Below are positions 1 through 64,000 of a stretch of 64,000 bases of DNA, piece by piece. The translations under genes were made by a program, and so were the position numbers. The notes below the pieces were generated by a model that did no database searches, was not told where the DNA came from, and saw only the letters and a list, made by a program, of their open reading frames with translations. Numbering within the stretch: the stretch's first letter is position 1; each line of letters opens with the position of its first letter. Source of the DNA: Lepus europaeus (lineage: Eukaryota; Chordata; Mammalia; Lagomorpha; Leporidae); the NCBI RefSeq assembly GCF_033115175.1, contig NW_026909196.1, positions 4,526,001-4,590,000 on the forward strand, given 5' to 3'.

Positions 1-3000
1 CTTGAAAACACTAATTGGTTCCACATGGAGACACCAGCTCTACATATTCGTATTTTCTAGGGAGAAAGATAGAGGAACTGCGGCAAACAAACATGATCTT
101 TCTGTTTGTATAGATGACATTTGATGCACTTGCCTAAAGAAAAGACTTTGCTTTTCTCCAAAACGATTTTTACTGTTATTTTCTCGGTCCATTGCATACG
201 AATTCCACACCAGTTTGTCCGGATATGACTGGATGAAAACGGAAATATCCGGTTGATTTTTACCTAACTCAATCCGAGATATTGTTACCGCCTCTGTGTT
301 TGTGCATTCCTGGTATTATCCAAGGACTTTATAGTTTTGAATGTTTTTTTTTTCAGGAAACATTTAATTTTCTGCTTGGAAACACTAATTGGTTCCACAT
401 GGAGACACCAGCTCTACACATTCAAATTTTCTAGGAAGAAAGCTAGAGGAACAGCGGCAAACAAACATGATCTTTCTGTTTGTATAGATGACATTTGATG
501 CACTTGCCTAACGAAAAGACTATGCTTTTCTCCAAACCCATTTCTACTGGGATTTTCTGGTCCATTGCATATGAATTCAAGAACAGTTTGTCCGGATATG
601 ACTGGATGAAACCGGAAATATCCGGTTATGTTTTGGCTAACTCAATCCCAGATATTGTTACCGCCTCTGTGTTTGTGTATTCCAGATATTATCTACAGAC
701 TTTATTGTTTTGAATGTTTTTATCAGGAAACATTTAATTATCTGCTTGGAAACAGTAATTGGTTCCACATGGAGACACCAGCTCTACACATTCGTATTTT
801 CTAGGGAGAAAGCTACAGGAACTGTGGCAAACAAACATGATCTTTCTGTTTGTATAGATGACATTTGATGCACTTGCCTAACGAAAAGACTTTGCTTTTC
901 TCCAAAACCATTTCTACTGTGATTTTCTCGGTCCATTGCATACGAATTGCACACCAGTTTGTCCGGATATGACTGGATGAAACCGGAAATATCCGGTTGA
1001 TTTTTGCCTAACTCAATCCCAGATATTGTTATCGCGTCTGTGTTTGTGTTTTACTGATATTATCCACGGACTTTATTGTTTTGAATGTTTTTTTTTTCAG
1101 GAAACATTTAATTTTCTGCTTTGAAACACTAATTGGTTCCACATGGAGACACCAGCTCTACACATTCAAATTTTCTAGGAAGAAAGCTAGAGGAACAGCG
1201 GCAAACAAACATGATCTTTCTGTTTGTATAGATGACATTTGATGCACTTGCCTAACGAAAAGACTATGCTTTTCTCCAAACCCATTTCTACTGGGATTTT
1301 CTGGTCCATTGCATACGAATTCCACACCATTTTGTCCGGATATGACTGGATGAAACCGGAAATATCCGGTTATGTTTTGGCTAACTCAATCCCAGATATT
1401 GTTACCGCCTCTGTTTTTGTGTATTCCAGATATTATCTACAGACTTTATTGTTTTGAATGTTTTTATCAGGAAACATTTAATTATCTGCTTGGAAACAGT
1501 AATTGGTTCCACATGGAGACACCAGCTCTACACATTCGTATTTTCTAGGGAGAAAGCTAGAGGAACTGTGGCAAACAAACATGATCTTTCTGTTTGTATA
1601 GATGACATTTGATGCACTTGCCTAACGAAAAGACTTTGCTTTTCTCCAAAACCATTTGTACTGTGATTTTCTCGGTCCATTGCATACGAATTCCACACCA
1701 GTTTGTCCGGATATGACTGGATGAAACCGGAAATATCCGGTTGATTTTTGCCTAACTCAATCCCAGATATTGTTACCACCTCTGTGTTTGTGTATTCCTG
1801 ATATTATCCACGGACTTTATTGTTTTGAATGTTTTTTTTCAGGAAACATTTAATTTTCTGCTTGGAAACACTAATTCTTTCCACATGTACACACCAGCTC
1901 TACACATTCGTATTTTCTAGGAGAACGCTAGAGGAACTGCTGCAAACAAACAATATCTTTCTGTTTGTATAGATGACATTTGATGCACTAGCCTAACGAA
2001 AAGACTTTGCTTTTCTCCAAAATCATTTGTACTGTGATTTTCTCGGTCCATTGCATACGAATTCCACACCAGTTTGTGCGGATATGACTGGATGAAACTG
2101 GAAATATCTGGTTTTGTTTTGGCTAACTCAATCCCAGATATTGTTAACGCCTCTGTGTTTGTGTATTCCAGATATTATCCACAGACTTTATTGTTTTGAA
2201 TGTTTTTTTATCAGGGAACATTTAATTTTCTGCTTGGAAACACTAATTCTTTCCACATGGAGACACCAGCTCTACACATTCGTATTTTCTAGGAAGAAAG
2301 CTAGAGGAACTGTGGCAAACAAACATGATATTTCTGTTTGTATAGATGACATTTGATGCACTTGCCTAACGAAAAGACTTTGCTTTTCTCCAAAACGATT
2401 TTTACTGTTAATTTCTCGGTCCATTGCATACGAATTCCACAACAGTTTATCCGGATATGACTGGGTGAAACCGGAAATATCTGGTTTTGTTTTGGCTAAC
2501 TCAATTCTAGATATTGTTACCGCCTCTGTGTTTGTGTATTCCAGATATTATCCACAGACTTTATTGTTTTCAATGTTTTTTATCAGGAAACATTTAATTT
2601 TCTGCTTGGAAACACTAACTGGTTCCACATGGAGACACCAGCTCTACATATTCGTATTTTCTTGGGAGAAAGCTAGAAGAACTACGGCAAACAAACATGA
2701 TCTTTCTGTTTGTATCGATGACATTTGATGCACTTGCCTAACGAAAAGACTTGGGTTTTCTCCAAAACCATTTGTACTGTGATTTTCTCGGTCCATTGCA
2801 TACGAATTCCACACCAGTTTCTCCGGATATGACTGGATGAAACCGGAAATATCCGGTTTTGTTTTGGCTAACTCAACCCAGATATTATTACCGCCTCTGT
2901 GTTTGTGTATTCCAGATATTATCCACAGACTTTACTGTTTTGTAATGTTTTTTATCAGGAAACATTTAATTTTCTGCTTGGAAACACTAATTCTTTCCAT

Positions 3001-4089
3001 ATGGAGACACCAGCTCTACATATTCGTATTTTCTAGGAAGAAAGCTAGAGGAACTGCGGCAAACAAACATGATCTTTCTGTTTGTATAGATGACATTTGA
3101 TGGACTTGCCTAACGAAGACTTTGGTTTTCTCCAAAACCATTTCTACTGTGATTTTCTCGGTCCATTGAATACGAATTCCACACCAGTTTCTCCAGATAT
3201 GACTGGATGAAACCGGAAATATCTGGTTTTGTTTTGGCTAACTCAATCCCAGATATTGTTACCGCCTCTGTATTTGTGTATTCCAGATATTATCCACAGA
3301 CTTTATTGTTTTGAATGTTTTTTATCAGGGAACATTTAATTTTCTGCTTGGAAACACTAATTGGTTCCACATGGAGACACCAGCTCTACACATTCGTATT
3401 ATCTAGGGAGAACGCTAGAGGAACTGTGGCAAACAAACATGATCTTTCTGTTTGTATAGATGACATTTGATGCACTTGCCTAACGAAAAGACTTTGCTTT
3501 TCTTGAATCCATTTTTATTGTGATTTTATCAGTCCATTGCATACGAATTCCACACCAGTTTCTCCGGATATGACTGGATGAAACCGGAAATATCCAGTTG
3601 ATTTTTGCCTAACTCAATCCCAGATATTGTTACCGCCTCTGTGTTTGTGCATTCCAGATATTATCCACAGACTTTATTGTTTTGAATGTTTTTTATCAGG
3701 GAACATTTAATTTTCTGCTTGGAAACACTAATTGGTTCCATATGGAGACACCAGCTCTACATATTCGTATTTTCTTTGGAGAAAGCTAGAAGAACTGCGG
3801 CAAACAAACATGATCTTTCTGTTTGTATAGATGACATTTGATGCACTTGCCTAACGAAAAGACTTTGCTTTTCTCCAAAACCATTTCTACTGTGATTTTC
3901 TCGGTCCATTGCATACAAATTGCACACCAGTTTGTCCGGATATGACTGGATGAAACCGGAAATATCTGGTTTTCTTTTGGCTAACACAATCCCAGATATT
4001 GTTACCGCCTCTGTGTTTGTGTATTCCAGATATTATCCACAGACTTTATTGTTTTCAATGTTTTTTATCAGGGAACATTTAATTTTCTG
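1..4089 (+). repeat. Satellite higher-order repeat, copy 1 (11 monomers of ~372 bp)
   Basis: Tandem monomers of about 372 bp recur with landmarks in fixed order: CACTAATTGGTTCC, GGAGACACCAGCTCTACA, TTTTCTAGGGAGAAAGCTAG, AACAAACATGATCTTTCTG, GCATACGAATTCC, GTCCGGATATGACTGG and ACCGGAAATATCCGGT. Neighbouring monomers differ at many positions, but the whole block of eleven repeats almost without change from 4090 and from 8178, so the unit of amplification is the 11-mer of about 4.09 kb. Short open frames on both strands recur with the array and carry no recognisable domain. The left end is cut by the window. The monomer length is close to what I recall for the major rabbit satellite Rsat I; identity with that family is not verified. 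Confidence 0.95.
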
Positions 4090-7000
4090 CTTGAAAACAC
4101 TAATTGGTTCCACATGGAGACACCAGCTCTACATATTCGTATTTTCTAGGGAGAAAGATAGAGGAACTGCGGCAAACAAACATGATCTTTCTGTTTGTAT
4201 AGATGACATTTGATGCACTTGCCTAAAGAAAAGACTTTGCTTTTCTCCAAAACGATTTTTACTGTTATTTTCTCGGTCCATTGCATACGAATTCCACACC
4301 AGTTTGTCCGGATATGACTGGATGAAAACGGAAATATCCGGTTGATTTTTACCTAACTCAATCCGAGATATTGTTACCGCCTCTGTGTTTGTGCATTCCT
4401 GGTATTATCCAAGGACTTTATAGTTTTGAATGTTTTTTTTTTCAGGAAACATTTAATTTTCTGCTTGGAAACACTAATTGGTTCCACATGGAGACACCAG
4501 CTCTACACATTCAAATTTTCTAGGAAGAAAGCTAGAGGAACAGTGGCAAACAAACATGATCTTTCTGTTTGTATAGATGACATTTGATGCACTTGCCTAA
4601 CGAAAAGACTATGCTTTTCTCCAAACCCATTTCTACTGGGATTTTCTGGTCCATTGCATATGAATTCAAGAACAGTTTGTCCGGATATGACTGGATGAAA
4701 CCGGAAATATCCGGTTATGTTTTGGCTAACTCAATCCCAGATATTGTTACCGCCTCTGTGTTTGTGTATTCCAGATATTATCTACAGACTTTATTGTTTT
4801 GAATGTTTTTATCAGGAAACATTTAATTATCTGCTTGGAAACAGTAATTGGTTCCACATGGAGACACCAGCTCTACACATTCGTATTTTCTAGGGAGAAA
4901 GCTACAGGAACTGTGGCAAACAAACATGATCTTTCTGTTTGTATAGATGACATTTGATGCACTTGCCTAACGAAAAGACTTTGCTTTTCTCCAAAACCAT
5001 TTCTACTGTGATTTTCTCGGTCCATTGCATACGAATTGCACACCAGTTTGTCCGGATATGACTGGATGAAACCGGAAATATCCGGTTGATTTTTGCCTAA
5101 CTCAATCCCAGATATTGTTATCGCGTCTGTGTTTGTGTTTTACTGATATTATCCACGGACTTTATTGTTTTGAATGTTTTTTTTTTCAGGAAACATTTAA
5201 TTTTCTGCTTTGAAACACTAATTGGTTCCACATGGAGACACCAGCTCTACACATTCAAATTTTCTAGGAAGAAAGCTAGAGGAACAGCGGCAAACAAACA
5301 TGATCTTTCTGTTTGTATAGATGACATTTGATGCACTTGCCTAACGAAAAGACTATGCTTTTCTCCAAACCCATTTCTACTGGGATTTTCTGGTCCATTG
5401 CATACGAATTCCACACCAGTTTGTCCGGATATGACTGGATGAAACCGGAAATATCCGGTTATGTTTTGGCTAACTCAATCCCAGATATTGTTACCGCCTC
5501 TGTTTTTGTGTATTCCAGATATTATCTACAGACTTTATTGTTTTGAATGTTTTTATCAGGAAACATTTAATTATCTGCTTGGAAACAGTAATTGGTTCCA
5601 CATGGAGACACCAGCTCTACACATTCGTATTTTCTAGGGAGAAAGCTAGAGGAACTGTGGCAAACAAACATGATCTTTCTGTTTGTATAGATGACATTTG
5701 ATGCACTTGCCTAACGAAAAGACTTTGCTTTTCTCCAAAACCATTTGTACTGTGATTTTCTCGGTCCATTGCATACGAATTCCACACCAGTTTGTCCGGA
5801 TATGACTGGATGAAACCGGAAATATCCGGTTGATTTTTGCCTAACTCAATCCCAGATATTGTTACCACCTCTGTGTTTGTGTATTCCTGATATTATCCAC
5901 GGACTTTATTGTTTTGAATGTTTTTTTTCAGGAAACATTTAATTTTCTGCTTGGAAACACTAATTCTTTCCACATGTACACACCAGCTCTACACATTCGT
6001 ATTTTCTAGGAGAACGCTAGAGGAACTGCTGCAAACAAACAATATCTTTCTGTTTGTATAGATGACATTTGATGCACTAGCCTAACGAAAAGACTTTGCT
6101 TTTCTCCAAAATCATTTGTACTGTGATTTTCTCGGTCCATTGCATACGAATTCCACACAAGTTTGTGCGGATATGACTGGATGAAACTGGAAATATCTGG
6201 TTTTGTTTTGGCTAACTCAATCCCAGATATTGTTAACGCCTCTGTGTTTGTGTATTCCAGATATTATCCACAGACTTTATTGTTTTGAATGTTTTTTTAT
6301 CAGGGAACATTTAATTTTCTGCTTGGAAACACTAATTCTTTCCACATGGAGACACCAGCTCTACACATTCGTATTTTCTAGGAAGAAAGCTAGAGGAACT
6401 GTGGCAAACAAACATGATATTTCTGTTTGTATAGATGACATTTGATGCACTTGCCTAACGAAAAGACTTTGCTTTTCTCCAAAACGATTTTTACTGTTAA
6501 TTTCTCGGTCCATTGCATACGAATTCCACAACAGTTTATCCGGATATGACTGGGTGAAACCGGAAATATCTGGTTTTGTTTTGGCTAACTCAATTCTAGA
6601 TATTGTTACCGCCTCTGTGTTTGTGTATTCCAGATATTATCCACAGACTTTATTGTTTTCAATGTTTTTTATCAGGAAACATTTAATTTTCTGCTTGGAA
6701 ACACTAACTGGTTCCACATGGAGACACCAGCTCTACATATTCGTATTTTCTTGGGAGAAAGCTAGAAGAACTACGGCAAACAAACATGATCTTTCTGTTT
6801 GTATCGATGACATTTGATGCACTTGCCTAACGAAAAGACTTGGGTTTTCTCCAAAACCATTTGTACTGTGATTTTCTCGGTCCATTGCATACGAATTCCA
6901 CACCAGTTTCTCCGGATATGACTGGATGAAACCGGAAATATCCGGTTTTGTTTTGGCTAACTCAACCCAGATATTATTACCGCCTCTGTGTTTGTGTATT

Positions 7001-8177
7001 CCAGATATTATCCACAGACTTTACTGTTTTGAATGTTTTTTATCAGGAAACATTTAATTTTCTGCTTGGAAACACTAATTCTTTCCATATGGAGACACCA
7101 GCTCTACATATTCGTATTTTCTAGGAAGAAAGCTAGAGGAACTGCGGCAAACAAACATGATCTTTCTGTTTGTATAGATGACATTTGATGGACTTGCCTA
7201 ACGAAGACTTTGGTTTTCTCCAAAACCATTTCTACTGTGATTTTCTCGGTCCATTGAATACGAATTCCACACCAGTTTCTCCAGATATGACTGGATGAAA
7301 CCGGAAATATCTGGTTTTGTTTTGGCTAACTCAATCCCAGATATTGTTACCGCCTCTGTATTTGTGTATTCCAGATATTATCCACAGACTTTATTGTTTT
7401 GAATGTTTTTTATCAGGGAACATTTAATTTTCTGCTTGGAAACACTAATTGGTTCCACATGGAGACACCAGCTCTACACATTCGTATTATCTAGGGAGAA
7501 CGCTAGAGGAACTGTGGCAAACAAACATGATCTTTCTGTTTGTATAGATGACATTTGATGCACTTGCCTAACGAAAAGACTTTGCTTTTCTTGAATCCAT
7601 TTTTATTGTGATTTTATCAGTCCATTGCATACGAATTCCACACCAGTTTCTCCGGATATGACTGGATGAAACCGGAAATATCCAGTTGATTTTTGCCTAA
7701 CTCAATCCCAGATATTGTTACCGCCTCTGTGTTTGTGCATTCCAGATATTATCCACAGACTTTATTGTTTTGAATGTTTTTTATCAGGGAACATTTAATT
7801 TTCTGCTTGGAAACACTAATTGGTTCCATATGGAGACACCAGCTCTACATATTCGTATTTTCTTTGGAGAAAGCTAGAAGAACTGCGGCAAACAAACATG
7901 ATCTTTCTGTTTGTATAGATGACATTTGATGCACTTGCCTAACGAAAAGACTTTGCTTTTCTCCAAAACCATTTCTACTGTGATTTTCTCGGTCCATTGC
8001 ATACAAATTGCACACCAGTTTGTCCGGATATGACTGGATGAAACCGGAAATATCTGGTTTTCTTTTGGCTAACACAATCCCAGATATTGTTACCGCCTCT
8101 GTGTTTGTGTATTCCAGATATTATCCACAGACTTTATTGTTTTCAATGTTTTTTATCAGGGAACATTTAATTTTCTG
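4090..8177 (+). repeat. Satellite higher-order repeat, copy 2
   Basis: Second copy of the 11-monomer unit, 4088 bp. By eye it differs from copy 1 at only a handful of sites: AACAGCGG in copy 1 against AACAGTGG here near 4543, ACACCA against ACACAA near 6156, one base in the monomer near 5418, and one extra T in copy 1 near 2943 that explains the 1-bp length difference. No gene is present. Confidence 0.95.
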
Positions 8178-11100
8178 CTTGAAAACACTAATTGGTTCCA
8201 CATGGAGACACCAGCTCTACATATTCGTATTTTCTAGGGAGAAAGATAGAGGAACTGCGGCAAACAAACATGATCTTTCTGTTTGTATAGATGACATTTG
8301 ATGCACTTGCCTAAAGAAAAGACTTTGCTTTTCTCCAAAACGATTTTTACTGTTATTTTCTCGGTCCATTGCATACGAATTCCACACCAGTTTGTCCGGA
8401 TATGACTGGATGAAAACGGAAATATCCGGTTGATTTTTACCTAACTCAATCCGAGATATTGTTACCGCCTCTGTGTTTGTGCATTCCTGGTATTATCCAA
8501 GGACTTTATAGTTTTGAATGTTTTTTTTTTCAGGAAACATTTAATTTTCTGCTTGGAAACACTAATTGGTTCCACATGGAGACACCAGCTCTACACATTC
8601 AAATTTTCTAGGAAGAAAGCTAGAGGAACAGTGGCAAACAAACATGATCTTTCTGTTTGTATAGATGACATTTGATGCACTTGCCTAACGAAAAGACTAT
8701 GCTTTTCTCCAAACCCATTTCTACTGGGATTTTCTGGTCCATTGCATATGAATTCAAGAACAGTTTGTCCGGATATGACTGGATGAAACCGGAAATATCC
8801 GGTTATGTTTTGGCTAACTCAATCCCAGATATTGTTACCGCCTCTGTGTTTGTGTATTCCAGATATTATCTACAGACTTTATTGTTTTGAATGTTTTTAT
8901 CAGGAAACATTTAATTATCTGCTTGGAAACAGTAATTGGTTCCACATGGAGACACCAGCTCTACACATTCGTATTTTCTAGGGAGAAAGCTACAGGAACT
9001 GTGGCAAACAAACATGATCTTTCTGTTTGTATAGATGACATTTGATGCACTTGCCTAACGAAAAGACTTTGCTTTTCTCCAAAACCATTTCTACTGTGAT
9101 TTTCTCGGTCCATTGCATACGAATTGCACACCAGTTTGTCCGGATATGACTGGATGAAACCGGAAATATCCGGTTGATTTTTGCCTAACTCAATCCCAGA
9201 TATTGTTATCGCGTCTGTGTTTGTGTTTTACTGATATTATCCACGGACTTTATTGTTTTGAATGTTTTTTTTTTCAGGAAACATTTAATTTTCTGCTTTG
9301 AAACACTAATTGGTTCCACATGGAGACACCAGCTCTACACATTCAAATTTTCTAGGAAGAAAGCTAGAGGAACAGCGGCAAACAAACATGATCTTTCTGT
9401 TTGTATAGATGACATTTGATGCACTTGCCTAACGAAAAGACTATGCTTTTCTCCAAACCCATTTCTACTGGGATTTTCTGGTCCATTGCATACGAATTCC
9501 ACACCATTTTGTCCGGATATGACTGGATGAAACCGGAAATATCCGGTTATGTTTTGGCTAACTCAATCCCAGATATTGTTACCGCCTCTGTTTTTGTGTA
9601 TTCCAGATATTATCTACAGACTTTATTGTTTTGAATGTTTTTATCAGGAAACATTTAATTATCTGCTTGGAAACAGTAATTGGTTCCACATGGAGACACC
9701 AGCTCTACACATTCGTATTTTCTAGGGAGAAAGCTAGAGGAACTGTGGCAAACAAACATGATCTTTCTGTTTGTATAGATGACATTTGATGCACTTGCCT
9801 AACGAAAAGACTTTGCTTTTCTCCAAAACCATTTGTACTGTGATTTTCTCGGTCCATTGCATACGAATTCCACACCAGTTTGTCCGGATATGACTGGATG
9901 AAACCGGAAATATCCGGTTGATTTTTGCCTAACTCAATCCCAGATATTGTTACCACCTCTGTGTTTGTGTATTCCTGATATTATCCACGGACTTTATTGT
10001 TTTGAATGTTTTTTTTCAGGAAACATTTAATTTTCTGCTTGGAAACACTAATTCTTTCCACATGTACACACCAGCTCTACACATTCGTATTTTCTAGGAG
10101 AACGCTAGAGGAACTGCTGCAAACAAACAATATCTTTCTGTTTGTATAGATGACATTTGATGCACTAGCCTAACGAAAAGACTTTGCTTTTCTCCAAAAT
10201 CATTTGTACTGTGATTTTCTCGGTCCATTGCATACGAATTCCACACCAGTTTGTGCGGATATGACTGGATGAAACTGGAAATATCTGGTTTTGTTTTGGC
10301 TAACTCAATCCCAGATATTGTTAACGCCTCTGTGTTTGTGTATTCCAGATATTATCCACAGACTTTATTGTTTTGAATGTTTTTTTATCAGGGAACATTT
10401 AATTTTCTGCTTGGAAACACTAATTCTTTCCACATGGAGACACCAGCTCTACACATTCGTATTTTCTAGGAAGAAAGCTAGAGGAACTGTGGCAAACAAA
10501 CATGATATTTCTGTTTGTATAGATGACATTTGATGCACTTGCCTAACGAAAAGACTTTGCTTTTCTCCAAAACGATTTTTACTGTTAATTTCTCGGTCCA
10601 TTGCATACGAATTCCACAACAGTTTATCCGGATATGACTGGGTGAAACCGGAAATATCTGGTTTTGTTTTGGCTAACTCAATTCTAGATATTGTTACCGC
10701 CTCTGTGTTTGTGTATTCCAGATATTATCCACAGACTTTATTGTTTTCAATGTTTTTTATCAGGAAACATTTAATTTTCTGCTTGGAAACACTAACTGGT
10801 TCCACATGGAGACACCAGCTCTACATATTCGTATTTTCTTGGGAGAAAGCTAGAAGAACTACGGCAAACAAACATGATCTTTCTGTTTGTATCGATGACA
10901 TTTGATGCACTTGCCTAACGAAAAGACTTGGGTTTTCTCCAAAACCATTTGTACTGTGATTTTCTCGGTCCATTGCATACGAATTCCACACCAGTTTCTC
11001 CGGATATGACTGGATGAAACCGGAAATATCCGGTTTTGTTTTGGCTAACTCAACCCAGATATTATTACCGCCTCTGTGTTTGTGTATTCCAGATATTATC

Positions 11101-11937
11101 CACAGACTTTACTGTTTTGAATGTTTTTTATCAGGAAACATTTAATTTTCTGCTTGGAAACACTAATTCTTTCCATATGGAGACACCAGCTCTACATATT
11201 CGTATTTTCTAGGAAGAAAGCTAGAGGAACTGCGGCAAACAAACATGATCTTTCTGTTTGTATAGATGACATTTGATGGACTTGCCTAACGAAGACTTTG
11301 GTTTTCTCCAAAACCATTTCTACTGTGATTTTCTCGGTCCATTGAATACGAATTCCACACCAGTTTCTCCAGATATGACTGGATGAAACCGGAAATATCT
11401 GGTTTTGTTTTGGCTAACTCAATCCCAGATATTGTTACCGCCTCTGTATTTGTGTATTCCAGATATTATCCACAGACTTTATTGTTTTGAATGTTTTTTA
11501 TCAGGGAACATTTAATTTTCTGCTTGGAAACACTAATTGGTTCCACATGGAGACACCAGCTCTACACATTCGTATTATCTAGGGAGAACGCTAGAGGAAC
11601 TGTGGCAAACAAACATGATCTTTCTGTTTGTATAGATGACATTTGATGCACTTGCCTAACGAAAAGACTTTGCTTTTCTTGAATCCATTTTTATTGTGAT
11701 TTTATCAGTCCATTGCATACGAATTCCACACCAGTTTCTCCGGATATGACTGGATGAAACCGGAAATATCCAGTTGATTTTTGCCTAACTCAATCCCAGA
11801 TATTGTTACCGCCTCTGTGTTTGTGCATTCCAGATATTATCCACAGACTTTATTGTTTTGAATGTTTTTTATCAGGGAACATTTAATTTTCTGCTTGGAA
11901 ACACTAATTGGTTCCATATGGAGACACCAGCTCTACA
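8178..11937 (+). repeat. Satellite higher-order repeat, copy 3, truncated
   Basis: Third copy of the same unit. It follows copy 2 base for base up to about 11937, inside the eleventh monomer, where CTCTACATATTCG of copy 2 becomes CTCTACACATTCG and the downstream monomer is of a different type. About 3760 bp, or 10.1 monomers, are present. It shares AACAGTGG with copy 2 and ACACCA with copy 1, so the copies carry mixed variants, as expected under unequal exchange or gene conversion. Confidence 0.93.
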
Positions 11938-14900
11938 CATTCGTATTTTCTAGGGAGAAAGCTAGAGGAACAGCGGCAAACAAACATGATATTTCTGTTT
12001 CTATAGATGACATTTGATGCACTTGCCTAATGAAATGACTTGGTTTTTCTCCAAAACCATTTGTACTGTGATTTTCTCGGTCCATTGCATACGAATTCCA
12101 CACCAGTTTCCTCGGATATGAATGGATGAAACCGGAAATATCCGGTTTTGTTTTGGCTAACTCAACCCAGATATTGTTACCGCCTCTGTGTTTGTGTATT
12201 CCAGATATTATCCACAGACATTATTGTTTTGAATGTTTTTTTTTTTCAGGAAACATTTAATTTTCTGCTTGGAAACACTAATTCTTTCCAAATGGAGACA
12301 CCAGCTCTACATATTCGTATTTTCTAGGAAGAAAGCTAGAGGAACTGCGGCAAACAAACATGATCTTTCTGTTTGTATAGATGACCTTTGATGCACTTGC
12401 CTAACGAAGACTTTGCTTTTCTCCAAAACCATTTCTACTGTGATATTCTCGGTCCATTGCATACGAATTCCACACCAGTTTGTCCGGATATGACTGGATG
12501 AAATGGAAATATCTGGTTTTGTTTTGGCTAACTCAATCCCAGATATTGTTACCGCCTCTGTGTTTGTGCATTCCTGATATAATCTACGGACTTTATTCTT
12601 TTGAATGTTTTTTATCAGGGAACATTTAATTTTCTGCTTGGAAACACTAATTGGTTCCACATGGAGACACCAGCTCTACACATTCGTATTTTCTAGGGAG
12701 AAGCTAGAGGAACTGTGGCAAACAAACATGATATTTCTGTTTGTATAGATGACATTTGATGCACTTGCCTAATGAAAAGACTTTGCTTTTCTCCAAAACT
12801 ATTTCTACTGTGATTTTCTGGTCCACTGCATACGAATTCCACACCAGTTTCTCCGGATATGACTGGATGAAACCGGAAATATCCAGTTGATTTTTGCCTA
12901 ACTCAATCCCAGATATTGTTACCGCCTCTCTGTTTGTGTATTCCAGATATTATCCACAGACTTTATTGTTTTGAATGTTTTTTATCAGGGAACATTTAAT
13001 TTTCTGCTTGGAAACACTAATTGGTACCATATGGAGACACCTGCTCTACACATTCGTATTTTCTAGGGAGAAAGCTAGAGGAACTGCGGCAAACAAACAT
13101 ATATTTCTGTTTGTATAGATGACATTTGATGCACTTGCATAAGGAAGACTTTCCTTTTCTCCAAAACCATTTCTACTGTGATTTTCTCGGTCCATTGCAT
13201 ACGAATTCCACACCAGTTTGTCCGGGTATGACTGGATGAAACCGAAAATATCTGGTTTTGTTTTGGCTAACTCAATCCCAGATATTGTTATCGCCTCTGT
13301 GTTTGTGTATTCCAGATATTATCCACAGACTTTATTGTTTTGAATGTTTTTTATCAGGGAACATTTAATTTTCTGCTTGGAAACACTAATTGGTTCCATA
13401 TGGAGACACCAGCTCTACACATTCGAATTTTCTAGGGAGAAAGCTAGAGGAACAGCGGCAAACAAACATGATATTTCTGTTTCTATAGATGACATTTGAT
13501 GCACTTGCCTAACGAAAAGACTTTGCTTTTCTCCAAAACCATTTCTACTGTGATTTTCTCGGTCCATTGCATACGAATTCCACACCAGTTTGTCCGGATA
13601 TGACTGTAGGAAACCAGAAATATCCGGTTGTGTTTTGGGTAACTCAATCCGAAATATTGCTACAGACTCTGTGTTTGTGTTTTCCGGATATTATCGATGG
13701 ACTTATTGTTTTGAATGTTTTTATCAGGGAACATTTAATTTTCTGCTTGGAAACACTAATTGTTTCCACATGGTGACACCTGCTCTACACATTCGTATTT
13801 TCTAGGGAGAAAGCTAGAGGAACAGCGGCAAACAAACATGATATTTCTGTTTCTATAGATGACATTTGATGCACTTGCCTAACGAAAAGACTTTGCTTTT
13901 CTCCAAAACCATTTCTACTGTGATTTTCTCGGTCCATTGCATACGAATTCCACACCAGTTTGTCCGGATATGACTGTAGGAAACCAGAAATATCCGGTTG
14001 TGTTTTGGGTAACTCAATCCGAAATATTGCTACAGACTCTGTGTTTGTGTTTTACGGATATTATCGATGGACTTATTGTTTTGAATGTTTTTATCAGGGA
14101 ACATTTAATTTTCTGCTTGGAAACACTAATTGTTTCCACATGGTGACACCTGCTCTACACATTCGTATTTTCTAGGGAGAAAGCTAGAGGAACTGCGACA
14201 AACAAACATGATATTTCTGTTTGTATAGATGACATTTGATGCACTTGCCTAACGAAAAGGCTTTGCTTTTTTCCAAAACCGTTTTTACTGTGCTTTTCTC
14301 GGTCCATTGCATACGAATTCCATGCCAGTTTGTCCGGATATGACTGGATGAAAACAGAAATATCCAGTTTTGTTTTGGCTAACTGAATCCGAAATATTGT
14401 GAAAGCCTCTGTGTTTGTGTTTTCTGGAGATTATCAACGGACTTTATTGTTTTGAATGTTTTTTATCGGGGAACATTTTATTTTGAGCTTGGATACAGTG
14501 ATTCATTCCACATGGAGACACGAGCTGAACATATTCGTATTTTCTAGGGAGAAAGCTAGAGGAACTGTGGCAAACAAACATGATCTTTCTGTTTGTATAG
14601 ATGATATTTGATGCACTTGGCTACCGAAAAGACTTTGCTTTTCTCCAAAACCATTTTTACTGTGATTTTCTCGGTCCATTGCATACGAATTCCAAACCAG
14701 ATTACCGGATATGATGGGATGTAACCGGAAATATCCGGTTTTGTTTTGGCTAACTCAATCACAGATATTGCTACAGCCTATGTGTTTGTGTATTCCTGAT
14801 ATTATCCATGGAATTTATTGTTTTGAATGTTTTTTATCAGTGAACAATTAATTTTGTGCTTGGAATCACTAATTGGTTCCACATGGAGACACCAGCTCTA

Positions 14901-15187
14901 CACATTCCTATTTTCTAGGGAGAAAGATAGAGGAACTGCGGCAAACAAACATGATATTTCTGTTTGTATAGATGACATTTTATGCACTTGCCTAACGAAA
15001 GGACTTTGCTTTTCTCCAAAACCATTTTTACTGTGATTTTTTTGGTTCATTGAATATGAATTCCACAACACTGTCCGGATATGACTGGATGAAACCAGAA
15101 ATATACGGTTGTGTTTTGGGTAACTCAATCTGAAATATTGTGAAAGCCTCTGTGTTTGTGTTTTCTGGATATTATCAACGGACTTTA
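11938..15187 (+). repeat. Diverged satellite monomers outside the higher-order repeat
   Basis: The same ~372-bp satellite continues in the same orientation, but monomers are visibly more different from each other and from the 11-mer. Changes include AGGAAACCAGAAATATCC replacing GATGAAACCGGAAATATCC, small indels, and near 14500 a type with GAGCTTGGATACAGTG. No gene is supported. The right end is the insertion point of an L1-family element within the motif CGGACTTTA. Confidence 0.93.
13429..14175 (+). repeat. Recent tandem duplication of one satellite monomer
   Basis: Two adjacent ~370-bp monomers are nearly identical. The one visible substitution is TTTTCCGGAT near 13680 against TTTTACGGAT near 14050. 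Both carry the uncommon GACTGTAGGAAACCAG variant. Their similarity far exceeds that of the surrounding monomers, which indicates a single-monomer duplication much younger than the block around it. Confidence 0.85.
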
Positions 15188-16358
15188 ATTTTTTTCCTTT
15201 TCTTTAACTTTTTTAATGAATATAAATTTCCAGTGTACAGCTTATGGATTACTGTGCCTTCCCCCTCCCATAACTTCCCTCCCTCTGCAAGCCTCCCCTC
15301 TCCTGCTCCCTCGCTCCTTTCATTTGCATCAAGATTCATTTTCAATTCTCTTTATATACAGAAGATCAAATTAGTATATATGAAGTAAAGATTTCAACAG
15401 TTTGCACCCACATAGAAACACAAAGGGAAACATACTGTTTGAGTACTAGCTATAGCATTAAATCACAATGTACAGCACATTAAGGACAGAGATCCCACAT
15501 GAGGAGCAAGTGCACAGTAGCTCCTGTTGTTGACCCAACAAATTGACACTCTAGTTTATGGCGCCAGTAACCATCCTAGGCTGCCATCATGAGTTGCCAA
15601 GGCTATGGAAGCCTTCCAAGTTTACCGACTCTGATCATATTTAGACAAGGTCATAAAAGACAGAGTGAGGATTGTAACCAATGATCCTAAGAGTGGCATT
15701 TACCAGGTTTGAACAATTGTACAGCATTAAGTGGGGAAGAGGACCATCAGTACACACAGGTTGGGAGTAGAGCCATTGGTGGTAGAGTAGAGGTTATGAT
15801 TACAAAGGAATGAGGCCCAAGTGCACTAGACAGGGCCTAGAACAAAGGACAGAGTCATTATTAGAGGAGCTAAGAAAGGTGCTGTCTAAGCTACAAGTAA
15901 GTTTTCTGATTGAGAGGGAAACAGAACCTGATAGAAGGGGCTTGATAATAATCTGGTGGGCTTTAGGCCTTGTAAGTTAAGAGGCCCAGACCTATCTATC
16001 TCTTCACATGGGGTATATCCTAAGGGAGGTGTGAACCTCCTAGGGGAAGGCACTCTGTTGACTTTCATTACTTGGCTGGCCTGGGAGGAGAGCTGGGCAG
16101 GTAAATGCAGGGGACATCTCGAACAAGAAATTTACAGTTCTGCCTGCAATGTTGCTGACCCTACTTGACCAAACCCTCAGCTGCAGTGGTCACTTTGGAA
16201 GTTGGGCTGAGTGAAGGGCTTTTCAGCTTAGAGCCAATAAGATCTGTGGCTCTGACCTGGGCATCCTTCGACTCCAGGGCAGGTCCATTTCCAGTGATCC
16301 AACTCTTGGCAGAGCTACCAGGGCTCTTCACAAGCTGACTTCTGCTGAAGCCCAGGAT
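15188..16358 (-). other. 3' UTR and A-rich tail of the L1/HAL1-like element
   Basis: On the minus strand this ends in an A-rich tail next to the target duplication. Before it lies a G/A-rich tract (complement of the C/T-rich 15255-15330). The block from 15330 to about 15530 matches in order and motifs the L1 3' end at 46400-46940 (for example AAAGAGAATT next to a G-rich tract and ATTCATTAA). No open frame of note is present. The sequence around 15570-15610 resembles what I remember of rabbit L1 3' UTR; that is recollection, not a search. Confidence 0.65.
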
Positions 16359-16879
16359 TGTAGTGGAATGAGAAGGCCATGCCAAGGTGGCCACTGGCAA
16401 GCGAGTGTCAGTTAGTCAGGAATGGCTTTGAAACCCACCTGGCTTTGGAAAATGCCTAGCAACAGGCTGTGATTGGATGGCTCTGGAAACTGCCTGGCGA
16501 CACGCTGTGATTGGATGGATTTGAAACTGCCTGGCGACAGGCTGTGATTGGATGGCTCTGGAAACTGTCTGGCAACAGGCTGTGATTGAATGGATTTGAA
16601 ACTGCCTGGCGACAGGCTGTGATTGGATGGCTGTGGAAACTGCCTGGCAACAGGCTGTGATTGGTTGGGGTATGGACCGCCCCTTGACCAGATTGGCTGG
16701 TCTTGGCTATATAAGCTGTTGAGCCAACTGTAATAAACGAGTCTGCAGGCTGCTCGCCACAAGCCTGCTCTCACCCGACTCCCGGGGTCTGTGTGTTGAC
16801 TCCGCGCCTCTTGCCCCCACCACGCTGCTCTTCTCAGAAACGAACCCACTGCAACATTGTTGAAAAATCAACGGCAACA
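16359..16879 (+). repeat. 5' LTR of the class II provirus
   Basis: Starts TGTAGTGG and ends GGCAACA, giving the TG...CA ends of a retroviral LTR. U3 has six tandem units of about 38 bp (16437-16665), then TATATAAG at 16708-16715 and a poly(A) signal AATAAA at 16732-16737. The minus-strand open frames across this LTR occur in both LTRs and simply read through the 38-bp units; they are not genes. Confidence 0.9.
16437..16665 (+). promoter_or_regulatory. Six U3 repeats, each with an inverted CCAAT box
   Basis: Six imperfect units of 36-39 bp share CTGGCRACAGGCTGTGATTG and the tail GATGG followed by CTCTGG or ATTTG. Each carries ATTGG, the reverse of the CCAAT box bound by NF-Y, or a variant of it (ATTGA in the fourth unit). 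The array ends about 45 bp upstream of the TATA box. Repeated CCAAT boxes in this position usually act as a promoter-proximal enhancer. The same array is present in the 3' LTR at 18407-18635. Confidence 0.8.
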
Positions 16880-16881
16880 TC

Positions 16882-16900
16882 TGGCGCGCCAACGTGACTG
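16882..16900 (+). other. Primer binding site, tRNA-Lys type, imperfect
   Basis: TGGCGCGCCAACGTGACTG starts two bases after the LTR. It resembles the tRNA-Lys(1,2) primer site used by many class II retroviruses, with one extra G and 3' mismatches. The position and the TGGCGC start support the call; which tRNA-Lys isoacceptor it matches is uncertain. Confidence 0.65.
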
Positions 16901-17326
16901 AGAAAGAGACAGTGTGTCGCACTCTGCGAGGTCCCCCTGGATTTCGGCAAGTAGGCCCCTCCGTGTTTTGTGTGCTGTTCGGTTCTGTGAGGGTGAGCAC
17001 AGAACCCCCTCCTACGCCCCTTTCCTTGTCCTTGTCCTCGGTCTAAGTGACCCCAGGTTAGCACACACCACCCTGAAGCGTACGTCGCTTCTAGGCTCCT
17101 CCTTTTACTTTCGGTTCGCCCGGTGAATTCACATAAGGGACTGATCATCCCAGAATTCGGAACCAAGTCATCTTCCCTCACTCGAGAGAGGTGACGCTCC
17201 AGAGACACCATGTGGGCATACGGCCTTGACCTAACGAATCAAGGAAGTTCCCCACTAAGCACAGGACATAGGAACGATCTGATACACCACTATCTGTTTG
17301 TCTAGCATAGGGAAACCTCCTGCAAA
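16901..17326 (+). other. Leader of the class II provirus
   Basis: 426 bp between primer site and first frame. No recognisable coding unit; the open frames on the other strand are short and have no domains. Retroviral leaders normally hold the splice donor and packaging signal. GAGGGTGAGC near 16988 is a possible donor, weakly supported. Confidence 0.5.
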
Positions 17327-18115
17327 ATGCCATCCACAGCTGAGGTGCTAGGAATTTGCTTTGTTACAGCAGCAGTGCTGTACGTGTCTTTCCTCTGGCT
17401 AGAGTTGGCGTACCGTGCCGCTCTTAAGTGCTCAGACATAGGAAAGATACCCCCCTCTCAGAATCCTGCGCAGATTATGAAACATAGTGAATCTGTGAGT
17501 GATAGGAGCCTGACACTCCAGGTCCCTGTCTCGCAGACAATGGTTTATGACTTAGGGAGAGAGAGCTCGGACAGTGAAAAAAACAACGTAGCAAACAAGG
17601 TAGCAACGCCTAGTCAGCCACCCCCCACATACCCGTGGGATGAACTAAGAGGACCTCTACACAATAACTCATGCAATGTCATCCCATCCACACCCAGTGA
17701 GGATCCCCACATTTGTGGCAGTCCTCGGGCACCCCAAGCTCTCAGGACTGCCGGTAGATCCCATGCCATCAGCATGTTTGCTGCTAATGTTGAAGTGTAT
17801 GCAAAATTCAGGCCCTGGATTCCAACGCCTATAAAAAGGCTTCTATTAACCAAGGGTCGAGGATATGCTTGTGTCTTTCCAGAGAATGCGGAACAGCCCA
17901 TTTGGGTACCAGCCAGAAACATCAAGCCTGCAACTGACAGCCAACCAGAACCAGCTGAACAAGACCGAGACTCTGCCTTGTTAGCAGACACACCTGCCCT
18001 ATCATCCTACCCTGAGAAACTGCCCAAAGCCATATCTGTTACTGTTGTATACCCCACTAGCTCTGGTCAGCCACTCAAATGGCCCACAGCCTGTGTGCGG
18101 TCATGCCATTCCTGA
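17327..18115 (+). pseudogene. Gag N-terminus fused to the integrase C-terminus (deletion product)
   Basis: A 262-codon frame lies between the leader and the 3' LTR. Residues 7-30 form a hydrophobic, membrane-type segment right after the start, as in IAP-type Gag that is directed to the ER. A PPTY late-domain motif (PPxY) is at residues 99-102. Residues about 177-201 (GRGYACVF, then [11 protein letters not shown]) look like the C-terminal DNA-binding domain of a class II integrase. The middle of gag and almost all of pol are missing, so this appears to be an in-frame product of a large internal deletion. It has no protease, reverse transcriptase or integrase catalytic core and cannot support replication. 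The piece after residue 205 is unassigned. The frame is open, so a protein could be made. Family assignment rests on motifs seen by eye. Confidence 0.65.
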
Positions 18116-18328
18116 TAACCGTTATTCTTCATTCCTAGCCCTATCTGAGCAAGTAATCCTGTGGTCTCTTGATTTGAGCGCTGGTTAGTCAATGACGGGT
18201 AAGATCCCCTGGGGGACAACCTAAGACAGGCACAGCTGCGTACGGAGACCACATGGGAACGGGGTCAACAATGGTATGGCCAAGAATCATGCCTCCCGTT
18301 GCTCAAAAAATAAAGGAAAAGGGGGAAA
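18116..18328 (+). other. 3' untranslated part and polypurine tract of the class II provirus
   Basis: No open frame continues here. The last bases, 18312-18328, are AAAGGAAAAGGGGGAAA (preceded by T), a polypurine tract directly abutting the TGTAGTGG of the 3' LTR; such tracts prime plus-strand synthesis. Nothing recognisable of env or an accessory gene remains between 18116 and 18311. Confidence 0.8.
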
Positions 18329-18849
18329 TGTAGTGGAATGAGAAGGCCATGCCAAGGTGGCCACTGGCAAGCGAGTGTCAGTTAGTCAGGAATGGCTTTG
18401 AAACCCACCTGGCTTTGGAAAATGCCTAGCAACAGGCTGTGATTGGATGGCTCTGGAAACTGCCTGGCGACACGCTGTGATTGGATGGATTTGAAACTGC
18501 CTGGCGACAGGCTGTGATTGGATGGCTCTGGAAACTGTCTGGCAACAGGCTGTGATTGAATGGATTTGAAACTGCCTGGCGACAGGCTGTGATTGGATGG
18601 CTGTGGAAACTGCCTGGCAACAGGCTGTGATTGGTTGGGGTATGGACCGCCCCTTGACCAGATTGGCTGGTCTTGGCTATATAAGCTGTTGAGCCAACTG
18701 TAATAAACGAGTCTGCAGGCTGCTCGCCACAAGCCTGCTCTCACCCGACTCCCGGGGTCTGTGTGTTGACTCCGCGCCTCTTGCCCCCACCACGCTGCTC
18801 TTCTCAGAAATGAACCCACTGCAACATTGTTGAAAAATCAATGGCAACA
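18329..18849 (+). repeat. 3' LTR of the class II provirus
   Basis: 521 bp, the same structure as the 5' LTR (six U3 repeats, TATATAAG, AATAAA). Visible differences from the 5' LTR are AGAAATG against AGAAACG near 18810 and ATCAATGG against ATCAACGG near 18840. Both are C to T at CpG sites, typical of methylated cytosine decay. Confidence 0.9.
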
Positions 18850-18855
18850 CAGGCT

Positions 18856-19628
18856 TACCACATTGAAAGCCATATAACTATGGATGACAAAAGACTTTAA
18901 GTCACCATGTTTAAAATTATAAACTCATCAACCAACAAGAGGCACTTGCTTACTTCACAGTATTTTTGAAAGCACCTGTAGGATTTTACAAGTATTTAAC
19001 CCTTTAGGCCTCTGGGGCTTTCTCATTAAGATAACTATCATGTCTAGTAACACAAGATCATTAGAATTTTAATTCTCAAACATTTGTATTAATAGCATTT
19101 TCCATTATAGAAACTTAAAGTCTGGTAGCACATCACATCCTGACAGTCCTTCTAATATAATCCAAATAGCCTGCTAAGTTGGTGTCTCTATAAGATGAGA
19201 GACATAGGTCCTTCGATTTTTTCAGTTGGGCCCAAACTGGAAAAACCAAAGTCCAGGATTTACTGGAAAGTTTAGAGACCAGATTGTTTGAAACTTTGAC
19301 TTTTTGAATGCCTGTCAAGAATGCCAAGAAGGCTCAAAATCCAAAATATCTGGTTGAAATAAGATTCCTTAAAATCATGACATAACATAGACCAAATTTG
19401 ATCATTGTTACAAGGTGACTATTCAAATCTTTGAAAAGAAGCACATATTTAAATAACCCATAGCTCTTAATAAATATTCAGCTGTTTTTGAACAATTAGA
19501 ATTTAACAGACATCAAGAACACATAATAGATTACTTTAACACATTGCTTTAACAGAGCATCAGAGTTTAATTCTATGTCAAAGAGAAATTGAGCCTCCTG
19601 TGATCTTTTGCGGTGAGGTTTCCTTCCT
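18856..19628 (-). other. Non-coding part of the L1/HAL1-like element between ORF1 and the provirus
   Basis: 773 bp where an L1 would begin ORF2. No frame over about 74 codons and no endonuclease or reverse transcriptase motif on either strand. AT-rich with no internal repeats seen. Together with 15188-16358 it makes a 3' UTR of about 1.9 kb, long for an L1. Confidence 0.6.
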
Positions 19629-20336
19629 TTACCTTCTTTCATATTGGTGACCGTGTTTCTGTGTTTCCGTGTGTAACACATCATTAAGCATCTTTGGCAG
19701 GGCAGGATGAGTGGCAACAAATTCTTTCAGTTTCTGTTTGCTATGAAAAGTCTTAATTTCACCTTCATTCACAAATGAGAGCTTTGCAGGATATAGTATT
19801 CTGGGCTGGCAGTTTTTCTCTCTTAATACCTGGGCTATGTCTCGCCATTCCCTTCTAGCTTGTAGGGTTTCTGACGAGAAGTCTGCTGTGAGTCTAATTG
19901 GAGATCCTCTAAGAGTAATCTGACGTTTCTCTCTTGCACCTTTTAGGATCTTTTCTTTATGTTTCACTGTGATGAGTGTGATTACAACATGTCGTGGTGA
20001 GGATCTCTTTTGGTCATGTTTATTAGGGGTTCTATAAGCTTCCTGTACTAGGATGCCTCTGTCCTTCTCCAAACCTGGGAAATTTTCTGCTAGTATCTCC
20101 CTGAAAATGCCTTCTAATCCTTTCTCCCTCTCCATGCCTTCAGGAACTCCTAGAACCCGAATGTTGGGTTTTTTAATAGTATCCTGTAGATTCCTGACAA
20201 TATTTTTTAGATTTCTGATTTCTTCTTCTTTTCTTTGGTTTGCCTGTTTCCTTTCCTGTTCTCCGTCGTCTAAGTCTGATATTCTCTCTTCTGCTTCGCC
20301 CATTCTGTTTTTAAGGCTCTCTAATGTGCTTGTCAT
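19629..20336 (-). pseudogene. L1 ORF1 protein, RRM and C-terminal domain part
   Basis: A 235-residue frame on the minus strand encodes most of an L1 ORF1 protein. The first ~45 residues form the end of the coiled coil (heptads around SLKNRMGEAEERISDL). Residues about 48-150 contain the RRM-like domain (NIRVLGVPEG, then the acidic IFREILAENFPGL). The C-terminal domain follows (SSPRHVVITL, the basic KGAREKRQITLRG, FSSETLQARREW, RILYPAKLSF). ORF1p is the RNA-binding trimer that coats L1 RNA and acts as a nucleic-acid chaperone. The ATG at 20336 is internal to the normal protein; the N-terminal part lies upstream in another frame, so ORF1 is broken. The final ~15 residues (TQKHGHQYERR region) extend beyond the usual end. 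Confidence 0.88.
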
Positions 20337-20410
20337 TTGATTATTGAATTCTTCATTTCATTATGATTTCTCATCACTATCACAGTTTCTTGTTCCACTA
20401 GTTGTTTCAT

Positions 20411-20689
20411 TTAATTTTGATTCCTCCTTAATATTTCATTTTCACGAGAGAGATTTTCTAGCTTGTCCATTAAGGATTTCTGTAGTTCAAGAATTTGTTT
20501 TTGAGAACTTCTTAATGTTCTTATCAATGTTTTGAGATCCGCTTCTTGCATTTCTTCGATCTCATCATCTTCATAATCTTGAATTGGGGTGTCTTTTTCA
20601 TTTGTGGGCGTCATAGTGTCTTCCTTGTTCTCGTTAGCTTGGTTTTTGTGTTTGTTGTTTGGCATGTTGGAGATATTTGGTTTCTTCAC
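20411..20689 (-). pseudogene. L1 ORF1 protein, N-terminal coiled-coil part
   Basis: 92 codons on the minus strand, rich in Asn, Lys, Glu and Gln, with a coiled-coil stretch near the end (leucines and charged residues through IRTLRSSQKQILELQKSL). The likely true start is the second methionine, MPNNKHK, at about 20665. The frame ends at a stop near 20411, and the next ~75 bp reach the downstream ORF1 piece through a change of frame and a further in-frame stop. This element therefore cannot make full-length ORF1p. Confidence 0.8.
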
Positions 20690-21596
20690 TGTGGTGTTTT
20701 TTCTTGTTACACTATGGCTCTATATTAAGTGGACTGTCTGCTTTCAGTGGAGTCTTAGAGGCTTGAGATGAGTGTGGACTGAGAGCTGTGTTTGGTTCCT
20801 CAGGGTTGAGGGTGTGTCAAAGATGAAACTCCCAGGTTAGGTGTGGTAAATGTCTCTTTCTTTTTTTGATTCATAAGGGAAGTAATTCTGCACAGCTGAA
20901 CGTAATTGGAGGTAGTTAACAGGCAAATGATATACCCACAGGAGCCAGAGATCGGAAGCTCTTTCCCAAGGACCACACAGGAAATCTGTGCTGCCCTCAG
21001 TGTGGGCTCCAATTCTCCTGCAGTCTCCCACTGGGTTGCCAAGTTAGATCCTAACCTCCTGTTATTTCACCCCTCCCCCCAGAGTCAGGTGTTTCTGCTA
21101 GGCTCAGGGCCGGTGCAGACCTGAGGTCGCCCTGCTTATGACGTATGTCCAAAATGGCGCCTGCTCTGTCTTGCTCACCTTTGAGATGTGAGCGGAGAGA
21201 GAGAAACTTGTGTCCGTATCGGTCACTTTTTTTATTTGTTTCCTCTTTCTCTTCTCGTCAGCATGGTGAATTTTTCCCCACGGAGTTTCAAGCTTCGTTC
21301 CCTCTAGCCTCCTCTTTCCACTTGCCCGCTGGTGTCTCGGGCTATTGAGGTTCGGCTCACCTCGCGTTCCAGCACTGGTGTGCTGAGTCTGCCGCTGGTG
21401 TCCCGAACTTGGGCTCCCACGCTTTCCACACAGGTACATTGTGAATCACTAGTTCCGAAACTGTTTCCTCTGCTGTTTCATCCCCTATTCTTCCTTGACC
21501 CTGCAGTATCTCCACTTATATTAAACTGTCTTTCCCCGGACTAATAGTGTGCTCACTGCCTATTCCGCCATCTTGCCGCTCTCCTAATTTCCTATC
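20690..21596 (-). promoter_or_regulatory. 5' UTR and internal promoter of the L1/HAL1-like element
   Basis: About 900 bp upstream of ORF1 and more GC-rich than the satellite. On the minus strand it starts near the target duplication with GCGGCAAGATGGCGG (complement of 21565-21579), a YY1-type AAGATGGC element in the position where L1 promoters set the start site. A second AAATGGCGCC-type element lies at 21150-21160. An intact 5' end means the insertion was full length at this side. Confidence 0.7.
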
Positions 21597-24500
21597 CGGA
21601 CTTTATTTTTTAGAATGTCGTTTATCGGGGAACATTTTATTTTGAGCTTGGATACCGCAATTGGTTCCAAATGGAGACACCAGCTGAACATATTCATATT
21701 TTCTAGGGAGAAAGCTAGGAGAACTGTGGTAAACAAACATGATATTGCTCACGAATTCCACACAAGTTTGTCTGGATATGACTGGAAGAAACCGGAAATA
21801 TCCGGTTGTGTTTTGGCTAACTCAATCCCAAATATTGTGAAAGCCTCTGTGTTTGTGTTTTATGGGTATTATCGATGGACTTTATTGTTTTCAATATTTT
21901 CTCAGGGAACATTTAATTTTGTATCGTAGTAACACTAATTGGTTAATCATGGGGACACCAGCTCTACACATTCATATTTTCTAGGGAGACTGCTAGAGGA
22001 ATTACGCAAACAAACATGATATTTCTGTTTGTATAGATGACATTTTATGCACTTGCCAAACTTAAAGACTTTGCTTTTCTCCAAAACCATTTTTCTGTGA
22101 TTTTCTCGGTACACTTCATATGAATTGCACACAAGTTTGTCTGGATATGACTGGATACAACCGGAAATATGCGGTATTGTTTTGGATAACTCAATCCCGG
22201 ATATTGTTACAGCCCCTGTGTTTGTGTATTCCTGATATTAACCACGGACTTTATTGTTTGAATGCTTTTTACCAGGGAACATTTAATTTTGTACTGTTGA
22301 AACACTAATTGGTTAAACATGGGGACACCAACTCTACACATTCATATTTTCTAGGGAGAAAGCTAGAGGAACTGCAGCAAACAAAAATGATATTTCTCTT
22401 TGTATCTATGAGATTTTATGCACTTTCCTAACGAAAAGACTTTGCTATTCTCAAAAACCATTTTTACTGTGATTTTCTCCGTCCATTGCATACATATTCC
22501 ACAACAGTTTGTCCGGATATGACTGGATGAACCTGGAAATATCCGGTTTTGTTTTGGCTAAATCAATCCCAAATATTGCCCCAGCCACTTTGGCTAACTC
22601 AATCTTAAATATTGTGAAAGATTCTTTTTTTGTGTGTTTTCTGGAGATTATCGATGCACTTTATTGTTTTGAATAATTTTATCAGGGAACATTTAATTTT
22701 GTACCGTAGAAACACTAATTGGTTCCACATGGAGACACCAGCTCTACACATTCATATTTTCCAGGGAGACAACTAGAGGAACTGCGGCAAAAATGATATT
22801 TCTATTTGTATAGATGACATTTTATGCACTTGCCTAATGAAAAGACTTTGCTTTTCTCCAAAACCATTTTACTGTGATTTTTTTGGTTCATTGCATACGA
22901 ATTCCACACCACTTTTTCCGGATATGACTGGATGAAAACAGAAATATCCGGTTATGTTTTGGCTAACTAAATTTGAAATATTGTGAAAGCCTCTGTGTTG
23001 GTGTTTTCTGGATATTATCGATGGACTTTATTGTTTTGAATGTTTTTATCAGGGAACATTTAATTTTGTACCGTTGAAACACTAATTAGTTAATCATGGG
23101 GACACCAGCTCTACACATTCGTATTTTCTAGGGAGAAAGCTAGAGGAACTGCGGAAACAAACATGATATTTCTGTTTGTATCTATGATATTTTATGCATT
23201 TGCCTAAAGAAAAGACTTTGCTATTCTCCAACACCATTTTTACTGTAATATTCTCGGTCCATTGCATATGAATTCCACAACAGTTTGTCCGGATATGACT
23301 GGATGAAACCGGAAATATCCGGTTTTGTTTTGCTAACTCAATCCCAAATATTGCTCCAGCTACTGTTTTTGTTTTTTCTGGGTATTATCAACGGACTTTA
23401 GTGTTTGGAATGTTTTTTTATCGGGGAACATTTTATTTTGAGCTTGGATACAGTAATTAGTTGCACATGGAGAAACCAGCTGAACATATTCGTATTTTCT
23501 AGGGAGAAAGCTAGAGGAACTGCGGCAAACAAACATGATATTTCTGTTTGTATCGATGACATTTTATGCACTTGCCTAACGAAAAGACTTTGCTTTTCTG
23601 CAAAGCCATTTTTACTGTGATTTTTTCGGTCCATTGCATGCGAATTCCACAGCACTTTGTCTGGATATGACTGGATGAAAACAGAAATATCCGGTGGTGT
23701 TTTGGCTAACACAATCCGAAATATTGTGAAAGCCACTGTGTTTGTGTTTTCTGGATATTATCGATGGACTTTATTGTTTTGAATGTTTTTATCAGGGAAC
23801 ATTTAATTTTGTACCGTTGAAACACTAATTGGTTCATCATGGGGACACCAGCTCTACACATTCGTATTTTCTAGGGAGAAAGCTAGAGGAACTGCGGAAA
23901 ACAAACATGATATTTCTGTTTGTATAGATGACATTTGATGCACTTGCCTAACTAAAACACTTTGCTTTTCTCCAAAACCATTTTTACTGTGAATATCTCA
24001 GTCCATTGCTTTCGAATTCCACACCAGTTTGTCCGGATATGACTGGATGAAACCGGAAATATCCAGTATTGTTTTGGCTAACTCAATCCGAAATATTGTG
24101 AAAGCCTCTGTGTTGGTGTTTTCTGGATATTATCAACGGACTTTAGGTTTTTGAAAGTTTTGTATTGGGGAATATTTTATTTTGAGCTTGGATACAGTAA
24201 TTTGTTCCAAAAGGAGACACCAGCTGAACAAATTTGTAATTTCTAGGGAGAAAGCTAGAGGAACTGTGGCAAACAAACATGATATTTCTGTTGGTATCGA
24301 TGACATTTTATGCACTTGCTTATCGAAAAGACTTTGCTTTTCTCCAAAACCATTTTTACTGTGATTTTCTCGGTCCATTGCATATGAATTCCAAACCAGC
24401 TTTTCCGGATATGACTGGATGAAAACAGAAATATCCGGTGGTGGTTTGGCTAACTCAATCTGAAATATTGTGAAAGACTCTGTGTTTGTTTTTTCTGGAT

Positions 24501-27010
24501 ATTATCGATGGACTTTATTGTTTTGAATATTTTAATCAGGGAACATTTAATTTTGTACCGTTGAAATACTAGTTGGTTCTTCATGGGGACACCAGCTCTA
24601 CATATTCGTATTTTCTAGGGAGAAACCTAGAGGAACTGCGAAAAACATACATGATATTTCTGTTGGTATAGATGACGTTTTATGCACTTGCCTAATGAAA
24701 AGACTTTGCTATTCTCCAAAACTATTTTTACTGTGATTTTCACGGTACATTGCATACGAATTCCACACCAGTTTGTCCGGATATTACTGGATGAAACCGG
24801 AAATATCCGGTATTATTTAGGCTAACTCAATCCGAAATATTGTGAAAGCCTCTGTGTTTGTGTTTTCTGGGTATTATCAACGGACTTTAGTTTTTTGAAT
24901 GTTTTTTATTGGGGAACATTTTATTTTGAGCTTGGATACAGTAATTCGTTCCACAAGGATACACTAGCTGAACATATTCATATTTTCTAGGGAGAAAGCT
25001 AGAGGAACTGTGGCAAACAAACATGATATTTCTGTTTGTTTAGATGACATTTTATGCACTTTCCTAACGAAAAGACTTTGCTTTTCTCCAAAACCATTTT
25101 TACTGTGAATTTCTCTGTCCATTGCATACGAATTCCACACCAGTTTGTCCGGATATGACTGGATGAAAACAGATATATCCGATGGTGGTTTGGCTAACTC
25201 AATCTGAAATATTGTGAAAGCCTCGGTGTTTGTGTTTTCTGGATATTATCGATGGACTTTATTGTTTTGAATATTTTTATCAGGGAAGATTTAATTTTGT
25301 ACCGTAGAAACACGCATTGGTTCATCATGGGGACACCAGCTCTACACATTCGTATTTTCTAGGGAGAAAGCTAGAGGAACTGCGGCAAACAAACATGATA
25401 TTTCTATTTGTCTAGATGACATTTTATGCACTTGCCTAACGAAAAGACTTTGCTGTTCTCCAAAACCATTTTTACTATGATTTTCTCGTTCCATTGCATA
25501 TGAATTTCACACCAGTTTGTCTGGATATGACTGGAGGAAACCGGAAATATCCAGTATTTTTTTGTGTAACTCAATCCGAAATATTGTGAAAGTCTCTGTG
25601 TTGGTGTTTTCTGGATATTATCAACGGACTTTAGGTGTTTTAATTTTTTTTGGGGGGGACAATTTATTTTGAGCTTAGATACAGTAATTCGTTCCACAAG
25701 GAGACACCAGCTGAACATATTCGTATTTTTTAGGGAGAAAGCTAGAGGAACTATGGCAAACAATCATGATATATCTGTTTGTATCGATGACATTTTATGC
25801 ACTTGCCTAACGAAAAGACTTTGCTATTCTCCAAAACCATTTTTACTGTGATTTTCTCGGTCCATTGAATACGAATTCCACACCAGTTTTTCCGGATATG
25901 ACTGGATGAAAACAGAAATATCAGGTGGTGGTTTGGCTAACTAAATTCGAAATATTGTGAAAGCCTCTGTGTGTTTTCTGGATATTATCGATGGACTTTA
26001 TTGTTTTGAAATTTTTTATAAGGGAACATTTAATTTTGTACCGTAGAAACACTAATTGGTTCATTATGGGGACACCAGCTCTACACATTTGTATTTTCTA
26101 GGGAGAAAGCTAGAGGAACTGCGACAAAGAAACATGATATTTCTCTTTCTATAGATGACATTATACGCACTTCCATAACGAAAAGACTTTGCTGTTCTCC
26201 AAAACTATTTTTACTGTGATTTTCTCGGTGCGTTGCATATGAATTCCACACCAGTTTGTCCAGATATGATTGGATGAAACCGGAAATATCCGGTTGTGTT
26301 TTGGCTAACTCAATCCGAAATATTGTGAAAGCCACTGTGTTTGTGTTTTTTGGGTATTATCGATGGACTTTAGTGTTTTGAATGTTTTTTATCAGGGAAC
26401 ATTTAATTTTGTACCATTGAAACACTAATTAGTTCATAATGGGGACACCAGCTCTTACATTCGTATTTTCTAGGGAGAAAGCTAGAGGAACTGTTGCAAA
26501 CAAACATGATATTTCTCTTTGTATGGATGGCATTTTATGCACTTGCCTTACGAAAAGACTTTGCTGTTCTCCAAAACTCTTTTTACTGTGATTTTCTCGG
26601 TCCATTGCATATAAATTCCACAACAGTTTGTCCGGATATGACTGGATGAAAACAGAAATATCCGGTTGCGTTTTGGCTAACTCAATCCGAAATATTGTGA
26701 AAGCCTCTGTGTTTGTGTTTTCTGGATATTATCAACGGACTTAATTTTTTCAATGTTTTTTATAGGGGAACATTTTATTTTGAGCTTGGATACACTAATT
26801 AGTTGCACATGGAGACACCAGCTGAACATATTCGTATTTTCTAGGGAGAAAGCTAGAGGAACTGTGGCAAAGAAACATGATATTTCTGTTTGTCTAGATG
26901 ACATTTTATGCACTTGCCTAACGAAAAGATTTTGCTTTTCTCCAAAACCATTTTTACCCAGGATTTCTCGGTCAATTGCATATGAATTCCACACCAGTTT
27001 GTCCGGATAT
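21597..27010 (+). repeat. Diverged satellite, partly in an alternating two-monomer pattern
   Basis: About 14 monomers in plus orientation, each with many private changes. Two types alternate. Type A has GAGCTTGGATACAGTAATT and CACCAGCTGAACATATTC; type B has GTACCGTTGAAACACTAATT and CATGGGGACACCAGCTC. A or A-like monomers lie near 21640, 23440, 24180, 24920, 25670 and 26780; B near 21925, 22290, 22700, 23060, 23810, 24555, 25300, 26040 and 26410. From 23440 to 26040 they strictly alternate, so the repeat unit there is a dimer of about 744 bp. No gene. The right end is the insertion point of a class I provirus. Confidence 0.9.
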
Positions 27011-27587
27011 TGAGAGAGAAGGCAGGATGGGGTTAAAATGGAGTTGCTTGGCCAACTGCATATTGTTCTGCTTTTGTACAAAATGCTTTGGCTGGCAAAA
27101 TGCTTTTTTAAGATAACTAGACTTTAGCTGACCTTGTAACATGTGATGATTGTGCTAATGCCTTTATGAGATAATTGAGCATGTGATAATTGTTTTAAGT
27201 TTTAAAAAAACCCACAAAAACAGACGTTGATTGGAAATGTACCCAACCTATGTCATGATGACCCCGTGTTTGTGCTTGCTCAAGGATTTTGTCCCCTCAC
27301 CCTGGAAAAACCCATTATCTTGTGATAATTCGTCATGCTGCGGTTTATCTTGTGATTTTTGGTAATGCTATGGAGATATGCTAATGTTGTGGTTTTAAGG
27401 CTTAAATACTCTGGGAGGTTGATGATCGGGGCCTCTCTTCTCACACGACACTAGAGGGTGTTGTTGTGTTTTGAGAGAGCCCATCTGCGCAGATGTAATA
27501 AACTTCCTCATGCACTTGCAGCGATTGGACTGGAATTCGTGTTTCTGGGGTCGGTAGAAGTGTGAGATACCTTTCGGGGGTCTTACA
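27011..27587 (+). repeat. 5' LTR of the class I provirus
   Basis: Begins TGAGAGAG and ends GTCTTACA. A probable TATA-like TTAAATAC lies at about 27402-27409 and the poly(A) signal AATAAA is at 27497-27502, so U3 is about 430 bp. U3 contains several short related motifs (ATTGTGCTAATG, TTGTGATAATT, TTGTGATTTTTGGTAATG), some resembling C/EBP half-sites. Confidence 0.92.
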
Positions 27588-27591
27588 TTCT

Positions 27592-27609
27592 TGGGGGCTC
27601 GTCCGGGAT
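27592..27609 (+). other. Primer binding site for tRNA-Pro
   Basis: TGGGGGCTCGTCCGGGAT is the standard tRNA-Pro primer site of gammaretroviruses and many class I elements. It starts four bases after the LTR. It appears exact, so reverse transcription could have been primed normally. Confidence 0.93.
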
Positions 27610-27644
27610 TCGAGACCCCAGACCCACGCTCCATCTTCCAATCG

Positions 27645-27653
27645 GAGGTGAGT
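27645..27653 (+). promoter_or_regulatory. Leader splice donor
   Basis: GAG followed by GTGAGT at 27648-27653 is a near-consensus 5' splice site, about 60 bp after the LTR and upstream of gag. Gammaretroviruses use a leader donor to make env RNA; here it could join to the acceptors before the captured genes at 30474 and 31705. Confidence 0.75.
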
Positions 27654-27734
27654 TTCTTCTGTTCCGTGTATTGTCTTTTGTGAGTTTTATTGGTGTTTGC
27701 GTTTAAGGGCGGTGTTTCACTGTCCATCTCCCCG

Positions 27735-28384
27735 GGGCGCCTGGCGTACCGGTGTTTATGTGTTTGTATGAAATTTATTTCCCCGGGGCGCCTGGCGTAC
27801 CGGTGTTTGTTTCTGTATAAAATTGTGCCTGCGCAGGACCTGTATCTGTAGCGAGCCAGTAGTAGGTAAGGACAGACGTGTCCAAGACCCCTGACTCGGG
27901 CCCTGGAGGACGCTCCAGCGGTGGTCTCGGGAGAGGGCTGGTGGCAGCAGCCGCTCCCGTCGGAAGTTTTGGTTTCAGTTCGGGGGAGGCTGCCTAGGCA
28001 GTTCTCCCACCAGAAAAAGGTCTCCTTCCCCGGGAGAGGGCTGGTGGCAGCAGCCGCTCCCGTCGGTGGTTTCAGTTTTGTGGGGAAGTTTTGGTTTCTT
28101 CTTTTCCGGGAGAGGGCTGCTGGCAGCATCCGCTCCCGTTGGTGGTTTCAGTTTTGTCTCGGTTTGTTGTTGCCCGCAGGTCTCGTCTTATTAGGGCGCG
28201 CAGGTCTTGTTCCATTGTTGTGTGCAGTGTTTTAGTGAGAGGTTTTCTTCCCCGGGAGAAGAGGGCTGGTGGCAGCAGCCACTCCCGTCTGAAGTTTTGG
28301 TTTCAGTTTTGTCTCGGTCTTCTTCCCCGGGAAAAGGGCTGGTGGCAGTAGCCACTCCCGTCGGAAGTTGTGGTTTCGGTTCTG
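27735..28384 (+). repeat. GC-rich tandem repeats in the proviral leader
   Basis: Two direct repeats of ~42 bp start at about 27739 and 27781 (CCCCGGGGCGCCTGGCGTAC, then CGGTGTTT). Five imperfect repeats follow at about 27926, 28035, 28105, 28249 and 28325, each with CGGGAGAGGGCTGGTGGCAG or a close variant, then CTCCCGT and TTTCAGTTTTG. They lie between the splice donor and gag, the region that in gammaretroviruses holds the packaging signal and structures for translation initiation. A role in packaging is inference. Confidence 0.8.
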
Positions 28385-28488
28385 TCTTGGTTTTGCGCGC
28401 AGTGTCTTTTGTGAGTTTTGTCATTTGTGAATTTTGTGATTGTTTCTGTGTTCTAATATACTCTCCTGATTTGCCTTTCCCCTCCAAC
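28339..28488 (+). other. In-frame upstream extension of gag, possible CUG-initiated glycoGag-like leader
   Basis: The gag frame is open upstream to a TAG at 28192-28194. It holds an in-frame CTG at 28339-28341 that would add 50 residues. Within these is a hydrophobic run (VLVLRAVSFVSFVICEF continuing to CVLIY), suited to a membrane anchor. Murine-type gammaretroviruses make a glycosylated Gag from an upstream CUG with such an anchor. No ATG exists in this extension. The parallel is suggestive only. Confidence 0.4.
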
Positions 28489-29169
28489 ATGGGACAGGAA
28501 TTAACTACACCTTTAAGTCTTACTTTAGATCATTGGAGAGAGGTCCGGGAGCGGGCCCAAAACTTGTCTATAAGAGTGCAGAAGAAGAACTGGACAAGTT
28601 TTTGTACATCCGAGTGGCCAGACTTAAACATCGGGTGGCCACGGGATGGGACTTTTGACTCTCGAATTATTTTACAGGTGAAGAGCCAGGTCTGCAGGGG
28701 AAGTAAAGAAGGGCGCCCAAATCAAGTGCCTTACATCTTTGTGTGGGAGGACCTGGCGAAAAACCCCCCAGACTGGGTAAAACCTTTCCTCCTTTCCAAC
28801 AGGGCGGTGGCAGAGCTCGATCCTACTATACCCACCACCGCCCTGAGGATGAAGCCCAGTTCTGAGTTGTCAGCAGTTGCCCTGGGGGTGGACCTAGTAT
28901 CGGAAATTGCAGATCCATTACAGGAATTGGACACCCTCAAACCTGAAAAACCCTCAACTCCTCCAGGCAGGCAGGAAGACCTCTTTGATATTCCACCACC
29001 TTATTCCCCTCGCCTCCTTAGGAGGGCACCTTATATCCCCCGCTTCCCAAAGAGGCCCGCAGTGCCCTTTTTGGAAACCAGAAGAGAAATAGGGGAGGAA
29101 GAATCCGATGAAATGGAGAAAGGAGGACCCCCGGCCCGTTCTAACTGGCCGCCCTTCTCCACCATATAA
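28489..29169 (+). pseudogene. gag: Truncated gag (matrix and p12-like region)
   Basis: 226 codons from ATG at 28489. The start MGQ gives the N-myristoylation glycine of gammaretroviral matrix. A typical matrix segment follows (TPLSLTLDHW, NWTSFCTSEWP, GWPRDGTFD, the WVKPFL region). A proline-rich stretch with the PPPY late-domain motif (IPPPYSPR) is at residues about 168-175, where p12 lies. Capsid should follow, but the frame ends with a stop at 29167-29169 after an acidic/Pro-rich stretch (EEESDEMEKGG). No capsid or zinc-knuckle sequence is present. The frame is otherwise open and could give a membrane-targeted matrix-p12 protein. It is also open upstream to 28195, without an ATG. Confidence 0.85.
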
Positions 29170-29854
29170 CTGGGATCACAAGCCCTGACAGGACTTGCAG
29201 GGCCTGTTTTACTAACATTAATTTTACTAACTGGAACTCTGTAGGAGACTCAGACTCTATTGCCAGACTCTCCTGAGGAGCTTAGCTGAAGGGGGTTAAA
29301 GTTATTTAGTTAAAACAGAGGAAGTTTAAAATGGGCTAAGAAAAAGAAACTAACTAGGATTCTGGCCACCACAGTTAACAGAAAGCAGAGTAAGGGAGAA
29401 TCAGAATAAGACAGGGAACCCGGAGACTGATAAAAGCACAGAGAAGTGCCCAAAAGGACAAGTCTGCCTAAGGTCCGGCTAACAACGAGAATCTAGTGGT
29501 GTACGACTGCCACCCGAGACTGAACTGACCGAAACGGCCCCTGCAAGACGACAAGAGAGGACGACAGCAGCGGAGTGGTGAGACTGGGCGACAGCAGCCC
29601 CTCGGCCCCTCCCTCGTTGGGACACGTGTGGTCCGACATGGTTGGGGATAATGTTGGGGATGCGGGCTCTGCCCAGGTTCTTGTGGATAATGCTCCATCA
29701 CCCCCTGCGGTGTCTGGGATGGGCCCACGCGATATCCCCCTAGCATCCAGAGTTCAACGGAGATAACAGTGGGAGACGGCCGAATGAGGACAGTGGTCTG
29801 GGTTTCCACCTTCAACCCCCCGAGGACTCTGCTCGACAGGCAGGGCTGATCGCT
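29170..29854 (+). other. Proviral sequence without an assignable gene
   Basis: About 685 bp after truncated gag. Just past the gag stop, in the same frame, is a hydrophobic stretch (LTGLAGPVLLTLILLTGTL, 29180-29243) that faintly resembles the membrane span of a class I Env transmembrane protein. This is weak and could be chance. The rest has no domain I can name; 29470-29850 is GC-rich with short open frames on both strands. No protease or polymerase motif is seen. Confidence 0.45.
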
Positions 29855-30145
29855 ATGGACCATGCACTCCGTGCAGCTAAGAAAAAGGAGCGGGTGGAGA
29901 TGCACAAAAACAGCAGGTACGCTCTCACCACCACCCACGGGGAATTCAAAATGGACATATCGACCAAGAAGAAAAATTGCGCCAATGTTTCCCTGATTTG
30001 GACTACCAAAGGTACTGGGTCAGACACCGGGCCGGCTTTCGTCTCCAGGGTAAGTCAGATGGTGGCACAGGTGTTAAAGATAAAAAAGTTACATTGTGTT
30101 TATAGGGCTAGCCAGAGGTGGCCAGGGTGCAGGGAGTTTAGCTAG
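29855..30145 (+). pseudogene. pol: pol remnant: end of RNase H joined to integrase core
   Basis: A 96-codon frame. Residues about 5-31 (RAAKKKERVEMHKNSRYALTT region) match the C-terminal part of gammaretroviral RNase H, where a (D/N)SRYA motif is expected; the position normally Asp before SRYA is Asn here. The segment from about residue 49 (TKGTGSDTGPAFVSRVSQ) matches the integrase core around its second catalytic aspartate. The sequence between them is missing, as are reverse transcriptase upstream and the rest of integrase downstream. It is a scar of pol with no expected enzyme activity, but it shows that the CEBPE-like insert replaced sequence from late pol onward. Confidence 0.75.
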
Positions 30146-30472
30146 AGAAAACTTTGTTTAGCTAGGGGAGGTTTTAACCAAGTAAATAACGGAGAACTGG
30201 CACTAGGGACTGGGTCGAGATGTCGCCGATGGCTTTTATTTGGGGGTTTATAATACCATGGGTGTTAGACTATATTTGTTTTCCCAATTGATCTGGTCTG
30301 GGCTGGATGCGGAGGTGTGGATGCAGCGACAGGCACCGCACTATAACAAACTGGGCAGTGCTGGCTTGCGCTGCGTTCAAGCTTCTGTATATAAACTGCA
30401 TATGGAAACCCACACTCGCGGTAGATCGATTGGGGCCAAGTAGTAATTCTTTTGTAACTCCCCTACCCTGCC
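30146..30472 (+). other. Proviral sequence between the pol remnant and the first captured gene
   Basis: Not identified. A short frame at 30220-30291 encodes a 23-residue hydrophobic peptide (MSPMAFIWGFIIPWVLDYIC...). It lies where env would start and looks like a signal peptide, so it may be an env leader remnant. The rest to 30460 has overlapping short frames with no recognisable domain. It ends in a pyrimidine-rich splice acceptor. Confidence 0.4.
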
Positions 30473-30475
30473 AGG
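30455..30475 (+). promoter_or_regulatory. Splice acceptor before the CEBPE-like frame
   Basis: The pyrimidine-rich ACTCCCCTACCCTGCCAG ends at 30474, 11 bases before the ATG at 30486. It has a polypyrimidine tract and CAG/G junction. Joined to the leader donor at 27648, it would put the CEBPE-like ATG first on a subgenomic RNA, the way env is normally expressed. Confidence 0.7.
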
Positions 30476-30485
30476 CTTTGCTTAA

Positions 30486-31151
30486 ATGTTCGCTTCCTGG
30501 GGCTTCGGAGGCTTCCAAGAGGAGCAGTCCCCGGCTTTGCTCTCCGACCTCTCTGCCATGGAGTCGGCACCTGACAGCAGCCCAGGAAGCTACGACCCTG
30601 GGACTGTGGCTGTGAAGGAGAAGCTCCGGGAGAAGCTCCGGGGGCCAGAGGGCAGCCGAGATGGCAGCCGGGGCAGCTACAATCCCCTGCAGTACCAGGT
30701 GGCACACTGCGGGCAGACGGCTGTGCACCTGCCTCCGACCTTGACGGCACCAGGCCAGCCCCTTTGTGTCCCTGAGGCCCCCTTGGCCACCACTGTGCCC
30801 CCTGTGCACCTGCCCCCAACCCTGACGGCACCTGGCCAGCCCCTGTGCGTCCCTGAGGCCCCCTTGACCACCACCGTGCCCCCCAGCAGCCCCCTTGAGG
30901 CGCCCTCCTTGGCTGACCCCTCGCAGGAGGGCAAGAAGGCAGTGAACGACAGCCTGGAGTATCGGCTGCGGCGGGAGCGCAACAATATCGCCGTGCGCAA
31001 GACCAAGTGGCGCATCCTGGAAATACAGCAGAACATGGCTGAGAATGAGCAGCTGCGCAGGCGCGTGGAGCAGCTTACGCAGGAGCTAAATATCCTGCAC
31101 AGGTTTTTAAAAGCTGTTATAAATTTAATGTCATTGGTTACTAAACATTAG
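30486..31151 (+). CDS. CEBPE-like: Captured CEBPE-like bZIP protein with altered basic region
   Basis: 221 codons from ATG 30486. Residues 31-105 follow the central part of C/EBP-epsilon ([52 protein letters not shown]). Residues 150-205 are a C/EBP bZIP ([34 protein letters not shown]). C/EBP-epsilon is a nuclear factor of granulocyte maturation that dimerises through its leucine zipper. Here the N-terminal activation region is mostly absent. A 27-residue unit is duplicated (80-106 and 107-133). The signature Ser-Arg after NNIAVRK is Thr-Lys (173-174). About four residues are missing before the zipper and about four more near residue 183. Leucines 190, 197 and 204 keep heptad spacing. After about residue 205 the host sequence ends and 16 unrelated residues follow. 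Dimerisation with weak or no DNA binding is inferred. No intron is visible, as expected for capture from mRNA. Confidence 0.9.
30723..30884 (+). repeat. 81-bp tandem duplication inside the CEBPE-like frame
   Basis: Two adjacent 81-bp copies encode the 27-residue unit starting [20 protein letters not shown]. They differ by a few bases (for example GCACCAGGC against GCACCTGGC, and GCCACC against ACCACC, giving Ala to Thr). The length is a multiple of three, so the frame is kept. Single host C/EBP-epsilon proteins have this unit once, as far as I recall, so the duplication arose in the captured copy. Confidence 0.85.
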
Positions 31152-31688
31152 GGACATAAAAGAAAAGAGTATTGTTGGTAAGGGGTTAAATAGAGAGAGA
31201 AAGAGCTTTTTACATAAGAAAAGGACATGGTTTGTAAGGATCCGGATGGCTAGTTTACTCTAGACTAAATGGAAATGGTAAAATGTTTAAAGTAAGTCGA
31301 AGAGGGTGTGTGAAAGTCACAAAAGGTATTTGGGTCAAGGGATGTGTTTTTGTCTCTGTTGTATTTTCTGTTTTTAAATTCTGATGCCTTTTTGTAATTT
31401 TTCTATCCCGCGGAACATGCTTTCCCTACTCTGTAGATTTGCTTTTGTGCGCACAAAAATCGGCTGCAAGACACAGTGATGTGTTTGTAAACCTGTGTCT
31501 GGCAGCAGATTTGGTGGGCGCATGGGGAAGCGGCCGGCTGCCGCCTATCAGCTTAAACTCGGATTTTAACTTTACAACACCAAGGTTTCAACTGGACGGT
31601 CTTTTAAGAGTCTCATCTTGAGTGGAGTGGCTCTTGGAATCCGCTCGGGATGGGACTTCTGAAGACTGCTTAGCATTCGTACCCGGCT
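31152..31688 (+). other. Proviral spacer between the two captured genes
   Basis: About 540 bp. AT-rich to ~31420, then mixed. A second possible acceptor, TTTCCCTACTCTGTAG, ends near 31437. A 60-codon frame (31439-31621) starts without ATG and has no recognisable domain. It may hold remains of env or of the untranslated part of a captured mRNA; I could not assign it. Confidence 0.5.
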
Positions 31689-31706
31689 CCCCTCCTTTGT
31701 TGCAGG
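31686..31706 (+). promoter_or_regulatory. Splice acceptor before the JDP2-like frame
   Basis: GCTCCCCTCCTTTGTTGCAG ends at 31705 with a strong polypyrimidine tract and CAG/G. The first ATG of the JDP2-like frame is 62 bases downstream (31768) with no ATG between. The same arrangement as before the first captured gene argues that each was expressed from its own spliced RNA. Confidence 0.7.
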
Positions 31707-31767
31707 ATAAAAGAAAAAGTTTCGTGCTCCCACACTCGTTTCAGACCCTGTGCCTGGCCGGCCTGCT

Positions 31768-32322
31768 ATGATGCATGGGCAGATTCCTGACCCTTTTGTG
31801 ACCACGGGCTCTCTGCCAGGGCAAGACACCCTGACCAGACGGCCCGGCTCGGCTCTGATCGTGAAGGAGCTGAAATGCATTGGGACCATAATCGTGCCCT
31901 TGCTGGAGATAAAGCTGGGCATGCCTGACGCAGCCGTGGACACCAGCACCGAGGTCACCACCAAGGACTTGAGAAAGAAAGAAGTGGTAAAGGAGGCGGA
32001 GGATGGGAAAGACGCCCCCGCCAACGGCAACGCTAACGAGGTAAACCTGGACAGGAGGCCCCAACCTGTAGAAAGTGAGCTCGCCGAACAGGAGGAGCGG
32101 AGGAAAAGGCGCTTGGAACAGAACAAGGTGGCGTGGGCCCGGAGGAAGGAGCGCACGGAGACCCTGCAGCGGGAGTTTGAGTGGCTGGAGTTCAGAAACG
32201 CAGTACTAAAGATGCAGGTCAGGGAACTGGAGCAGGAGCGGCAGCAGCTGATTCTCGTATTGAACCGGCGCCGCCCCACCTGCATTGTCCGCACCGACAG
32301 CGTCCCTGTCCCTTGGACCTAA
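31768..32322 (+). CDS. JDP2-like: Captured JDP2-like bZIP protein containing a PTMA segment
   Basis: 184 codons from ATG 31768 (a second ATG follows at 31771). Residues 1-51 resemble the start of JDP2 (GQIPDP, VTTGSLPG, a reduced LEIKLG). Residues 52-92 match the start of prothymosin alpha. Residues 97-180 return to JDP2 (RRPQPVESEL, EERRKRR, ERTETLQRE, ERQQLILVLN, RPTCIVRTDSV). The CIVRTDSV tail favours JDP2 over ATF3. JDP2 is a nuclear AP-1/ATF-family repressor that dimerises with Jun and ATF proteins. The zipper is complete: leucines 133, 140, 147, 154 and 161 at exact heptads. The basic region is damaged: the N-x2-A-A-x2-C-R signature reads NKVAWARRK (119-127), and about four residues are missing before the zipper. 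The usual C-terminal tail is replaced by four residues. Dimerisation without normal DNA binding is the inferred activity. Confidence 0.9.
   Translation: MMHGQIPDPFVTTGSLPGQDTLTRRPGSALIVKELKCIGTIIVPLLEIKLGMPDAAVDTSTEVTTKDLRKKEVVKEAEDGKDAPANGNANEVNLDRRPQPVESELAEQEERRKRRLEQNKVAWARRKERTETLQREFEWLEFRNAVLKMQVRELEQERQQLILVLNRRRPTCIVRTDSVPVPWT
31921..32046 (+). other. PTMA-like: Prothymosin alpha (PTMA) segment inside the JDP2-like frame
   Basis: 42 codons starting at an in-frame ATG read MPDAAVDTS, TTKDLRKKEVV, EAEDGKDAPANGNANEVN. This follows the N-terminal 40 residues of prothymosin alpha, a small acidic nuclear protein linked to chromatin and cell proliferation, and also the source of thymosin alpha-1. 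It starts exactly at the PTMA start codon and stops before the long acidic run. JDP2 sequence lies on both sides in one frame. PTMA is highly expressed and has many retrocopies, so it is a plausible template for a reverse-transcriptase switch. Confidence 0.85.
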
Positions 32323-32411
32323 TATTAATGTGGTGCAAATGGTATAGCTCATCCCCATAATTTCACTTAAATTTTAAGATTAAAATTAGTACAAAAAGAA
32401 AAGGGGGGAAA
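32323..32411 (+). other. 3' untranslated part and polypurine tract of the class I provirus
   Basis: The JDP2-like frame ends at 32322. A short AT-rich stretch follows, then AAAAAGAAAAGGGGGGAAA (ending at 32411), a polypurine tract directly before the TGAGAGAG of the 3' LTR. Confidence 0.88.
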
Positions 32412-32988
32412 TGAGAGAGAAGGCAGGATGGGGTTAAAATGGAGTTGCTTGGCCAACTGCATATTGTTCTGCTTTTGTACAAAATGCTTTGGCTTGCAAA
32501 ATGCTTTTTTAAGATAACTAGACTTTAGCTGACCTTGTAACATGTGATGATTGTGCTAATGCCTTTATGAGATAATTGAGCATGTGATAATTGTTTTAAG
32601 TTTTAAAAAAACCCACAAAAACAGAAGTTGATTGGAAATGTACCCAACCTATGTCATGATGACCCCGTGTTTGTGCTTGCTCAAGGATTTTGTCCCCTCA
32701 CCCTGGAAAAACCCATTATCTTGTGATAATTCATCATGCTGCGGTTTACCTTGTGATTTTTGGTAATGCTATGGAGATATGCTAATGTTGTGGTTTTAAG
32801 GCTTAAATACTTTGAGCGGTTGATGATCGGGGCCTCTCTTCTCACACGACACTAGAGGGTGTTGTTGTGTTTTGAGAGAGCCCATCTGCGCAGATGTAAT
32901 AAACTTCCTCATGCACTTGCAGCGATTGGACTGGAATTCGTGTTTCTGGGGTCGGTAGAAGTGTGAGATACCTTTTGGGGGTCTTACA
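32412..32988 (+). repeat. 3' LTR of the class I provirus
   Basis: 577 bp with the same start and end as the 5' LTR; AATAAA at 32898-32903. Eight substitutions from the 5' LTR by eye (for example GCTTGC for GCTGGC, AGAAGTT for AGACGTT, CTTTTGG for CTTTCGG near the end), no indels. It is followed by ATAT, the target duplication. Confidence 0.92.
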
Positions 32989-32992
32989 ATAT

Positions 32993-35900
32993 GACTGGAT
33001 GAAACTGGAAATATCCGGTTGTGTTTTGGCTAACTAAATTCGAAATATTGTGAAAGCCTCTGTGTTTGTATTTTCTGGATATTATCGATGGACTTTATTG
33101 TTTTGAATATTTTTTATCAGGGAACATTTAATTTTGTACCGTTGAAACACTAATTGGTTCATCATGGGGACACCAGCTCTACAAATTCGTATTATCTAGG
33201 GAGAAAGCTAGAGGAACTGCGGCAAAAAAACATGATATTTCTGTTTGTATCGATGATATTTTATCTACTTCCCTTATGAAAGGACTTTGCTTTTCTCCAA
33301 AACCATTTTTACTGTGATTTTCTTGGTCCATTGCATACAAATTCCAAAAAGTTTGTCCGGATATGACTGGATGAAACCAGAAATATATGGTTTTGTTTTG
33401 GCTCACTCAATCCCAAATATTGCTCCAGCCACTGTGTTTGTTTTTTCTGGATATTATCAACGGACTTTAGGTTTTTGAATGTTTTTTATTGGAGAACATT
33501 TTATTTTGAGTTGGATACAGTAATTCGTTCCACAAGGAGACACTAGCTAAACATATTCGTATTTTCTAGGGAGAAAGCTAGAGGAACTGTGGCAAACAAA
33601 CATGATATTTCTGTTTGTATAGATGACATTTTATGCACTTGCCTAACGAAAAGACTTTGCTTTTCTCCAAAACCATTTTTACTGTGAATTTCTCGGTCCA
33701 TTGCATACGAATTCCACACCAGTTTGTCCAGATATGACTGGATGAAAGTGGAAGTATCTGGTTTTGTTTTGGCTAACTCAATTCCAGATATTTCTAAATC
33801 CTCTGTTTGTGCATTCCTGATATTATCTATGGACTTCATTGTTTTGAACATTTTTTATCAGGGAACATTTAATTTTGTAATTGGAAACACTAATTGATTC
33901 CACATGGAGACACCAGCTCTACACATTCATATTTTCTAGGGAGAAAGCTAGAGGAACTGCGGCAAACAAACATGATATTTCTGCATGTATAGATGACATT
34001 TTATGCAATTGCCTAACGAAAAGACTTTGCTATTCTCCAAAACCATTTTTACTGTGATATTCTCGGTCCATTGCATAAGAATTCCACACCAGTTTGTCCG
34101 GATATGACTGGATGAAAACAGAAATATCCGGTATTGTTTTGGCTAACAAAATCCAAAATATTGTGAAAGCCTATGTGTTTGTGTTTTCTGGATATTACCG
34201 ATGTTCTATATTGTTTTGAATGTTTTTATCAGGGAGCAATTAATTTTGTACCGTTGAAACACTAATTGGTTCATAATGGGAAAACGAGCTCTACACATTT
34301 GAATTTTCTAGGGAGAAACCTAGAGGAACTGCGGCAAACAAGCATGATATTTCTGTTTGTATAGATGACATTTTATGCACTTGCCTAACAAAAAAACTTT
34401 GGTTTTCTCCAAAACCATTTTTACTGTGGTTGCCGCGGTCCATTTCATAGAATTCCACACTAGTTTGTCTGGATATGACTGGATGAAACCAGAAATATCC
34501 GGTTGTGTTTTGGCTAACTCAATCCCAGATATTGCTACAGCCTCTGTGTTTGTGTATTCCTGATATTATCCACGGACTTTATTTTTTTGAATATTTTTCA
34601 GGGAACATTTAATTTTGTACTGTTGAAACACTAATTGGTTCACAATGGGAAAACCAGCTCTACACATTTGTATTTTCTAGGGCGATTGCTAGAGGGACTG
34701 CAACAAACAAACATGATATTTCTGTTTGTATGGATGACATTTTATGCTCTTGCCTAAAGAAAAGACTTTGCTTTTCCCCGAAACAATTTTTACTCTGATT
34801 TTCTCGGTCCATTGCATACGAATTCCACACCAGTTTGTCCAAAAGACTGGATGAAACGGGAAATATCCGGTTTTGTTTTGGCTAACTCCATCCCAGATAT
34901 TGCTACAGCCTCTGTGTTTGTGTTTTCTGGATATTACGATGGACTTCATTGTTTTGAATGTTTTTTATCGGGGAACATTTTATTTTGTGCTTGGAAACAC
35001 TAATTGGTTCCACATGGAGACACCAGATCTACATATTCGTATTTTCTAGGGAGAAAGCTAGAGGAACTGCGGCAAACAAACATGGTATATCTGTTTGTAT
35101 AGATGACATTTTATGCTCTTGCCTAAGGAAAAGACTTTGCCTTTCTCCAAAACGATTTGTACTGTGATTTTCTCGGTCCATTGCATACGAATTCCACACC
35201 AGCTTGTCCGGATATGACTGGATGAAACCAGAAATATCCGGCTGTGTTTTGGGTAACTCAATCCCAGATATTGTTACCGCCTCTGTGTTTGTGTTTTCTG
35301 GATATTATCGATGGACTTATTGATTTGAATGTTTTTATCAGGGAACATTTAAATTTCTACCATTGAATCACTAATTGTTTCCACATGGAGATACCAGCTC
35401 TACACTTTCTTATTTTCTAGGGAGAAAGCTAGAGGAACTGCGGCAAACAAATATGATATTTCTGTTTGTATAGATGACATTTTATGCACTTGCCTTTCGA
35501 AAAGACTTTGCTGTTCTCCAAAACCATTTAATTGTGATTTTCTCGGTCCATTGCATACGAATTCCACACCAGTTTGTCCGGATATGACTGGATGACACCA
35601 GATATATCTGGTTTTGTTTTTGCTAACTCAATTCCAGATATTGCCTCATCCTCTGTTTGTGCATTCCTGATATTATCTATGGACTTTATTGTTTTGAATG
35701 TTTTTTATCAGGGAACATTTAATTTTGTACCATTGAAGCACTAATTGTTTCCACATGGAGACACCAGCTCTACACATTCGTATTTTCTAGGGAGAAAACT
35801 AGAGGAACTGCGGAAAACAAACATGATATTTCTGCATGTATAGATGGCATTTTATGCACTTGCCTAAAGAAAAGACTGTCCTTTTCTCCAAAACCATTTT

Positions 35901-36801
35901 TACTGTGGTTTTCTCGGTCCATTGCATATGAATTCCACACCAGTTTGTCCGAATATGAATGGATGAAAGCAGAAATATCTGGTTGTGTTTTGGCTAACCC
36001 AATCCGAAATATTTTGAAAGCCTATGTGTTTGTGTTTTCTCGATATTATCGATGTTCTATATTGTTTTGAATGTTTCTATCAGGGAACATTTAATTTTGT
36101 ACCGTTGAAACACTAATTGGTTCACAATGGGAAAACCAGCTCTACACATTTGTATTTTCTAGGGAGATTGCTAGAGGAACTGCGGCAAACAAACATGATA
36201 TTTCTGTTTGTATAGATGACATTTTATGCTCTTGCCTAAAGAAAAGACTTTGCTTTTCCCCAAAACAATTTTTACTCTGATTTTCTCGGTCCATTGCATA
36301 CGAATTCCACACCAGTTTGTCCAAAAAACTGGATGAAACTGGAAATATCCGGTTTTGTTTTGTCTAATTCAATCCCAGATATTGCTACATCCTCAGTGTT
36401 TGTGTATTCCTGATATTATCCACGGACTTTATTTTTTTGAATTTTTTTTCAGGGAACATTTAATTTTGTGCTTGGAAACACTAATTGGTTCCACATGGGG
36501 ACACCATATCTACATATTCGTATTTTCTAGGGAGAAAGCTAGAGGAACTGCGTCAAACAAACATGGTATTTCTGTTTGTATAGATGACATTTTATGCTCT
36601 TGCCTAAGGAAAAGACTTTGCCTTTCTCCAAAACGATTTGTACTGTGATTTTCTCGGTCCATTGCATACGAATTCCACACCAGTTTGTCCGAATATGACT
36701 GGATGAAACCAGAAATATCCGGCTGTGTTTTGGCTAACTCAATCCCAGATATTGTTACTGCCTCTGTGTTTGTGTTTTCTGGATATTATCGATGGACTTT
36801 A
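32993..36801 (+). repeat. Diverged satellite monomers
   Basis: About ten monomers in plus orientation resume within the monomer that the class I provirus split (GGATAT before it, GACTGGATG after it). Types with GTACCGTTGAAACAC, GAGTTGGATACAG and GTGCTTGGAAACAC are mixed without the strict alternation seen upstream. Two monomers near 34640 and 36120 share the variants GGGAAAACCAGCTC and TTGTCCAAAA, about 1.48 kb (four monomers) apart, suggesting a local four-monomer duplication. No gene. Confidence 0.9.
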
Positions 36802-37400
36802 TTTGCCACGCCCAAAGCTGTGATTCCAGCGTAGCAAAATGTTGTTGTGTTTGTGGTCTAAGCTTGGAGGGTTGGAGTGTGAGCTCTGTGGAGTGGAGCC
36901 TCGGGTGGTTCCTGTGCAGTCCGCGGTTGTGATGACCCCCGACTCACATAAAATGAGCTGGAGACGTGCTTGCTGGTGGCTGCTGAAGCAGTGTGTTTCT
37001 GCAATTGTAGTGATCTTGATATGCATCATCTACCTGCTTTGTTTGCACTTTGTAGTTTCGCCACATAGTAAAGGAATAGCATAGCATGATCAGAACACAG
37101 AAAATCAGATTGAGAAAATCAACATTTCTAACATTGATGTTTCACAAGACTTGGTAAAGAATATCACGGACTTTGGTCCTCCAGTAGTTAGGGCAATGTT
37201 TGAGGCACTATTACAGTTAAATGAGAATAGTACATTGGGTTCTTTCCTAGGTGAAGTGGAACAACAGGAATTGTTAATAGAAACTTCAGTAACCCCAGAA
37301 GAAATTAGGCTTGAAAGGCTTATTGGAAATGAGCACTCGAACCCTAATCAAAAGTAAAAACAACTATTAGATAAAATTCCCAACCGCTCCCTGCCGGGAG
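36802..37400 (+). other. Unidentified insert next to the assembly gap
   Basis: Satellite stops inside the motif GACTTTATT and non-satellite sequence starts (TGCCACGCCCAAAGC). Base composition is more balanced than the satellite. It contains one interrupted coding-like frame, and the end is lost in the N run, so the target duplication, termini and family cannot be judged. Confidence 0.7.
36839..37357 (+). pseudogene. Interrupted frame with a membrane segment, family unknown
   Basis: One reading frame of about 172 codons, open apart from a single TAG at 37082-37084. Basic residues (SWRRACWW, from about 36956) precede a hydrophobic span (VSAIVVILICIIYLLCLHFVV), giving a signal-anchor profile. 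After the stop the same frame continues with an Asn/Ile-rich, then acidic stretch (KINISNIDV, NITDFGPP, EVEQQELL) and ends at TAA 37355-37357. It has possible N-glycosylation sites (NIS, NIT, NST). Long preserved frame on both sides of one stop suggests a recently coding sequence, perhaps a viral envelope leader or a membrane protein. I do not recognise it. The upstream start is unclear; ATG 36839 is the first in frame. Confidence 0.5.
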
Positions 37401-37600
37401 NNNNNNNNNNNNNNNNNNNNNNNNNNNNNNNNNNNNNNNNNNNNNNNNNNNNNNNNNNNNNNNNNNNNNNNNNNNNNNNNNNNNNNNNNNNNNNNNNNNN
37501 NNNNNNNNNNNNNNNNNNNNNNNNNNNNNNNNNNNNNNNNNNNNNNNNNNNNNNNNNNNNNNNNNNNNNNNNNNNNNNNNNNNNNNNNNNNNNNNNNNNN
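37401..37600. other. Assembly gap (200 N)
   Basis: Exactly 200 consecutive N. A round number usually means a gap of unknown size. Satellite orientation changes across it. Confidence 0.98.
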
Positions 37601-40600
37601 AATGTGTAGAGCTGGTGTCTCCATGATGAACCAATTAGTGTTTCCAAGCACAAAATTAAATGTTCCTTCATAAAAACATTCAAAACAATAAAGTTCGTGG
37701 ATAATACCAGTAATTCACAAACACAGAGGCTGTAGCAATATCTGGGATTGTGTTACTCAAAACCCAACCGGATATTTCCGGTTTCATCCAGGCATATCCG
37801 GACAAACTAGTGTGGAAGTCGTATGCAATGGACCGAGAAAATCACAGTGAAAATGGTTTTGTAGAAAAGCAAAGTCGTTTCGTTAGGAATGTGCATAAAA
37901 TGTCATCTATACAAACAGAAATGTCATTTTGTTTGTCGCAGTTCTAGCTTTCTCCCTAGAAAATAGGAATGTGTAGAGCTGGTGTCTCCATGTGGAACCA
38001 ATTAGTGTTTCAATGGTACAAAATTAAATGTTCCCAGATAAAAAATATCCAAAACAAAAAAGTCCGTTGATAATATCAGGAATACACAAACACAGAGGCT
38101 TTCACAATATTTTGGATTGAGTTAGGCATAACACAACCGCATATTTCTTTTTTCCTCCAGTCATATCTTGACAAAGTGTTGTAGAATTCGTATGCACTGG
38201 ACTGAGAAAATCACAGTAAAAATGATTTTGGAGAATAGCAAAGTCTTTTCGTTAGGCAAGTCCATAAAATGTCATCAATACAAACAGAACTGTCATGTTT
38301 CTTTGTTGGATTTCCTCTAGCTTTCTCCCTAGAAAATACAAATATGTAGAGCTGGTGTCTCCATGTGGCACCAATAACTCTATCCAAGTTCATAATAAAA
38401 AGTTCCCCGATAAAAAACATTCAAAACAATAAAGTCCGTTGATAACATCTAGAAAACACAAACACAGAGGCTTTAGCAATATATGGGATTGTGTTACTCA
38501 AAACAAAACCGGATATTTCCCGTTTCATCCAGTCATATCCATTAAACTGGTGTGGAATTTGTAAACAATGGACCGAGAAAATCACAGTAATAATGGTTTT
38601 GTAGAAAAGCAAAGTCTTTTCGTTAGGCAAGTGTATAAATTATCATCTATACAAACAGAAATATCATGTTTGTTTGTTGCAGTTCCTCTAGCTTTCTCCC
38701 TAGAAAATAGGAATGTGTATAGCTGGTGTCTCCATGTCGAACCAATTAGTGCTTCAATGGTACAAAAAAATGTTCCCCGATAAAAGCATTCAAAACAATA
38801 TAGTCCATTTATAATATCCAGAAAACACAAACAAAAGAGGCTTTCACAATATTTCGGATGGAGTTAGCCAAAACATACTGGATATTTCTGTTTTTATCCA
38901 GTCATATCCGGACAAATTGGTGTGGAAATCGTATGCAATGGACCGGGGTAATCGCAGGAAAAAGGTTTTGGAGAAAAGCAAATTCTTTCGTTAGGCAACC
39001 GCATATAATGTCACCTATACAAACAGCAATATCATGTTTGTTTGCTGCAGTTTCTCTAGCTTTCTCCCTAGAAAATACGAATCTGTAGAGCTGGTGTCCC
39101 CATGATGAACCAATTAGCATTTCAACAGAACAAAATTAAATGTTCCCTGATAAAAACATTCAGAACAATAAAGTACATCGACAATATCCAGAAAACACAA
39201 ACACAGAGGCTGTAGAAGTATCTGGGATTGAGTTAGTAAAAAAAAAAAAAAAAGGATATTTCTGGCTTCTTCCAGTCATATCCAGACAAAGTTGTGTGGA
39301 ATTCGTATGCAATGGACCGAGAAAATCACAGTAATAATGGTTTTGGAGAAAAGCAAAGTCTTTTCATTAGGCAAGTAGATAAAATGTCATCTATACAAAC
39401 AGAAATATGATGTTTGTTTGTCGCAGTTCCTCTAGCTTTCTCCTTGAAAATACAAATATGTAGAGCTGGTGTCTACATGTGGAATCAATTAGTGTATCTA
39501 AGCTCTAAATTAAATGTTCCCTTGATAAAAACATTCAAAACAATAAAGTTCATCGATAATATCCAGAAAACACAAACACAGAGGCTTTCACAATATTTTG
39601 GATGTAGTTAGCAAAAAAAAACTGGATATTTCTGCTTTCATCCAGTCATATCCGCAGAAAGTGGTATGGAATTCGTATGCAATGGACCGAGAAAATCACA
39701 GTAAAAATGGTTTTGGAGAAAAGCAAAGTCTTTTCGTTAGGCAAGTGCATAAAATATCATCTATAAAAACAGAAATATCATGTTTGTTTGCCGCAGTTCC
39801 TCTAGCTTTCTCCCTAGAATATACGAATGTGTACAGCTGGTGTCTCCATGTGGCACCAAATCGTGTTTCGAAGCACAAAATTAAATATTCCCTGATAAAA
39901 CATTCAAAACAATAAAGAAATTGATAATATAGAGAAAACACAAACACAGAGGCTTTCACAATATTTCGGATTGAGTTAGCCAAAAAATAAACAACAACAT
40001 ATATTTCAGGTTGCATCCAGTCATACCCTGACAAAGTGGTGTGGAATTCCTATGAAATGGACTGAGGAAATGAGAGTAAAATTGGTTTTGGAAAAAAGCA
40101 ACATCTTTTCGTTAGCCAAGTGCATAAAATGTCATCTATACAAACAGAAATATCATGTTTGTTTGCGGCAGTTCCTCTAGCTTTCTCCCTAGAAAATATG
40201 AATGTGTAGAGCTGGTGTCTCCATGGGGATCAAATTAGTGTTTCTACGGTACAAAATTAAATCTTCCCTGATACAAATATTCAAAACAATAAAGCACATC
40301 GATAATATCCAGAAAACACAAACACAGAGGCTGTAACAATATCTGGGATTGAGTTAGCCAAAACAGAACAGGATATTTCTGGTTTCATCCAGTGATATCC
40401 GGACAAAATGGGGTGGAATTACTATGCAATGGACCAAGAAAATCACAGAAAATATGGTTGTGGAGAAAAGCAAAGTCTTTTCCTAGGGCAAGTGCATAAA
40501 ATGTCATCGATACAAACAGAAATATCACGTTTGTTTTCCGCAGTTCATTAAGCTTTCTCCCTAGATAATACGAATGTGTGCACTGGTGTCTCCATGTGGA

Positions 40601-43244
40601 ACCAATTAGTGCTTCCCAGAACAAAATTAAATATTCCCTGATAAAAACATTGAAAACAATAAAGCACGTCGATAATATCCAAAAAACACAAACACAGATG
40701 CTGTAGCAATAGTTGGGATATAGCAAGCCAAAACACAACCGGATATTTCTTGTTTCATGCAGTCATATCCGGATAAAATGGTGTGCAGTTCATATGCCTT
40801 GGACTGAGAAAATCACAGTAAAAATGGTTTTTGAGTAAAGCAAAGTCTTTTCTTTAGGCAAGTGTAAGAAATGTTATCTATACAAACAGAAATATCATGT
40901 TTGTTTGCAGCAGTTCCTCTAGCTTTCTCCGTAGAAAATTCGAATGTGTAGAGCCGGTGTCCCCATGATGAACCAATTAGTGTCTCCAAGCAAAAAATAA
41001 ATATTCCCTGAAAAAAACATTCAAAACAGTAAAGTCCACGGATAATGTCAGGAATACACAAACATAGAGGCTGTAGCAGTATCTGGGATTGAGTTAGCCA
41101 AAACACAACCGGATATTTGCGGTTTCATCCAGTCATATCTGGACAAAGTGGTGTGGAATTCGTATGCAATGGACCAAGAAAATCAGAGTAAAAATGGTTT
41201 TGGAGAAAAGCAAAGTCTTTTCATTAGGCAACTGCATAAAATGTCATCTATACAAACAAAAATATCGTGTTTGTTTGTCGAAGTTCCACTAGCTTTCTAC
41301 CTAGTAAATACGAATATGTAGAGCTGTTGTCTCCATGTGGAACCGATTACTGTATCCAAGGTCAAAATAAAATGTTCCCCGATAAAAAACATTCAAAACA
41401 ATAAAGTCCATGGATAATATCAGAAATACACAAACACAGAGTCTGTAGCAATATCTGGGACTGAGTTAGCCAAAAAAAACCAGATATTTCTGGTTTCATT
41501 CAGTCATATCCGGACAAATTCGTTTGGAATTCTAATGCAATGGACCGAGAAAATCAGAGTAAAAATGGTTTTGGAGAAAAGCAAAGTCTTTTCGTTAGGA
41601 ATGTTCATAAAATTTCATCTATACAAACAGAAATATCATGTATGTTTGCCGCAGTTCCTCTAGATTTCTCCCTAGAAAATATGAATATGTGGAGATGGTG
41701 TGCCCATGATGAACCAATTAGTGCTTCAACAGTACAAAATTAAATGTTCCCTGATAAAAACTTTCAAAAAATAAAGTCCGTTGATAATATCAGGAATACA
41801 CAAACACAGAGGCTGTAGCAATATCTGGGACTGAGTTAGCCAAAAAAAAAACGGATATTTCTGGTTTCATTCAGTCATATCCGGACAAATTCGTTTGGAA
41901 TTCTAATGCAATGGACCGAGAAAATCAGAGTAAAAATGGTTTTGGAGAAAAGCAAAGTCTTTTTGTTAGGAAAGTTCATAAAATTTCATCTATACAAACA
42001 GAAATATCATGTATGTTTGCCGCTGTTCCTCTAGATTTCTCCCTAGAAAATATGAATATGTGGAGATGGTGTGCCCATGATGAACCAATTAGTGCTTCAA
42101 CAGTACAAAATTAAATGTTCCCTGATAAAAACTTTCAAAAAATAAAGTCCGTTGATAATATCAGGAATACACAAACACAGAGGCTGTAGCAATATCTGGG
42201 ATTGAGTGATCCAAAACAAAACAGGATTTATCCAGTTTCATCCAGTCATATCTGGACAAATTGGTGTGGAATTCATATGCAATGGACCGAGAAAATCACA
42301 GTAAAAGTGGTTTTGGAGAAAAGCAAAGTCTTTTTGTCAGGCAAGTGCATATAATGTCAGCGATGCAAACAGAAATATCATGTTTGTTTGCGAAAGTTCG
42401 TCTAGCTTTCTACCTAGAAAATATGAATATGTGGAGCTGGTGTGCCCATGATGAACCAATTAGCGTTTCAACAGTACAAAATTAAATGTTCCCTGATAAA
42501 AACATTCAGATCAATAAAGTACATCGACAATATCCGGAAAACGCAAACACAGAGGCTGTAGAAGTATCTGGGATTGAGTTAGCCAAAATTTAAAAGGATA
42601 TTTCTGGCTTCTTCCAGTCATATCCGGACAAAGTGGTGTGGAATTCGTATGCAATGGACCGAGAAAATCACAGTAATAATGGTTTTGGAGAAAAGCAAAG
42701 TCTTTTCATTAGGCAAGTAGATAAAATGTCATCTATACAAACAGAAGTATCATGTTTGTTTGTCACAGTTCCTCTAGCTTTCTCCCTAGAAAATACGAAT
42801 GTGTAGAGTTGGTGTCTCCATGTGGAACTAATTAGTGTATCTAAGCTCAAAATTAAATGTTCCCTGAAAAAAAAACATTCAAAACAATAAAGTTCATCGA
42901 TAATATCCAGAAAACACAAACACAGAGGCTTTCACAATATTTCGGATTGAGTTAGCCAAAACACAACCGGATATTTCTGGTTTCATCCAGTCATATCTGG
43001 ACAAAGTGGTGTGGAATTTGTATGCAATGGACCGAGAAAATCACAGTAAAAATGGTTTTTGAGAAAAGCAAAGTTTTTTTTGTTAGGCAATGCATAAAAT
43101 ATCATCTATACAAGCAGCAATATCACCTTTGTTTGCCGCCGTTCCTTTAGCTTTCTCCCTAGAAAATACGAATATGTAGAGCTGGTGTCCCCATGATGAA
43201 CCAATTAATGTTTCCACGGTACAAAATTAAATGTTCCCTGATAA
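37601..43244 (-). repeat. Inverted-orientation satellite array, first part
   Basis: The same ~372-bp satellite, now on the minus strand: landmarks appear as reverse complements (GAGCTGGTGTCTCCATG, GGAATTCGTATGCAATGGAC, CAGTCATATCCGG). Monomers are well diverged. A-rich expansions occur at 39238-39253. No gene. The right end is a SINE insertion flanked by AAATGTTCCCTGATAA. Confidence 0.93.
41445..42186 (-). repeat. Recent tandem duplication of one monomer in the inverted array
   Basis: Two adjacent ~371-bp monomers (about 41445-41815 and 41816-42186) share rare variants: TCGTTTGGAATTCTAATGC, CATGTATGTTTGCCGC, GGAGATGGTGTGCCC and ACTTTCAAAAAATAAAGTCC. They differ in only a few bases. A third, less similar copy lies at 43700-43990, so this monomer type spread after it arose. 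Confidence 0.85.
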
Positions 43245-43578
43245 TCCTCCGCCTTGCGGCGCCGGCACACCGGGTTCTAGTCCCGGTCGGGGCACCAATC
43301 CTGTCCTGGTTGCCCCTCTTCCAGGCCAGCTCTCTGCTGTGTCCAGGGAGTGCAGTGGAGGATGGCCCAAGTGTTTGGGCTCTGCACCCCATGGGAGACC
43401 AGGAGAAGCACCTGGCTCCTGCCATCGGAACAGCGCGGTGCGCCGGCCACAGCGCGCTACCGCGGCGGCCATTAGAGGGTGAACCAACGGCAAAGGAAGA
43501 CCTTTCTCTCTGTCTCTCTCTCTCTCTCTCACTGTCCACTCTGCCTGTCAAAAATAAAAAAAAAATGTTCCCTGATAA
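43229..43578 (+). mobile_element. Lagomorph C-repeat SINE, 5' truncated, with its target duplication
   Basis: The body at 43245-43562 starts at TCCTCCGCCTTGCGGCGCC, just inside the tRNA-like head. It has the B-box GGTTCTAGTCCCGG (near 43271), then CAGCTCTCTGCTGTG, GCAGTGGAGGATGGCCCAAG, GGAGACCAGGAGAAGCACCT, a (TC)n stretch (43506-43530), CTGCCTGTCAAAAATAAA and an A-tail. It is flanked by AAATGTTCCCTGATAA at 43229-43244 and 43563-43578. The A-box and first ~30 bp are absent. C-repeats are specific to lagomorphs and move using L1 proteins. The extra segment CGGTCGGGGCACCAATCCTG marks one C-SINE subfamily. Open frames across it are not genes. Confidence 0.95.
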
Positions 43579-46339
43579 AAACATTCAAAACAATAAAGTT
43601 CATCGATAATATCCAGAAAACACAAACACAGAGGCTTTCACAATATTTCGGATTGAGTTAGCCAAAAAAAAAAAAAAAAAAACGGATATTTTTGGTTGCA
43701 TCCAGTCATATCCGGACAAATTCGTTTGGAATTCTAATGCAATGGACCGAGAAAATCAGAGTAAAAATGGTTTTGGAGAAAAGCAAAGTCTTTTTGTTAG
43801 GAAAGTTCATAAAATTTCATCTATACAAACAGAAATATCATGTTTGTTTGCCGCAGTTCCTCTAGATTTCTCCCTAGAAAATACGAATATGTGTTGCTGG
43901 TGTGCCCATGATGAACCAATTAGTGCTTCAACAGTACAAAATTAAATGTTCCCTGATAAAAACTTTCAAAAAATAAAGTCCGTTGATAATATCAGGAATA
44001 CACAAACACAGAGGCTGTAGCAATATCTGGGATTGAGTGATCCAAAACAAAACAGGATTTTTCCAGTTTCATCCAGTCATATCCGGACAAATTGGTGTGG
44101 AATTCATATGCAATGGACCAAGAAAATCACAGTAAAAGTGGTTTTTGAGAAAAGCAAAGTCTTTTCGTCATGCAAGTGCATAAAATGTCAGTGATACAAA
44201 CAGAAATATCAGGTTTGTTTGCCAAAGTTCCTCGAGATTTCTCCCTAGAAAATACGAATGTGTAGAGCTGGTGTCCCCATGATGAAACAATTAGTGTTTC
44301 TGTAGTACAAAATTAAATGCTCCCTGATAAAAAAACATTCAAAACAATAAAGTCCATGTATAATATCAGCAATACAGAAACACAGAGGGTGTAGCAATAT
44401 CTGGGATTGTGTTAGCCAAAACAAAACCGGATATTTCTGAGATCATCCAGTGATATCCGGCAAAGTGGTGTGGAATTCATATGCAATGGACCAAGAAAAT
44501 CACAGTAAAAGTGGTTTTGGAGAAAAGCAAAGTCTTTTCGTCAGGCAAGTGCATAAAATGTCATCTATACAAACAGAAATATCATGTTTGTTTGTCACAG
44601 TTCTCTAGCTTTCTCCTAGAAAATACGAATGTGTAGAGCTGGTGTCCCCATGAAGAACCAATTAGTGTCTCCAAGCAAAAAATAAAGATTCCCTGAAAAA
44701 AAAAATGAAAACAGTAAAGTCCACGGATAATATCAGGAATACACAAACATAGAGGCTATAGAAGTATCTGGGATTGAGTTAGCCAAGAAAAACCGGATAT
44801 TTCTATTTTCATCCAGTCATACCCTGACAAAGTGGTGTGGAATTCGTATGCAATGGACCGAGAAAATCACAGTAAAAATGGTTTTGGAGAAAAGCAAAGT
44901 CTTTTCGTTAAGCAAGTGCATAAAATGTTATCTATACAATCAGAAATATCATGTTTGTTTGCCGCAGTTCCTCTAGCTTTCTCCGTAGAAAATACGAATG
45001 TGTAGAGCTGCTGTCTCCATGTGGAACCGATTAGTGTTTCAATGATACGAAATGTAGTGTTCCCTTATAAAAACATTCAAAACAATAATGTCCATCGATA
45101 ATATCCAGAAAACACAAACACAGAGGCTGTAGCAATATTTCAGATTGAGTTAGCCAAAACACAACCGGATATTTCTGGTTTCATCCAGTCATATCCGGAG
45201 AAACTAGTGTGGAATTCGTATGCAATAGATCGAGAAAATCACAGTAAAAATGGTTTTGGAGAAAAGCAAAGTCTTTTTGTTAGGCAAGTGCATATAATGT
45301 CATCTATACAAACAGAAATATCATGTTTGTTCACCGCAGTTCCTCTAGCTTTTTCCCTAGAAAATAAGAATGTGTACAGCTGGTGTACCCATGATGAACC
45401 AATTATTGTTTCTACGGTACAGAATTAAATGTCTCCTGATAAAAACATTCAAACAATAACGTCCGTGGATAATATCAGGAATACACAAACACAGAGGCTA
45501 TAGCAATATCTGGGATTGAGTTAGCCAAAGTAAAACCGGATATTTCCGGTTTCATCCAGTCATATCCGGGCAAAGGGGGGTGGAATTCGTATGCAATTGA
45601 CCGTGAAAATCACAGTAAAAGTGGTTTTGGAGAAAAGCAAAGTCTTTTCGTTAAACAAGTGCACAAATACAGAGGATTTCACAATATTTCGGATTCAGTT
45701 TCCCAAAACACAATCGGAATCTATACAAACAGAAATATCGCGTTTGTTTGCCGCAGTTCCTCTAGCTTTCTCTCTAGAAAATACGAATGTGTAGAGCTGG
45801 TGTCTCCATGTGGAACCAATTAGTGTTTCTACGGTACAAAATTAAATGTTCCCTGATAACAGCATTCAAAACAAAAAAAGTGTGTTGATAATATCCAGAA
45901 AACAAAAACATTGAGGCTGTAGGCATATGTAGGATATAGTTAGCCAAAACAGAACCGCATATTTCTGTTTTCATCCAGGCATATTTGGTCAAAGTGGTGT
46001 CGAATTCGGATGCAATGGACTGAGAAAATCACAGTAAGAAAGGTTTTGGAGAAAAGCAATGTCTTTTCCTTCGGCCAGTGCATAAAATGTCATGTATACA
46101 AACAGAAATATCATGTTTGTTTGCCGCAGTTCCTCTAGCTTTCTCCCTGGAAAATACAAATGTGTAGAGCTGGTGTCTCCTTGTGGAACCAATTCGTGTT
46201 TCTACGGTACAAAATTAAATGTTCCCTGATAACAGCATTCAAAACAATAAAGTCTGTCTATAATATGCAGAAAACACAAACACAGCGGCTGTAGCAATAT
46301 CTGGGATACAGTAAGCCAAAACACAAATGGATATTTCTG
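43579..46339 (-). repeat. Inverted-orientation satellite array, second part
   Basis: Monomers continue after the SINE. A pure A run of about 20 lies at 43663-43682. One monomer at 45650-45722 is rearranged: after AAACAAGTGCA it jumps to ACAAATACAGAGGATTTC and then back to CTATACAAACAGAAATATCG. No gene. Confidence 0.92.
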
Positions 46340-46940
46340 CCATGAACAGGAGTGTCAAATAGTTAAATCAGCAACAGGAGTCACTGTGTACTTACGCCCC
46401 ATGTGGGATCTGTCCCTAATGTGTCGTCTAAAGCGAAGTGATGCTATAACTAGTACTGAAACAGTATTTTTATACTTTGCGTTTCTGTGTGGGCACAAAC
46501 TGATGAGGTCTTTACTAATTATATACTGAAGTGATCTTCTGTATATAAAGAGAATTGGAAATGAAAAAAAAAAAAAACAACCTGGTGTTAAAATGGAAAT
46601 GGCATAGAAAATTAATTAATTTGAAAAAAAATATGTACGATCTCTGTCTTTAATGTGCTGTACATTGCTATTTCATGCTATAATTAGTAATCCAACGGTA
46701 GTTTTTTCACTTTATGTTGCTATATGGGCAAAATGTTGAAATCTTTACCTAATATATACTAAACTGATCTTCTGTATCCAAAGAGAATTGAAAATGAATC
46801 TTTAAATGAATGGAAGGAGAAAGGGAGCAGGAAAGGGGAGGGTTGCGGGCGGGAGGGAAGTTATGGGAGGGGGGAAGCCATTGTAACCCATAAGCTATAC
46901 TTTGGAAACTTATATTCATTAAATAAAAGTTTAATAAAAA
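46340..46940 (+). mobile_element. 5'-truncated L1 3' end
   Basis: A ~600-bp insertion flanked by AAATGGATATTTCTG at 46325-46339 and 46939-46953. It ends with a G/A-rich tract (46808-46876), ATTCATTAAATAAAAG and a short A-rich tail, as in the minus-strand L1-family element near 15200-15310. It contains two diverged direct copies of a ~165-bp unit (about 46400-46570 and 46620-46800), both ending GATCTTCTGTAT, AAAGAGAATTG, AAATGAA, with an A14 run between. No coding part is present. Confidence 0.88.
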
Positions 46941-49900
46941 ATGGATATTTCTGGTTGCATGCAGCCATATCCGGAAATAGTTTGGTAGAATTCGTATGCA
47001 ATGGACTGAGAAAATCACAGTAAAAATGGTTTGGAGAAAAACAAAGTCTTTTTGTTAGGCAAGTGCATAAAATGACATCTATACAAACAGAAATATCATG
47101 TTTGTTTGCCACAATTCCTCTCGCTTTCTCCCTAGAAAATACGAATGTGTAGAGCTGTTGTCTCCATGTGGAACCAATTAGTGTTCCTACGGTACAAAAT
47201 AAATTTTTCCTGATAAAAACATTCAAAACAGCAAAGTCCATCGATAATATCCAGAAAACACAAACACAGAAGCTGTAGCAATATCTGGTATTTAGTAAGC
47301 CGAAACACAACAGGATATTTCTTGTTTCATCCAGGCATATCCGGACAAAATGGTGTGGAGTTCATATGCCTTGGACCGAGAAAATCACAGTAAAAATGGT
47401 TTTTGAGTAAAGCAAAGTTTTTTCGTTGGCAAGTGCAAAAAATGTCATCTATACAAACAGAAATATGTTTGTTTGCCGCAGTTTTTCTAGATTTCTCCCT
47501 ACAAAATACGTATGTGTAGAGCTGGTGTCTCCATGTGGAACCAATTAGTGTTTCTGAGGTTCAAAATTAAATGATCCCTGATAAAATCATTCAAAACAAT
47601 AAATTCCATCGATAATATCCTGAAAACACAAACACAGAGGCTGTAGCAATATCTGAGATTGATTAGCTGAAAAACAACTGGATATTTCTGGTCTCATCCA
47701 GGAATATCCAGACAAAGTGGTGTGGAATTCGTATGCAATGGACCTAGAAAATCACAGTAAAAATGGTTTTGGAGAAAAGCAAAGTCTTTTCGTTAGGCAA
47801 GTGCATAAAATGTCATCGAAACTAACAGAAATATCAAGTTTGTTTGTCGCAGTTCCTCTAGCTTTCTCCCTAGAAAATAAGAATGTGTAGAGCTGGTGTC
47901 TCCATGTGGATCCTATTAGTGTTTCTACAGTACAAAATTAAATGTTCCCTGAAAAAATTTTCAAAACAATAAAGTACGTCGATAATATTCAGAAAACACA
48001 AACACAGACGCTTTCACAACATCTGGGATTGAGTTCGCCAAAACAGAACAGGATATTTCTACTTTGATCCAGTCATATCCGGACAAAGTGGTGTGGAATT
48101 CGTATGCAATGGACCGAGAAAATCGCAGTGAACATGGTTTTAGAGAAAAGCAAAGTCTTTTCGATAGGCAAGTGCATAAAATGTCATCGATACAAACAGA
48201 AATATCATGTTTGTTTCCCACAGTTCATCTAGCTTTCTCCCTAGAAAATACGAATGTGTACACTGGTGTCTCCATGTAGAAGCAATTAATGTTTCCCAAT
48301 ACAAAATTAAATGTTCCCTGATAAAAGCATTCAAAACAATAAAGTCCATCGATAATATCCAGAAAACACAAACACATTGGCTTAACAATATCTGGGATTG
48401 AGTTAGCCAAAACAGAACTGGATATTTGTGTTTTCATCAAGTCATATCCACACAAAGAAGTGTGGAGTTCATATGCCTTGGACCGAGAAAATTTCAGTAA
48501 AAATTGTTTTGTAGAAAAGCAAAGTCTTTTTGTTAGGCAAGTGCATAAAATGTCATCTATACAAACAGAAATATCATGTTTGTTTGTCACAGAAACTCTA
48601 GCTTTCTCTCTAGAAAATATGAATGTGTACTCTGGTGTCTCCATGTGGATCCAATTAGTGCTTCCCGACACAAAATTAAATATTCCCTGATAAAAGCATT
48701 CAAAAGAATACAGTCCATCGATAATATCCAAAAAACACAAACACAGAGGCTGTAGCAATATCTAGCATATAGCAACCCAAAACACAACCGGATATTTCTT
48801 GTTTCATCCAGTCATATCCGGATAAAATGGTGTGGAGATTATATGCCTTGGACCGAGAAAATCACAGTAAAAATGGTTTTTGAGTAAAGCAAAGTCTTTT
48901 CTTTTGGCAAGTGCATAAAATGTTATCTATACAAACAGAAATATGTTTGTTTGCTGCAGTTATTCTAGATTTCTCCCTAGAAAATACGAATGTGTAGAGC
49001 TGGTGTCTCCATGTGGATCCTATTAGTGTTTCTACGGTTCAAAATTAAATGTTCGCTGATAAAAAACATTCAAAACAATAAAGTCCATCGATAATATTCA
49101 GAAAACACAAACACAGAGGCTGTAGGAATATCTGGGATTGAGTTAGCCAAAACACAACCGGATATTTCTGGTTTCATCCATGCATATCCGGAAAAAGTGG
49201 TGTGGAATTCATACGAAATGGACCGAGATAATCACAGCAAAAATGGTTTTGGAGAAAAGCAAAGTCTTTTCGTTAGGCAAGTGCATAAAATGTCATCTAT
49301 ACAAACAGAAATATCATGTTTGTTTGCCACAGTTCCTCTAGCTTTCTCCCTAGAAAATTCGAATGTGTAGAGCTGGTGTCTCCATGTGCAAGCAATTAGT
49401 GTTTACCTGCACAAAATTAAATGTTCCCTAATAAAAAAATTCAAAACCATAAAGTTTCTCGATAATATCCAGAAAACACATACACAGAGGCTGTAGCAAT
49501 ATCTGGGATTGAGTTAGCCAAAACACAACCGGATACTTCTGGTTTCATGCAGTCATATCTGCGCAAAGTGGGGTGGAATTCATGTGCAATAGATTGAGGA
49601 AATTACAGTAAAAATGGTTTTGGAGAATAGCAAAGTCTTTTCATTAGGCAAGTGCATAAAATGTCATGTATACAAACAGAAATATCGCATTTGTTTGCCA
49701 CAGTTCCTCTAGCTTTCTCTCAAGAAATACGAATGTGTAGAGCTGGTGTCTCCATGTGGAACCAATTAGTGTTTCTACGGTACAAAATTAAATGTTCCCT
49801 GATAACAGCATTCAAAACAAAAAAAGTGTGTTGATAATATCCAGAAAACAAAAACATTGAGGCTGTAGGCATATGTAGGATATAGTTAGCCAAAACAGAA

Positions 49901-52900
49901 CCGCATATTTCTGTTTTCATCCAGGCATATTTGGTCAAAGTGGTGTCGAATTCGGATGCAATGGACTGAGAAAATCACAGTAAGAAAGGTTTTGGAGAAA
50001 AGCAATGTCTTTTCCTTCGGCCAGTGCATAAAATGTCATGTATACAAACAGAAATATCATGTTTGTTTGCCGCAGTTCCTCTAGCTTTCTCCCTGGAAAA
50101 TACAAATGTGTAGAGCTGGTGTCTCCTTGTGGAACCAATTCGTGTTTCTACGGTACAAAATTAAATGTTCCCTGATAACAGCATTCAAAACAATAAAGTC
50201 CGTCTATAATATGCAGAAAACACAAACACAGTGACTGTAGCAATGTCTGGGATACAGTAAGCCAAAACACAAAAGGATATTTCTGGTTGCATGCAGCCAT
50301 ATCCGGAAATAGTTTGGTGGAATTCGTATGCAATGGACCAAGAAAATCACAGAAAAAATGGTTGTGGAGAAAAGCAAAGTCTTTTCCTAGGGCAAGTGCA
50401 TAAAATGTCATCGATACAAACAGAAATATCATGTTTGTTTGCCGCAGTTCATCTAGCTTTCTCCCTAGATAATACGAATGTGTGCACTGGTGTCTCCATG
50501 TGGAACCAATTACTGCTTCCCGACACAAAATTAAATATTCCCTGATAAAAGCATTCAAAACAATAAAGCATGTCGATAATATCCAAATAACACAAACACA
50601 GCGGCTGTAGCAATATCTGGGATATAGCAAGCCAAAACACAACCGGTTATTTCTTGTTTCATGAAGTCATATCCGGATAAAATGGTGTGCAGTTCATATG
50701 CCATGGACCGAGAAAATCACAGTAAAAATGGTTTTTGAGTAAAGCAAAGTCTTTTCTTTAGGCAAGTGCATGAAATGTCATCTATACAAACAGAAATATC
50801 ATGTTTGTTTGCCGCAGTTATTCTAGATATCTCCCTAGAAAATACGAATGTGTAGAGCTGGTGTCTCCATGTGGAACCAAGTAATCTTTCTACTGTACAA
50901 TAGTAAATGATCCCTGATAAAATCATTCAAGACAATAAAGTCTATCGATAATATGCTGAATACACAAACACAGAGGCTGTAGCAATATCTGAGATTGATT
51001 AGCCGAAACACAACTGGATATTTCTGGTTTCATCCAGGCATATCCGGACAAAGTGTTGTGGAATTCGTATGCAATGGACGGAGAAAATCATAGTAAAAAT
51101 GGTTTTGGAGAAAAGCAAAATCTTTTTGTTAGGCAAGTGCATAAAATGTCATCTATACCAACAGAAATACCATGTATGTTTGCCGCAGTTCCTCTAAAAT
51201 ACTCCCTAGAATACAGAACTGTATAGAGCTGGTGTCCACATGTTGAAAATATTAGTGTTTCTACGGTACTAAATTAAATGTACCCTGATAAAAACATTCA
51301 AAACAATAAAGTCCATCGATAATATCCAGAAAACACAAACACAGAGGCAGTAGCAATATCTGGGATTGAGTTAGCCAAAGCACAACCGGATATTTCTGGT
51401 TACATCCATGCATATCGCGTCAAAGTGGTGTAGAATTCATAGGTAATGGACCGAGAAAATCAAAGGAAAAATGGTTTTGGAGAAAAGTAAAGTCTTTTCT
51501 TTAGACAAGTGCATAAAATGTCATCGATACAAACAGGAATATCATGTTTGTTTGCCGCAGTTCCTCCAGTTTTCTGCCTAGAAAATACGAATATGTAGAG
51601 CTGGATTCTCCTATTGAAACCAATTAGTGTTTCCCAGCACAAAATTAAATGTTCCCTGATAAAAAAATTCAAAACAATAAAGTCCATTGATAATATCCAG
51701 GAAACAGAAACACAGAGGCTGTTGCAATATCTGGGATTGAGTGAACCAAAACACAAGTAGATATTTCTGGTTTCATGCAGTCATATCCAGACAAAGTGGT
51801 GTGGAATTCGTATGCAATGGACCTAGAAAATCACAGTAAAAATGGTTTTGGAGAAAAGCAAAGTCTTTTCTTTATGGAAGTGCAATAAATGTCATCTATA
51901 CAAAGAGAAATATCATGTTTGTTTTCCTAGTTCCTCTAGCTTTCTCCCTTGAAAATACGAATGTGTAGAGCTGGTGTCCCCATGTTGAACCAATTAGTGT
52001 TTCTAGGGTACCAAATTAAATGTTCCCTGATAAAAACATGCAAAACAATAAAGTCCGTTGATAATTTTCAGGAAACAGAAACACAGAGGATGTAGCAATA
52101 TCTGGTATTGAGTTAGACAAAACACAACTGCATATTTCCGGTTTAATCCACTCATACCCGTACAAAGAGGGGTTTAATTCTTATGCAATGGTCTGAGGAA
52201 ATCACAGTAAAAATGGTTTTGGAGAAAAGCAATGTCTTTTCATTAGGAAAGTACATTAAATATCAGCTATACAAACAGAAATATCATGTTTCTTTGCCAC
52301 AGTTCCTCTTGCTTTCTCCCTTGAAAAGACAAGTGTGTAGAGCTCGTGTCTCCATGTTGAACCAATCAGTGTTTCCCAGTACAAAATTAAATGTTACCTG
52401 ATTAAAATATTAAAAACAAAAATGTCCGTAGATAATACCCAGAAAACACAAACACAGAGGCTGTGGCAATATCTGGGATTGAGTTAGCCAAAACACAAGT
52501 GGATATTTCTGGTTTCATCCAGTCAAATCCGGACAAAGTGGGGTGCAATTCGTATGCAATGGACTGAGAAAATCACAGTAGAAATGGTTTTTTAGAAAAG
52601 CAATGTCTTTTCATTAGGAAAGTGCATTAAATGTCAGCTATACAAACAGAAATATCATGTTTGTTTGCAGCAGTTCCTCTAGCTTTCTCCATAGAAAATA
52701 TGAAGGTGTAGAACTTGAATCTCCTTGTGGAAGCAATTATTGTTTCCCAGCGCAAAATTAAATGTTCCCTGATAAAAAAAAAAGTCCATCGATAATATCC
52801 AGAAAACACAAACCCAGAGGCTGTAGCAATATCTGGGATTGAGTTAGCCAAAACACAACCGGATATTTCTGGTTTCATCCAGTCATATCTGGAGAAAGTG

Positions 52901-55900
52901 GTGTGGAATTCGTATGCAATGGACCAAGAAAATCACAGTAAAAATGGTTTTGGAAAAAAGCAAAGCTTTTTCGTTAGGCAAGTGCATAAAATGTCATCTA
53001 TACAAAGAGAAATATCATGTTTTTTTTTCCCAGTACCTCTAGCTTTCTCCCTTGAAAATACGAATGTGTAGAGCTGGTGTCTCCATGTGGAACCAATTAG
53101 TGTTTCTATGGTACAAAATTAAATGTTCCCTGGTAAAAATATTCAAAAAACAAGTCCGTTGATAATTTCCGGGAAACATTAAAACAGAGGATGTAGCAAT
53201 ATCTGGGATTGAGTTAGACAAAACACAACCGGATATTTCCGGTTTCATCCACTCTTACCCATACAAAGTGGGGTTTAATTCTTATGCAATGGACTGAGAA
53301 AATCACAGTAAAAATGGTTTTGGAGAAATGCAATGTCTTCTCATTAGGAAAGTGCATTAAATGTCAGCTATACAAACAGAAATATCATGTTTGTTTGCCG
53401 CAGTTCCTCTAGCTTTCTCCCTTGAAAAGACAAATGTGTAGAGCTGTGTCTCCATATGGAACCAAGTAGTGTTTCCCAGTAGAAAATTAAACGTTACCTG
53501 ATTAAAATATTCAAAACAATAATGTCCATAGATAATATCCAGTAAACACAAACACAGAGGCTGTCACAATATCTGGGATTAAGTTAGCCAAAATACAACC
53601 GGATATTTCGGGTTTCATCTAGTTATATCTGGACAAACTGGTGTGGAATTCGTATGCAATGGACCGAGAAAATCACAGTAAAAATTGTTTTGAAGAAAAG
53701 CAAAGTGTTTTCCTTACAAAGTGCATAAAATGTCATCTGAAAAAATAGAAATATGTTTGTTTGCCGCAATTCCTCCTGTTTTCTGCCTAGAAAATATGAA
53801 TGCGTACCGTGGGTTTCTCCATGTGAAATCAATTAGTGTTTCCCAGCACAAAATTAAATGTTCCCTGATAAAAAATTCAAAACAATAAAGTCCATTGATA
53901 ATATCAGGAAAACATAAACACAGAAACTGTCGCAATATCTGGGATTGAGTGACCCAAAACACAAGTGGATATTTCTGGTTTCATCCAGTCATATCCAGAT
54001 AAAGTGATGTGAAATTTGTATGCAATGGACCGACAAAATAAGAGTAAAAATGGTTTTGGAGAAAAGCAAAGTTTTTTCATTAGGAAAGTGCATTAAATAT
54101 CAGCTATACAAATATAAACATCATGTTTGTTTGCCGCAGTTCCTCTAGCTTTCTCCCCAGAAAATACGAATGTGTAGAGCTGGTGTCTCCATGTGGAACC
54201 AATTATTTTTCCCATAAATATTAAATATTCCCTGATAAAAAAAATTCAAAAAGTTAAGACCGTTGATAATATCCAGAAAACAGAAAGACAGAGGCTTTCA
54301 GAATATTTCGGATTGAGTAACCCAAAACACAACCGGATATTTCTGGTTTCATCCAGTCATATCCGGACAAACTGGTCTGGAATGCGTGTGCAGTGGACCA
54401 AGAAAATCACAGTAAAAATGGTTTTGGAGCAATGCAAAGCTTTTTCATTAGGCAAGTGCATAAAACGTCATCTATACAAACAGAAATATCATGTTTTTTG
54501 CAGCAGTTCCTCTAGATTTCTCCCTAGAAAATACGAATGTGCAGAGCTTGTGTCACAATGTGGAGTCAACTGGTGTTTCCCAGCACAAAATTAAATGTTC
54601 CCTGATAAAAAACATTCAAATCCATAAAGTCTGCTGATAATATCAGGAAAACACAAACACACAGGCTTCCACAATATTTTAGATTGAGTTAGCCAAAACA
54701 CAACCGGATATTTCTGGTTTCATCCAGTCATATCCCGACAAAGTGGGGTGGAATTCGTATGCAATGGGCCGAGAAAATCAGAGTAAAAATGGTTTTGGAT
54801 AAAAGTAAAATCTTCTCGTTAAAATGTCATCTATACAAACAGAAATTTCATTCTTGTTTGCCGCAGTTCCTCTAGCTTCCTCCCTAGAAAATACGAATGT
54901 ATAGAGCTGGAGACTCCATGAAGAGTCAACTAGTGTTTCCCAACACAAAATTAAATGTTCCCTGATAAAAAATTCAAACAATAAAGTCTGTTGATAATAT
55001 CCAGAAAACACAAACACAGACGCTGCAGCAATATCTGGGATATAGTAAGCCAAAAAACAACGGATATTTCTGGTTTATTCCAGAAATATTCGGACAAACT
55101 GGTGTGGAATTCGTATACAATGGACAGAAAAATCACAGTAAAAACAGTTTTAGAGAAAAGCAAAGACTTTTCTCTAGGCAAGGGCATAAAATTTCATCTT
55201 TACAAACAGAAATATCATGTTTTTTTGCAGCAGTTCCTCTAGCTTTCTCCCTAGAAAATACGAATGTGTAGAGCTGGTGACTCCATGTGGAATCAACTAG
55301 TGTTTCCCAGCACAATATTCAATGTTACCTGATTAAAAATATTCTAACAACAAAGTCCGTTTATAATACCCGGAAAACACAAACACAGAGGCTGTAGCAA
55401 TATCTGGGATTGAGTTAGCCAAAACACAACCGGATATTTCTGCTTCCGTCTAAACATATCCAGACAAACTTGTGTAGAATTCGTATGCAATGGACTGAGA
55501 GAATCAGAGTAAAAATGGTTTTGGAGAAAAGTAGTCTTTTCGTTAGGCAAGTGCATAAAAGTTCATCTATACAAACGGAAATATCATGTTTGTTTGTTGC
55601 AGTTCCTGTAGCTTTCTCCCTAGAAAATACGAATGTGTAGTGCTGGTGCCCTCATGATGAACTTATTAGTTTTACAATGGTACAAAATTAAACGTTCCCT
55701 GATACTTACATTCAAAACAATAAAGTCCATCGATAATATCCAGAAAACACAAACACAGAGGATTTCACAATATTTCGGATTGAGTTAACCAAAATACAAC
55801 CGGATATTTTTGTTTTCATCCAGTCATATCCGGAAAAGATGTATGGAATCAGTATGCAATACACCGAGAAAATCACAGTAAAAATGGTTTCAGAGAAAAG

Positions 55901-58900
55901 CAAAGTCTTTTCGTTAGGCAAGGGCATAAAATGTCATCTATACAAACAGAAATATCATGTTTGTTTGCCACCTTTACTCTAGCTTTCTCCCTAGAAAATA
56001 AGAATGTGTAGAGCTGGTGTCTCCGTGTGGAACCAATTACTGTATCCTAGCTAAAAATAAAATGTTCCCGAAAAAACATTCCAAACAATGAAGTCCGTTG
56101 ATAATATCCAGAAATCACAAACACAGAGGCTGTAGCAATATCTGGGATTGAGTTAGCCAAAACACAACCGGATATTTCCGGTTTCATCCAGTCATATCCG
56201 GACAAACTGGTGTGGAATTCATATGCAATGGACCAAGAAAATAACAGTAAAACTAGTTTTCGAGAAAAGAAAAGTCTTCTTTAGGCAAGTGCATAAAATG
56301 TCATCGATACAAACAGAAATATCATGTTCGTTTGTTGCAGTTCATCTAGCTTTCTCCTTAGAAAATACGAATGTGTGGAGCTGAAGTCCCCATGATGAAC
56401 CAATTAGTGTTTCCATGGTACAATATTTAGTGTTCCATGATAAAAACATTCAAAAGAATACAGTCCATCGATAATATCCAGAAAACACAACAAGGGGCTT
56501 TCACAAAATTTCGGATTGAGTTAGCCAAAACACAACCGGATAATTCTGGATTCATCTAGTCATATCCGGAGAAGCTGGTGTGGAATTCGTATGCAATGGA
56601 CTCAGAAAATCACAGTAAAAATGGTTTTGGAGAGAGCAAATTATTTTTCTTAGGCAAGTGCATAAAATGTCATCGATACAAACAGAAATATCATGTTTGT
56701 TTGTCACAGTTACTCTAGATTTCTCCCTAGAAAATACGAATGTGCAGAGCTGGTGTTCCTATGATGAACCAATTAGTGATTCCAAGCACAAAATTAAATG
56801 TTCCCTGATAAAAACATTCAAAACAATAAAGTCCATTGATAATATCCAGACAACACAAACACAGAGGAGGTAGCAATGTCTGGGATTGAGTTAGCCAAAA
56901 CAAAACAGGATATTTCCGGTTTCATCCAGTCGTATCCGGACAAACTGGTGTAGAATTCATATACAATGGACCGAGACAATCACAGTAAAAATGGTTTTGG
57001 AGAAAAGCAAAGTCTTTTCGTAAGGCAAGTGCATAAACTGTCATCTATACAAACAGAAATATCATGTTTGTTTGCCACAGTTCCTCTAGCTTTCTCCCTA
57101 GAAAATAAAATTTGTAGAGCTAGTGTCCCCTTGATGAACCATTTACTGTATCCAAGCCAAATATTAAATGTTCCCTGATAACAAACATTCAAAACAATAA
57201 AGTCTGTACATAATATCCGGAAAACTCAAACACAGAGGCTGTAGCAATATCTGGGATTGAGTTAGCCAAAACACAACCGGATATTTCTGGTTTCATCCAG
57301 TCATATCCGGAGAAACTGGTGTGGAATTCGTATGCAATTGACAGAGAAAATCACAGTAAGTATGGATTTGGAGAAAAGCAAAGTATTTTCATTAGACAAG
57401 TGCATAAAATGTCATCTATACAAACAGAAATATCAAGTTTTTTTTTGCTGCAGTTCATATAGTATTCCCCGTAGAAAATACGAATGTGTAGAGCTGGTGT
57501 CCACTTGATGAAGCAATTAGTGTTTCAACGGTACAAAATTAAATATTCCCTGATAAAAACATTCAAAACAATAAAGTCCATCGATAACATCCAGAAAACA
57601 CAAACACAGAGTCTTTCACAATATTTCGGATCGAGTTTGCGAAAAGAAAACCGGATATTTCGGTTTCATCCCGTCATATCCGGACAACTGAGTTGGAATC
57701 AGTATGCAATGGAGCGAAAAAATCACAGTAAAAATGGTTTTGGAGAAGAGCAAAGTCTTTTCAATAGGCCAGTGCATAAAATGTCATCTATACAAACAGA
57801 AATATCATGTTTGTTTGCCGCAGTTCCTATAGATTTCTCCCTAGAAAATACGAATATATACAGCTGGTATATCCATGTTGAACTAATTACTGTATCCAAG
57901 CTCAAAATAAAATGTTCCCAGATAAAAAAAAACATTCAAAACAATAAAGTCCGTTGATAATATCCAGAAATCACAAACACAGACGCTATAGCAATATCTG
58001 AGATTGAGTTAGTCAAAACAAAACAGGATATTTCCGGTTTCATCCAGTCATATCCGGAAAACCTTGTGTGGAATTCGTATGCAATGGACCGAGAAAATTC
58101 CAGTAAAAATAGTTTTGGAGAAAAGCAAAGTCTTTTTGATAGGCAAGTGCATAAAATATCACCTATACAAACAGAAATATCATGTATGTTTGCCGAAGTT
58201 TCCTCTAGCTTTCTTCCTAGAAAATACGAATGTGTGGAGTAGAAGTCCCCATGATGAACCAATTATTGTTTCCATGGTGCTAAATCAAATGTTCACGGAT
58301 AAAATCATTCAAAATAATACAGTCCATCAATAATATCCAGAAAACACAACACAGAGGCTTTCACAATCTTTTGGATTGAGTTAGCCAAAACACAACCGAA
58401 TATTTCTGGTTTCATCCAGTCATATCCGGACAAACTGGTGTGGAATTCGTATGCAATGGACCGAGACAATCACAGTAAAAATGGTTTTGGAGAAAAGCAA
58501 AGGATTTTCGTTAGGCAAGTGCATAAAATATCATCTATACAAACAGAAATATCATGTTCATTTGCCACAGTTCTTCTAGCTTTCTCCCTAGAAAATATGA
58601 ATGTGTAGAGCTAGTGTCCCCTTGATGAACCAATTAGTGTTTCAACAGTACAAAATTAAATGTTCCCTGATAACAATCATTCAAAACAATAAAGTCTGTT
58701 CATAATATCCGGCAAACACAAACACAGAGGCTGTAGCAATATCGGGGATTAAGTTAGCCAAAGACAACCGGATATTTCTGGTTTTATCCAGTCATATTCG
58801 GAGAACCTGGTGTGGAATTCGTATGCAATGGACCGAGACAATAACAGTAAAAATGGTTTTGGAGAAAAGCAAAGTCTTTTCGTTAGGCAAGTGCCTAAAA

Positions 58901-61900
58901 TGTCATCTATACAAACAGAAGTATCATTTTTGTTTGCAGCAGTTATATAATATTCCCCCTAGAAAATACGAATGTGTAGAGTTGGTGTACCCTTGATGAA
59001 CCAAGTAGTGCTTCAATGGTACAAAATTAAATGTTCCCTGATAAAAAAAATTCAAAAGAATAAAGTCCATTGATAATATCCAGAAAACAACACAGAGGCT
59101 TTCACAATATTTCAGATTGAGTTAGACAAAACACAAGTGGATATTTCAGGTTTCATCCAGTCATATCCGGAGAAACTGGTGTGGAATTCGTATGCAATGG
59201 ACTGAGAAAATCACAGTAAAAATGGTTTTGGAGAAAAGCAAAGTCTTTTCCTTAGGCAAGTTCATAAAATTTCATCTATACAAACAGCAACATCATGTTT
59301 GTTTGTCGCAGTTCCTCTAGCTTTCTCACTAGAAAATACGAATGTGTAGAACTGGTGTCTCCCTCTGGAACTAGTTAGTATTTCCAAGCACAAAATTAAA
59401 TGTTCCCTGATAAAAAACATTCAAAACAATAAATTCTATGGATAATATCAGGAATACACAAACACAGAGGCTGTAGCAATATTTCAGATGGAGTTAGCCA
59501 AAACACAACCGGATATCTCTGGTTTCATCCAGTCATATCCGGACAAAGTGGTGTGGAATTCATATGCAATGAACCGAGAAAATCCCAGTAAAAATGGTTT
59601 TGGAGAAAAGCAAAGTCTTTTCATTAGGCAAGTGCATAAAATGTCAGCGATACAAACAGAAATATCACGTTTGTTTGCCACAGTTCCTCTAGCTTTCTCC
59701 CTAGAAAATACGAATGTATAGAGCGTGTCTCCATTTGGAACCAATTAGTGTTTCCAAGCACAAATTTAAGTGTTCCCTGATAAAAAAACTTTCAAAACTA
59801 TGAAGTCATTTGATAAAATCAGGAAAACAAAAACACAGAGTCTGTAGCAATATCTGGGATTGAGTTAGCCAAAACAAAACCGGATATTTCCAGTACATCC
59901 AGTCATATCCGGACAAAGTGGTGTGGAATTCGTAAGCAATGGACTGAGAAACTCACAGTAAAAATGCTTTTGGAAAAATGCAACATATTTTCTTTAGGCC
60001 AGTGCATAAATGTCATTTATACAAACAGAAATATCATATTTGTTTGTCGCAGTTCCTTTAGCTTTCTCGCTAGAAAATACAAATTTGTAGAGCTGGTGTC
60101 GTCTTGATTAACCTATTAGTGTTTCAACGGTACAAAATAAAATGTTCCCTGATAAAAACATTCAAAACAATAAATTCCACCGATAATATCCAGAATACAC
60201 AAACACAGAAGCTGTAGTAATATCTGGGATTGAATAATCCAAGACAATACCGCATATTTCCGTGTTCATCCAGTCATATCAGGACCAAGTGGTGTGGAAT
60301 TCGGATGCAATGGACCGAGAAAATCACAGTAAAAATGGTTTTCGAGAAAAGCAAAGCCTTTTCATTAGGCAAGTAGATAAAATTTCATCTATACAAACAA
60401 ATATCATGTTTGTTTGTCGCAGTTCCTCTAGCTTTCTAATCAGAAAATAGGAATGTGTAGAGCTGGTGTCTTCATGTAGAACCAATTAGTGTTTACAAGC
60501 ACAAAATTAAATGTTCCCCGATAAAAAACATTCAACACAATAAAGTCCATTGATAATATCCAGAAAACACAAACACAGAGGATTTTACCATATTTTGGAT
60601 TGAGTTAGCCAAAACACAACTGGATATTTCTGGTTTCATCCAGTCATTTCCGGAAAAAGTGGTGTGGAATTCATATGCAATAGACCAAGAAAATCACAGT
60701 AAAAATGATTTTGGAAAAAAGCAAAGTCTTTTCCTTAGGCAAGTGCATAAAATGTCATCTATACAAACAAATATCATGATTGTTTGTCACAGTTCCTGTA
60801 GCTTTCTACCTAGAAAATAGGAATGTGTGCAGCTGCTGTCTCCATGTGGAACCAATTACTGTATTCAAGCTCAAAATAAAATGTTCCCCAATTAAAAACA
60901 TTCAAAACAATAAAGTCCATTGATAATATCCAGAAAACACAAACACAGAGGCTGTAGCAATATCTGGGATTTAGTTTGCAAAAAAAACCGGATATTTCCG
61001 GTTTCATCCAGTCATATCCAGAAAAACTGGTGTGGAATTTCTATGCAAGCGACCGAGAAAATCAGAGTAAAAATGGTTTTGGAGAAAAGCAAAGTCTTTT
61101 CGTTAGGCAACTGCATAAAATGTCATCGATAGAAACAGAAAAATCATGTTTGTTTGCCGCCATTACTCTAGCTTTCTCCCTAGAAAATACGAATATGTAG
61201 AGCTGGTGTCGCCATGTGGAACCAATTACTGTATTCAAGCCCAAAATTAAATGTTCCCCGATAATAAACATTAAAACAAAAGTCCGTTGATAATATCCAG
61301 AAAACACAAACACAGAGGCTCTAGCATTTATTGCGATTGAGTTAGCCAAAAGAAAACCGGATATTTCCAGTTTCATCTAGTCATATCTCGTAAACTGATG
61401 TGGAATTCATATGCAGTGGACTGAGAAAATCACAGTAAAAATTGTTGTGGAGAAAAGCAAAGTCTTTTTGTTAGGCCAGTACATAAAACGTCATCTATAC
61501 AAACAGAAATATGATGTTTCATTGCCTCAGTTCCTCTAGCATTCTCCCTAGAAAATGCGAATGTGTAGAGCTGGTGTCCCCATGATGAACCAATTAGTGT
61601 TTCTACGGTACAAAAATAAATATTCCCTGATAAAAAGAATTCAAAACAATAAAGTCCATGCATAATATCCAGAAACATAAACCCAGAGGCTGTAGCAATA
61701 TTTCGGATTTAGTTAGCAAAATAAAACCGGATATGTCTGGTTTCATCCAGTCATATCCAGAAAAAGTGGTGTGGAATTCGTATGCAATGGACCAAGAAAA
61801 TCACAGTAAAAATGGTTTTCGAGAAAAGCAAAGTCTTCTCGTTAGGCAATTGCATAAAATGTAATCTCTTCAAACAGAAATATCAAGTTTGTTTGCCGCA

Positions 61901-64000
61901 GTTCCTCTAGCTTTCTCCCTAGAAAATAAAAATGTGTAGAGCTGGTGTCCCCATGTGGAACCAATTAGTGATTCCAAACACAAAATTAAATGTTCCCTGA
62001 TAAAAAAACATTAAAAACAATAAACTCCATCGATAATATCCGGAAAACACAAACACAGAGGCTGTAGCAATATCAGGTATTGAGTTAGCCAAAACACAAC
62101 CGGATATTTCCTGTTTCATCCACTCATATCCGGTAAACTGGTGTGGAATTCCTATGCAATGGACCAAGAAAATCACAGTAAAAATGGTTTTGGAGAAGAG
62201 CAAAGTCTTTTCATTAGGCAATTAGATATAATGTCATCTATACAAACAGAAATATCATGTTTGTTTGCCGAAAGTTCCTCTAGCTTTCTCCCTAGAAAAT
62301 ACGAATGTGTAGAGCTGGTGTCAACATGATGAACCAATTAGTGTTTCTACGGCACAAAAATAAATGTTCCCTGCTAAAAACATTCAAAACAATAAAGTCC
62401 ATTGACAATATCCAGAAAACTCAAACACAGAGGATTTCACAATATTTCGGATTGAGTTAGCCAAAACACAACCGGATATTTCTGGTTTCATCCAATCATA
62501 TCCGGACAAACTGCTGTGGAATTCATATGCAATGGACCGAGACAATAACAGTAAAAATGGTTTCGGAGAAAAGCAAAGTCTTTTCGTTAGGCAAGTGCAT
62601 AAAATGTCATCTATACAAACAGAAATATCAGGTTTGTTTGTCGCAGTTCCTCTAGCTTTCTCCGTAGAAAATACGAATGTGCAGAGCTGGTGTATCCATG
62701 TGGAACCAATTAATGTTTCCAAGCACAAAATTAAATGTTCCCTAATAAAAAAAATTCAAAACAATATAGTCCATCGATAATATCCTGAAAACACAAAATC
62801 AGAAGTTGTAGCATTATCTTGGATTGAGTTAGCCAAAACAAAACCGGATATTTCCGGGTTTATCCAGTAATATCCGGACAAAGTGTTATGGAATTCGTAT
62901 GCAAAGGCCCGAGAAAATGACATAAAAATGGATTTGGAGAAAAGCAAAATCTTTTCGTTAGGCAAGTGCATAAAATGTCAGCGATACAAACAGAAATATC
63001 ATGTTTGTTTCTCGCAGATCCTCTAGCTTTCTCCCTAGAAAATAGGAATGTGTAGAGCTGGTGTCTCCAGGTGGAACCAATTAGTGTTTCAATGGTACAA
63101 AATTAAATGTTCCCCGATAAAAAACATCCAAAACAAAAAAGTCCATTGATAATATCCCGAAAACACACACACACAGAGGCTTTCACAATATTTCGGATTG
63201 AGTTAGGCATAGCACAACCGGATATTTCTGGTTTCATCCAATCATATTTGGACAAAGTGCTGTGGAATGCTTATGCAACAGACTGAGAGTATCACAGTAA
63301 AAATGATTTTAGAGAAGAGCAAAGTCTTTTCGTTAGGAAAGTGCATAAAATGTCATTGATACAAACAGAAATACCATGTTTCTTTGTCGCAGTTCTTCTA
63401 GCTTTCTCCCTAGAAAATACAAATATGTAGTGCTGGTGACTCCATGTAGAACCAGTTACGGTACCAAGCTGAAAATAAAAAGTTCCCCGATAGAAAACAT
63501 TCAAAACAATAAAGTACGTATTTAATAACCGGAATACACAAACACAGAGGCTGTAGCAAATTCTGGGATTGATTTGCCAAAACAAAACCGGAAATTTCTG
63601 GTTTCATCCAGTCATATCCGGACAAAGTGGTGTGGAAATCATATGCAATGGACCTAGAAAATCAGAGTAAAAATGGTTTTGGGGAAAAGTAAAGTCTTTT
63701 CGTTAAGCAAGTGCATAAAATGTCATCGATACAAACAGAAATATCATGTTTCTTTGTCGCATTCCTCTTGCTTTCTCCCTAGAAAAAACAAATATGTAGA
63801 GCTGGTGTCTCCATGTGGAACCAATAAGTGTTTCAACGGTACAAAATTAAATATTCCCTGATAAAAACATTCAAAACAATAAAGTCCATTGATAATATCC
63901 AGAAAACAAAAACACAAGAGACTTTCACAATATTTCGGATTGAATTAGCCAAAACATTACCGTATATTGCTGTTTTCAATGAGTCATATGCGGAGAAACT
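46941..64000 (-). repeat. Inverted-orientation satellite array, third part
   Basis: About 46 diverged monomers without a long insertion. Many carry the normal EcoRI site and TCCGGACAAA motif. Variant monomers with GTGTGCACTGGTGTCTCC or GTGTACACTGGTGTCTCC recur near 48255, 48620 and 50480 (also 40570), so these types are dispersed through the arm. A block matches an earlier block exactly in register (see the duplication entry). Every open frame here repeats with the monomer and shows no domain. The array continues past the window. Confidence 0.93.
49728..50340 (-). repeat. Duplicated satellite block, empty-site paralogue of 45782-47000
   Basis: From 49728 the sequence is nearly identical to 45782 onward (offset 3946), including rare variants (AACAAAAAAAGTGTGTTG, CATATGTAGGATATAG, GGTCAAAGTGGTGTCG, TTCCTTCGGCC). 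At 50270-50300 it reads straight through AAAAGGATATTTCTGGTTGC, where the first copy carries the L1 insertion. Removing that insertion, the offset is about 3345 bp, or nine monomers. Confidence 0.88.

What the first reader, a model, noticed from the sequence alone, without database searches (positions are those of the whole stretch)
27011..32988. Endogenous gammaretrovirus that captured two host bZIP transcription-factor genes
Seen: complete proviral frame (LTR, tRNA-Pro primer site, matrix-type gag, pol scrap, polypurine tract, LTR) with two non-viral open frames in place of most of pol and env. One follows C/EBP-epsilon, the other JDP2. Known: acute transforming retroviruses carry host genes such as jun, fos and maf, but these are usually single genes in exogenous viruses. 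Inference: this is a fossil, replication-defective transducing virus that entered the germ line with a two-gene cargo. As far as I recall, C/EBP-epsilon acts in granulocyte maturation and JDP2 also affects myeloid differentiation, so both cargos could have acted in the same blood lineage. I know of no described element with this pair.
Basis: partly seen in the sequence, partly recalled or inferred. Interest (0 to 1): 0.97.

Follow-up and report, generated by a model that had tools for sequence, protein, structure and literature searches.

The report
Hare retroviruses carrying captured regulator genes
This stretch of hare DNA is a defective retrovirus carrying pieces of three host genes, and it belongs to a young family of such viruses whose captured gene-regulator reading frames have stayed open, which suggests the viruses used them.

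Summary
The interpretation must be enlarged. (1) A third host gene, prothymosin alpha, lies in frame inside the JDP2 frame. (3) Cargo varies: 6 of 6 copies of one CEBPE-bearing group carry ferritin light chain-ARID3A instead of JDP2; other relatives carry CEBPE or JDP2 in front of env. (4) CEBPE was apparently captured once, from spliced mRNA, in the integrase region. (5) The cargo evolved under purifying selection (omega 0.44 for each; non-coding control 0.85-1.10), and 9 of 9 coding gap lengths are multiples of three. (6) One relative has LTRs identical over 585 of 585 bases. Both proteins keep zippers but lost activation or DNA-binding parts, so I infer virus-encoded bZIP antagonists (about even odds). 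Host-gene capture by ERV lineages has precedents (crocodilians, human ERV-Hako): a new variant of a known kind.

The parts
27007..27010 (+). 5' copy of the target duplication, ATAT
27011..27587 (+). 5' LTR, 577 bp
   Evidence: 8 differences in 577 to the 3' LTR
27592..27609 (+). primer binding site, tRNA-Pro type
   Evidence: sequence; tRNA assignment recalled
27646..27653 (+). candidate splice donor AG|GTGAGT in the leader
   Evidence: motif; AG|GTAAGT at the same place in 6 of 6 relatives looked at
28489..29169 (+). matrix-only gag frame
   Evidence: Gag_MA E=8.3e-44; matches residues 1-227 of a relative's gag
29816..30459 (+). scraps of RNase H (29816-29938) and integrase (29967-30106, 30196-30459)
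   Evidence: tblastn with a relative's pol frame, E=1e-6 and 3e-15
30448..30474 (+). candidate splice acceptor 11 bases before the CEBPE start codon
   Evidence: kept in 27 of 31 loci printed (one of these with TAG for CAG); absent in L014-L016 and L050 and in the env-bearing L056, L057, L059
30486..31151 (+). CEBPE-derived frame, 221 aa
   Evidence: joined across the host intron
30721..30882 (+). 81-bp tandem duplication within the CEBPE frame
   Evidence: 90% identical copies
31685..31705 (+). candidate splice acceptor before the JDP2 frame
   Evidence: kept in 20 of 21 loci printed and in L060
31768..32322 (+). JDP2-derived frame with internal prothymosin segment, 184 aa
31921..32041 (+). 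prothymosin-alpha segment, in frame
   Evidence: Pfam PF03247 E=1.1e-10, PDB 2l9i E=3.2e-5; junctions
32395..32411 (+). polypurine tract
   Evidence: sequence
32412..32988 (+). 3' LTR, 577 bp
32989..32992 (+). 3' copy of the target duplication, ATAT

Best explanation
The window holds one defective member of a hare-genome family of gammaretrovirus-type endogenous retroviruses that carry host-derived regulator genes. Shown: CEBPE sequence lacking its intron is joined into the integrase region, and in relatives stands in front of env. JDP2 is found in front of env in one relative (L060) and downstream of CEBPE in many; the latter copies carry a prothymosin segment, and another group has ferritin light chain-ARID3A in that place. 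The CEBPE and JDP2 frames evolved under purifying selection across copies. Copies are dispersed with 4-bp target duplications, and cargo-free relatives with similar LTRs exist, one of which was opened and has gag, pol and env domains. Inferred: the defective genomes were copied with proteins supplied by such relatives. Each cargo frame is translated from its own spliced RNA. The viral CEBPE lacks the N-terminal activation part, and many copies also lack basic-region residues; the viral JDP2 lacks basic-region residues; both keep the zipper. They would pair with host C/EBP and AP-1 family proteins and hold them inactive, keeping infected (perhaps blood-lineage) cells undifferentiated or damping stress and immune transcription. 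My odds: about 0.95 for family, cargo and selection, 0.7 for help in trans plus spliced expression, 0.5 for antagonism.
For: Three host genes in the window copy. CEBPE: 37 of 37 long matches stop-free; JDP2: 32 of 33. Omega 0.44 and 0.43 (2dlnL 41.2 and 25.6), with other frames and non-coding controls near or above 1. Coding gap lengths multiples of three 9 of 9, non-coding 15 of 69. Shared 5' junction and host breakpoint of CEBPE. Exons joined. Other cargo: ferritin-ARID3A in 6 of 6 of L011-L016; CEBPE or JDP2 before env. 4-bp duplications 4 of 4. Cargo-free relative with gag, protease, RT, RNase H, integrase and env domains. Basic-region loss: JDP2 21 of 21 plus L060; CEBPE 19 of 31.
Against: No RNA or protein evidence was available. 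The loci tested are the best-scoring ones, which favours open frames; one (L023) lost its start codon, one long JDP2 match has a stop, and two of six ferritin-ARID3A frames are disturbed. The acceptor before CEBPE is missing in L014-L016, L050 and the three env-bearing loci looked at. Env-bearing CEBPE forms (L056, L057, L059) keep basic region and hinge, and 12 of 31 other loci keep the basic region, so loss of DNA binding is not general for CEBPE. Copies on unplaced contigs may be duplicates; the C455 copy is.
Confidence: 0.8

Rival explanations
1. Host-domesticated genes: the frames are kept because hares use them, for instance against the same viruses.
For: Open frames and purifying selection; NCBI carries gene models for several copies.
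Against: Selection is seen across many dispersed, LTR-flanked copies rather than at one locus. Several gene models drop parts that the DNA contains: P0003 and P0004 lack most or all of the prothymosin segment that L025 and L018 have.
Confidence: 0.08
2. Passenger cargo: the host pieces are neutral stuffing of a defective element that kept its size for packaging, and frames are open because the copies are young.
For: Some copies are young (LTRs 585/585, 99.86%); transduced pieces can be incidental (recalled).
Against: Omega well below 1 between copies, omega about 1 next to the genes, and frame-keeping gaps in 9 of 9 coding cases show selection during replication.
Confidence: 0.07
3. CEBPE and JDP2 entered the provirus after integration as separate L1-type retrocopies.
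For: A short JDP2 stretch recurs on both sides of the prothymosin insert, as a target duplication would.
Against: The same junctions recur at many loci; no poly(A) tract follows either frame in the window.
Confidence: 0.02

Closest known systems
CrocERV29 (KIT-ligand) and CrocERV31 (nectin3) of crocodilians, PMC4299795 (passages read, section 15)
   Same: Multicopy endogenous retrovirus lineages with a captured host mRNA, between pol and env (KIT-ligand) or in place of env (nectin3), with purifying selection on the cargo
   Different: Single cargo each; here five host genes in exchangeable sets, transcription regulators among them, in a mammal, with very young copies
Human ERV-Hako with SUSD6 or SPHKAP pieces, PMC11905727 (passages read)
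   Same: A mammalian ERV group with a tendency to hold host-gene parts, with defective forms
   Different: Group II ERV and ancient; a gammaretrovirus-type family here, with open cargo frames under selection
Walleye dermal sarcoma virus rv-cyclin, PMC3185748 (passages read)
   Same: Host-like regulator as an accessory gene of a retrovirus, acting on transcription
   Different: Epsilonretrovirus of fish; rv-cyclin is under 20% identical to host cyclins; here the source genes are traceable exon by exon
Acute transforming retroviruses with one or two cellular genes (v-src, v-jun, v-fos, erbA/erbB; recalled)
   Same: Intronless host coding sequence replaces viral genes; defective genomes depend on related viruses
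   Different: Known as exogenous isolates; here many germ-line copies, and transforming activity is unknown
HTLV-1 HBZ, a viral bZIP protein (recalled)
   Same: A retroviral bZIP protein that pairs with host AP-1 and C/EBP-type factors
   Different: HBZ is antisense and not a recent capture; no relationship was tested

Membership tests
Gammaretrovirus-type (class I) ERV | tRNA-Pro primer site and 4-bp target duplication | tested here: met
   duplications in 4 of 4 proviruses with both ends inspected; tRNA assignment recalled
Gammaretrovirus-type (class I) ERV | Gag_MA p15 / p30, MLV-type integrase, TLV_coat env | tested here: met
   Window: MA and integrase scraps only; p30, integrase and env domains in relatives
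Transducing (acute-type) retrovirus | intronless host coding sequence in place of viral genes | tested here: met
   CEBPE intron absent; JDP2 exons contiguous; no match to p30, protease, RT or env in the window provirus
Transducing (acute-type) retrovirus | cell transformation | not testable with these tools
   no experiment possible
Host-gene-capturing ERV lineage (CrocERV29/31, ERV-Hako) | cargo shared by several independent insertions | tested here: met
Host-gene-capturing ERV lineage (CrocERV29/31) | purifying selection on the cargo | tested here: met
L1 processed pseudogene | poly(A) tail and own target duplication around the cargo | tested here: not met
   none seen around CEBPE or JDP2 by reading; junctions shared between loci
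Functional CEBPE / JDP2 proteins | complete basic region in register with the zipper | tested here: not met
   Window CEBPE lacks four basic-region and four hinge residues; JDP2 lacks four basic-region residues. Env-bearing CEBPE forms do keep both.

The most novel reading that the evidence does not exclude
Hares host a recently, perhaps still, mobile complex gammaretrovirus system. Viruses with a CEBPE-derived accessory gene between pol and env have given rise to helper-dependent genomes that exchange env for further host regulators (JDP2-prothymosin, ferritin-ARID3A), and selection has turned the captured factors into antagonists of the host's own transcription factors.
Probability: 0.45. 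Interest if true: 0.95.

Novelty: new variant of a known kind. Interest (0 to 1): 0.88.

Why it matters
Oncogene capture is known mainly from exogenous isolates (recalled), and how long captured genes persist and evolve as viral genes is open. This is a mammalian germ-line record with many copies, traceable source genes, several captures, cargo exchange and a measurable selection signal, in copies young enough to look for insertions that vary between living hares. It offers a natural set of altered CEBPE, JDP2 and ARID3A proteins, and suggests that several hare 'CEBPE-like' and 'JDP2-like' gene models are viral.

Tried and rejected
Rejected: independent retrocopies after integration; chance resemblance; a lone fossil; capture of CEBPE and JDP2 as a pair. 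The C455 copy was first counted as a separate insertion; it is the window's insertion duplicated, or another haplotype. L042 and L043, taken as LTR pairs, held only satellite between single LTRs.

Led nowhere: the ORF L045:3212-3553 at the CEBPE position matched nothing in Pfam at E up to 0.1 or in the PDB at E up to 0.1. The 420-bp upstream region was too gapped for a selection control (6-7 codons). A genome-wide count of the ferritin-ARID3A frame did not complete; six copies come from loci in hand. Rabbit, pika and other hare genomes were not available. Apart from rabbit JDP2 itself (P0086), no rabbit record was among 102 of 102 JDP2 hits or the 120 listed of 195 CEBPE hits, which does not show absence from the rabbit genome. 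Literature searches showed no description of this family in the listings; the library lacks preprints and most subscription papers.
Full report
CHECK OF THE OBSERVATION. The LTRs (27011-27587, 32412-32988) differ at 8 of 577 positions and are flanked by a 4-bp duplication, ATAT. The site without the insertion recurs in the surrounding 371-bp satellite. A tRNA-Pro-type primer site follows the 5' LTR and a purine tract precedes the 3' LTR. A matrix domain is open (Gag_MA, E=8.3e-44). Comparison with gag, protease-RT, RNase H-integrase and env frames of relatives finds matrix-type gag at 28465-29142, RNase H and integrase scraps between 29816 and 30459, and nothing else at E up to 1e-3; about 400 bases of RT of the relative were not in hand. 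The best named matches of the two frames are Lepus europaeus CEBPE-like and JDP2-like records, then mammalian CEBPE and JDP2.

A THIRD HOST GENE. The JDP2 frame is interrupted, in frame, by about 40 residues of prothymosin alpha (Pfam PF03247, E=1.1e-10; thymosin alpha-1, E=3.2e-5). The insert begins at or near a prothymosin start codon. A short JDP2 stretch recurs on both sides, and four bases at the right junction fit both partners (the prothymosin DNA used here is recalled). This fits a reverse transcriptase jumping to a second RNA and back, which is an inference. The CEBPE frame contains an 81-bp tandem duplication.

HOST AND FAMILY. The lengths of C455, C223, C21, C44, C373, C637, C19 and C554 equal the contig lengths given for eight L. 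europaeus proteins (P0002, P0005, P0003, P0004, P0107, P0104, P0110, P0109). Other hare proteins list contig lengths that I did not see among my loci, some close to but not equal to them, so the assembly version may differ. In this genome the CEBPE frame has 119 matches (150 of 206 candidates scored); 37 cover at least 205 of 221 residues and 37 of 37 have no stop. The JDP2 frame has 53 matches (76 of 76 candidates scored); 33 cover at least 179 of 184 residues and 32 of 33 have no stop. Unplaced contigs contain duplicates: the C455 copy has the window's own target site and flanks 99.2-99.8% alike. Long CEBPE copies nevertheless lie on many different large contigs (C1, C5, C9-C13, C17, C19-C21, C23, C27, C44). 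In 4 of 4 proviruses whose two ends I inspected there is a 4-bp target duplication.

CARGO EXCHANGE. Of 30 CEBPE loci with 1.5-kb flanks (L009-L038), 20 have a long JDP2 match downstream (one truncated), one a fragment and nine none. Six of those nine, L011-L016, carry a frame joining ferritin light chain and ARID3A (PDB E=6e-28 and 3.3e-69; Pfam; six of six; two of the six disturbed). L028 and L030 carry env-like sequence (by eye); in L023 I recognised nothing. Weaker matches proved to be env-bearing relatives. In L057 a CEBPE frame is followed by the start of env (TLV_coat E=0.0026, below Pfam's cut-off; the rest of env in L063 scores E=7.1e-167); L056 looks alike. In L059 the CEBPE frame follows integrase sequence (E=1.6e-4, below cut-off). 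In L060 a JDP2 frame without prothymosin runs into an integrase C-terminal piece and is followed by env (E=2.3e-5). The provirus containing L057 has LTRs identical over 585 of 585 bases. L044 and L045 have neither CEBPE nor JDP2 and a different gag region.

HOW THE GENES GOT IN. The host CEBPE intron (L039 1242-1685) is missing in the virus and the exons are joined. JDP2 is contiguous across host exons about 30 kb apart. The usual CEBPE types and the env-bearing ones (L056, L057, L059) share the integrase-derived bases before the start codon and a host breakpoint near L039:888; the diverged L058 starts at 907. One capture followed by different in-frame deletions is the simplest reading. The window and L040 CEBPE proteins are 59% and 62% identical to hare CEBPE, and 54-59% to pika and bear CEBPE over slightly different ranges. 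Among ARID3A records matching 46% of the ferritin-ARID3A frame, hare's is highest (82%); the first-listed row is an unverified sturgeon record at 70% over 44%, and two records reach 83% over shorter stretches.

SELECTION. A codon model on 27 distinct CEBPE and 17 distinct JDP2 sequences gives omega 0.44 and 0.43 and rejects omega 1 with 2dlnL 41.2 and 25.6. A second run gives 0.44 and 0.44 in frame. The other frames give 1.41 and 2.05 (CEBPE) and 0.95 and 2.24 (JDP2). The non-coding stretch between the genes gives 0.85, 1.10 and 1.00 (15 sequences, 152 codons); the upstream stretch was too short to use. Distinct gap lengths are multiples of three in 9 of 9 coding and 15 of 69 non-coding cases. 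L050 (different 5' part) was dropped from CEBPE and L019 (truncated) from JDP2, and identical sequences were counted once. The loci are the best-scoring ones, which favours open frames; L023 has lost its start codon. Omega averages the virus's replicating life and the time after insertion. The ferritin-ARID3A frame was not tested.

EXPRESSION AND FUNCTION (INFERRED). A leader donor AG|GTGAGT (AG|GTAAGT in 6 of 6 relatives) and a pyrimidine-rich acceptor 11 bases before the CEBPE start codon are present; the acceptor is kept in 27 of 31 loci printed (one with TAG). It is not found in L014-L016 or L050, nor in the env-bearing L056, L057 and L059. A second acceptor before JDP2 is kept in 20 of 21 loci and in L060. 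Host CEBPE residues 1 to about 52, which hold the N-terminal activation part (function recalled), are absent from the six viral forms aligned. Four basic-region residues are lost in 19 of 31 CEBPE loci and kept in 12; four hinge residues are lost in 31 of 31; the env-bearing forms keep both. JDP2 lacks four basic-region residues in 21 of 21 loci and in L060, and by eye keeps its zipper. I favour antagonism of host C/EBP and AP-1 factors at about even odds. Three cargo-free LTR pairs 8.1-8.2 kb apart have LTRs 94-99% like that of L040; the one opened has gag, protease, RT, RNase H, integrase and env domains. Such relatives are plausible suppliers of proteins in trans.

AGE. The window copy's 1.4% LTR divergence gives about 1.5-3 million years at recalled rates of 2.2-4.5e-9 per site and year. 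Other copies are younger: LTRs 99.86% (L040), 99.36% (C91) and 585 of 585.

KNOWN AND NEW. Host-gene capture by endogenous retrovirus lineages with selection on the cargo is on record for crocodilians (PMC4299795), and ERVs with host-gene parts for human ERV-Hako (PMC11905727). Searches listed nothing on this family. What differs here is the number and exchange of cargo genes, regulators among them, the env-bearing forms, and the youth of the copies.

Noticed in passing
window 1-15195, 22589-27010, 32989-36803, 37601-45667, 46943-63998: Most of the window is a 371-bp satellite array. LTRs of this family sit inside copies of the same satellite elsewhere (L042, L043), and the C91 provirus also lies in it.
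   Followed up: partly
window 16359-18628: A second small element: two identical 300-bp repeats 1970 bases apart with a 262-aa frame (17327-18115) that contains an integrase DNA-binding domain (E=7.3e-9); possibly a second non-autonomous ERV.
   Followed up: partly
window 19629-20336, minus strand: L1 ORF1-type frame, 235 aa.
   Followed up: no
L045 3212-3553: Open frame of 114 aa at the place of CEBPE in a cargo-different relative, without Pfam or PDB match; perhaps another captured gene.
   Followed up: partly
L058 (C23:24101000-24102500): A more diverged CEBPE-type frame (186 aa, bZIP_2 E=9.7e-5); matches with the same frame length also occur elsewhere on C23 and on C24 and C27.
   Followed up: partly
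L050 (C645): A CEBPE frame whose 5' part resembles the env-bearing type and 3' part the window type, followed by JDP2: looks like a recombinant.
   Followed up: no
P0108: A hare 'CEBPE-like' gene model ends in a histone H4-like tail (recognised from memory); perhaps a gene-model join, perhaps another capture.
   Followed up: no
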